From contig JAAXUP010000011.1 of NCBI GenBank assembly GCA_013335935.1, positions 1-40,750 of the forward strand: DNA of 40,750 nucleotides. The letters are read 5' to 3'. The first letter of the stretch is position 1; every line of letters starts with the position of its first letter. Below, piece by piece: positions 1 to 40,750 of this stretch. This DNA comes from Eubacteriaceae bacterium (GTDB lineage: Bacteria > Bacillota > Clostridia > Eubacteriales > Alkalibacteraceae). The position numbers were made by a program, and so were the translations under genes. The notes under the pieces were generated by a model. That model was not told the DNA's origin and did not search any database. It saw only the letters and a list, made by a program, of their open reading frames with translations.

Positions 1-2
1 CC

Positions 3-1199
3 ACGATGGATATCCTTGAGGAAGGCTACAGCATAAACCTCTTTCCCCTTGCGACATTTGCCATGAACACCTATGCCGATGATGACTGCACCAAATTCAA
101 ACCCAAAATCGGTCCAAATGAAATTGTGCCAGACACTGATCTTGATCTGTTATCCAAAATGCATAAAGCCATCACCATCATCCAATTTAAACTGGAGCAT
201 CAGTATGTATTAAACAATCCTGACTACCACATGAATGACCGGCTGCTTCTGGATAAAATCAATTATGAGGATTTTACGATAAAAGTAGGAAGTGAAGAAT
301 ATAAACTAAACAATAGCACATTTCCGACATTAGACAGCAAAGAACCGTGGAAACTTAACGAAGATGAAAAATCCGTAATTGATAAACTTCGATATTCTTT
401 CCTGAAAAGTGAAAATTTACAGAAGCATATCCGGTTTATGTATGCAAAAGGCGGCATGTACCTGACCTATAATTCCAACCTGCTGTTTCACGCGTCTGTT
501 CCCATGAATGAAAATGGCACCTTCAAAAAGGTTAGGATAAACGGAGATGAGTTTTCTGGTAAAGAGTTGCTGGATAAGATGGAGCAGTGGGCTCGTGAAG
601 CCTATTTTAATCGAGAAGACAAAGAGAATTCAACTGATTTTCTCTGGTACCTGTGGTGCCATCAGGATTCGCCTCTCTTTGGCAAGGACAAAATGGCAAC
701 GCTGGAAAGGTACTTCATCGATGATAAAACTTCCCATAAGGAAACCTATACCCCATATTTTATATTAGTCAATGATGAACAGATCGCAAAAATGATCCTC
801 AAGGAATTTGGCCTTGACCCAGAGGCAGCACATATCATCAACGGTCATGTCCCGGTTAAAACAGGCAAGGGCGAGAGTCCCATAAAAGCCAATGGCAGGC
901 TCCTTGTGATCGACGGAGGTTTTGCCAAGGCCTATCAAAGTACAACGGGAATTGCCGGATATACCCTGATCTATAATTCATACGGACTTCAGCTGGCAAG
1001 CCACGAACCTTTTGAATCTGTTGAAAAGTCAGTCATTGAAGGGATAGATATCCGCTCCACCATCAGTGTCGTGGAAAAAGTGGTGAACCGCAAGAAGGTA
1101 TCCGATACGGATATGGGGCAAAAACTGAAAAGACAGATCGACTACCTGGAGATGCTGTTAGGGGCATATCGAAAAGGTGTGATCAAAGAGAAATTTTAA
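3..1199 (+). CDS. fbp: Fructose-1,6-bisphosphatase class III, C-terminal part
   Basis: Hydrolyses fructose-1,6-bisphosphate to fructose-6-phosphate in gluconeogenesis (cytosolic). The reading frame is open to the window edge, so the N-terminal part lies outside. About 398 residues are visible, whereas class III enzymes of Firmicutes are usually about 640-670 residues. Recognition rests on the family-typical opening DILEEGYSINL with PLATFA, the block NGHVPVKTGKGESPIKA, and VIDGGFAKAYQ followed by GIAGYTLIYNSYGL near the C-terminus. The internal ATG at position 6 is not a real start; it lies within conserved family sequence. The gene ends just before a strong hairpin shared with the convergent sulfite reductase gene. 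Family assignment is secure; regulation cannot be judged because the promoter is outside the window. Confidence 0.93.
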   Translation, partial: TMDILEEGYSINLFPLATFAMNTYADDDCTKFKPKIGPNEIVPDTDLDLLSKMHKAITIIQFKLEHQYVLNNPDYHMNDRLLLDKINYEDFTIKVGSEEYKLNNSTFPTLDSKEPWKLNEDEKSVIDKLRYSFLKSENLQKHIRFMYAKGGMYLTYNSNLLFHASVPMNENGTFKKVRINGDEFSGKELLDKMEQWAREAYFNREDKENSTDFLWYLWCHQDSPLFGKDKMATLERYFIDDKTSHKETYTPYFILVNDEQIAKMILKEFGLDPEAAHIINGHVPVKTGKGESPIKANGRLLVIDGGFAKAYQSTTGIAGYTLIYNSYGLQLASHEPFESVEKSVIEGIDIRSTISVVEKVVNRKKVSDTDMGQKLKRQIDYLEMLLGAYRKGVIKEKF

Positions 1200-1200
1200 T

Positions 1201-1236
1201 AAAAGGTTCCAACTGTGAGAAGTTGGAACCTTTTTT
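1201..1236. terminator. Bidirectional terminator between fbp and the sulfite reductase gene
   Basis: A perfect 14-bp stem (1201-1214 with 1221-1234) encloses the loop GTGAGA. A T-run follows on the plus strand, and the leading AAAA gives a shorter T-run on the minus strand. It sits between two convergent stop codons (1199 and 1242), so it can serve both genes. Confidence 0.9.
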
Positions 1237-1241
1237 ACGTA

Positions 1242-2816
1242 TCAGACCAGGTATTTCTTTAGGCAGTTTTCGAAATCTTCCTGGTAATCCTTTAGATATT
1301 CATAAAACGTCACATGTCTTTCTCTCAATACAAGTGCTACTTCAACCAAGAAGGCAGGAATGGTCTCCGCCAGCATGTCACCCTGTTCTTCAGCAAGATG
1401 GGTATCCTCCTGGCTTACTTTTCCCAACACATACAGCGCAAAAACATCCTCTGAAACCTCATTGATCTTCTTCTTTTTACCTTGAAACCCAATCTCGCAC
1501 ACTTGATGCCTGGCGCAAGAATTTATGCAGCCTGAAATGCTGACAGCGGGCAGAAGATCTTCCTCTAAAATTCCTTTTTCTTCAAACAAGTCCAAAATAT
1601 TCTTCAATAGCTTCTGACTCTGTTGAATGCCGATCTGACAAGTTGGGGTACCAATACAGCTTATGCTTCTTTTTAACCTTGTAGATTTCACGAGCTCGTT
1701 TGCTGCTGAAGATAATTCTCTTGCCTGTTCATTAGTCAAATTTCTGATGTACATGCTTTCATCCATCCCCAGATGGATTTGTGCCAGAGGAACGTGCTCA
1801 AGAAATTCTGCTATGCTTTTCAAATCCTCTGCTTTTAATATCCCTGCTATGGGATGAAGAATCAAAGTGTACAATCCTTTTTGTTTCTGTGATATCAGAT
1901 TCGCACTTTCTGTGATATCCATCACACCAACAGGTTCGACCTCCTGGTTAAGCTCCGGTTTTACGGTGACACCCAGATTCCCACTCTCCTTTACGAAAGA
2001 CAGGTGTTTTTCATAACAATCCAAAAAGGCTTTCTTTCCCATACGCTTCACGATATATCGTATCCGGGCTTTCCCCTTATTCTGATAATCGCCTTCTTCA
2101 ATAAACAAGTTTGTAATCGCTTCTATATGGTACAAAATATCTGAGGGGTCCACCAATTCTTCATAGGGAATACTGATCTCACCATTTGGTCCCAAACTGC
2201 CGCCGATATACAATTTAAAATACGTTTTTCCATTTTGTCTTACGGCGATAAATCCCAAATCGGCAATTGTCGCATTTGCGGTATCCTCCTGATTGTTTGA
2301 AAAGGCGACCTTCAGCTTTCTTGGAAGCTTATAGGTGTTCATTTTCGATATAAAATAATTGTTTACCCTAAGGGCGTACGGTGAAGGATCGAAAGCTTCG
2401 TCCTTATCCACTCCCGAAAGAGGTGACAACGCTACATTTCTTGGGAAATTTCCCCCTCCTCCCCGGGTAAACAGATCATTCTCCAGACTTTTTTTCATGA
2501 TGCTGATCACTTGATCAAACTGGAGGTCATGAAGTTGAATTGCCTGCCTGGTAGTGAGGTGGATGCTTCTCAGGGAAAAATCATATGCAAAATCTCGTAT
2601 CAGTTTTAAGGTCTTCCCATCGAGTAACCCCGACAGGATACGCAGTCTGATCATAAACAACTTGCCCCCACGCTGGGCATAAACTCCCATTCCACCTGAG
2701 ACTGCCTTAAACTCTGCGCTGGAAATCTCTCCATCAACAAATTTCTGGCCAACTTCCTCAAACTCAAGGATCTCTTTATAAAATGTTTCTTTTATCTCTT
2801 CAACGGTCTGTCCCAT
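1242..2816 (-). CDS. Ferredoxin-type siroheme sulfite (nitrite/sulfite) reductase
   Basis: Probably reduces sulfite to sulfide with six electrons, the last reductive step of sulfate assimilation. It has the NirA/Sir layout: a first ferrodoxin-like half, then the catalytic half with the coupled siroheme/4Fe-4S cysteines CIGTPTC (about residues 387-393) and GCINSC (430-434). The substrate-side basic motif TTRQAIQLH is near residue 88. Length (524 residues) fits a single-chain ferredoxin-dependent enzyme; there is no flavoprotein partner nearby. The start at 2816 is chosen because AGGAG lies 10 nt upstream. An ATG at 2825 would sit only 1 nt from that site. It is the last gene of the sulfate run, 118 nt after cysN across a hairpin and possible internal promoter. 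Sulfite rather than nitrite specificity is inferred from the neighbours. Confidence 0.88.
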   Translation of the reverse strand: MGQTVEEIKETFYKEILEFEEVGQKFVDGEISSAEFKAVSGGMGVYAQRGGKLFMIRLRILSGLLDGKTLKLIRDFAYDFSLRSIHLTTRQAIQLHDLQFDQVISIMKKSLENDLFTRGGGGNFPRNVALSPLSGVDKDEAFDPSPYALRVNNYFISKMNTYKLPRKLKVAFSNNQEDTANATIADLGFIAVRQNGKTYFKLYIGGSLGPNGEISIPYEELVDPSDILYHIEAITNLFIEEGDYQNKGKARIRYIVKRMGKKAFLDCYEKHLSFVKESGNLGVTVKPELNQEVEPVGVMDITESANLISQKQKGLYTLILHPIAGILKAEDLKSIAEFLEHVPLAQIHLGMDESMYIRNLTNEQARELSSAANELVKSTRLKRSISCIGTPTCQIGIQQSQKLLKNILDLFEEKGILEEDLLPAVSISGCINSCARHQVCEIGFQGKKKKINEVSEDVFALYVLGKVSQEDTHLAEEQGDMLAETIPAFLVEVALVLRERHVTFYEYLKDYQEDFENCLKKYLV

Positions 2817-2880
2817 TTTCTGCATTCTCCTCTACCTATAAATGTGCCACTTTTATGATCAGGATATCACTCATGGATTC

Positions 2881-2899
2881 TTGATACCAATTATATCAA
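2881..2899 (-). promoter_or_regulatory. Possible internal promoter/operator before sulfite reductase
   Basis: An inverted repeat TTGATA-N7-TATCAA overlaps a TATAAT hexamer read on the minus strand (plus positions 2890-2895). No good -35 box is visible. This could let the reductase gene be controlled apart from the rest of the operon. Evidence is sequence shape only. Confidence 0.3.
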
Positions 2900-2907
2900 A
2901 TTTTTAC

Positions 2908-2928
2908 CGATAAAAGCATCTTCGATGC
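2908..2928 (-). terminator. Weak hairpin after cysN
   Basis: A 5-bp stem GCATC/GATGC with a 3-nt loop is followed on the minus strand by TTTTAT, a few bases after the cysN stop. It is short, so probably a partial terminator or processing site rather than a full stop. Confidence 0.35.
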
Positions 2929-2934
2929 ACATTT

Positions 2935-4734
2935 CTACAGATAGTAATCAAGAATGACCTCGTGTTTTTTTAATAGTCTGCAGGCTTCTTCTACTGCTTC
3001 TCCAGTTTTCACACTGGCATCCGGTTCAAAAATATTAAAAGGTGTATCCTCAATATTGATGACGAGTATCTCATTGGGAAGATTCAGGAGTTTGAGCTTA
3101 TTCGCCTCGTGATCTTCCAAATTGTATATTGACGTAATGAATATCTGTCCGGAATCTGTCAAAATCCTGGCCATCTCGCCGATTTGTCTGATATTTTCAT
3201 CCCGGTCTTCATATTGAAGTAATGAATCGGAAGCAAGCCCATAGATAATGTTATTCACCCCCAGAAAGTATGCCTTGAAATTCAATTCAAATAATTTTTT
3301 CTCAATTTCCTTACCCACTCTTTGAATGTCCGATTGTGCACCTTCCTTGCCCGATGTTATAACAACAAACTTTGATTTATGACCATAGGCTTCATCCCTG
3401 GTTTTCGGATCAATAAATCCTTTTTCCCAATGAACTTCCCGATTTTTCACATGTTCAGATAAAGTATTTTCATTATCCTGCATGCTCTCAAGAATAATAC
3501 CACCTCCGGATATCTCATAGCTATCGACGATTACGAATCTACCTGTACTTTCGATGTCAGAAATTTTGTCAAATGCAACCGGTCTTACCGTATCAAATAT
3601 ACATTCCGCCACATCGTGCCTTTCGATCTGGTCTTTAAAACTATCAATATTAAGTTCAGCGGCATCAACAATATTTAGGACCTCTGCCAATCTGACCCCA
3701 ATATGCATGGTACCTATCTTCAACTTGTAATTCTTATTTTTGACCAGCGGAGCCTTCCCTACCCAGAAAATATTCGCTTTAAATCTCGAACTGGTTTGAG
3801 GCAGCTTTTCATTTGCCTTGACCATAAGTTCACCGGGTTTTATATAAATCTGTGTGGTTAACGTCACCCCAAGGGCTTCATCAGCTTTGAACACCGTCCT
3901 TTTAGAGATATTGAAGCCTTCAATACTTGCGATGATGCTTTTTTTATTGGAAGGCAGAAACAAAACCTCATCTCCAACTTTCACATTTCCGCTTAAAGCT
4001 GTACCGGCAACAATTCTTCTGTCATCACCATCCTGGGTAAATTTATAGATATCCTGAACAGGCATTCTGAAGGGCAATTCTTCTTTATTTTTACGATTTT
4101 CCAAACGATTTAGCTGTTTCAGAACATTTGGTCCATCATACCACATAGTGTTATTGGAATTGGCCGCGATGTTATCCCCCTTCAAAGCACTTATGGGAAT
4201 GAAATTTACAGGCTTGATATTGATCTTTGTTAGAAATTTTGTGAATTCTTCTTTGATCCTGTTAAAGATTTCTTCGTCGTAATCGATCATATCCATTTTA
4301 TTGACCAATACCACCACCTGCCTGATCCCCAGCATTGAAACAAGGTGTCCATGTCGTTTTGAGTTCTCCTGTATTCCCTCCTTGGCATCAATGACCAGAA
4401 GAGCAGCTTCCGCCCTGGATGCACCCGTGACCATGTTTTTCAAAAACTCAATGTGTCCGGGTGCGTCAATAATGATATAATCTCTACTTTCGGATTTGAA
4501 AAAGCATCTCGCGGTATCGATGGTGATCCCTTGAGCCTGTTCATCTTTTAAGGCATCAAGCAAGAAGGCATATTCAAAAGGCCTGGAATTCAAGCGGCAA
4601 AACTCCTTGACCGATTCCAGTTTGCCTTCCGGCAAGGAATTTGTATCTGCCAGGAGCTTGCCGATAACCGTACTTTTGCCATGATCGACATGACCCACTA
4701 TTACGATATTCATTTGTTCTCTGTCTGCTGCCAT
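2935..4734 (-). CDS. cysN: Sulfate adenylyltransferase large GTPase subunit (CysN) with degenerate APS-kinase-like tail
   Basis: GTPase subunit that drives ATP sulfurylase (sulfate + ATP to APS) together with CysD. GTP-binding motifs are intact: GHVDHGKST (14-22), GITID (69-73), DAPGH (90-94) and NKMD (145-148). EF-Tu-like barrel domains follow to about residue 425. Residues about 428-599 align with the APS kinase domain of CysNC fusions, for example [17 protein letters not shown]. But the P-loop position (about 459-469) reads [11 protein letters not shown] instead of the GxSGSGKST type, and the DGDNVRxGL segment has become GVNNIIYGL. Kinase activity is therefore unlikely. The start codon directly abuts the cysD stop codon (TAAATG), indicating translational coupling. 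CysN identity is sure; the dead-kinase reading is a well-supported inference. Confidence 0.9.
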
Positions 4735-5616
4735 TTACATATACCCATCCCTTCTGAGTTCTTCCAAGCCTCCGCCGCCATCCTTATCCTGGGCTCTACC
4801 GGATCTTTCTGCGATATTTGCGAATTTACCACTAACCAACTCTTCTATGATATCCTCAACATCCTTAGCATTTGATTCAACCGGGAGGGTGCATGGATAG
4901 CACCCCAGGGATCTATACCTCTTTCCTTCCCCCCGGTCAAAATACAGTGAGGTGACCGGTATATTTTCCCTTTGTATGTACTCCCAGATGTTTAACTCTG
5001 TCCAATCTAAAAGCGGATGAATTCTCACATGTGTTCCAGGTGCAAAATCTGTTTTATATTGATTCCAGAATTCTGGTGGCTGATCTCCAACATCCCAGTC
5101 GTTTTCTTTATCCCTAGGGGAGAAGTATCTTTCCTTTGATCGGCTGCCTTCCTCATCAGCTCTGACACCAACGATAACCCCAGTGTATTTATCTGTATTA
5201 TTATCAGGTATATATTTGCCTGTGGTGTGATCCATGATATATCTTGGCCATTCTCCGGAGAGAGTATGTTTCAATGCCTCTGACTTAAGTTCCTTGCAGC
5301 ATTCGATTCTCCCAACATTCCCATCCGGAAAAGTTCTTTTATTCTTCAGTGCTTCTTCATTTTCACCATAGATCATGGTGAGCTTCCATTCCTGAGTTAA
5401 CCGGTCTCTATACTCGATCATCTCAGGGATTTTGAAATGGGTATCCACATGTACCAAAGGGATGGGAACATGACCAAAAAATGCTTTTCTGGCAAGCCAT
5501 AAAAGTACTGTACTGTCCTTCCCTATGGACCAAAGCATGCAAATGCTCCTGAATTCCCGATAAGCCTCTCGTAGGATATAAACACTTTGTGCTTCCAGTT
5601 TATCTAAATGATCCAT
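4735..5616 (-). CDS. cysD: Sulfate adenylyltransferase small subunit (CysD)
   Basis: Catalytic PP-loop ATP pyrophosphatase-fold subunit of ATP sulfurylase, forming APS with CysN. The PP-loop SIGKDST (about 30-36) is the CysD form of the SGGKDS motif. Family blocks [43 protein letters not shown] and [11 protein letters not shown] are all present, and the C-terminus ends in the usual [14 protein letters not shown]-type stretch. Length of 293 residues is normal. AAGGAG lies 6 nt upstream of the ATG and overlaps the cysH stop codon, so the two genes are tightly coupled. Cytosolic. The assignment is secure. Confidence 0.95.
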
Positions 5617-5626
5617 AATTTTCTCC

Positions 5627-6361
5627 TTATCTGTAAATATTCAGGTCGCTATATCCTGGAACATGAAGCCCACATTCTTTTTTTTCTGGGCTTTCCCACC
5701 ACCATCTGCCGCTTCTTAAATCTTCACCAGGCGCTACAGCCTGGGTACAAGGCTGGCAGCCAACACTTTGAAAACCTCTTTCATAAAGTTTGCTGAAGGG
5801 TACAGACTCTTTTTTTAAATATTCCCAAACCTGATCTTCGCTCCAATATACAATTGGATTAACCTTTAGAAGATTATGATTATGATCCCACTCAAAAATT
5901 TCTGTCCTCTGTCTTGTTACCGACTGATCTCTTCGAAGCCCGCAGATCCAGGCATCAGCATTTGATAACGCTCGCTTAAGTGGTTTTACCTTTCGAATTT
6001 CACAGCATTTTTTTCTCAGATCTACGCTTTCATAAAATAGATTCGCTCCATGATGGGAGACGAGTTCCTCTACATCGCCACTTTCCGGTGAATATACTTT
6101 ATATTTGAAATGATATTTTTTTATCGTTTGGTCAAGAAGATCATAAGTTTCCTGGAAGTGTCTTCCCGTATCAATGAAAAATATTCTCGCTTCAGAATTG
6201 ACCTTAATGATCATGTCTGTCAAAATCTGATCTTCTATGGATAGACTTGAGGCTAAGACGACTTTCTCTTTTCCGACTTTTTCAAGAATATACCGAACTA
6301 TTTCCTGGGGTGATGCATCCCTAAATTTACTATTTAAAAACTCAAGATTTAATTTTTCCAT
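5627..6361 (-). CDS. cysH: Adenylyl-sulfate (APS) reductase, assimilatory, iron-sulfur type
   Basis: Reduces activated sulfate to sulfite using thioredoxin or a similar thiol donor. The enzyme carries the paired-cysteine cluster signature [12 protein letters not shown] (Cys119-Cys120) and CQPC (Cys202, Cys205), which marks the 4Fe-4S, APS-using branch of CysH rather than the cluster-free PAPS reductases. The C-terminal catalytic motif ECGLH is at about 229-233. The PP-loop region is the family form SSLSIEDQ (38-45). Length of 244 residues is normal. APS preference agrees with the absence of a functional APS kinase in this operon. The gene lies 37 nt after cysA and 10 nt before cysD. Confidence 0.92.
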
Positions 6362-6398
6362 GCGCTAACCTTTCAACTGCCTTTCCTTATTTTTAGAT

Positions 6399-7415
6399 TC
6401 ATATTGCATAATCATCAGGAGTGAACACTCTAAAATCTCTGGGCCTGACAAAGACTTTTTTCCTCTCGGCGAGCCCCAGATCTTTAAATACCTCTCTGCT
6501 TATTTCAGCTTCAATGAAATCTCCTGTATCAAGCCTTTTAAGCTCGATGTTTACGATGGGTCCGATTGCCCGGATAAAAAGTATCTCTGCTAGAGTAAAT
6601 TCACCTTCATCCTCTTCAAGTCTGATTTCGATATCGTGAGGTCTTGAATAGTTGATTATATTTTTGCCATCCTCCACTCTTCGGTGGAACAGATTCACAT
6701 TCCCAAGGAAATTGTAAACGAATGGATTCGCTGGATTATCATATACCTCTTCAGGTGTTCCAATCTGTTCAATTTTTCCCTGATTTAGGATGACGATCCT
6801 GTCAGCCACATCCAAGGCTTCCTCCTGATCGTGAGTGACAAACACACTGGTAATGGGATATTCATCATGAAGTTTTCTCAGCCATCTCCTTAGGTCCTTT
6901 CTTACCTTGGCATCAAGCGCTCCAAATGGTTCATCCAGCAAAAGCACTTTTGGTTCAACAGCAAGTGCCCGGGCAAGAGCTATTCGCTGCCTTTGTCCAC
7001 CAGAAAGCTGAGCAGGATAGCGGTTTGACAATTCTTCCATTTTCACCAGGGATAGAAGCTCATGTGTCTTTTGCCTGATAACTTCTTTAGAAGGTCTGAA
7101 CTTCCTGGGTCTCACCTTAAGTCCAAAAGCGATGTTTTCAAATACAGTCATATGCTTGAATAGCGCATAGTGCTGGAATACAAATCCTACTTTTCTGTCC
7201 TGAGTGCTTGTACCTGTATGATCCTCCCCGTCAAAGATAACGCTTCCAGTATCGGAAGATTCCAAACCTGCGATAATCCTAAGAAGTGTCGTTTTCCCAG
7301 AACCTGAAGGTCCCAAAAGGGCTACCAATTCTCCTGTTTCGATTTTTAAGTTTATTTCACTCAACGCTTTGAATGCTTCAAAATTCTTTGTGATGTTTAT
7401 TATTTCAATACTCAT
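6399..7415 (-). CDS. cysA: Sulfate/thiosulfate ABC transporter ATP-binding protein
   Basis: Powers sulfate import with the CysT/CysW permeases and the CysP binding protein, on the cytoplasmic face of the membrane. Walker [10 protein letters not shown], signature [16 protein letters not shown], Walker [13 protein letters not shown] and the switch histidine in [14 protein letters not shown] are all visible. A C-terminal regulatory extension of the CysA/PotA kind follows, including FLGNVNLF and SRPHDIEI. The start at 7415 is chosen because GGAGG lies 7 nt upstream; the longer frame from 7442 would begin without a ribosome site. At 338 residues the length is normal. Position between cysW and cysH supports sulfate rather than another anion. 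Confidence 0.93.
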
Positions 7416-7450
7416 ATTTGATCCTCCGATGTTTATTTCCATTAACTTTA

Positions 7451-8272
7451 TCAGTTGGATAATTTGTTTTGACTTTTAATTTTCCAATCAGCAAAATTTT
7501 TGATCAAAAGATTTATAATCGCCACAACGGTTAAAAGGGACGCAACAGCAAATGCTGCTGAAAATTGATATTCGTTATATAGTATTTCAATATGAAGAGG
7601 CAATGTGTTCGTCAGCCCCCTGATATGACCCGATACAACGGAAACCGCTCCGAATTCACCCGCAGTCCGGGCAGCTGTAAGAATCACTCCATATATTAGT
7701 CCCCACTTGATATTCGGCAGAGTGACCAGCAAAAATGTTTTCCATCCACTTGCTCCCAGTGTCAAAGCCGCTTCTTCTTCAGACGTGCCCTGGGCTTCCA
7801 TCAACGGGATAAGCTCTCTGGCAACAAAAGGGACCGTTACAAACAGTGTGGCAAGAATAATGCCCGGCGTGGCAAATATGATTTTAAGTCCCCATTCATT
7901 GAGAAGAGGAGCAAATAATCCATGACTTGTGCTAAACAAAAGTACAAAGATAAGACCAGCTACCACCGGAGAGATCGCAAATGGGAGATCAATTAATGTC
8001 AATATAATATTTTTTCCTTTAAAATCAAATTTGGTTACTGACCATGCTGCCATAATTCCAAAAATCGTGTTCAAGGGCACCGTCACAGCAATTGTTAAGA
8101 GTGTCAGCTTGATTGCCTTGATCGCCATAGGATCACTTATGGCCGCATAATATAATCCCCACCCTTTCTCAAATGCTTTGACAAAAACCGATAGAAGGGG
8201 CACGATTAATAGCAGCAGGAAAAAGCTCAAAGCGATAACAATCAATATGAAGCGAAACCCTTTATCTTTCAT
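7451..8272 (-). CDS. cysW: Sulfate ABC transporter permease CysW
   Basis: One of two membrane permeases of the sulfate importer. It shows a first membrane segment near residues 5-28 and about six in all. The permease EAA-loop for ATPase contact appears as [22 protein letters not shown], and [13 protein letters not shown] is typical of CysW. The start at 8272 gives a 273-residue protein whose ATG overlaps the cysT stop codon (ATGA), and GGGTGGA precedes it. The longer version from 8314 would add a charged 14-residue extension and a 46-nt overlap, which is less likely. Translational coupling to cysT is implied. Confidence 0.92.
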
Positions 8273-9105
8273 CTTCCACCCACCCTTTTTATTTTTCCGC
8301 CGCTTACCTTCCATTGAAAATAGTTTATTGAGAATAGAATCAGAAATGACATGACGAGCATTATTGCGGCTACCGCAGTTCCACCTGCATAATCATACTG
8401 CTCTAGTTTTGTCCTGATAAGAAGTGGTGCGATTTCCGTTTTAAAAGGCATGTTTCCTGATATAAAGACGACTGATCCGTATTCACCCAAAGCCCTTGAA
8501 AAAGCCAAAGCGAATCCTGTAATGATAGCCGGGAACATTTCCGGCAGTATCACTTTACGAAATATCTGTAATTTTGTTGCTCCAAGGCAGGATGCCGCTT
8601 CTTCAACCTCTTTGTCAAAGTTCTGAAGAACCGGTTGGACTGTCCTGACCACAAATGGAAAACTGATAAAAATCAAAGCAACTACTATTCCAAGGGGGGT
8701 GTATGATACTGTTATCCCCAGCGGTTCCAGAAATCTTCCGATCCAACCATTTGGCGCATAGAGCGTTGTAAGGGATATCCCTGCAACTGCTGTAGGCAGT
8801 GCAAAAGGCAAATCGATAAGTCCGTCCATGATTTTCTTTCCAGGGAAGGAATATCGTTCAATTACCCACGCCACAAGAAATCCAAAAAAAACGTTTATCA
8901 GCGCGGCTGCAAACGCTGTGGTAAAAGATACCTTAAGTGAAGATAGCACCCTCGGAGAGGATGCTATTTCCCACAACTTTTCAAATCCCAGGCTTGAACT
9001 ATTGAAAAATACCATTGAAACGGGTATAAGTACCAGCAAACTTAAATATAGCATTGAAAATCCAAATGTGATCCCAAAACCTGGGATTACGTTTTTCTTT
9101 TTCAT
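8269..9105 (-). CDS. cysT: Sulfate ABC transporter permease CysT
   Basis: Partner permease of CysW (also called CysU). About six hydrophobic segments, the family block IDLPFALPTAVAGI, the ATPase-contact loop EEAASCLGATKLQIFRKVILP and SRALGEYGSVVFISGN identify it. The start at 9105 is preferred because GGGAG lies 8 nt upstream, giving 278 residues; an ATG at 9129 lies upstream in frame but lacks a ribosome site. It follows the binding-protein gene by 26 nt and overlaps cysW by 4 nt, as in most sulfate permease operons. Confidence 0.92.
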   Translation of the reverse strand: MKKKNVIPGFGITFGFSMLYLSLLVLIPVSMVFFNSSSLGFEKLWEIASSPRVLSSLKVSFTTAFAAALINVFFGFLVAWVIERYSFPGKKIMDGLIDLPFALPTAVAGISLTTLYAPNGWIGRFLEPLGITVSYTPLGIVVALIFISFPFVVRTVQPVLQNFDKEVEEAASCLGATKLQIFRKVILPEMFPAIITGFALAFSRALGEYGSVVFISGNMPFKTEIAPLLIRTKLEQYDYAGGTAVAAIMLVMSFLILFSINYFQWKVSGGKIKRVGGR

Positions 9106-9131
9106 TAATTCAACTCCCTGATTTATCAAAA

Positions 9132-10196
9132 TTATTTTGCTTCATAGATCTGATCAAAAACTCCCCCATCGTTAAAATGTGTACTTTGTGCTTTGTCCCA
9201 ACCTCCGAACACTTCATCAATTGTAAATAGCTCCAGCTGGGGAAACTGTGCTTGATATTTTTTTGCTACATCCGCATTTCTTGGTCTGTAGAAATTTTTT
9301 GCTGCAATTTCCTGACCTTCCTCACCGTAAAGATATTCAAGGTAGGCTTCAGCCACTTTTCTGGTTCCTTTTTTATCGACTACCGAATCCACCACTGATA
9401 CAGGGGGTTCTGCAAGGATACTGACAGAGGGGATGACAATTTCAAATTTATCATCACCAAATTCTTTTACAGAGAGGAAGGCTTCATTCTCCCATGCGAT
9501 AAGCACATCACCTAGTCCTCTTTCAACAAATGTTGTAGTTGAGCCCCTGGCGCCGGAATCCAGCACAGGTACATTTTTGTACATTGCCTTCAGGAATTCC
9601 TCCCCTTGTTTTTCATCATTTCCGTTATTTTTCAGGGCATATCCTAACGCAGCAAGGTAATTCCATCTTGCTCCACCGGATGTTTTTGGATTAGGCGTGA
9701 TAACCGCTACTCCGTCCTTGGTCAAGTCATTCCAATCCTTGATGTTTTTAGGATTGCCTTTCCTGACCAGGAAAACAATCGTGGAAGTGTAGGGCGTGGA
9801 ATTTTCCGGCAGTCTTTCCTTCCAGTTTTCGTCGATCAATTTATCTTTCGTATTTATCGAATCGATATCGTAGGCAAGGGCTAATGTTACCACGTCTGCT
9901 TCATTGCCATCGATGACTGTTCTGGCTTGACTTCCAGATCCTCCATGGGATTGCTGTACGGTTACCTCTTGTCCGGTTTTTTCTTTCCAATACTTTGAAA
10001 ATGCTATGTTGTACTCCTGATAGAGCTCTCTTGTTGGGTCATAAGAAACGTTCAGAAGCGTTACAGGTTCCTTCCCTGTTTCGTTATTTCCGTTTGCTGC
10101 TTTTCCAGAAGAGCATCCGGCAAGCACCGATGCAATGAGTAGTGCAGACACGACTACCAATGTTGTTTTTTTATGTTTTCCGCCGAATATATTCAA
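9132..10196 (-). CDS. cysP: Sulfate-binding lipoprotein of the ABC importer
   Basis: Captures sulfate outside the membrane and delivers it to CysT/CysW. It begins with a lipoprotein signal (KHKKTT, a hydrophobic stretch, then LAGC with the lipidated cysteine at about residue 28) and a short polar linker. Family blocks are [13 protein letters not shown] near the mature N-terminus, [33 protein letters not shown]-like [18 protein letters not shown] and the C-terminal FRPRN-like FYRPRN. The start codon is TTG with GGGAG 6 nt upstream; no ATG or GTG lies near the start of the signal peptide. At 354 residues it is normal. Whether it is Sbp-like or CysP-like (sulfate versus thiosulfate) cannot be told from sequence. 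Confidence 0.9.
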
Positions 10197-10260
10197 AATT
10201 GTCTCCCTCTCCTTTCATTTCGTACAGCTTTCTATCCGTTAACTGGCTTTGCTGGTACTT

Positions 10261-11550
10261 TCACACTACGGATTTTACCAGTGCCTGATCCAGATCATAG
10301 ATCAGGTCTTCTGCATCTTCGATTCCGATAGATAGCCTTATCTGATCCGGAGTCACTCCTGCACTTTTCTGTTCTTCTTCCGACAATTGAGCATGGGTCG
10401 TACTGGCTGGATGTATTACCAGTGATTTGGCATCGGCAACATTTGCCAGAAGGGAGAAAATTTCCAGGCTGTTAATGAATTTTTTTCCTGCCTTGACGCC
10501 TCCCTTGATCCCGAATGTGAAAATCGAACCTGCCCCTTTTGGCAAATACTTCTGAGACAGCTCATAATATTTGTTATCAGGAAGTGAAGGATAGTTGATC
10601 CAGCTCACCTGAGGATGATTTTTCAGGAAATCAACGATTTTTTTGGTGTTTGCCACATGTTTCTCCACACGTAAGGACAAGGTTTCAAGGCCTTGTATGA
10701 AAAGAAATGAATTGAAGGGACTAATTGCAGCTCCGGTATCTCTTAAAAGCTGTACTCTGGCTTTAATGATGTACGCCAGCGGACCTAACGCTTCCACATA
10801 TCTGAGACCGTGATAGCTGGGATCAGGCTCGGTAAGTCCAGGAAATCTTCCGCTTCCCGCCCAGTCGAACTTTCCGGAGTCAATGATCACTCCTCCGATA
10901 GATGTACCATGCCCTCCGATGAATTTAGTCGCAGAATGGACAACGATATCTGCTCCGAATTCGATTGGTCTTAATAAGTAGGGGGTTCCGAAGGTATTGT
11001 CTATGATCAGCGGCAATCCATTTTCATGGGCTATCTCTGCTACTGCTTCAATGTCTATAATGTTGATTCCGGGATTTCCTATACTTTCGATAAATACGGC
11101 TTTTGTTTTGTTAGTTATTGCTTTTCTGAAATTTTCAGGATCATCCGGATCTACAAATATTGTTTTTATGCCCAATTTTGGAAGCGTATGAGAGAATAAG
11201 TTATAAGTTCCTCCGTATAAGGTGTTGGCTGCAACGATTTCGTCTCCGCTTTCTGCAATATTAAGTATGGAATAGGTGATGGCAGCAGAGCCTGATGCTA
11301 CGGACAGTGCTCCGACACCACCTTCCAGGGCAGCTATTCTCTGTTCAAAAACATCGTTTGTGGGATTCATGATTCTGGTGTAGATATTTCCAAACTCTTT
11401 CAGACCAAATAAATTTGCAGCATGATCAGCATCCTTGAAGACATAAGATGATGTCTGGTAAATTGGTACTGCCCTTGAACCTGTCGTTGGATCTGCCGTT
11501 TGTCCTGCGTGTACTTGAAGGGTATCGAATTTTAATTTTCTTTCGCTCAT
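10261..11550 (-). CDS. metY: O-acetylhomoserine sulfhydrylase (PLP enzyme)
   Basis: Joins sulfide to O-acetylhomoserine to give homocysteine, so the sulfide made by the downstream genes enters methionine (and by transsulfuration cysteine) synthesis. It belongs to the Cys/Met-metabolism PLP family: [13 protein letters not shown], the SGSAAI cofactor region, and the PLP lysine in [11 protein letters not shown] (Lys209). The 429-residue length and the extended central insert fit the sulfhydrylase branch rather than cystathionine gamma-synthase. It is the first gene of the sulfate run, preceded by AAGGAG and about 100 nt of AT-rich leader after a strong promoter. No S-box or T-box features are seen in that leader. 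Confidence 0.92.
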
Positions 11551-11657
11551 TATTGATCTCTCCTTTTATATCATATAATGCCTATATTTTTACTCATATA
11601 TGGTTTAAAAAAATATACCTCGAGTTTAAATATAGTATTCCGATATGTTTAATGTAA

Positions 11658-11686
11658 ATAATACTACAGGATTATCTCTTTGTCAA
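11658..11686 (-). promoter_or_regulatory. Main promoter of the sulfate assimilation operon
   Basis: On the minus strand a consensus TTGACA (plus 11681-11686) is separated by exactly 17 bases from TATTAT (plus 11658-11663). Transcription would start near 11651, leaving a leader of about 100 nt before metY. A GGAATACTAT stretch lies just after the -10 box and might be part of a repressor site (a CymR-like regulator is a guess only). Confidence 0.8.
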
Positions 11687-11734
11687 TACAGAAAAAAATC
11701 AACAAGAATAGCGTCAACCACGCGTTATTCAGTA

Positions 11735-11781
11735 GACTAGGAAAGTTTGGACCCCAGCGAGGTAGTCGAACTTTCCCAGTC
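11735..11781. repeat. Long-arm hairpin element, possible interspersed repeat
   Basis: Arms 11735-11747 and 11769-11781 (GACTAGGAAAGTT and AACTTTCCCAGTC) pair over 13 positions with one mismatch, around a 21-nt GC-richer loop. It has no T-run on either side, so it is not a standard terminator. It lies between the flavodoxin terminator and the metY promoter. Eleven bases of the right arm recur at 24641-24651 beside another A-run. Confidence 0.5.
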
Positions 11782-11808
11782 AAAAAAAAAGGAGCTTTAA
11801 AGCTCCTT
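11782..11808 (-). terminator. Terminator of the flavodoxin gene
   Basis: The 20-bp palindrome AAGGAGCTTTAAAGCTCCTT (11789-11808) is followed on the minus strand by a run of T. It includes the flavodoxin stop codon, so the last codons of the gene form one arm of the hairpin. Confidence 0.8.
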
Positions 11809-12300
11809 AATTTTACCAATAATTTCCTCGATTTCTTTTGCTATGAATTCACCGTTGAATTTCCCAGGGTTAGCCCCTGTTAAACTGAATTCACCCACTA
11901 CTCTTCCGCCCCTGGCTTCAATCAGTTTTCTGGCTTCATTATGAATCTCGCTACTTTTCTCGTGTTTTGGATCAGCCTGATCTGTGATGAGGATAATCTT
12001 CTTACCATTGAAATCACTCTGATCAAGGAAGGAATGTATCGGAGGAATTAGGTTTCCTGCCCAAATGGGGAACATAAGAACAAGCTTGTCGAATTCATTC
12101 GCCTGGCTTATGCATTCAGGTTTGAGTTCTGATTCAATATGATTCACCGCTTGAAATCCCGACTTGATAAATCCGGTTAATCCTTTCCTTTCTTTTTTCT
12201 CACAAATCTTGATCAGGGGAACACCCAGCAGCTCTGCTGCTTTTTCTGCGCCAGCCTGCGTGTTTCCCGTCCATGAATAGTACACTACTGCCTCTTTCAA
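11797..12300 (-). CDS. Flavodoxin-family protein
   Basis: Small FMN-binding electron carrier or flavodoxin-like reductase, cytosolic. The phosphate-binding loop SWTGNT (about 9-14) follows the first beta strand VVYYS, and the second flavin loop region LMFPIWAGNLIPP (about 75-87) is typical of the flavodoxin fold. Length of 167 residues fits a stand-alone flavodoxin. The start is TTG with AAAGGAG 9 nt upstream; no ATG is available at the correct place. Its partner is not known. It lies next to sulfate assimilation genes but has its own terminator before their promoter and is not part of that operon. Electron supply to sulfite reductase is possible but unproven. Confidence 0.85.
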   Translation of the reverse strand: MKEAVVYYSWTGNTQAGAEKAAELLGVPLIKICEKKERKGLTGFIKSGFQAVNHIESELKPECISQANEFDKLVLMFPIWAGNLIPPIHSFLDQSDFNGKKIILITDQADPKHEKSSEIHNEARKLIEARGGRVVGEFSLTGANPGKFNGEFIAKEIEEIIGKIKEL

Positions 12301-12333
12301 TCTTTACAACTCCTTTTACTTTATTTATCTCAA

Positions 12334-12368
12334 TTAGCTTTGCTCACCTTTTGGGGGCGAAAAGCTAA
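12334..12368 (-). other. Inverted repeat upstream of the flavodoxin gene
   Basis: TTAGCTTT (12334-12341) and AAAGCTAA (12361-12368) face each other across 19 bases. It lies between the zinc-ribbon membrane protein gene and the flavodoxin gene. There is no T-run, so it may be an mRNA structure or operator rather than a terminator. Confidence 0.3.
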
Positions 12369-12388
12369 ATAAAGTCGAGCAAGTCCTG

Positions 12389-13102
12389 TCATATGTGAAA
12401 TCTTCTTTTGGCTTCCTCCTTAAGGCTTTTAGGAAAGAAATAGTTGATATAGACAAGCGCCAATCCTAATAGGAATATGGGTATACCGGTGATCATCGAC
12501 CAGAAAAGCTGCACCTTTCCAAGAATATGGATGGATACGGAAGCTTCCACAAGAACAACGTAAAATGAAAGAAAAATGATGTTCACTGCAATGAAAATGA
12601 GCAGTTTTTTCTTTAAGTATTTATAAAGAAGAACCGACAGGCAGGACAGGAAAAAAACGCCAAGCACCAGAGGTAGCCCCAGGGTGAAAAACCAATTGAT
12701 GGACCCGCTTAAGATATCCAGGATAAATAAAAATACAATGGTATTCAGGGTTGCCGATACAAGGTAGAAGTAGACATTGGGTATGAAGTTTAAAAATATG
12801 ATGATGTACACCCAAAGACATATGGTGGATACTATGCTGTATTTGGCCCAGGTCAATTCGCCATCGAGATAAATATTTTCAAATATCATTGCCAGGATTG
12901 CCAGAACAAAAATCACTGTAATGCTTAGAAGTACTTTTTTCTTAACCTGTCTGAATTCCTCAGGATAGATATTGACAGGTGTGGGAAATCTGGCGGGATT
13001 TTCAGCTTTTTCATCCTCAATTAATGGTACAGGATAATCGCATAGAGGACATTTTCCTCCCTTATTATCCAGCTCGACTCCGCATTTCGGACAGTATGAC
13101 AT
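12389..13102 (-). CDS. Zinc-ribbon membrane protein (DUF6320-like)
   Basis: Function unknown. A short N-terminal zinc ribbon (Cys4, Cys7, Cys18, Cys21; CPKC and CPLC) is followed by a charged linker and about six hydrophobic segments between residues 50 and 225, ending in a basic tail. This matches the general look of the DUF6320 family, recalled rather than searched. The start at 13102 is chosen because GGAG lies 8 nt upstream; a GTG at 13111 has no ribosome site. It begins 5 nt after the acyltransferase stop, so it is translationally linked to that gene. The pair may form an enzyme plus membrane partner that modifies an envelope or lipid product, but this is inference. Confidence 0.75.
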   Translation of the reverse strand: MSYCPKCGVELDNKGGKCPLCDYPVPLIEDEKAENPARFPTPVNIYPEEFRQVKKKVLLSITVIFVLAILAMIFENIYLDGELTWAKYSIVSTICLWVYIIIFLNFIPNVYFYLVSATLNTIVFLFILDILSGSINWFFTLGLPLVLGVFFLSCLSVLLYKYLKKKLLIFIAVNIIFLSFYVVLVEASVSIHILGKVQLFWSMITGIPIFLLGLALVYINYFFPKSLKEEAKRRFHI

Positions 13103-13107
13103 GATCC

Positions 13108-14370
13108 TCACTCCACATTCGTTTCAATTTTTACCGGTATCCCCATCATGACCAGGTTTTTGAAAAATTCCCTCTCAACTTCTTTTTCATGGGTAAGTTT
13201 CCCGAAAGTGATATATAGATTGCTCTGATACCCAAGCATGGTCACTTTGATCAAGTTTCCGCTTGACGGCGGAGGATACACTTCAAACCTTTCGATCTTC
13301 CTTTTCATATGATCAGGCACATCAATGACTCCGAGGTTTGAAATGCCACTGGTGAATCCTCTTTCTCCATAGAAGTGATAAATCCAGGGCATGATCAGAT
13401 CTTTAATAAATATAGGTAACGCCCGAAGCAAGATATTTCGTTCATTCTTAACATTTCGGGTAATCATCTGGTTGATATATTTCTTGTCCACCTGAACTTC
13501 CATGAAGTACTTGATGTATTTAATTATTTCAGCAAACTTATAACTTCCTAGTCTTGGATCCAGTGAAGGTGTTACGGAGATGAAAAAATTCCGCATGGTC
13601 CCAGAGGGGTACATTTTCCTCAGATTCACGGGGACATTTAAAACAACGGGCTTCTTCTTATAGCCTTTCTTCTCGATCAAATCAAGAATCGTCTTGAAAT
13701 ATATGGCAGATAGAAGTTCCGTTATGGTAGCATTGTATCCTATGGCAACCTCCTTGATTCTCCGCGAAGGTATGATCCCGGTTACAATGGAGTAAATCCC
13801 CTTTGGCAAAACTTTGTACGGAAAATGGAAAGCCTTTTTTATCCTTCTTGAGGCAGGAACCTTTTTTATATAATATTTGGAAAAAGAATTTTCAAGTTCT
13901 TCCGCCCTCACTTCGCTGCCATAAACTAAAATATCGCCATCAGGTTCCCCGATGATTCCCAGAAGTCTGAAATACTCAAAGAGCAGGGATTTCAGAAATA
14001 TGAAGGCACCCGTGCCATCCGTTATGGCATGGGTAAATTCAACAGATACCCGATTCTCAAAATAGAGTACCCTGAAAGGAAAATTGCTTTTTTTCTTGAA
14101 GCTATAGTTCATGTTTGGATAATTATTTTCTTTATATGGAAGGGGATCAATTCCACTTTCCTCAACATAATACCAGAACAAGCCTTTTTTAAGATGTGTA
14201 TTAAAGTATGGAAATCTCTTGATCATATGGTGCAAGGCAATGGACAACTGCTCAGCGTTTATGACATTATCCAGTGTCGCTGACAATCGAAATAAGGTAG
14301 TGTCCCTGGGATTAACGATTGATGCATAAAGTCTGCCTGCGTTATCCAGCCGAAACCAGTTTTTTGGCAC
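13108..14370 (-). CDS. Condensation-domain-like acyltransferase
   Basis: Belongs by motif to the large CoA/carrier-dependent acyltransferase superfamily (condensation domain, PapA5 or alcohol acetyltransferase relatives). It has the catalytic HxxxDG motif as HAITDG (114-119) in the right place of the N-terminal lobe, and a second lobe with LNVPVNLRKMYPSGTMRNFF (about 248-267) and the late GISNLG (about 339-344). At 420 residues it is a stand-alone enzyme rather than part of an NRPS. There is no signal peptide. The start is GTG with AGGAGG 7 nt upstream. It follows an ATP-grasp gene by 35 nt and precedes a membrane protein by 5 nt. The substrate is unknown; together the three genes suggest a small peptide- or amide-type product. 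Confidence 0.75.
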   Translation of the reverse strand: MPKNWFRLDNAGRLYASIVNPRDTTLFRLSATLDNVINAEQLSIALHHMIKRFPYFNTHLKKGLFWYYVEESGIDPLPYKENNYPNMNYSFKKKSNFPFRVLYFENRVSVEFTHAITDGTGAFIFLKSLLFEYFRLLGIIGEPDGDILVYGSEVRAEELENSFSKYYIKKVPASRRIKKAFHFPYKVLPKGIYSIVTGIIPSRRIKEVAIGYNATITELLSAIYFKTILDLIEKKGYKKKPVVLNVPVNLRKMYPSGTMRNFFISVTPSLDPRLGSYKFAEIIKYIKYFMEVQVDKKYINQMITRNVKNERNILLRALPIFIKDLIMPWIYHFYGERGFTSGISNLGVIDVPDHMKRKIERFEVYPPPSSGNLIKVTMLGYQSNLYITFGKLTHEKEVEREFFKNLVMMGIPVKIETNVE

Positions 14371-14405
14371 ATTAATCCCTCCTGAGGTCTGGAATAATTC
14401 ACTTG

Positions 14406-15392
14406 CTAATATCCCAATAAGTCTAATACTTTCTTTTCTGCCTCCCTGTTTTTTCCCTTGTAAGGAAAATCATGAATATGGAGAGCTGGATTGAAATTCA
14501 GTTCGATCACTCCATGATTCCAGGGATCTGGTTCGGCTTTGATATCCTTGATGATGATATCCGCTCCTGTAATTTTGGCACCTACCGCTTTTGCGCTTTG
14601 TACGGCGATCTCCTTATACGACTGAAGCATTTCATCGGTGAAGTCAATGCTGTCTCCCCCGGTGGATATGTTTGAGTTTTCTCTCAGATAAATGGTTTGG
14701 TTTTTTTCCGGAATGAACGTACTATCCTTGTTCTGTAATTTAAGATACTCTCTTTCTACTTCCCCCAACTTGATTTTTTCCAGTGGAGTGACGTATCCTG
14801 TCCCTCTTTGAGGATCTTCGTTTTTTTCCTTGACTAACTCCTCAATGGAGTGGGTGCCATCTCCTGTCACATTTGCAGGTTCTCTGAAAAGGACGGCTGT
14901 CACTTCATCGCCTATGACAAGAAACCGGTACTCTCTGCCATCAATAAATTCCTCAACGAGAACGGTATGGTCATATTCAAAGGCATGATCGAGAGCCTTT
15001 GAATAATCCTCTGGAGCGCACAAATTCTTTATGATGTAGACTCCTTTTCCGAAATTTGTAGACTTCGGCTTGATAACAATGTCTTTTCCTGCCAGTTCAG
15101 CGTATTTCTCCAGAGCTTCTTCCTTGGAATGCACTGATATCCCATCCGGGACTTTGATTCCGTGCTCTCTCAGCACAAGCTTCGTTACCTCTTTATTTTC
15201 CATGATAAGTGACGTGATATAGCTGTCAGCGGATGTCTTCGTGGCCTGCTTGATATACTCGATCTTCCCATTTTTATTGAGACGAATAAAATTATCGTCA
15301 TAATCAAGAATTTCTACATTGATATTTCTCCTTAGTGCTTCTCTAATGATCATCTGGGTTGATAGTTCCAGTTTGTCCATATCTTTAATCAT
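14406..15392 (-). CDS. Stand-alone ATP-grasp ligase related to the C-terminal half of GshF
   Basis: An ATP-grasp amide ligase. The sequence follows the glutathione-synthetase half of bifunctional GshAB/GshF: SLIMENKEVTKLVLREHGI, IVIKPKSTNFGKGVYI (ATP lid region), VLVEEFIDGREYRFLVIGD, ANVTGDGTHSIEELV, LRENSNISTGGDSIDFTDE and the metal-binding ELNFNPALHIHDF. The N-terminal gamma-glutamylcysteine ligase half is absent: 328 residues versus about 750 for GshF, and no such gene lies next to it. GGAGG is 7 nt upstream of the ATG. It heads a three-gene group with the acyltransferase and the zinc-ribbon membrane protein. It may make glutathione with a separately encoded GshA, or ligate another dipeptide. 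Confidence 0.8.
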   Translation of the reverse strand: MIKDMDKLELSTQMIIREALRRNINVEILDYDDNFIRLNKNGKIEYIKQATKTSADSYITSLIMENKEVTKLVLREHGIKVPDGISVHSKEEALEKYAELAGKDIVIKPKSTNFGKGVYIIKNLCAPEDYSKALDHAFEYDHTVLVEEFIDGREYRFLVIGDEVTAVLFREPANVTGDGTHSIEELVKEKNEDPQRGTGYVTPLEKIKLGEVEREYLKLQNKDSTFIPEKNQTIYLRENSNISTGGDSIDFTDEMLQSYKEIAVQSAKAVGAKITGADIIIKDIKAEPDPWNHGVIELNFNPALHIHDFPYKGKNREAEKKVLDLLGY

Positions 15393-15492
15393 ATGATTTC
15401 CTCCAGGATTCTTCTAATTCAAAGGAATAGTATGTCTTCTTTCCTTAATATTACATCCTTTAAAAATTTATAGCAATTGTTTTGTGATTAAC

Positions 15493-15520
15493 AAAAAAGG
15501 AACGCCTGAGCGTTCCTTTT
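15493..15520 (-). terminator. Terminator of the DEAD-box helicase gene
   Basis: An 11-bp stem (15495-15505 with 15510-15520, GGAACGC core) has the loop CTGA and a T-run on the minus strand, 14 nt after the helicase stop codon. Confidence 0.85.
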
Positions 15521-15533
15521 ATAAATTCAATTT

Positions 15534-17261
15534 TTAGCTTTGTGGTTTTGGTTTGGTTCCTTTGCTTCTGTCACCCTTGTAGCCGCCTTTTCCTTCACCT
15601 TTATAGCCGCCCTTGTTACCGCTGCTTCTGGTGTAGGCGCCTTTTTTGACAACTGGTCCTTTTCTGGCTTTCGCTCTTTCGATACTGATCGGCTTGCCTT
15701 TTATGGTATTCTGGCTCATAAGCTCAATGACTTCATCCGCATATTCTTCTGGGATTTCTACGAAAGTATAGTCTTCATAGATATCAATATCACCGATTTT
15801 GCTTCCGCTAATGGAGGTTTCACCGGCTATTGAACCTACAACATCGTTTGGTCGGATCTGGTGCTTTTTACCAACATTGATAAACATCCTTACCATTGGG
15901 CCTGTGGGTTTAGAAGACGATCTGTCTCTTTTGTTCTCGCTGGTATCCAGAAAATCTTTTTCAGGAAGCTCAAGTTCCATCTTAAGAAGTGCTGCAGCAA
16001 CTTCTATTGCCTGGAAATCATCATCTTCAAGCATTTTTTCTACAATTTTTATGTATCTGTCCAAATTGCCTTGTTCGATTTCAGCTTTAACCTTCACCAT
16101 GAATGTGTCAGTTTTAACTGATTCGATTTCGCCAATGCTTGGTATTGGGTGTCTTTTGATTTTCTTTTTTGTGTAGTTCATTACATTCTTCAAAAGATAG
16201 ATATCTCTTGGTGTAACTAATGTAAATGCACTTCCCATTTTTCCAGCTCTGCCTGTACGACCGATTCTGTGTACATAATACTCTTCGTGACTAGGCATAT
16301 CGAAGTTAAATACGATCTCAACATCGTCGATATCCAAACCCCTGGCAGCAACATCGGTTGCGACAAGTATTTCGATATCTCCTTTTTTAAATTTTGCAAT
16401 AACGTTTGACCGGACAACCTGCTTCATATCTCCGTGAATTTTATCCACGCTGTAGCCTCTTGTCATGAGCATGTCTGTCACATCGTCAACTTTTTTCTTG
16501 GTATTGCAAAAAATCATAGAGAGCTTAGGATTATATAAATCAATAAGTCTTGTAAGAACTTCAAGTTTGTCTTTTTCCTTAACTTCAAGATACATTTGAT
16601 CAACATTCGGAGTAGTAAGCTCCTTGTGTTCAACTTTTACAAGCTTAGGATTATTCTGATATTTGTTGATGATCTCCAGTATTGCTCTTGGCATAGTGGC
16701 TGAGAAAAGGAGAGTCTGTCTGCTTTCAGTTTCAACGCTGCCAAGAATAGTCTCGATATCTTCCCGAAAGCCCATGTTCAGCATTTCATCGGCTTCATCC
16801 AACACGAATTTCTTTAACTCGTTTATTTTAAGAGTACGTCTTGTGATGTGGTCGATAACCCTTCCAGGCGTACCAATTACGATCTGTACTCCCCTTTTGA
16901 GTCCCTGGATCTGCCTGTCCATGGACTGGCCTCCAAAAACCGGGAGGATCTTTATTCCGTGCTTATACTTTGCAAGTTTGGCGATCTCTTCCGACACCTG
17001 TAATGCCAGCTCCCTGGTGGGACATAAAATAAGCGCTTGAACGCTTTTATTTGATGGGTCTATGCTGTCTATTACCGGGATACCAAAAGCTGCTGTTTTT
17101 CCTGTTCCTGTCTGTGCCTGTCCTACGATATCAAGTCCTTCGTATACGTAGGGTATTGCCATCTGCTGAATAGGGGTCATTTCTTCAAAGCCCATATCGT
17201 CGACAGCCCGTTTGATTTCATTGCTTATCGATTCAAGCTCATCAAATCTGATTTTTTCCAT
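15534..17261 (-). CDS. DEAD-box ATP-dependent RNA helicase with DbpA-type RNA-binding domain
   Basis: Unwinds RNA in mRNA turnover, ribosome assembly or cold adaptation (DeaD/CshA group). Motifs in order are the Q motif with TPIQQMAIP, Walker A AQTGTGKT (49-56), PTRELA, TPGR, DEAD (155-158), SAT, and HRIGRTGR in the second RecA domain. Residues about 470-545 form a DbpA RNA-binding (RRM-like) domain: VRMFINVGKKHQIRPNDVVG and SIGDI-like SKIGDIDIYEDYTFVEIP. A basic Gly/Lys-rich tail (GGYKGEGKGGYKGDRSKG) follows. AAGGA lies 8 nt upstream of the ATG. The leader of about 65 nt after the candidate promoter resembles cold-inducible helicase genes only in being AT-rich. The exact subfamily name is uncertain. 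Confidence 0.92.
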   Translation of the reverse strand: MEKIRFDELESISNEIKRAVDDMGFEEMTPIQQMAIPYVYEGLDIVGQAQTGTGKTAAFGIPVIDSIDPSNKSVQALILCPTRELALQVSEEIAKLAKYKHGIKILPVFGGQSMDRQIQGLKRGVQIVIGTPGRVIDHITRRTLKINELKKFVLDEADEMLNMGFREDIETILGSVETESRQTLLFSATMPRAILEIINKYQNNPKLVKVEHKELTTPNVDQMYLEVKEKDKLEVLTRLIDLYNPKLSMIFCNTKKKVDDVTDMLMTRGYSVDKIHGDMKQVVRSNVIAKFKKGDIEILVATDVAARGLDIDDVEIVFNFDMPSHEEYYVHRIGRTGRAGKMGSAFTLVTPRDIYLLKNVMNYTKKKIKRHPIPSIGEIESVKTDTFMVKVKAEIEQGNLDRYIKIVEKMLEDDDFQAIEVAAALLKMELELPEKDFLDTSENKRDRSSSKPTGPMVRMFINVGKKHQIRPNDVVGSIAGETSISGSKIGDIDIYEDYTFVEIPEEYADEVIELMSQNTIKGKPISIERAKARKGPVVKKGAYTRSSGNKGGYKGEGKGGYKGDRSKGTKPKPQS

Positions 17262-17326
17262 TTAATCATTCCTTTAGAATTTATTTAAGAACTGCTTATT
17301 ATGTAGTCGAATATTAGATTTATGTG

Positions 17327-17332
17327 ATTATA
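17327..17332 (-). promoter_or_regulatory. Candidate -10 box for the helicase gene
   Basis: TATAAT on the minus strand lies about 66 nt upstream of the helicase ATG, in the 117-nt gap after the HAD gene. At 17 bases upstream the hexamer reads TTATTT, a poor -35. There is no terminator in this gap, so read-through from the HAD gene is also possible. Confidence 0.35.
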
Positions 17333-17378
17333 AATAGTTTATGACGAACAAATAATAAAATCCTCACAGAAGATTATA

Positions 17379-18044
17379 TCAGTTCTGCAGTTCTAAGTCC
17401 ATCAAATAGTTTAGCGCCTCATCCATACGGGAAACGACAAGGTCAGCCGGTGTCAAATCCTGCGCCCCGGAATTAGGATTGGAATAACCGATGGTAAACA
17501 TTCCAGCAGCTTTTGCAGCTTCAACCCCGCTGGCCGCATCCTCGAAAGCAAGACAAAAATCAGGTTCTATCCGGATCATGGATGCCGCCTTTAAGAATAT
17601 GTCTGGTTCCGGTTTGCTTCTTGTAACTTCATCCCCACTCACTAATGCGTGAAAATACTCTCGGATTTCCAATAGGTCAAGTACTTTCTCGATAAAATAT
17701 CGGGGTGAGGATGAAGCTAACCCGATTTTTAGTTTCTTTTCAAACAGAAATTTGATCAGCGGGATGGTTCCTTCCACTGGAACAATATTTTCTTTATTAA
17801 AGACGATGCTTTTATAGTGATCCTGCCTTTTCGTCATTTCCTCAACCGTAGTTTTCAAGTTGTACTTATGGATCAATTCTTTCCACATCCTGGGATTGGA
17901 AACACCTACATATTTTTGCATCTCCTCATAAGTGACCGCCACACCATAATCCAAAAGCGTTTTACTGTCGCACTCAAAATGAAGCGGTTCACTATCAATA
18001 ATGACGCCATCCATATCAAAAATTGCTCCTTTTATTTTTTTCAC
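17379..18044 (-). CDS. HAD-family phosphatase/phosphomutase (beta-phosphoglucomutase-like)
   Basis: Haloacid dehalogenase superfamily, subfamily IA. The nucleophile motif FDMDGVIID (Asp10, Asp12) is followed by an alpha-helical cap, motif II LASSS (about 109-113), the lysine in SKPEPDIF (about 143-150) and the metal-binding FEDAASGVEAAKAAG (about 167-181). This set is shared by beta-phosphoglucomutases and sugar-phosphate phosphatases; substrate cannot be assigned. Length of 221 residues is normal. The start is GTG with GGGAG 8 nt upstream. It lies just downstream of the mannitol operon terminator, on the same strand, so any role in sugar phosphate handling is only suggested by position. Confidence 0.85.
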   Translation of the reverse strand: MKKIKGAIFDMDGVIIDSEPLHFECDSKTLLDYGVAVTYEEMQKYVGVSNPRMWKELIHKYNLKTTVEEMTKRQDHYKSIVFNKENIVPVEGTIPLIKFLFEKKLKIGLASSSPRYFIEKVLDLLEIREYFHALVSGDEVTRSKPEPDIFLKAASMIRIEPDFCLAFEDAASGVEAAKAAGMFTIGYSNPNSGAQDLTPADLVVSRMDEALNYLMDLELQN

Positions 18045-18115
18045 TCCATCAGCTCCCCTCTTTAACTGTTTACTCTATCTTATCAGCATCCGTTTAGTTA
18101 CTCAACTCTCTCACT

Positions 18116-18140
18116 GAAAAAGGACGCATCCAGCGTCCTT
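18116..18140 (-). terminator. Terminator of the mannitol operon
   Basis: An 8-bp stem AAGGACGC/GCGTCCTT (18120-18127 with 18133-18140), loop ATCCA, is followed on the minus strand by TTTTT. It begins 8 nt after the mtlD stop codon. Confidence 0.85.
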
Positions 18141-18148
18141 AAACAAAC

Positions 18149-19303
18149 TTATCCTTTATTGAACTCACCCAGGATCAAGGTATACAGCTTTTCACCTTCA
18201 TTTAGCCCGCAGACTTTTTTCAGCACTTGGGATATGCCTTCCTCACTTATCATTTCTGACAGGCGGACTGATTTTTCATCCATTTTATTTTCAAATTTTA
18301 GTGCGGCGGTTATCCCAAGGATCAAGTTTACAGGAATTTCACCATACTCCAGTACCAGTAATGCAGGTGCAATCAGCCTGTCTGCAGGACCCAGCTTCCT
18401 TATGGGGTCTCTGCCGACTCTTGCCACGGGATCCATAAGTACCTCATTGTCGAATCTTTTCAGAATTTTCTCGATATATTTAGTATGTTCAGCAGAATCA
18501 AAACCGTGTTTTCTAACGAGGGCATTCCCAACCTCGGTCATTGCTCCTTTAACGACCTGACGAATTTCATCATCTCCGACGGCCTCGTGAACATAGGTGT
18601 ATCCTTTGCGGTACCCTAAATACGCTGTCATGGCATGGCCTGTATTCAGTGTAAATAGTTTCCTTTCAATATATGCCGGAAGGTCATCTACAAGGTTCAT
18701 CCCCTTGATATCAGGAATTTCACCAATAAATCCATTTCTTTCTGCATTCCATTCATAAAAGGGCTCGACAACAACAGCCAGAATATCCCTGCCTTCTTTT
18801 TTTATTGTCTCTGGAACGATCCTGTCCACTGTAGTATTCGGGAAGCCGAAGTGCTTGACCGTGTACTCTCTTAATGCCTCAGGCATATCCTTTAATATAG
18901 CTTCCTTTAAAATTCCTGTATTGTTCACTGCATTTTCGCACGCCATGATGTTTACTTTTTTTTCCGACTTCATCTGATACATTTTTTCGATTGCTTTTTT
19001 GATACTCATTGCAATTACTGGCAAAATATTGACACCGACAGCTGTCGTAATGATGTCGGCCTGTATCAACGCAGCAATCAGTTCTTCCTCCGAACTGCTC
19101 AAGATTCCTGAAATCCCTGCAACCCTGATCTCCTCATTGTCTTTTCCTGCAATCAGAACGGTGTAGCTTTTTTTCTCGTTCATCCGTGTTATGATTTCGC
19201 TGTTGATGTCCGCAAAGGCAACCTCGTATCCTGATTGTGACAGTAGAAGGCCGATAAACCCCCTGCCGATATTTCCTGCTCCAAAATGTATTGCTTTTTT
19301 CAT
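18149..19303 (-). CDS. mtlD: Mannitol-1-phosphate 5-dehydrogenase
   Basis: Oxidises mannitol-1-phosphate from the PTS to fructose-6-phosphate with NAD+. The N-terminal nucleotide-binding motif HFGAGNIGRGFIG is the family hallmark. The long-chain dehydrogenase/reductase C-terminal part follows, with ACENAVNNT, HFGFPNTTVDRIVP, KLFTLNTGHAMTAYLGY and the catalytic-region lysines. The start at 19303 is preferred: GAGGTG lies 5 nt upstream and gives the canonical MKKAIHFGAGN beginning (384 residues). The frame from 19339 would overlap mtlF and add 12 non-conserved residues. It is the last gene of mtlARFD, 10 nt after mtlF. Confidence 0.95.
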   Translation of the reverse strand: MKKAIHFGAGNIGRGFIGLLLSQSGYEVAFADINSEIITRMNEKKSYTVLIAGKDNEEIRVAGISGILSSSEEELIAALIQADIITTAVGVNILPVIAMSIKKAIEKMYQMKSEKKVNIMACENAVNNTGILKEAILKDMPEALREYTVKHFGFPNTTVDRIVPETIKKEGRDILAVVVEPFYEWNAERNGFIGEIPDIKGMNLVDDLPAYIERKLFTLNTGHAMTAYLGYRKGYTYVHEAVGDDEIRQVVKGAMTEVGNALVRKHGFDSAEHTKYIEKILKRFDNEVLMDPVARVGRDPIRKLGPADRLIAPALLVLEYGEIPVNLILGITAALKFENKMDEKSVRLSEMISEEGISQVLKKVCGLNEGEKLYTLILGEFNKG

Positions 19304-19313
19304 TGTTTCACCT

Positions 19314-19751
19314 CTACATGGATTTGGTAAATTTTTCATATATTTCCTGTGCGTCTTTCGCTTTCACCATTTCCTCTACGTTTTTTTCTTCAGAAAACAG
19401 CAGCGCTATATTCGATAAAATATTTAAATGCTCATTATTCTTTCCAGCGATTCCTACCACCATGTAAGCTTTGTTTCCATCTCCGAAATCTACTCCTTCA
19501 GGCACTTGTACTACGACAATCCCTGAATTCAAGATCACATTTCCTTCTCTGGCTTCCGCTATGCCATGAGGGATTGCCAAACCATTTCCCATGTAAGTTG
19601 AAAGGAGTTCTTCTCTTTTCTTCATCAGCTCAATATAGCTTGCATCCACATATCCCGAGTCGATAAGCAACTTGCCCGCAAGTTCAATAGCCTCATTCTT
19701 GTTAATAAGCTTTGCATTCATAATGATGTTTTCTTTTTTTAAAATTTCCAT
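19314..19751 (-). CDS. mtlF: Mannitol PTS EIIA component
   Basis: Accepts phosphate from HPr and passes it to the EIIB domain of MtlA. The phosphorylated histidine lies in GNGLAIPHGI (His62), the mannitol/fructose-type EIIA motif. The C-terminal half keeps VGIAGKNNEHLNILSNIA (about 98-115). Length of 145 residues is normal for a free EIIA. AGGAGG is 8 nt upstream of the ATG. It sits between mtlR and mtlD with small gaps, the usual Firmicutes order mtlA-mtlR-mtlF-mtlD. Confidence 0.94.
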   Translation of the reverse strand: MEILKKENIIMNAKLINKNEAIELAGKLLIDSGYVDASYIELMKKREELLSTYMGNGLAIPHGIAEAREGNVILNSGIVVVQVPEGVDFGDGNKAYMVVGIAGKNNEHLNILSNIALLFSEEKNVEEMVKAKDAQEIYEKFTKSM

Positions 19752-19777
19752 TTCTAAGTCCTCCTTTTACTGAACCC

Positions 19778-21916
19778 TCAGTTTACCTGACAGTTTTTAA
19801 TATAATTTTGAATAAAATTGTTGAAACTAATTTTCAATGCTTCGCATATTTCATCTTTGTCTTGAAATCTTAACATGGGAATAAAATCTTCACTTTCTAC
19901 GAGCATTACGCTTATGCCTGAAAGTATATCTCTGTATTCCCTGGATGCGTTGGACCCTGCAAGCAGAACCAGAACCGTATCGATCGATTCAGATTCACCG
20001 GTCATGTCTTTAAAAACAACATCTCCCTTCGTTCTGAAAACACCTGAGAGAATGTCCTTGATGGTGTCCGTTTTTGCATGGACAAGTGCGATTTTTTTCC
20101 CTGTAATGGCGGTTCCCATAAGATCTTCCCTGTTTTTTAGGTCCTGAAAAAGCTTTTCTGCATTATCTTTATCACCATAGTGAATGTACCTTCCAATGTA
20201 TTTGAGCATCTCATTGCAGCTCTTGATGACCAGTCCTTCCTTCACGAAAAAAGCATCATTGATCATATCTGCCGCTTCGATGTAAGCCTTTAGCTTGTTC
20301 ATATCAAACATCTTCGATGTTTTAGCTTTCACATTTCTTTCTGCAGACTCGACCTCGTATTTATCGAGTTCAATAATGCCGATGGCCTTCTTGATCGACC
20401 TGATGTCATCCTCCAGAAGAAGTGGATTGACGACAATGTACCCAAATTCTCGATCCCCGAGGTTGACAGTAGAAATGATCAGCTCCAGGTCCTTCTCATC
20501 CTCAATGTATCTGTCTATTTCCATGATGGAGACGCTGGCAAGGATATCCAACTCTTCAATTTCTTTGATCAACTTGGATGTCAGGAGCTTGGAAGTACCT
20601 AATCCGCTGGGACAGACCACCAGGGTTTTAACTCTCCTTTTGCCTGACACTTTTTTTCTTTCCAGAAAGGCTCCTATGTGCATCGCTACAAACCCTATCT
20701 CTTCCTCCGGGATAAATGTATCTAATTCTTCTTCGATCACCTGACATATTTTTCTGCTGAGCTCAAATATTTCCTTGTATTCGTTCTTGATTGCTTCAAG
20801 CAAGGGATTTCTTATGGACAAATTAAGTTCAAGTCTTGTGAGGGCAGGTTTTAAATGAATCACCAGCCCCATGAACAAATCTCTGTCTGTGAGAAAATCG
20901 AGACCTGTCTCCTTTTCGGCTTTTTCCAGCATTTCCTTCACGATGCCTGCGACATCATGCTTCAGATAAGTGGAGCTTTCAATTTCAATATTTTCATTAT
21001 TGATTTTTGCACCTCGTAAGTGCATGGTAATATAAGCTACTTCATCGTCCGGTATATCAATATCAAATTCACTCTGCAGTACTTTTCTTGCCTCATCGGC
21101 GACCTCATACTCTTTGGTGCTTTTTATTGGCGTGAGTATCTCTTCAGAAACTTTTATGGTATCACCATTTTTCAACCTGGAAATGGCCAGAATGATATGA
21201 ACCATTAGTCCCAGGTAAGCATCGTCAGTGAATTTCTCCTTCAGCTTTACTTCCATTGACTTGATTACCTGCTCGACCTGCCTGATGGTTGCCTCATCAA
21301 CCAGACCCAATAGCCGGTTTGCAATATCTGTCTGAACCCTGTCTGAAAAGTTTTCCGATATTTTTTTCTTGATCAGTTTACGAATATCTCTGATATCCAG
21401 CCCTCTATAAAACATGCTCATAATGCAGCTTCGGATCTTCTTTTCATCACCTTCAACAAATATTCCAAGGCCTTGTTTCCTTATGAGCATGATTTCATAA
21501 TTTGCCAGCCATTCTTCGACTTTGTCCAGATCGGAAATAATCGTTCCTTCCGTCACATTGAGTTTTTGGGTGAAATAGAAGACTTTCAGCGGCTCATTGC
21601 TCAGAAGCAGTTCTGTGATAAGAATCAGCTGCCTGTCCTCAGCGCTGTACTTTGCCTCTGCTTTATTCATTTGCAATAGCTTATTTATTTTTTCCCTTGC
21701 TTTTTCGTCTCCTATGACTTCATATGCATCAGCAATATGCTCTTTGCCAACAACCGCTTTATCAATCAGCCATTCATTTATCTTTTTCATATCTCGATAA
21801 ATGGTCCTGGTACTGATTTCTAGTTTCTCTGCTATATCGTTCATGGTATACGATTTGTTTTCAAGAATAAATGACAATATCTTGATTTGCCTCGAATTAA
21901 TTTTCAATACCCTCAT
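19778..21916 (-). CDS. mtlR: PRD-containing mannitol operon activator
   Basis: Activates the mannitol operon and is tuned by PTS phosphorylation. Domain order (numbered from the upstream ATG at 21937): an N-terminal helix-turn-helix (about 13-60, with DIAEKLEISTRTIYRDM), a second DNA-binding-type domain (about 95-165), PRD1 with His248 and His306, PRD2 with His361 and His420, a galactitol-type EIIB domain with Cys442 in CPSGLGTS, and a C-terminal EIIA-like domain with a histidine in IALVHAKTD. That is the complete MtlR layout at normal length. The start at 21916 places GGGA 7 nt upstream; the ATG at 21937 has no ribosome site, so 712 residues is preferred but not certain. It is separated from mtlA by a strong hairpin. 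Confidence 0.93.
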   Translation of the reverse strand: MRVLKINSRQIKILSFILENKSYTMNDIAEKLEISTRTIYRDMKKINEWLIDKAVVGKEHIADAYEVIGDEKAREKINKLLQMNKAEAKYSAEDRQLILITELLLSNEPLKVFYFTQKLNVTEGTIISDLDKVEEWLANYEIMLIRKQGLGIFVEGDEKKIRSCIMSMFYRGLDIRDIRKLIKKKISENFSDRVQTDIANRLLGLVDEATIRQVEQVIKSMEVKLKEKFTDDAYLGLMVHIILAISRLKNGDTIKVSEEILTPIKSTKEYEVADEARKVLQSEFDIDIPDDEVAYITMHLRGAKINNENIEIESSTYLKHDVAGIVKEMLEKAEKETGLDFLTDRDLFMGLVIHLKPALTRLELNLSIRNPLLEAIKNEYKEIFELSRKICQVIEEELDTFIPEEEIGFVAMHIGAFLERKKVSGKRRVKTLVVCPSGLGTSKLLTSKLIKEIEELDILASVSIMEIDRYIEDEKDLELIISTVNLGDREFGYIVVNPLLLEDDIRSIKKAIGIIELDKYEVESAERNVKAKTSKMFDMNKLKAYIEAADMINDAFFVKEGLVIKSCNEMLKYIGRYIHYGDKDNAEKLFQDLKNREDLMGTAITGKKIALVHAKTDTIKDILSGVFRTKGDVVFKDMTGESESIDTVLVLLAGSNASREYRDILSGISVMLVESEDFIPMLRFQDKDEICEALKISFNNFIQNYIKNCQVN

Positions 21917-21983
21917 CCCCAGTTCCCGGACATGCATTTCATTGTTTATTTATACCCAAGATCCCTTCACTATTCCCAAGTTT

Positions 21984-22020
21984 AGTAAAATAGCGTGAAT
22001 CGGATTCACGCTATTTTACT
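21984..22020 (-). terminator. Intercistronic hairpin between mtlA and mtlR
   Basis: Two perfectly complementary 18-nt arms (21984-22001 and 22003-22020) form a very stable hairpin, starting 11 nt after the mtlA stop. On the minus strand the end of the stem reads TATTTTACT, with only a poor T-run. It probably acts as partial terminator or mRNA-end protector, lowering mtlR, mtlF and mtlD relative to mtlA. Confidence 0.6.
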
Positions 22021-22031
22021 ATTCTGTCATT

Positions 22032-23435
22032 TTATTTTTTCGAGACTAACCTTTCAGCCAGTTCATCATATCTCGGGCTTCCCAAAAAGTTATCCACCGA
22101 TATATGTTCAGCGTTCGGTGCATTTACCCTGGCTCTGTCTGTAAGTGTTTTTTGTGTGATAACAATATCTGCATCTGCAGGAATTTCATTGATTGCAACA
22201 TTGGTTACATCGATATCAAGTCCTGCGTTTTTGAATTTGTTTTTCAGTATGGAGGCACCCATGGCGCTGGAACCCATTCCTGCATCGCAGGCAAATATGA
22301 CTTTATGGATATCTTTTTTAAGCATTTGCGTTACTTCACTTTTTTTGCCTTTCAGCTCTTCCATTTTTTCTGCAGCTTTTTCAAGATCATCATCAGCTGA
22401 GACCTTGCTTCCTTTCAGAAGAACAAAAGCAATCAGGAAAGACACAACAGTTCCAACTGTAATTCCTGCAAGTGTTCCAAACAGGCCGCCTTTTGGAGAC
22501 ATTGCGATTAGCGCAAATATGCTTCCCGGTGAAGGAGTAGCTACAAGTCCTGTGCCAGTTAGTACAAAAGTAAATACCGCACTCATTCCGCCACCTATTA
22601 CTGCAAGAAGCAGTTTAGGATTCATCATTACATATGGGAAATAGATTTCATGGATACCCCCAAGGAAGTGAATGATAATAGCACCTGGTGCGGACAGCTT
22701 TGCATTTCCCTTTCCTGCAAACCAGTATGCCAGAAGTATTCCAAGGCCAGGGCCTGGATTTGATTCAAGCATAAAGAAGATTGATTTTCCAGTTTCAGCA
22801 GCCTCTCTGATTCCTATCGGCCCAAGGATACCATGGTTAATTGCGTTGTTCAGAAATAAGATCTTTGCTGGTTCAATGAATATGCTTGCCAGCGGAAGCA
22901 AGCCTGCATTTACAATTACCTGTACGCCTGCACCAAGTGCATTACTTAGTGCAAGTACTACAGGTCCAATGACTACCAGACCCAGTAAAGATAAAGCTGC
23001 TGCAATTATTCCTGCGGAAAAATTGTTTATAAGCATTTCGAAGCCTGTCTTTACTTTTCCCTCTATTGCTTGGTCAAATTTCTTGATCAGGTAACCTCCC
23101 AGAGGCCCCATCATCATCGCACCTAAAATCATCGGGATGTCGGTTCCGACGATCACTCCCATTGTTGCTACTGCCCCGACAACCCCACCACGGACGTCAT
23201 GGACCATCTTGCCTCCGGTATATCCGATAAGCAGCGGTATGAGATATACCAGGATTGGACTAACAAGTTTTGCAAACCCTTCATTTGGCGCCCAACCAGT
23301 TGGAATAAAAAATGCTGTTATAATTCCCCATGCTATAAATGCACCAATATTCGGCATAACCATACCGCTAAGAAATCTTCCGAAAGTCTGGACTTTTGTT
23401 GCCAGCCCGGATCTGGATTCTGTAACTGAGTTCAT
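22032..23435 (-). CDS. mtlA: Mannitol PTS permease EIICB
   Basis: Imports and phosphorylates mannitol across the membrane. The N-terminal EIIC domain (about residues 15-340) has many hydrophobic segments, GGxxHDVRGGVVGA-type loops and the substrate motif GGIHEIYFPYV. A charged linker leads to the EIIB domain with the phosphocysteine Cys383 in FACDAGMGSSAMGAS. The EIIA domain of the enterobacterial three-domain form is absent and is supplied by MtlF. At 467 residues it matches Gram-positive MtlA. AAGGAGG lies just upstream of the ATG. It is the first gene of the operon, with candidate promoter and operator in the divergent upstream gap. Confidence 0.95.
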   Translation of the reverse strand: MNSVTESRSGLATKVQTFGRFLSGMVMPNIGAFIAWGIITAFFIPTGWAPNEGFAKLVSPILVYLIPLLIGYTGGKMVHDVRGGVVGAVATMGVIVGTDIPMILGAMMMGPLGGYLIKKFDQAIEGKVKTGFEMLINNFSAGIIAAALSLLGLVVIGPVVLALSNALGAGVQVIVNAGLLPLASIFIEPAKILFLNNAINHGILGPIGIREAAETGKSIFFMLESNPGPGLGILLAYWFAGKGNAKLSAPGAIIIHFLGGIHEIYFPYVMMNPKLLLAVIGGGMSAVFTFVLTGTGLVATPSPGSIFALIAMSPKGGLFGTLAGITVGTVVSFLIAFVLLKGSKVSADDDLEKAAEKMEELKGKKSEVTQMLKKDIHKVIFACDAGMGSSAMGASILKNKFKNAGLDIDVTNVAINEIPADADIVITQKTLTDRARVNAPNAEHISVDNFLGSPRYDELAERLVSKK

Positions 23436-23464
23436 TTTGTTACCTCCTTATTCTTTATGTCTGA

Positions 23465-23470
23465 ATTATA
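23465..23470 (-). promoter_or_regulatory. Candidate mtlA promoter (-10 box)
   Basis: TATAAT on the minus strand, about 30 nt upstream of the mtlA ATG. The hexamer 17 bases upstream reads TGTAAG, a weak -35, which would suit a promoter that needs an activator such as MtlR. Confidence 0.55.
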
Positions 23471-23512
23471 CACCCTGGGTAACATGCCTTACATTGAAAC
23501 ATACTGCAATAA

Positions 23513-23532
23513 TGTCATTCCGGGCTATGACA
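23513..23532. promoter_or_regulatory. Candidate MtlR operator upstream of mtlA
   Basis: A perfect inverted repeat TGTCAT-N8-ATGACA, centred about 64 bases upstream of the likely mtlA transcription start. That is the usual position for an activator site, and the GTCA/TGAC half-sites resemble published MtlR sites in bacilli. Binding is inferred. Confidence 0.45.
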
Positions 23533-23580
23533 CTTTTACAGTAACCTCTATGATTTTATCCATAAAACGCTTCGTTCCCG

Positions 23581-23608
23581 TTTACACCTGGAATATTTTT
23601 GATATAAT
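23581..23608 (+). promoter_or_regulatory. Promoter for the small gene and radC
   Basis: TTTACA (23581-23586), a 16-base spacer and TATAAT (23603-23608) point rightwards, about 30 nt before the ATG at 23638. Confidence 0.7.
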
Positions 23609-23637
23609 AGAACTATCACTTGCTCGAGGAGGTCAAA

Positions 23638-23889
23638 ATGTTCGATAAAATAATCAGTCTTGTAAGCGGCAAATACGACGCCTATACTATAGAGGAAACC
23701 GGCAATAAAGTTATTTACACCCTGGTGAGTAATGACCGAAGCGATTTTGAATGCATTAAAACTAAACTCAGGGATGTCGTTGGCACTACGGTCTACACCG
23801 ACGAGAATGAAATCTACAATATTGAGACCTCCGATGATCTTGGGTTCAACAGAATCGTTTTCGTTAAAAAAATAAGCAGTAATCGATAA
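23638..23889 (+). CDS. Unknown 83-residue protein
   Basis: Not recognised. It is a small acidic-to-neutral soluble protein with alternating charged and hydrophobic residues, suggesting a compact alpha/beta fold. There is no signal peptide, membrane segment, cysteine pair or HTH. The start at 23638 has GAGGAGG 5 nt upstream; the in-frame TTG at 23620 lies upstream of that site and is rejected. A well-formed promoter precedes it. RadC follows on the same strand after 69 nt with no terminator between, so the two are probably co-transcribed. That association is the only hint of function. Confidence 0.7.
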   Translation: MFDKIISLVSGKYDAYTIEETGNKVIYTLVSNDRSDFECIKTKLRDVVGTTVYTDENEIYNIETSDDLGFNRIVFVKKISSNR

Positions 23890-23958
23890 CCCAATTTATG
23901 ATATGATTATTTTAGGTTATTATTTTTAATATCTTCCTATATGAACAGGAGACAATTT

Positions 23959-24636
23959 ATGAGCGATAAATTGCATTCAGGACATCGAAAAAGAGTGAAA
24001 GACCGATTTATCTTGGAAGGCCTGGATGCCTTCGAAGATCATCAGGTATTGGAGTTGCTGCTGTTTTATTCCATCCCCATGAAGGATACCAATGAAATTG
24101 CTCACAGGATGCTTAGAGAATTTGGTTCTCTGTCGACTTTATTTGAGGCTTCGGTTGAAGATATCTGTAAAAGATGCCATGTTACTGAAAACACCGCCGT
24201 TCTTGTATCAATGATTCCATCATTGACCAGGAAGTATTCAAAAGGAAAATGGGGAGAAAAGCCTCATCTCAATAGCTCTTCTAAAGCTGGCGAATATGCC
24301 GTTACTCTTTTTTCCGGACGGATCTATGAGGCTTTCTATGTAATTTGCCTCGATTCCCAGAACCGGGTAAATCATGCCGCACTGGTACATGAAGGAACCA
24401 TCAATGAAGCGCCTGTATATCCCCGTTTGATCGTTGAAACTGCTTTAAGGCATCAGGCAAACAGTATAATCCTATCCCACAACCACCCTGGGGGCAGTCT
24501 TAAACCATCTGGTGCAGATCTTGAGGTTACAAAGAGAATCTCTGCCGCAGCAGAAGCTATTTCCATTAAGGTTGTGGACCATATCATCGTCGCCGGCGAG
24601 AGCTATTACAGCTTTGCAGAAAATGCAAGGATGTAA
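23959..24636 (+). CDS. radC: RadC family JAB-domain protein
   Basis: Metal-dependent JAMM/JAB-fold protein historically linked to DNA repair, with unproven activity. The metal motif SHNHPGGSLKPSGAD (HxHPxGxxxPSxxD form) is intact near residue 174. The N-terminal part, with HRKRVKDRF and a helix-hairpin-helix-like region, is typical of RadC. The start at 23959 is chosen because AGGAG lies 7 nt upstream; the frame from 23941 begins inside that leader. This gives 226 codons including the stop, normal for the family. It probably shares a transcript with the small gene upstream. Confidence 0.92.
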   Translation: MSDKLHSGHRKRVKDRFILEGLDAFEDHQVLELLLFYSIPMKDTNEIAHRMLREFGSLSTLFEASVEDICKRCHVTENTAVLVSMIPSLTRKYSKGKWGEKPHLNSSSKAGEYAVTLFSGRIYEAFYVICLDSQNRVNHAALVHEGTINEAPVYPRLIVETALRHQANSIILSHNHPGGSLKPSGADLEVTKRISAAAEAISIKVVDHIIVAGESYYSFAENARM

Positions 24637-24655
24637 GATCAAACTTTCCCAGCAC

Positions 24656-24684
24656 AAAAAAAAAGACCAACACGAATGCCAGTC
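24656..24684 (-). terminator. Terminator of the TetR pair
   Basis: On the minus strand an 8-bp stem with a TTCG tetraloop (plus 24665-24684) is followed by nine T. Three of the pairs are G-U wobbles that become mismatches on the other strand, so it works only leftwards. The TetR stop codon is 7 nt upstream. Confidence 0.75.
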
Positions 24685-24691
24685 AGTATGA

Positions 24692-25357
24692 TCATGTGAT
24701 CGTTACAACAAAATAGTCTTTTACTTCTATATGTATTTTGTCAAATATTTCATAGGCTTCTTTCATAATCTCATCGATTCTGGCATCACTGACGCCCATG
24801 GACTGATACATATTCTTTGTTTGGAATTCAAATATCTCTTTTCTGCTTAAGTTGATGTAGCCTTCAAGATACTTTCTTGAAACTCCCATGGAAATGGATG
24901 AGTTGGCTATCTGTATCAACTTCAGCTTCTCCTCACTGATATTTAAGTGATACCGGTCAAGGTGCAACTTGTAAAAATATCTGAAAATTTTAATATCAAA
25001 CTCGATTCCTTCCTTGCATATTTCATAATAGAATCGCCTGATCCCCTCGTCACTATCCACGAGATAAGAAAAAATCAATTGCTCAAGAGTAGTTGCCACC
25101 TGAAGTTCATATACTCCATAATTATCCAGCAGATATCTTTCAACACCGCCTTTTATGTCTACAAAAATATTCCCATAAATTAGCTGAGCAAGCTTTCTCT
25201 TTGTTTTGAAGTAGTAATTGATAAGCCCTGGATTGCTTTCAGCCTTCTCACAGATATCATTATAGGTCGTTCCTACATATCCTTTTTTATAAAACAATTC
25301 ACTGCACGCTTTTACGATTTTGTTTCTCGATTTTTCACTTGTCTTATATACAGCCAT
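24692..25357 (-). CDS. TetR-family transcriptional regulator
   Basis: Ligand-responsive repressor of unknown effector. The N-terminal HTH is clear (RNKIVKACSELFYKKGY, then TYNDICEKAESNPGLINYYF at about 31-50). The remaining 170 residues are helical and not conserved enough to name a ligand. It shares a distinctive style (LFYxxGY, then GLIxYYF) with the two other TetR proteins in this island, suggesting paralogy. AAGGA lies 9 nt upstream of the ATG. It follows the other TetR gene by 41 nt on the same strand, so they probably form one transcript. The target may be the URO-D gene or the symporter cassettes. Confidence 0.88.
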   Translation of the reverse strand: MAVYKTSEKSRNKIVKACSELFYKKGYVGTTYNDICEKAESNPGLINYYFKTKRKLAQLIYGNIFVDIKGGVERYLLDNYGVYELQVATTLEQLIFSYLVDSDEGIRRFYYEICKEGIEFDIKIFRYFYKLHLDRYHLNISEEKLKLIQIANSSISMGVSRKYLEGYINLSRKEIFEFQTKNMYQSMGVSDARIDEIMKEAYEIFDKIHIEVKDYFVVTIT

Positions 25358-25398
25358 TCCATCACTTCCTTCTTTACTGTAATCTGTCTTCCTGATGT

Positions 25399-26064
25399 TT
25401 ATGCAATACTGAAGTTCTTGCCCACTCGGATATTAATTTTTTCAGACAGTTTCCTTGATTCCTCAATAACCTGTTTGATCAGCGCTTTATCAAAATCCAG
25501 TATTTTCAGAAGCATTTCGACCTCTTTCTCCGATGCATACTCATTGGTACAATCAATAAGACCCATATCATGAACGATCATGATACTGCTGATGATCCCG
25601 GTGATGCTAAAGTGAGCCAGTCTTTTATCGGCTTCGCTTAAATCAAGCTGATATTCTTCCTTGATGATATCCACCAATTCAAAACCAATGTGTTTTTCTC
25701 CCAGGACCAGAACATTTTCTTTCGCCAGCTCGACCATAAATCTTCGGTAATTTGCATTGTTTTTTCTAAAAAGGGCGAACTGTCTGAACTGAAGGGCGAT
25801 TAAAACCAAGGTATCAACAGAATTATCCAGCATTTTTATTCTTTTGGAGATTTCCTTAAGTATTTTTCTTGTCAGTTCGTTGGAAATCTCCACTGCCAAA
25901 CCTTCTTTACTTCCGAAATGATAAGAAATCAACGCACGATTTACGCCTGCTGATTCGGATATGTCTTTTATGGAAGTATTGAAGTATCCCTTTTCATAAA
26001 AGAGCGTTTTAGCGCTTCGCAGAAGCTTCTGTTTTGTATCATCACTTTTTTTATAAGTTGCCAT
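25399..26064 (-). CDS. TetR-family transcriptional regulator
   Basis: First gene of a two-regulator transcript. The N-terminal HTH runs over about residues 10-55 (KQKLLRSAKTLFYEKGYFNTS, then DISESAGVNRALISYHFGSK at about 34-53). The C-terminal ligand/dimer domain is all-helical. An extended -10 promoter lies upstream (26137-26145) and a long hairpin separates it from the URO-D gene. It is not part of that gene's transcript. Effector and target are unknown; the location suggests control of the adjacent catabolic genes or of itself. Confidence 0.88.
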   Translation of the reverse strand: MATYKKSDDTKQKLLRSAKTLFYEKGYFNTSIKDISESAGVNRALISYHFGSKEGLAVEISNELTRKILKEISKRIKMLDNSVDTLVLIALQFRQFALFRKNNANYRRFMVELAKENVLVLGEKHIGFELVDIIKEEYQLDLSEADKRLAHFSITGIISSIMIVHDMGLIDCTNEYASEKEVEMLLKILDFDKALIKQVIEESRKLSEKINIRVGKNFSIA

Positions 26065-26136
26065 ATTATTCCCTCAAAATACTTTTCTTCTTGAATTACG
26101 CAATTTCTTTAGCTCATTAATTTTACCTATTTTATC

Positions 26137-26145
26137 ATTATAACA
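26137..26145 (-). promoter_or_regulatory. Extended -10 promoter of the TetR pair
   Basis: TGTTATAAT on the minus strand (TGn plus TATAAT), about 75 nt before the ATG. No clear -35 at 17 bases. An 8-bp palindrome TTGTACAA lies just upstream (near 26160) and could be an operator. Confidence 0.5.
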
Positions 26146-26190
26146 CATCTTTTTGCTCCGTTGTACAATTGCCTTTAGAGTTGTATATAA

Positions 26191-26231
26191 ATTAATAATC
26201 AGGATCTCCCACAGAGATCCTGATTATTAAT
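26191..26231 (-). terminator. Strong hairpin after the URO-D-family gene
   Basis: Perfect 18-bp arms (26191-26208 and 26214-26231) with loop CCACA. On the minus strand it lies 9 nt after the stop codon at 26241 and ends in AATTTATA. On the plus strand the T-run is better (TTTTTT), so it can stop transcription from both sides. Confidence 0.8.
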
Positions 26232-26240
26232 TTTTTAAAA

Positions 26241-27605
26241 CTACAGCAGCAGGAAGTTAAGGAATTGGAATATTCTGTCTTCGAATCCGGCCATTTTCGC
26301 TGCGCCAGCTTCTGTCATCTGGGAGTTTTCTGCCAGCATTGCTGCCGGTGTCTTGTAATATCGACTTTCGAGCTGTCTTCTCTCGGGGACCTTGTAATCT
26401 GCTTTATTGAATGCCAGACCGGCTGTTTCTCCAGCGTTACTGTACACGGCGTAGTCCCGCACGGTTTCTGTCACGGCATTGAAGTTCTCGATATTAACAT
26501 CATCCGCGCCTAAAGGGCTCTTATCCAGTCCGAAAATATATTTGCCTCCAGGTGCCAGGATATCGATGTATTTTTTAGCCAAATCTACACATTCCTGTTT
26601 TGAACGGGATCTAAGATGCGTGATGGGATATAACCCGGTGATAATATGTCTGCTGCCTAACTTATCCTTAATAAGCTGGGGATCCCCATATTCGAATTGA
26701 ATGTAGGTATTTACAGGAAGCTCCTGGAGATAATCCAGATACCTATCCCAGTTATCTTCGCAGAAAATTCTGCAGTGTATACCCATTGAAGCATATTCTT
26801 CAAGAAGTTTCTTAAAACTTGGCCACCAGTATTTTGCAAAATCCTTCTCTCTCATAAACGTTGGCATATGAAGCGGAAGAAAAACATGGCCATAATCGGA
26901 TACAACTGAGGGCAGCCCTTTCTGGAAGACAATAGGATACAGCGCTTCACATGCATCATATACTTTCTCAGGCATTCTTCTTATATCCATAGACACACCC
27001 TTAAAACTTCTGAGCTGATCAGCAAGGAAATCATAAGGCGCTTCTGTAAATCCCCCCGATCCTGCAGGTGGTCCCACAAAGTAACCGTATTTTTCAATCA
27101 TTTTGGCAGCAGCACCCCCGCCTGTCATAGCATCAGCGCCAAATCCAAGAAATGCTTTTGTGAAACTAATCATCATTTGGATCGGGTCATCCAAACCTAA
27201 GGCTTTGTATTGTCTTGGGATGATCTTTTCATATAAACATTCTAAAGGTTTTTCAATCAGATAATCATATTCATCTTCCAGCATCCCAATTACTTCCGGA
27301 TGTTGGAAAAATCCGTTTGAGCCCATAACAAAAGACTGTGATTTCAATGTCTGGTAATAGGATGGAAATCTAAGAGACGTTCCGCCTGGAACCACATCAG
27401 AATAGATGAGTGGAACTACCTTTTCGATAGCCTGCTCGATCAACATTGGATTCCATTGAGCCTCAATCAAGTCTAACCCTCCCAATTCAGCCAATGGTTC
27501 AAAGCTGAAAGCGATATTGACGGGAACTCTCTTCGGGATTTTGTTGTCAAATACGTCAAAAAAGTTTTGCGATCGCTCTGCCTGGATTGCTTTTACATCA
27601 CTCAC
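26241..27605 (-). CDS. Uroporphyrinogen decarboxylase-family protein, probable corrinoid/methyl-transfer type
   Basis: URO-D superfamily by its general course: TEAPYDFLADQLRSFKGVSMDI (in two parts around residue 205), SVVSDYGHVF, and the C-terminal YITHLRSRSKQECVDLAKKYID then ILAPGGKYIFGLDKSPLG. In anaerobes such proteins, unlike HemE, usually move methyl groups to or from corrinoid proteins. The usual zinc site (HxC plus a late Cys) is not canonical here: HCRIFC occurs (His289-Cys294 from the upstream ATG), but the late Cys position reads FGLDK. The start is uncertain. GTG at 27605 has AGGAGG 10 nt upstream (454 residues), while the ATG at 27641 has none. It stands alone on its transcript, divergent from the symporters. 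Confidence 0.75.
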   Translation of the reverse strand: MSDVKAIQAERSQNFFDVFDNKIPKRVPVNIAFSFEPLAELGGLDLIEAQWNPMLIEQAIEKVVPLIYSDVVPGGTSLRFPSYYQTLKSQSFVMGSNGFFQHPEVIGMLEDEYDYLIEKPLECLYEKIIPRQYKALGLDDPIQMMISFTKAFLGFGADAMTGGGAAAKMIEKYGYFVGPPAGSGGFTEAPYDFLADQLRSFKGVSMDIRRMPEKVYDACEALYPIVFQKGLPSVVSDYGHVFLPLHMPTFMREKDFAKYWWPSFKKLLEEYASMGIHCRIFCEDNWDRYLDYLQELPVNTYIQFEYGDPQLIKDKLGSRHIITGLYPITHLRSRSKQECVDLAKKYIDILAPGGKYIFGLDKSPLGADDVNIENFNAVTETVRDYAVYSNAGETAGLAFNKADYKVPERRQLESRYYKTPAAMLAENSQMTEAGAAKMAGFEDRIFQFLNFLLL

Positions 27606-27651
27606 TTCAAATATTCCTCCTCTAATTCTTTTTTTCGCCATACAGAAAATA

Positions 27652-27671
27652 ATATTATACTTATATAATAT
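27652..27671. promoter_or_regulatory. Candidate operator palindrome at the URO-D gene promoter
   Basis: A perfect inverted repeat with 8-bp arms and a 4-base spacer (ATATTATA-CTTA-TATAATAT) covers the -10 box and start region of the leftward promoter. Size and symmetry suit a TetR-family repressor, three of which are encoded nearby. AT-richness raises the chance of coincidence. Confidence 0.4.
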
Positions 27672-27693
27672 CCAGAAGTGTAATCGATGTCAA
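27665..27693 (-). promoter_or_regulatory. Promoter of the URO-D-family gene
   Basis: TTGACA (plus 27688-27693), 17-base spacer and TATTAT (plus 27665-27670) on the minus strand. Predicted start near 27658, leaving about 53 nt before the GTG start with its AGGAGG. Confidence 0.8.
27679..27692. promoter_or_regulatory. Perfect cre (CcpA) site
   Basis: TGTAATCGATGTCA fits every defined position of the cre consensus TGWAANCGNTNWCA. It covers the spacer and -35 box of the leftward promoter, where CcpA binding would repress when preferred sugars are present. Confidence 0.65.
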
Positions 27694-27792
27694 TTAATTT
27701 ATTATACATAATGCTCTATTTTCAATTTTCGCAGCAACTAACATGAGCTTTTCACAGTTATTAAAAAAAAACATTTATTTTCAAAAAGTTGA

Positions 27793-27821
27793 TTGTATTA
27801 ATTTCAATTTTAAGTTATAAT
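27793..27821 (+). promoter_or_regulatory. Promoter of the first symporter cassette
   Basis: TTGTAT (27793-27798), 17-base spacer, TATAAT (27816-27821). The same architecture with similar flanking bases recurs before the other two symporter genes. It leaves a leader of about 150 nt. Confidence 0.75.
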
Positions 27822-27891
27822 AATTTTGACCTCGATTAAATTTGGTTATTTTGCTTCTTTTATTAAAATACAACTTTATCTTTTATTTTCA

Positions 27892-27905
27892 TGTAATGGT
27901 TTACA
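27892..27905. promoter_or_regulatory. cre-like site in the first symporter leader
   Basis: TGTAATGGTTTACA differs from the cre consensus at one defined position (central C to G). The same 14 bases occur in the third cassette at 31395. Position is about 65 bases after the likely start, consistent with a roadblock repressor site. Confidence 0.45.
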
Positions 27906-27916
27906 AGGATTCTATG

Positions 27917-27956
27917 TTATACCTGGTTCCCCACAAACAGGAACTGTTACGTATAA
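27917..27956 (+). ncRNA. Candidate cis-regulatory leader structure, copy 1
   Basis: Nested pairing in the symporter leader: TTATAC (27917-27922) with GTATAA (27951-27956), and after a 3-base CTG linker GTTC (27926-27929) with GAAC (27941-27944), extended by one C-G pair. The 3' linker is 6 bases. The ribosome site follows 23 nt before the ATG. The pattern is kept in the two other copies although their loops are much longer (39 bases versus 11). It could act on translation or transcript stability. The effector is unknown. Confidence 0.5.
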
Positions 27957-27979
27957 ATTATTTTAAGGAGAGTGTTTGA

Positions 27980-29377
27980 ATGAAAAAAGAATTAAGCAAA
28001 ACCATTAAAACCTTTTATGGCATCGGTGACCTGGGTTTCTCACTGATGACAAGCGTCGAACTGTTATTTTTTGTATTTTTCTTAACCAATGTAGCTAAGT
28101 TTTCTTTACCAATGGTTGCACTGATCGGATCCGTAACCAGTATCGTTGACGCAATTCTTTCACCTTTCTACGGCGCTTACATTACAGGAACCAAAGCATT
28201 AAAATGGGGTCGGTATCGCTCCTGGATGCTGATTGCTCCACCTCTTGTTGTGGTGCTTTTCATGGTTCAGTTCTCCAAGGTCAGTACATCAGAACCAATA
28301 TCAGCCCTCGTTGTCTGTATTGGATTTATTTTAAGTCATATCGTCTGGAATCTTGCATGGGTCGCAAATGTTTCCTTGATACCTTTACTTGGCAAAACAC
28401 CGGATGACCGTGCACTTCTTTCTGCAAGACGTGGTACCTGGTCCAGTTTGTCAGGTGTATTCTTCTCTTACATTGGAATGCCTTTAGCTGTTCTTCTGGG
28501 AGCGATTACTAATAATGAAGTATTGGGCTTCACCTTGCTGGCAGGAATTTTGGCAATGACCATGATGATCGGATATTGGATTGTATTCAAAATGACTGAT
28601 GGTTATGAGACAACCGGAGTAGAAGTCGTTAAAGCCGGAACAGTCAAAGCTCATGAAAAAGTACCTGTATCCATCATGCTTAAAAGTTTATTTCAAAATG
28701 TACCTCTCCTTGTTTTGCTACTCAGTGACTTTTTTAGATATATATCATTCTTTATAGGTCTTGCCGCTTCAGCATACTACTTTACCTATGTTGTGCAAAA
28801 CATGGCTATATTCCCAGTTTTTCTATTGCTGACAGCAATAGCAGGCGTAGTTGGTTCGTATATAAGCAGCTATACTTCCCAAAAATTTTCAAACAGAACG
28901 ACTTCCATCGTCAGTTTATTTGGCCTTGGAATTTCACTTATGATATGTAAGTTTTTAGGTTTTCAATACATACCTTTCCTAGTATTCTACCTTGCAGCCA
29001 GATTATTCCTTGGCGTCCTTAATGCATCTTTGGTAGCTCTTTATTCAGATGTTGTTACTTATGGCGAATGGAAAACCGGCGAGAACGCTTCCGGATTTAT
29101 CATGGGAATCATGAATGTTTCTCTGAAATCAGCAATCATTTCCAGAGGCTTGCTTATCCCAATTGTACTCGCCTCTGTTGGCTTCGTTGCTGGCGCAGAT
29201 CCTGCCACTGCTTCTTTGGCACTTCAAAATGGAATAATCAATATATTTGTAACAATACCAGGTTTATGTGCACTTGCCAGTGGAGTAATATTGACACTGG
29301 GATATAAACTGACAAAAGCAAAATTAGCTGGTTATCAGGCTGATATCGATGAAAGAAAAAATCAGGCAGCCGCATAA
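27980..29377 (+). CDS. GPH-family (MelB-like) cation symporter, paralog 1
   Basis: Twelve-segment secondary transporter of the glycoside-pentoside-hexuronide group in the major facilitator superfamily, in the cell membrane. Family marks are KWGRYRSW (75-82, the MelB KFKPW-type loop), the aspartate in SIVDAILSPFYG (Asp57) and YGEWKTGENASGF in the second half. The position equal to MelB Asp59 is Ser61, so cation coupling may differ. Length of 465 residues is shared by all three paralogs. AAGGAGAGTGTTTGA precedes the ATG. The gene has its own promoter, structured leader and terminator. The substrate is unknown. The divergent URO-D gene and nearby TetR genes suggest uptake of a specific non-preferred compound, possibly methylated or aromatic, but this is speculation. 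Confidence 0.85.
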   Translation: MKKELSKTIKTFYGIGDLGFSLMTSVELLFFVFFLTNVAKFSLPMVALIGSVTSIVDAILSPFYGAYITGTKALKWGRYRSWMLIAPPLVVVLFMVQFSKVSTSEPISALVVCIGFILSHIVWNLAWVANVSLIPLLGKTPDDRALLSARRGTWSSLSGVFFSYIGMPLAVLLGAITNNEVLGFTLLAGILAMTMMIGYWIVFKMTDGYETTGVEVVKAGTVKAHEKVPVSIMLKSLFQNVPLLVLLLSDFFRYISFFIGLAASAYYFTYVVQNMAIFPVFLLLTAIAGVVGSYISSYTSQKFSNRTTSIVSLFGLGISLMICKFLGFQYIPFLVFYLAARLFLGVLNASLVALYSDVVTYGEWKTGENASGFIMGIMNVSLKSAIISRGLLIPIVLASVGFVAGADPATASLALQNGIINIFVTIPGLCALASGVILTLGYKLTKAKLAGYQADIDERKNQAAA

Positions 29378-29416
29378 TTAACTGCACAAGCTAAGCTAAA
29401 AAGAATGATTACCAAT

Positions 29417-29463
29417 AACTTCCCAGTCTTTTGAAGAACTTTCAAAGAACTGGGAAGTTTTTT
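29417..29463 (+). terminator. Terminator of symporter cassette 1
   Basis: Stem AACTTCCCAGT/ACTGGGAAGTT (29417-29427 with 29449-29459), continued inward by CTTTTGAA/TTTCAAAG, then a run of T. Confidence 0.9.
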
Positions 29464-29482
29464 AATATTCTAAATTATTTGG

Positions 29483-29511
29483 TTGTATTATTTTGAATTT
29501 TAAACTATAAT
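29483..29511 (+). promoter_or_regulatory. Promoter of the second symporter cassette
   Basis: TTGTAT (29483-29488), 17-base spacer, TATAAT (29506-29511). It matches the promoters of cassettes 1 and 3 in spacing and in flanking AATTTT-type bases, and starts 20 nt after the previous terminator. It leaves about 175 nt of leader. Confidence 0.75.
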
Positions 29512-29602
29512 AATTTTAAACAGAGTTAATATTGCTTAAATGGATTATTTTACTATATTTCTTAAACATACTGCGTATCCCATATTTACATCCCCTGCAC
29601 CG

Positions 29603-29670
29603 TTATACCTGGTTCTCTATTTATTCCTTAAAATGAGTGATGGATTGAATAGTTGGACTATAACGTATAA
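29603..29670 (+). ncRNA. Candidate cis-regulatory leader structure, copy 2
   Basis: TTATAC (29603-29608) faces GTATAA (29665-29670). After the CTG linker, GTTC (29612-29615) faces GGAC (29655-29658), a pairing kept by one G-U wobble where copies 1 and 3 have GAAC. The 3' linker is again 6 bases. An alternative 7-bp pairing CGTTATA/TATAACG (29601-29607 with 29659-29665) is also possible. No cre-like site is seen in this copy. The ATG is 22 nt after the structure. Confidence 0.5.
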
Positions 29671-29692
29671 ATAATTTAAGGAGAGTGTTTAC

Positions 29693-31090
29693 ATGAAAAA
29701 AGAGTTGAGCAAAACTATTAAAACCTTTTATGGCGTCGGTGACCTGGGCTTCTCGCTGATGACAAGCGTCGAACTATTTTTCTTTGTATTTTTCTTAACC
29801 AATGTAGCGAAGTTTTCTTTACCAATGGTTGCCCTGATCGGATCGGTAACCAGTATCGTTGATGCTGTACTATCGCCATTCTATGGAGCTTACATTACAG
29901 GAACCAAAGCACTAAAATGGGGACGATACCGTTCCTGGATGCTGATCGCACCACCTGTTGTGGTGATACTGTTCATGCTTCAGTTCTCCAGGGTCAGTAC
30001 GTCGGAACCAATTGCTGCCTTAGTCGTATGTATCGGATTTATTCTAAGTCATATCGTCTGGAATCTGGCATGGGTTTCCAATGTATCACTGATTCCCCTG
30101 CTTGGCAAAACTCCGGACGACCGTGCGTTGCTGTCTGCCAGACGTGGTACATGGTCCAGTTTATCAGGTGTTTTCTTCTCTTATATTGGAATGCCTTTAG
30201 CACTTCTCCTTGGAAAGGTTACAAATAATGAAGTATTGGGCTTTACCTTGCTTGCAGGGATATTGGCCCTTACCATGATGATCGGATACTGGACGGTATT
30301 TAAAATCACGGACGGTTACGAGGCAACTGGTTTAGAAGCTGTAGGCTCAGGGACTGTGAAGAAACATGAAAAAGTGCCTGTGTCAGTGATGCTAAAAAGC
30401 TTGTTTCAGAATGTACCCCTCATTTCATTGTTGGTCAGTGACTTTTTCAGATGGATATCATTCTTTATCATGACAGCTGCTGCTGCGTACTACTTTACCT
30501 ATGTGGTGCAAAACATGGCACTGTTCCCAATTTATATGTTGCTTGGCGCAGTCGCAGGAGTAATCGGCGCATATGCCAGCAGCTATGTTTCCCGCAAATA
30601 TTCAAATCGAACCACATCCATTGCTGGTTTATTTCTACTAGGAGTTTCACTTGTTGTGTGTAAATTTGTTGGATTTCAACTCATTCCTTTCTTCATATTT
30701 GTATTGATCGCCAGAATGTGCCTGGGTGTTCTGAATGCATCTTTAGTGGCACTATATTCCGATGTTGTTACTTATGGCGAGTGGAAAACCGGCGAGAATG
30801 CTTCCGGGTTTATCATGGGAATCATGAATGTGTCTCTTAAATCCGCAATAATTTCAAGAGGTACCATCATTCCTTTTGTACTAGCCTCTGTCGGCTTCGT
30901 AGCTGGAGCAGATCCTGCTACAGCATCATTGGCACTTCAAACTGGCGTAATTAATGTATTTGTATTCATCCCAGGGTTATGCGCTCTTGCCAGTGGCGTA
31001 CTGCTGACTTTAGGATACAGACTGACAAAAGAAAAACTGGCCGGATACCAGGCAGAAATCGATGCAAGGAAAAATACCTCTGCTGCATAA
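29693..31090 (+). CDS. GPH-family (MelB-like) cation symporter, paralog 2
   Basis: A close paralog of the preceding gene: nearly the same N-terminal 100 residues and the same 465-residue length, with most changes in segments 7-10 (for example MTAAAAYYFTYV and LLLGVSLVVCKFVGF). KWGRYRSW, SIVDAVLSPFYG and YGEWKTGENASGF are kept, again with Ser in place of the second MelB aspartate. DNA differences between copies are largely synonymous, so the duplication is not very recent. The ribosome site AAGGAGAGTGTTTAC is almost identical to that of copy 1. A separate promoter and terminator make it independently expressed. Substrate is unknown and may overlap with that of copy 1. Confidence 0.85.
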   Translation: MKKELSKTIKTFYGVGDLGFSLMTSVELFFFVFFLTNVAKFSLPMVALIGSVTSIVDAVLSPFYGAYITGTKALKWGRYRSWMLIAPPVVVILFMLQFSRVSTSEPIAALVVCIGFILSHIVWNLAWVSNVSLIPLLGKTPDDRALLSARRGTWSSLSGVFFSYIGMPLALLLGKVTNNEVLGFTLLAGILALTMMIGYWTVFKITDGYEATGLEAVGSGTVKKHEKVPVSVMLKSLFQNVPLISLLVSDFFRWISFFIMTAAAAYYFTYVVQNMALFPIYMLLGAVAGVIGAYASSYVSRKYSNRTTSIAGLFLLGVSLVVCKFVGFQLIPFFIFVLIARMCLGVLNASLVALYSDVVTYGEWKTGENASGFIMGIMNVSLKSAIISRGTIIPFVLASVGFVAGADPATASLALQTGVINVFVFIPGLCALASGVLLTLGYRLTKEKLAGYQAEIDARKNTSAA

Positions 31091-31134
31091 AAAAATATAA
31101 ACTAAACCTTAAAATAATTAGTATGATTAAACTG

Positions 31135-31187
31135 AAAACTTTCTGGATTTCAAATTGCGCTTGAAGTCCGGAAAGTTTTATTTTTTT
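31135..31187 (+). terminator. Terminator of symporter cassette 2
   Basis: A long stem of about 19 pairs with two wobbles (31135-31153 with 31161-31179), loop ATTGCGC, followed by A and seven T. Confidence 0.9.
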
Positions 31188-31289
31188 GTTTTATGACCCT
31201 TAAATCATTCCATGTAAGGGTATCATTTAGTTAATTGCTGGTATTAAAATTTAAATAATAAAAATAACTGTTTTTTTTCAAAAAGTTCA

Positions 31290-31318
31290 TTGTAATAATA
31301 TTATTTTTAAACTATAAT
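31290..31318 (+). promoter_or_regulatory. Promoter of the third symporter cassette
   Basis: TTGTAA (31290-31295), 17-base spacer, TATAAT (31313-31318), the same architecture as the other two cassettes. The leader before the ATG is about 190 nt and holds the cre-like site, the paired elements and a mini reading frame. Confidence 0.75.
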
Positions 31319-31394
31319 GATTTTATACAAACCTAATATTATTTAATTGTGTGATTTTATCAAATTCTATTAGGTATTTATTTTTCACAAGCCA

Positions 31395-31408
31395 TGTAAT
31401 GGTTTACA
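31395..31408. promoter_or_regulatory. cre-like site in the third symporter leader
   Basis: TGTAATGGTTTACA, identical to the site at 27892 and one mismatch from the cre consensus. It lies about 70 bases after the likely transcription start. Confidence 0.45.
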
Positions 31409-31421
31409 CCTAATTGGAGCG

Positions 31422-31489
31422 TTATACCTAGTTCAATACCCATCTTAAATACTGTGGAGGAAAGCATGGGAAAGAACTATTGAGTATAA
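31422..31489 (+). ncRNA. Candidate cis-regulatory leader structure, copy 3
   Basis: TTATAC (31422-31427) faces GTATAA (31484-31489). After the CTA linker, GTTC (31431-31434) faces GAAC (31474-31477), again with a 6-base 3' linker. Inside the 39-base loop CCCAT and ATGGG can pair. The ATG is 23 nt beyond the structure, the same spacing as in copies 1 and 2. Confidence 0.5.
31466..31483 (+). other. Possible five-codon leader reading frame
   Basis: ATG GGA AAG AAC TAT TGA, preceded by GGAGG 5 nt upstream. Its codons cover the 3' arm of the inner helix and stop just before the outer 3' arm, so its translation would disturb the leader structure. Not conserved in the other two leaders. Confidence 0.3.
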
Positions 31490-31512
31490 AAAAATTAAAG
31501 GAGAGTGTATTG

Positions 31513-32910
31513 ATGAGAAAAGAATTAAGCAAAACCCTTAAAACCTTTTATGGCATCGGCGATTTAGGCTTTGCAATGATGACAAGCGTGGAATTGTTTT
31601 TCTTCGTGTTCTTCTTAACTAATGTAGCTAAATTTTCTTTACCGATGGTTGCACTGATCGGATCCATCACAAGTATCGTAGACGCAATATTATCACCTGT
31701 ATATGGAGCATGGCTTTCTGGAACAAAACCGCTGAAATGGGGCCGCTATCGATCCTGGATGCTGATCGGACCACCAATCGTTGTGGTACTTTTCATGTTA
31801 CAGTTCACAAGAGTCAGCGCAAATGAAACAATATCTGCTGTAGTTGTCTGTTTAGGATTTATTTTAAGTCATATCATTTGGAACCTTGCCTGGGTATCCA
31901 ATGTTACTATGATCACTGTTCTGGGTAAAACTCCTGAAGAACGTGGACTTTTAGCTTCAAGACGTGGTACCTGGAATAATATGTCTGGTGTTTTCTTCTC
32001 TTATATCGGAGCCCCTTTGGCACTTTACCTTGGAACCGTAACCAATAATCCGGTATTAGGTTATACGCTGCTTGCAGGTGTAATGGCATTTGCTATGCTA
32101 TGCGGCTACTGGACAGTCTTTAAAATGACAGATGGTTACGAAGATGTGGTCACTGAGGTAACTTCATCAGGAACTGCTCCAAAGCATGATAAAGTACCTG
32201 TCTCTGCCATGTTGAAGAATTTATTCCAAAATCCTCCGCTGATTGTTTTACTGGTATTCGACTTTTTCAGATGGATGGCATTTTTCATTCTAACAGCTTC
32301 CGCTGCATTCTATTTCACATATGTAGCGAAGGATATGACTAAATTTCCGATGTATGTCCTGCTTGGTGCCATCGCTGCTGTAATCGGAGCATATTTGGCG
32401 GGTCCTATGTCTAATAAGCTATCCACACGAACAACTTCCATCATCGGATTGTTTTTTGGCGGTGCATTTTTGGTTGCTGCAAAGTTCGTAGGATATCAGT
32501 ATGTACCTTTCCTCATAATGTTACTGATGGCAAGGCTGTTCTTAGGTGTGCTCACTGCATCTAATGTTGCACTTTACTCAGATGTTGTAACCTATGGTGA
32601 ATGGAAGACCGGCGAAAATGCTTCCGGTTTTATCATGGGCATCATGAATGTGTCTTTAAAAACTGCAGTCATTGCCAGAGGTACCGTTATCCCGGCAGTG
32701 CTGGCAGCAGCAGGTTTTGCTGCATCTGCAGATCCTGCAACAGCCTCTAAGGCTATCACGGATGCGGTATTAAACGTAACGGTATTTATTCCTGGCATGC
32801 TGCTGCTTGTTGGTGGTGTGATCATGATCCTGGGATACAAACTCACAAGAGAAAAACTTACTCAATATCAGACAGAAATTGATGCTAGAAAGAAAACAAC
32901 AGTTGCATAA
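31513..32910 (+). CDS. GPH-family (MelB-like) cation symporter, paralog 3
   Basis: Third member of the tandem set and the most diverged: AWLSGTKPLKWGRYRSWMLI instead of AYITGTKALKWGRYRSW, a changed central loop (DVVTEVTSSGTAPKHDKV) and many changes in the last four segments. The length is again 465 residues, and the Asp-to-Ser change relative to MelB (SIVDAILSPVYG) is shared. The start at 31513 is chosen because AAAGGAG lies about 9 nt upstream; the in-frame ATT-side extension to 31480 would run through the leader structure. Divergence suggests a different but related substrate, or a different affinity. Confidence 0.85.
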   Translation: MRKELSKTLKTFYGIGDLGFAMMTSVELFFFVFFLTNVAKFSLPMVALIGSITSIVDAILSPVYGAWLSGTKPLKWGRYRSWMLIGPPIVVVLFMLQFTRVSANETISAVVVCLGFILSHIIWNLAWVSNVTMITVLGKTPEERGLLASRRGTWNNMSGVFFSYIGAPLALYLGTVTNNPVLGYTLLAGVMAFAMLCGYWTVFKMTDGYEDVVTEVTSSGTAPKHDKVPVSAMLKNLFQNPPLIVLLVFDFFRWMAFFILTASAAFYFTYVAKDMTKFPMYVLLGAIAAVIGAYLAGPMSNKLSTRTTSIIGLFFGGAFLVAAKFVGYQYVPFLIMLLMARLFLGVLTASNVALYSDVVTYGEWKTGENASGFIMGIMNVSLKTAVIARGTVIPAVLAAAGFAASADPATASKAITDAVLNVTVFIPGMLLLVGGVIMILGYKLTREKLTQYQTEIDARKKTTVA

Positions 32911-32924
32911 TAAACACTGCAATT

Positions 32925-32977
32925 AAAACTTCCCGGCTATTTGAGCGCTGAACTGCTCTTTTGCCGGGAAGTTTTTT
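32925..32977. terminator. Terminator of symporter cassette 3, shared with the cupin gene
   Basis: A 13-bp stem (32925-32937 with 32963-32975; core CTTCCCGGC/GCCGGGAAG) with an inner GAGC/GCTC hairpin and T-runs on both strands, between two convergent genes. Confidence 0.9.
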
Positions 32978-32985
32978 AATTTGCA

Positions 32986-33351
32986 TTATAAATATTCGAT
33001 GTCAAATGTCTTATTGGTAATAAACATGACGATCACATCGGTTTTCGCAGTTGCTCCATGCTCTGCCTGATCACCTTCTGCAAACCAGACGAAATTTCCG
33101 GGGCCAAACTCCCCCTCATTGGTTTTCAGAATTCCCTCCATTACATACATCCCATGAGCACAATGGTGCTTATGAAGAGGTGTCACAAATCCTGCCGGGT
33201 ATTTTGCAATGTTGATCTTCATTCCAGTATCCGAATCTTCTATAAGTTTCTTTCTGTACATACTCCTTCCTACCTTGGAATTTGGCCTCTCTTCCCAGGT
33301 CATTTCATTTGTATCAATGATAAATGATTTGCTTCCATCAGATCTGTCCAT
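32986..33351 (-). CDS. Small cupin-domain protein
   Basis: Single-domain cupin of 121 residues. Cupin motif 1 is seen as PLHKHHCAHGMYVMEG (about 57-72), with the metal-binding histidines, and motif 2 as GPGNFVWFAEGDQAEHG (about 82-98). A metal-dependent isomerase, decarboxylase, dioxygenase or just a small-ligand-binding role cannot be separated from sequence. AAGGAG lies 6 nt upstream of the ATG. It follows an unknown 72-75-residue gene by 11 nt, on the same transcript, and the two are divergent from a TetR gene. The location suggests a step in breakdown of the compound imported by the symporters, which is speculative. Confidence 0.8.
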   Translation of the reverse strand: MDRSDGSKSFIIDTNEMTWEERPNSKVGRSMYRKKLIEDSDTGMKINIAKYPAGFVTPLHKHHCAHGMYVMEGILKTNEGEFGPGNFVWFAEGDQAEHGATAKTDVIVMFITNKTFDIEYL

Positions 33352-33362
33352 CAGCTTCTCCT

Positions 33363-33581
33363 TTATACATTCCAGGATTTTATTTCTTCGTCCGTCAATT
33401 CATCGACGAACAAATTTTTTAGTTGATCTTCAGCTCCACAAGCCTGCTGGTAATACCAGTCCTTGACTGTTTTTTCGATTTCTTCATCGGTCCCATCTGC
33501 TTTATTTGGATATACTGCAACAAGCTCCTCCGTTTCAAGGTTTCTTAATCCTAATTTTTTTGCATTCTCGAACTTTTTCAC
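33363..33581 (-). CDS. Unknown 72-residue acidic protein
   Basis: Not recognised. The protein is soluble, rich in Glu and Asp, and has one cysteine and a TDEEIEKTVKDWYYQQA helix. An upstream ATG (33590) directly touches GGAGG, which is too close, whereas a GTG at 33581 stands 9 nt away, so the shorter form (72 residues) is favoured. A TATAAT box lies about 35 nt upstream on the same strand. It is the first gene of a pair with the cupin. Small size and pairing suggest an accessory subunit or binding partner of the cupin. Confidence 0.65.
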   Translation of the reverse strand: MKKFENAKKLGLRNLETEELVAVYPNKADGTDEEIEKTVKDWYYQQACGAEDQLKNLFVDELTDEEIKSWNV

Positions 33582-33619
33582 AATAATCATCCTCCATTTT
33601 TCTGTAGTATTCTATATTC

Positions 33620-33625
33620 ATTATA
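33620..33625 (-). promoter_or_regulatory. Candidate -10 box for the small gene and cupin
   Basis: TATAAT on the minus strand about 35 nt upstream of the coding start; no convincing -35 (GTTTCA at 17 bases). It lies in the 165-nt divergent gap shared with the TetR gene, where I see no clear promoter for the rightward gene. Confidence 0.45.
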
Positions 33626-33755
33626 CCATCTATAGCGATTTATGAAACTTTATATGATTAATATTTAGCAAATAAAAATCTACTATATCTCCACTGCCAA
33701 TTATGATAAGATAAGATTAACAATATTTAAATGCATTTCACAGAGGTGATTTAGA

Positions 33756-34433
33756 ATGAGAAAATTAACGACAGAGGACAAGATCTACAAGGCAGCCAAG
33801 CAGCTGTTCTATAAGCGAGGTTATTACGGTACAACCACAAGAGATATCACGACCAAATCCGGAACCAATCTCGGTTTGATCAAGTATTATTTTGGCAGCA
33901 AAAAGATCATTGCCTATCGGGTCATCAAGGAAGTCATTGAAGAAATCATCAGTCAAATTGAGAAAAATATCAAGGGAGCGGAAGATCCCATACTTTTCAG
34001 TATGGTTTACATGAATCTTTACCTTTCTGTGCTTTTAAACGACAGACAATTAGAAGCGTTCATGGTAGAATCATATTCCGATGAAGTTATGGACGCTGCT
34101 GACGATGCTTTTTATGATTCATATCTCTATAAGCTAAATCATGAAATCCTTAAGGATCATTCTTTTCTTCCAGAGCTTGACAGGGACACAACGATCCATC
34201 TCAATCTGATGGCATTCAACAATGCAGTCACCTCCATTGGAAGGTTGAAGCAAAAAAATAAAATCCAACTGACCGAAGCTCAGTACAAAGCCTACATTAT
34301 AAAATTCGCTCTCTTTGGGATCGGGGTCAATATCGATAAACATGCTAAAAAAATGCAGGAAGCTGAACGAATCAGCACTGAGATCATGAAATCCAGCTTA
34401 AAATTAAAAGAGCCTGAACGGCTATTCAAGTGA
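33756..34433 (+). CDS. TetR-family transcriptional regulator
   Basis: Repressor-type regulator divergent from the small gene/cupin pair, the classical layout for a TetR protein that controls its neighbour. The HTH region (EDKIYKAAKQLFYKRGYYGTT, then DITTKSGTNLGLIKYYFGSK at about 30-49) closely follows the style of the two other TetR proteins in this island. The C-terminal 150 residues are helical and of unknown ligand. GAGGTG lies 7 nt upstream of the ATG. It ends just before a bidirectional hairpin shared with the redox complex operon. Confidence 0.88.
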   Translation: MRKLTTEDKIYKAAKQLFYKRGYYGTTTRDITTKSGTNLGLIKYYFGSKKIIAYRVIKEVIEEIISQIEKNIKGAEDPILFSMVYMNLYLSVLLNDRQLEAFMVESYSDEVMDAADDAFYDSYLYKLNHEILKDHSFLPELDRDTTIHLNLMAFNNAVTSIGRLKQKNKIQLTEAQYKAYIIKFALFGIGVNIDKHAKKMQEAERISTEIMKSSLKLKEPERLFK

Positions 34434-34436
34434 TAA

Positions 34437-34466
34437 AAAGGATCTGGACAAATGTCCAGATCCTTT
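34437..34466. terminator. Bidirectional terminator between the TetR gene and the redox operon
   Basis: A perfect 14-bp stem (34437-34450 with 34453-34466, GGATCTGGACA core) and minimal loop; T-rich on both strands. Confidence 0.9.
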
Positions 34467-34480
34467 CTTTATATTATTTA

Positions 34481-37400
34481 TTAAATTGCCGCCACGACTT
34501 TACCAAACTCTTTTTCTACGAAGTCTGTGGATTCCTTCATCATAAACATCGGTCCGTCATTTACTATGGCAAGGTCAGCTTTCTTACTCTCTGTAGCAAA
34601 CCCTCCTGTATACAGTACGTCCGGTCCTGCTTTCGGCCAGATGACAGAGCCTTCAAGCATGTAAACTCCGGAATATTCCGGTACAGCTTTGGATAATTCT
34701 TCGGTGATTTCTGCCGCACTGGCATATCCTGCTTTTCTTCCTAAGATCACCATCAGGTCGCTGATGACTTTCCAGTTTTCCTTGCTGGAAAGTGCCGGAA
34801 TCGCTTTTCGCACTTTCTGGATCCTTCTCTCAGAATTTGTGAAGGTGCCCTCTGATTCAGCATAGCTTACCGCTGGCAGCACCACATCCGCTTTCTCGGC
34901 AGTTGGCGTCATGTAAAGGTCTTGAACAACCAGGAATTCCAGGTCATCGATTTCTTTCGCCGAAATATCTTCGCCGAAAACCATCAACCCTTTGATTTCT
35001 TTGGAAGCCATCCCTTTAAGAACTTCGTTGTTGTCTTTGTCGATACCCATATCTGCAATTCCCTGGCTGTTGTTTTTAGGCTTAAGTTGAATGATTCCTC
35101 TTCTCGCCTTCCCAATATTTCCAGATACGACTGCGATATCGGCGATAAGTTTTGCCCCATCAGCGGTTACATAATTCTGATCGAAGATGATCATTGGTTT
35201 CTTTGCATTCTTGTACATGTCCGCTACCCCTAGCGCAGCTTCTGATACGGATAGATCTCCAAGGCTTCCCTTTAGTTCATCCAGACCGTTTGCATTTGCA
35301 GGAGCACACCCAGCGTCGAGAAGAGCTTTTAGTATTCCTTTGAGAAGATTTAGGTCATTTTCTGCATCGATCTTTTTCACTGCCCAATCATCGGCCTGTG
35401 AATTGATGTCATTGACAACAACAAGCTTAGATCCGTTAGCAACCGCTTCTTTAATTTTCAGTGCTGCGATGGTATGGTCCTTCATCACATCACCTCCAAT
35501 AAGAAGCATCATGTCCGTGTTTTTAATTTCTTCAAAGGTGTTGGTTGAAGCATCATATCCAAGAACATCTTTTATTCCGCCATATGTCCTGTTAAAGGAT
35601 GTGATATTGTCCGTTCCCAGGTATTCTGATCCCAGTTTTTTTGCCAGGAATATTTCTTCATTCGTATATCTGTCTGATACAGCAATTGCGACGGCTTTGC
35701 CTCCGCCAAGCATTTTAATGCTTTGCATTTTTTTGCCGGCTGCCCTTAAGGCTTCCTCCCAGCTTGTTTCCACAAGCTTGCCATCTTTTCTCACCATAGG
35801 AGATATGATCCTTGTCTTCTGGTTGGAAGCATCGTATCCAAATCTTCCTTTAACACAGAGAAGTCCATTGTCTACGGTACTGTCCTTATCTGGAAGTGCC
35901 CTATAGAGCTTGTCTCCTTTGGTCTGAATATTGATGTTGCAGCCTACGGAGCAGAAAGAGCAAACCGTCTTTGTCTCAACCTGATGAACCGGAACAGATT
36001 TATCGATTTTAAGTCTTTCCTGGATCGCTCCAACGGGGCATACGCTTACACATTGTCCGCAGGAAATACAAACTGTATCGCACAGGGGCAGGTCAAGTGA
36101 TGGTTTTACCACCGTATCAAAGCCTCTGCTGACTAAGCCTAATGCTCCATTATCCATGACTTCATCACAAACCCTGACGCAAAGACCGCAAAGTATGCAT
36201 TTGTCTGTATTTCTTATAATGAAAGGATGTCCGTCGCCAACCTGTCTGTTGTGCGTTTCTCCAGCAAATATTTCTGGCGTAACATTGTAATCATTGGCAT
36301 ATTCCACAAGCTTGCATTCGAATACGTCTCCGCAGCCACACTCTAAACATCTTTTTGCGTCTTCAATGGCTTGTTCAGGGGTGTATCCATCGACAATCTC
36401 TTCAAAATTCCGCTTTCTTTCTTCCGGCTTCAAGTGCCCCATGTGTGGTCTTTTAGCAATTTTTTTATCTTTGAAGTCCTGTTCGGTTACGTCTTCTCTT
36501 GTTACATAATATGGCTTCACATAGGGAACCGTTTCCCCCTGAAGATATTTATTGATCACATCAGCTGCTTTTTTTGCATCACCGATGGCTTCTATCGCAA
36601 TGCCGGCTCCATCATTGATGGCATCCCCTCCGGCAAAGACCCCAGTTAAGCTTGTCAAGAACGTGCTCTCATCCGTTGCAATAGTATTCCACTTGGTCGC
36701 TTCAATGCTTTCCAGACCAGTGAGATCAACCCCTTGTCCTATGGCTGCTATGATAAGATCTACGTCCAGTATTTCAATTTCACCTTCTATAGGCACCGGT
36801 CTTCTTCTTCCACTGGCATCGGCTTCTCCAAGTTCCATTTTCTGCAGCTTGATTTTAGCAGCCTTGCCATTGTCCTCGATGATTTCCATTGGTGCCACCA
36901 GGAATTTAAAGATCACGCCTTCTTCTTCAGCTTCCACGATTTCTATTTCCTCAGCTGGCATTTCCTCTTTGGTTCTTCTATATAAGATATAAACTTCTTT
37001 TGCTCCCAGTCGTACGGCCGTTCTGCAGGCATCCATAGCGGTATTTCCGCCGCCTACAACCGCTACCTTGTCTCCGATTTCCATGTTCTCGTTTAATGTA
37101 GCTTTTCTCAAGAAATCGATTCCGCCGATTACCCCTTCAAGATTTTCTCCCGGAGTTCTCATTTTTGAACTTGTCCATGCGCCAACAGCAACATACATGG
37201 CATCGTTTTGGCTTCTCAGATAGTCAAAATCAACATCTCTGCCAATTTTAACATTGTTGACAAGTTTCGCCCCCATCTTTTCAATGACGCCTACTTCCTG
37301 ATCAACGATATCTTTTGGGAGCCTGTACTGAGGAATCCCATATCTGAGCATTCCGCCCATCTTAGGCATCTGATCGTATATGGTCACTGCGTGGCCAGCC

Positions 37401-38041
37401 GCCAGCAAATAATAAGCTGCGCTTAGTCCCCCGGGGCCTCCCCCGATGACGCCGATTTTCTTACCGGTTGAGGGTGCAATGTCGGGTATAAAAAGATCTT
37501 TATCAGCAAGGTCTATGTCTGCAACAAATCTTTTTAGCCAGGCGATGGAAATAGGTTCTTCAACCAATTGCCTTCTGCAAGCTGTTTCACAAGGATGAGG
37601 GCAGACCCTTCCAATTGCCGCTGGCAAAGGAAGTTGTTCTTTGATCAATTCCAGGGCTTCTCTGAACTGCCCATTGGCAATAAGACCCACGTAACCCTGG
37701 CAATCGGTACTTCCGGGGCACGCAAGAACACAAGGGGCTTTACAGTCGCCGATATGGTCTGACAACAGCAGATCAAGTGCTGTTTTTCTTGACGCTTTTG
37801 TTCTTGCCGTGTTGGTGTTCACAATCATACCATCTGCCGCTTTTGTTGCGCATGATCTTAAAAGTTTTGGTATCCCTTCTACTTCAACTACACAGAGTCC
37901 GCAGGAACCGTAGATTTCAACTCTCTCGTCATAGCACATGGTGGGTATCTCGATACCATTTTCCTTTGCTATTTCGAGAATAGTCTGATCACTGTTGCCT
38001 GTTACTTCTTTTCCGTTTATATTCAATCGTATGAAAGACAT
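34481..38041 (-). CDS. Large fused GltD-like/ferredoxin/molybdopterin-fold subunit of a bifurcating oxidoreductase
   Basis: An 1186-residue multidomain redox protein. In order: a 2Fe-2S ferredoxin (Cys36, 47, 50, 64), a GltD/NfnB-like flavoprotein with GVIGGGPGGLSAA (about 197-209) and NADPH-type VAVVGGGNTAMDA (about 326-338), an ECGC cluster (about 565-576), two 4Fe-4S sites (CILCGLCVRVC, CISCGQCVSVC), then a NuoG/FdhA-like domain with CSFCSVGC and LLCVKGRFGYD. The position of the catalytic Cys/Sec of formate dehydrogenases (HCARLC/U-type) reads SFNRTYGG, so it is not a formate dehydrogenase. With the NuoF- and NuoE-like genes it resembles the Sporomusa-type Nfn (Stn) transhydrogenase, which links NADH, ferredoxin and NADP. 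The ATG at 38041 has AGGAG 8 nt upstream; GTG at 38050 is rejected. Confidence 0.85.
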   Translation of the reverse strand: MSFIRLNINGKEVTGNSDQTILEIAKENGIEIPTMCYDERVEIYGSCGLCVVEVEGIPKLLRSCATKAADGMIVNTNTARTKASRKTALDLLLSDHIGDCKAPCVLACPGSTDCQGYVGLIANGQFREALELIKEQLPLPAAIGRVCPHPCETACRRQLVEEPISIAWLKRFVADIDLADKDLFIPDIAPSTGKKIGVIGGGPGGLSAAYYLLAAGHAVTIYDQMPKMGGMLRYGIPQYRLPKDIVDQEVGVIEKMGAKLVNNVKIGRDVDFDYLRSQNDAMYVAVGAWTSSKMRTPGENLEGVIGGIDFLRKATLNENMEIGDKVAVVGGGNTAMDACRTAVRLGAKEVYILYRRTKEEMPAEEIEIVEAEEEGVIFKFLVAPMEIIEDNGKAAKIKLQKMELGEADASGRRRPVPIEGEIEILDVDLIIAAIGQGVDLTGLESIEATKWNTIATDESTFLTSLTGVFAGGDAINDGAGIAIEAIGDAKKAADVINKYLQGETVPYVKPYYVTREDVTEQDFKDKKIAKRPHMGHLKPEERKRNFEEIVDGYTPEQAIEDAKRCLECGCGDVFECKLVEYANDYNVTPEIFAGETHNRQVGDGHPFIIRNTDKCILCGLCVRVCDEVMDNGALGLVSRGFDTVVKPSLDLPLCDTVCISCGQCVSVCPVGAIQERLKIDKSVPVHQVETKTVCSFCSVGCNINIQTKGDKLYRALPDKDSTVDNGLLCVKGRFGYDASNQKTRIISPMVRKDGKLVETSWEEALRAAGKKMQSIKMLGGGKAVAIAVSDRYTNEEIFLAKKLGSEYLGTDNITSFNRTYGGIKDVLGYDASTNTFEEIKNTDMMLLIGGDVMKDHTIAALKIKEAVANGSKLVVVNDINSQADDWAVKKIDAENDLNLLKGILKALLDAGCAPANANGLDELKGSLGDLSVSEAALGVADMYKNAKKPMIIFDQNYVTADGAKLIADIAVVSGNIGKARRGIIQLKPKNNSQGIADMGIDKDNNEVLKGMASKEIKGLMVFGEDISAKEIDDLEFLVVQDLYMTPTAEKADVVLPAVSYAESEGTFTNSERRIQKVRKAIPALSSKENWKVISDLMVILGRKAGYASAAEITEELSKAVPEYSGVYMLEGSVIWPKAGPDVLYTGGFATESKKADLAIVNDGPMFMMKESTDFVEKEFGKVVAAI

Positions 38042-38060
38042 ATTCTTCACTCCTACCAGA

Positions 38061-39809
38061 TTATTCGACTATTACTGCATTGAACTTACATACTTCGTAG
38101 CACTTACCGCATTTGATGCATAGTGACTGATCCAAAGTATGCACCGCTTTTCTCTCCCCTGCTATTGCTTCAACCGGGCAGTTCTTTTTACAAAGTCCGC
38201 AGCCTATGCAGTTTTCTTTTGATATTTCAAAAGTTATGAGACTTTTGCATTTTTTTGCCGGACACTTTTTCTCATTGATATGCGCTTCATATTCGTCCCT
38301 GAAATATCTGATGGTGCTGAGTACGGGATTAGGAGCTGTCTGTCCCAAACCGCATAACGAGCCATCTTTTATCTGGATAGCAAGATCCTCTAAAAGTTCA
38401 ATATCTCCTTGCTTGCCTTTTCCCTGTGTGATCCTTTCCAGGATTTCCAGCATTCGTTTCGTACCAAGTCTGCAGTGAATACACTTGCCGCAGGATTCCT
38501 TCCTTGTGAAATCCAGGAAGAACTGAGCCATCTCAACCATGCAGGTTGTTTCATCCATGACAACCATGCCCCCGGATCCCATAATAGCTCCGGTTTTAAC
38601 AATGGATTCATAGTCAACCGTCGTATCAATGAGGTGTGAAGGGATACATCCTCCTGATGGACCACCCATCTGGACTGCCTTGAATTTCTTATCGTTTAGG
38701 ATACCGCCTCCGATATCAAATATGATTTCCCTGATGGGCATTCCCATAGGTACTTCAACAAGTCCGCCTTTCTTGATTTTCCCAGTCAGGGCGAATACTT
38801 TTGTTCCCTTACTCAGGGCCGTTCCCATAGCCGCATATGCAGATCCTCCATTGTTGATGATCCATGGAACATTTGCAAAAGTTTCTACGTTGTTGATATT
38901 TGTCGGTTTTGCCCAATATCCCTTTTGTGCGGGGAAAGGAGGTTTCAGTCTAGGCATTCCTCTTTCACCTTCAAGGGAAGCGATTAGGGCTGTTTCTTCA
39001 CCGCATACGAATGCGCCGGCACCTGCTTTTATCCTCATATCGAAGTTGAAGCCCGTTCCCATGATGTTCTTGCCCAGGATCCCTTTTTTCCTTGCCTGAT
39101 CCATTGCAATTTCAAGCCTTTTGATTGCCAGGGGATATTCTGCCCTTACATAAATAATGCCTTCTTCAGCACCAATGGCGTAGCCACCGATCATCATGCC
39201 TTCCAGAAGATTGTGTGGATCGCCTTCCAGGATGCTCCTGTCCATGAATGCCCCCGGGTCGCCCTCATCTGCATTACAGACCATATACTTCGGAGTTTCT
39301 TTTGACTGAAGTGCCGCATTCCATTTGAACCATGTAGGAAAACCTGCTCCCCCTCTACCCCTGAGGCCTGAAACTTTCATTTCATCAATAACTTCTTCCT
39401 GAGTCATTGAGGTCAGACATTTTTTTATAGCTTCATATCCGCCTCTTTCAATATATTCATTGATATCTTCCGGATTAATGTATCCGCATTTTCCTGTAGC
39501 GATCTTAACTTGTTTCGCTTGTGCTTCATTATCCACTTCGGATATTTTATAGCTGTCAAAAGCTTTTCCTGCCATTACGGTTTCAATAAGCTCTACGATT
39601 TTGTCGCTTCCGACTTTTACGTATCTTTCCATTTTTCCCTCATTATCATAAATATCGACAATGGGCTCCAGATGGCACATTCCCACACATCCGGTTATTT
39701 CCAATTGAATATCAAGATTTTTTGCTTCAACTTCATTTTTAAGCACTTCGTATACTTTTCCTGCACCGGCCGCTATCCCGCAGCTTCCCAGCCCTACTAC
39801 TGCCTTCAT
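38061..39809 (-). CDS. NuoF-like NADH-binding flavoprotein subunit
   Basis: NADH/FMN module of the complex. Residues 1-90 form a thioredoxin-like ferredoxin domain (GLGSCGIAAGAG, then TGCVGMC) showing only three of the usual four cysteines. The NuoF core follows with GLRGRGGAGFPTWFKW (about 148-163), NADEGDPGAFMDR, and FVCGEETALIASLEG, and a 4Fe-4S site ESCGKCIHCRLG. The C-terminus adds two 4Fe-4S sites (CIGCGLCKKNCP, CIKCGKCYEVC), as in HydB-type subunits. At 582 residues it matches the NuoF-like subunits of bifurcating complexes rather than respiratory NuoF. GGAGG lies 8 nt upstream. It lies 3 nt after the NuoE-like gene and 19 nt before the fusion gene. No hydrogenase subunit is present here. 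Confidence 0.93.
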   Translation of the reverse strand: MKAVVGLGSCGIAAGAGKVYEVLKNEVEAKNLDIQLEITGCVGMCHLEPIVDIYDNEGKMERYVKVGSDKIVELIETVMAGKAFDSYKISEVDNEAQAKQVKIATGKCGYINPEDINEYIERGGYEAIKKCLTSMTQEEVIDEMKVSGLRGRGGAGFPTWFKWNAALQSKETPKYMVCNADEGDPGAFMDRSILEGDPHNLLEGMMIGGYAIGAEEGIIYVRAEYPLAIKRLEIAMDQARKKGILGKNIMGTGFNFDMRIKAGAGAFVCGEETALIASLEGERGMPRLKPPFPAQKGYWAKPTNINNVETFANVPWIINNGGSAYAAMGTALSKGTKVFALTGKIKKGGLVEVPMGMPIREIIFDIGGGILNDKKFKAVQMGGPSGGCIPSHLIDTTVDYESIVKTGAIMGSGGMVVMDETTCMVEMAQFFLDFTRKESCGKCIHCRLGTKRMLEILERITQGKGKQGDIELLEDLAIQIKDGSLCGLGQTAPNPVLSTIRYFRDEYEAHINEKKCPAKKCKSLITFEISKENCIGCGLCKKNCPVEAIAGERKAVHTLDQSLCIKCGKCYEVCKFNAVIVE

Positions 39810-39812
39810 GTG

Positions 39813-40340
39813 TTAAGCCTCCTTCTGTGAATATCTGCTTTGAATTTCTTTGATGATATCCTTCGCTTTCTGAGGTGTCAGGCTTCCATAGGTTTCACCA
39901 TTGATCATCATAACAGGCGAAAGACTGCAACAGCCAAGACATGCCACATTATTTAAAGTAAAGAGCTTATCTTCTGTTGTCTCACCATCATTGATTCCAA
40001 GAATCTCAACGATCGCTTCCTCAATATTCTTCGCTCCATTAACATGACATGCCGTACCCTGGCACAGCATGATCAGGTTCTCTCCGATAGGCTGGAGTCT
40101 GAACTGTGTATAGAATGTGGCAACTCCGTAAACCTTTGCACTTTTAACCTTTGAAACCTCTGCAATATAATCAAGCATTGGAATCGACAAATATCCATAC
40201 TCTTCCTGTGCCTTCTGAAGGATGGAAATCAAGCTTCCCTTTGTGTTTTTATACTTTGCCAGAATTTTGTCAAGCTCTGTCAAGTCTACCTGCAAGTCTT
40301 CAAATTGTGATCGTAAATCTTTTGCTCCGCAGCAGCCCAT
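39813..40340 (-). CDS. NuoE-like 2Fe-2S subunit
   Basis: Thioredoxin-fold 2Fe-2S subunit of the complex. The cluster ligands are LCQGTAC (C-x4-C) and NVACLGCCSLSP (C-x3-C), with KVYGVATFYTQF before them, as in NuoE and HydC. Length of about 175 residues is normal. The start at 40340 has AAGGAG 8 nt upstream, while the ATG at 40346 stands only 2 nt from it. It is the first gene of a three-gene operon, with an extended -10 promoter upstream. It passes electrons between the NuoF-like flavin site and the remainder of the complex. Confidence 0.92.
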   Translation of the reverse strand: MGCCGAKDLRSQFEDLQVDLTELDKILAKYKNTKGSLISILQKAQEEYGYLSIPMLDYIAEVSKVKSAKVYGVATFYTQFRLQPIGENLIMLCQGTACHVNGAKNIEEAIVEILGINDGETTEDKLFTLNNVACLGCCSLSPVMMINGETYGSLTPQKAKDIIKEIQSRYSQKEA

Positions 40341-40388
40341 AATCATAACTCCTTATTATATATTTGTGAAAATAAATGCATTAATCCA

Positions 40389-40397
40389 ATTATACCA
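40389..40397 (-). promoter_or_regulatory. Extended -10 promoter of the redox complex operon
   Basis: TGGTATAAT on the minus strand (TGn plus TATAAT), about 49 nt before the ATG at 40340. The -35 at 17 bases is poor (AATCCT), which fits an extended -10 promoter. Confidence 0.6.
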
Positions 40398-40430
40398 AAG
40401 AATCGTCTGGAAGGATTGGATTTTTATGTT

Positions 40431-40444
40431 TGATTACGTTTACA
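40431..40444. promoter_or_regulatory. cre-like site upstream of the redox operon
   Basis: Read on the minus strand, TGTAAACGTAATCA has one mismatch to the cre consensus. It lies about 55 bases upstream of the predicted start, a place where CcpA could activate rather than repress. Tentative. Confidence 0.3.
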
Positions 40445-40597
40445 GTTCAGTAAATACAATGAATAATCAACTTGTATATACCGGTTTTCATTCCTATACT
40501 ATATATATCACAACACCGCAGTCTATGTAAACTATTATTAATTAATTAACAATTGGTTCCTGCGGGATCTTTTCCTGAACTTCCTGTCACAAAATAA

Positions 40598-40629
40598 CCG
40601 CGTCTGTACGCAGCAGCGTCCAGACGCGG
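40598..40629 (-). terminator. Terminator of the gene at the right edge
   Basis: CCGCGTCTG/CAGACGCGG (40598-40606 with 40621-40629) with an inner ACGC/GCGT stem and AGCA loop; TTATTTT follows on the minus strand. It lies 17 nt after the stop codon of the partial gene at 40647. The rest of the 306-nt gap to the redox operon (40341-40646) holds only the promoter and cre-like site listed. Confidence 0.75.
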
Positions 40630-40646
40630 ATTTATTCATCCATTTA

Positions 40647-40750
40647 TTATCCATTAATTCCCCGAAGGGAGCCGGTACATCCGAAAAATATGACGATAGA
40701 AATCACATATGCGGCAATGGTAAAGGTCAGTGCCTGCTGAAAGCCTTTTT
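40647..40750 (-). CDS. C-terminal fragment of a membrane protein, probably a transporter
   Basis: The last 33 codons and stop of a gene that continues past the right edge. The visible end is a hydrophobic helix (ALTFTIAAYVISIVIFFG) followed by a short polar tail ending in LRGING. The KGFQQALTFTIAAYVIS pattern resembles the last segment of major facilitator transporters. The frame is open to the edge and a strong hairpin follows the stop, which supports a real gene. The family cannot be settled from this much. Confidence 0.5.
   Translation of the reverse strand, partial: KGFQQALTFTIAAYVISIVIFFGCTGSLRGING

Follow-up and report, generated by a model that had tools for sequence, protein, structure and literature searches.

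Filamentous fungi possess an ATP sulfurylase with an inactive APS-kinase-like domain, to which a regulatory role on the enzyme is assigned (PMC3734648, PMC3779200, PMC2275785). The ATP sulfurylase of yeast likewise bears a kinase-like domain, without a defined function (PMC3779200). In a published survey, fusions of CysN and CysC (NodQ) were told from CysN by means of the family PF01583 (PMC1780047). A dead APS-kinase domain in CysN was not found described in the open-licence literature, the field covered here, with subscription journals mostly outside it. The present analysis concerns such a domain in a stretch of 40,750 nucleotides from a Eubacteriaceae bacterium (GCA_013335935.1, contig JAAXUP010000011.1), hereafter the window, and its relatives in other Bacillota.

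The sulfate assimilation locus

The gene cysN (2935-4734, minus strand) encodes 599 residues, of which residues 1-420 constitute the GTPase subunit of sulfate adenylyltransferase and are followed by a dead APS-kinase domain. The first part is a normal CysN with its GTPase motifs, the G1 motif reading GHVDHGKS, and matches the NCBIfam model TIGR02034 with 341.3 bits (cut-off 336.1) as well as the structure 1zun_B (E 1.2e-73). Family score, GTPase motif and the adjacent cysD all identify the protein as CysN, i.e., an EF-1A-like GTPase and not an ATP sulfurylase of the Sat/Met3 type. The catalytic subunit is encoded directly upstream by cysD (4735-5616, minus strand; PRK05253, 356.6 bits), and next to it lies cysH (5627-6361, minus strand) for an APS-type reductase (TIGR02055, 263.8 bits against a cut-off of 235.3). 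CysH features CC at positions 119-120 and CQPC at 202-205; the Fe-S cysteines C119, C120, C202 and C205 and the C-terminal catalytic C230 are aligned in 28/28 CysH rows, in agreement with the first-pass annotation, which had recognized an APS-type CysH with paired cysteines. On the other side of cysN, a NirA-like nitrite/sulfite reductase (1242-2825, minus strand) was detected with PF01077 (E 1.9e-44), its best NCBIfam model being PRK09567 with 186.8 bits, under the cut-off of 523; it probably serves this pathway as its sulfite reductase. These four genes form one minus-strand sulfate assimilation block, upstream of which (6399-10196) a putative ABC transporter ATPase, two permeases and a substrate-binding protein were named by look and position.

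Besides its role as catalytic subunit, CysD deserves attention for its cysteines. C106, C107, C239 and C242 (CC and CYPC; minus-strand codons 5299-5301, 5296-5298, 4900-4902 and 4891-4893) occupy the alignment columns of the four Fe-S ligands in APS-type CysH, and an alanine stands in that of the CysH catalytic cysteine. CC and CxxC occur at these columns in 63 of the 68 CysD proteins examined and in 28/28 CysH. In the five CysD proteins without these cysteines, which pair with the five CysN of the GSVDDGKS type, the columns read Y, T, C, L. CysD may accordingly be regarded as a candidate Fe-S-containing ATP sulfurylase subunit, and a search of the open-licence literature yielded no paper on a CysD with such cysteines.

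Elsewhere in the window, three MFS_2 sugar-type transporters of 465, 465 and 476 residues stand in a row (27980-32910), and the minus strand at 34481-39809 encodes a molybdopterin oxidoreductase of 1189 residues with Fe-S and pyridine-nucleotide domains, adjoining a NuoF-like subunit. The oxidoreductase and its neighbor resemble an electron-bifurcating formate dehydrogenase.

A degenerate APS-kinase domain at the C-terminus of CysN

The tail comprises the 171 CysN residues 429-599 (2938-3450, minus strand; stop codon at 2935-2937) and is the sole PF01583 match in the genome. The match to this family, APS_kinase, is clear (E 2.4e-10; 41.1 bits, cut-off 21.1) and spans profile positions 4-81 of 152 only, since the second half of the tail is much changed by deletion of the lid segment. 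With the adenylyl-sulfate kinase model PRK03846, E 1.4e-17 was obtained, yet the 64.1 bits lie below the cut-off of 163. Sequences of APS kinases in the PDB match the tail down to E 6.5e-8. An AlphaFold2 model of the tail, calculated from an input of 17 sequences (the window and named public loci), reached a pLDDT of 76.6 and a pTM of 0.74. Its best matches are APS kinases, with CysC (4rfv) as the top Foldseek match (E 1.7e-8) and a VIA Z-score of 17.4 over 156 residues at 2.3 A for human PAPS synthetase 1 (1xnj). An APS-kinase fold is hence predicted for the tail, and the comparison of a structure prediction with CysC, which the first-pass annotation had suggested, turned out in favor of kinship. 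The model of full-length CysN was poor (pLDDT 59.4) and was not used for domain contacts. Chance resemblance to APS kinase was ruled out by the Pfam, PDB sequence, Foldseek and VIA matches, and an unrelated fold was ruled out for the predicted tail model, as APS kinases match it best.

The state of the active site was assessed in an alignment of 58 dead tails (26 of clade A, the lineage of the window, 23 of group B, 5 of group D and 4 of group E) with 50 intact kinases. Residue names are those of Mycobacterium tuberculosis CysC as given in PMC4373884, transferred by motif position and not by superposition. The site of the lost P-loop is an 11-residue stretch (3328-3360, minus strand; CysN residues 459-469) without GxxxxGK[ST]. 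The P-loop lysine is missing in 26/26 A tails and present in 50/50 intact kinases, and some B tails retain GxxxxGKK. LGVNN replaces LDGDN at CysN residues 491-495 (3250-3264, minus strand), with a one-residue deletion and loss of the catalytic aspartate. Throughout the 49 tails of A and B, the DGDN loop lacks one residue, the equivalents of the catalytic Asp480 and of the phosphosulfate Arg483 are gone (with lysine for the latter in two B rows), the lid segment, which closes the active site of APS kinases, is deleted and Pro525 is changed to leucine; Asp480 and Arg483 are retained in 50/50 intact kinases. Four derived changes are common to 49/49 A and B tail sequences.

The APS-contact side chains of CysC are Lys456 (via water), Asp480, Arg483, Phe492, Arg497, Lys562 and Phe576 (PMC4373884), and of these seven only Arg497 is retained in the tail of the window. 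Lys562 and Phe576, the contacts of the lid, are lost in 49/49 A and B tails, and the Arg497 equivalent is present in 25/26 A tails and 13/23 B tails. It is located in the alpha-2 helix of 20 residues (3148-3207, minus strand; CysN residues 510-529). Further alpha-2 residues of intact kinases, Glu499, Arg502, Arg503 and Glu506, are each found in 23/23 B tails and in 15, 21, 2 and 25 of 26 A tails, respectively. The lost residues suggest a tail without working kinase chemistry. The motif letters and coordinates of the first-pass annotation were correct, the motifs lying at residues 459-469, 491-495 and 510-529, and its description of a pseudo-kinase fused to ATP sulfurylase agrees with the predicted fold, the missing catalytic features and the lack of any other PF01583 match in the genome.

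Distribution and pathway context

Tail matches were obtained in 42 of 391 genomes in a class-wide search, intact kinases counted in, and at E 1e-12 a phylum-wide profile search gave matches for 48 of 398 genomes. In the latter, A and B tails scored about 140 bits and up and intact CysC below 92 bits, and the tails of group D (about 76-125 bits) overlapped the range of intact CysC. Since many genomes share the dead state, a sequencing artefact or a local pseudogene was ruled out. The 16 loci in the named collection belong to Acetivibrio, Ruminiclostridium, Alkalibaculum, Gracilibacter, other Bacillota and one Planctomycetota MAG. This MAG (L067:4979-8519) features the clade-A set of CysH, CysD and dead-tailed CysN with a tail identity of 39%, possibly by lateral transfer or as a mis-binned contig. 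In the assemblies of Acetivibrio straminisolvens and A. mesophilus (L053:7019-8519, L054:6720-8519), the open frame of CysN is broken, which may represent assembly error or decay.

Clade A and group B live with different pathways. CysH occurs in 17/17 clade-A genomes, with CysD and CysN nearby in the loci mapped, and neither an APS kinase other than the dead tail nor a Sulfotransfer_3 protein was found in any of the 17. The dead tail passes the Pfam APS_kinase cut-off in 14 of them, so these Clostridia would be credited with a PAPS synthesis that they probably lack. In group B, CysH was found in 0/22 genomes, absence meaning no match to the CysH of the window at E 1e-15 in a search for the CysH-type reductase only. 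A separate intact CysC occurs in 20/22 group-B genomes, the exceptions being G248 and G167 with 78 and 77% completeness, and 18/22 have a Sulfotransfer_3 protein. CysC directly adjoins cysDN in several B loci, and in L036 the Sulfotransfer_3 gene adjoins CysC-cysDN. Both systems are combined in one genome, G734: contig 27 carries an A-type CysN next to CysH, and on contig 17 a B-type CysN lies in the vicinity of CysC and of a sulfotransferase match; this genome was counted in neither group. Two genomes searched alongside group B (G318, G336) were counted as the intermediate group E. The Fisher tests (2e-11, 3e-9 and 2e-7) treat genomes as independent, which genomes are not, and were given no weight.

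A survey for co-occurrence of the tail with APS-type CysH had been proposed in the first-pass annotation, together with the view that the tail fits a pathway of direct APS reduction. The pairing holds throughout clade A, where no other APS kinase occurs, but as an explanation of the tail it fails in group B, which carries the homologous tail without CysH. A tie of tail and CysH as a general rule was thus ruled out.

The tails of group D (five genomes) are more eroded. Its loci L177-L180 contain CysC, a flavoprotein, a ferredoxin, CysD and CysN in a row, the flavoprotein of L179 being assigned by NCBIfam to the AprA-type APS reductase subunit, and the same kind of flavoprotein occurs in G336 of group E. 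L034/L035 and L177-L180 share this set of AprA-like flavoprotein, ferredoxin, intact CysC, CysD and a CysN with a very or half-eroded tail. AprBA-like APS reduction beside a PAPS-making enzyme is an odd combination. A search with the CysN core among the 398 phylum genomes further revealed some CysN whose tail, about 150 residues long, is unrelated. Bacillota CysN of this kind (L208-L215, e.g., L212:1048-2733) measure about 560-580 residues and end in a C-terminal tail CFDEYYY...; two of the unrelated tails were tested and gave no NCBIfam match. Eight such CysN are contained in the core tree, and three genomes have CysN open frames of 431-510 residues.

Origin of the dead domain

For the core tree, CysN open frames above 415 residues were used if 330 or more residues aligned and the core was not nearly identical to another, which left 77 rows. 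The kinase tree has 108 rows, omits the eight unrelated tails and admitted stand-alone CysC only with P-loop and DGDN, so that "intact" holds there by definition. A more careful tree contained 24 of the 49 A and B tails and 28 of the 50 intact rows, picked for spread. A branch with a support of 98 sets the 58 dead tails apart in the 108-row tree, a grouping that long branches could help to produce. The careful tree separates A and B tails from intact kinases with 100/100 and recovers clade A with 100/100, and it places clade A inside group B with moderate support (85/82); B alone formed one group in 10% of the bootstrap trees. The shared deletions and the change of Pro525 to leucine provide evidence independent of any tree.

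The core tree contains the dead tail in all 26 clade-A rows and would by itself require seven changes in the state of the tail, a number due in part to intact fusions that fall among dead ones. Three intact fused kinases (L161, L040 and L121) have CysN cores nested among dead-tailed ones and were read as re-fusions, because their kinase domains group with stand-alone CysC. Those of L045-L047 form their own branch among the intact kinases. Several independent losses of the kinase are not needed by the kinase trees, and the seven changes of the core tree are partly read as later fusions. The kinase chemistry was most likely lost once, in an ancestor common to a large set of Bacillota CysN. As the dead tails form one group and A nests in B, the domain probably died before the pairing with CysH, in a lineage with a separate CysC, which runs against the earlier explanation of the kinase loss by direct APS reduction.

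Selection and conservation

Among eight pairs of dead-tailed CysN with dS below 1 in both parts, the tail dN/dS is 0.047-0.108 in five and 0.31-0.38 in the other three, all from one Ruminiclostridium group; the core values of the same eight pairs are 0.02-0.07. Group D pairs gave tail values of 0.21-0.29, and in most pairs the core is the slower-evolving part. Purifying selection acts on the majority of tails, with relaxation in two groups. In L011, L012 and L013 (Ruminiclostridium papyrosolvens-like), the tails feature internal deletions and have lost the PF01583 match in the genome search, which together with the dN/dS of 0.31-0.38 is decay in progress.

Four columns (L111, G101, L53 and E50) are invariant in the 49 A and B tails, and new residues such as Leu111, Phe54 and Tyr22 are fixed or nearly so. 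Clade-A tails carry conserved motifs of their own, with the strongest constraint on strand beta-3 and helix alpha-3. Conservation of the alpha-3 helix (16 residues; 3076-3123, minus strand) amounts to 0.84 in A, 0.64 in B and 0.56 in intact kinases, and that of the 21-residue linker into the tail (3376-3438, minus strand) to 0.69, 0.68 and 0.52, respectively.

Possible roles of the tail

The reading we favor, if only somewhat above even chances, is that of a pseudo-APS-kinase which has lost its chemistry and is kept in CysN in a non-catalytic capacity, most likely for assembly. An APS-kinase domain fused to CysN would have lost its chemistry in a Bacillota ancestor and would then have been kept as a non-catalytic assembly module; in the lineage of the window, where no PAPS-making enzyme was found in the clade-A genomes, APS would be made by CysDN and reduced directly by CysH. 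Assembly is the most likely job of the tail because the alpha-3 helix and the linker are constrained, alpha-2 and alpha-3 being helices of the dimer interface in M. tuberculosis CysC (PMC4373884). Against this, the conserved helices may reflect folding alone, alpha-3 is less conserved in group B, and the tail is decaying in places, i.e., in the Ruminiclostridium group and group D. Moreover, the Bacillota CysN with unrelated tails or with frames of 431-510 residues imply that some CysN do without such a module. Decay is also what a passive remnant without any role would undergo, and the faster evolution of the tail in most pairs and the dN/dS of 0.2-0.4 in two groups fit this alternative. It is nevertheless quite unlikely in view of the low dN/dS (0.05-0.11) in five of eight close pairs, the invariant columns, the newly fixed residues and the presence of the tail in every clade-A row of the core tree. 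Persisting kinase activity with an unusual nucleotide site, to which the passed Pfam cut-off and the GxxxxGK stretch of some B tails might point, is extremely improbable, considering that lid, catalytic aspartate and phosphosulfate Arg483 are missing in every A or B tail and that 20/22 B genomes retain a separate intact CysC.

A regulatory function, in which CysDN would be tuned through binding of APS, PAPS or another nucleotide to the dead domain, is less likely. It has a precedent in the domain of the Penicillium ATP sulfurylase (PMC3734648, PMC3779200), and the P. chrysogenum enzyme matches the tail model with Z 14.0-14.4; the Arg497 equivalent persists in nearly all A tails and GxxxxGKK in some B tails. 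The loss of Asp480, Arg483, the lid and its contacts in all A and B tails, the loss of the P-loop lysine in all A tails and the failure to find a PAPS-making enzyme in clade-A genomes speak against it. The fungal sensor domain retains the equivalents of the aspartate and the arginine, which likewise counts against a sensor in CysN. The first-pass annotation had considered a channeling of APS to CysH. That the tail docks CysH or passes APS on is suggested by the constant company of CysH in clade A, its nearness to CysD and CysN and the motifs peculiar to clade-A tails, but this hand-off is very unlikely: it cannot be the general role, because the homologous tail is found on B CysN without CysH, and clade A nests in B. 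It could only be a lineage-specific, later use in clade A. A broader proposal, rather doubtful at present, regards the dead domain as a swappable docking platform on an oxygen-sensitive CysDN, where pairing of pseudo-kinase and kinase would recruit CysC as the APS consumer in group B and a rebuilt surface with the new alpha-3 motif would recruit CysH in clade A; given the four cysteines of CysD, the whole complex may contain an Fe-S cluster. If true, one CysDN scaffold would serve either reduction or sulfation. The role of the pseudo-APS-kinase, for which an assembly module is preferred here, can be tested in two systems and even within one genome, G734, which has both.

Comparison with known systems

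Within bacteria, stand-alone CysC shares fold and family with the tail, which differs by the loss of its catalytic elements. The CysNC / NodQ proteins of M. tuberculosis and Sinorhizobium resemble the CysN of the window in carrying a C-terminal CysC domain, and PRK05506 is its closest full-length NCBIfam model (433.3 bits against a cut-off of 715); their kinase domain is active, whereas that of the window is dead. The five GSVDDGKS-type fusions examined retain P-loop and DGDN. The kinase-like domain of yeast ATP sulfurylase (1j70, 1g8f) is similar to the predicted tail with Z 9.4, but it belongs to an enzyme of the Sat/Met3 type and is structurally further from the tail than intact APS kinases are. 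The closest parallel is offered by P. chrysogenum ATP sulfurylase (1i2d, 1m8p), with which the CysN of the window appears, by its sequence, to share an inactive APS-kinase-fold domain at the C-terminus of an ATP sulfurylase. The fungal enzyme, however, is of the Sat/Met3 type, homo-oligomeric and unrelated to the GTPase CysDN, and its domain binds PAPS (PMC3734648, PMC3779200), while in the bacterial tail the lid and most of the APS-contact residues are gone. An inactive APS-kinase domain, known on the fungal enzyme, is found here on a non-homologous bacterial enzyme of the GTPase type, where it has most likely been dead since an early ancestor and has yet been retained in unlike pathways.
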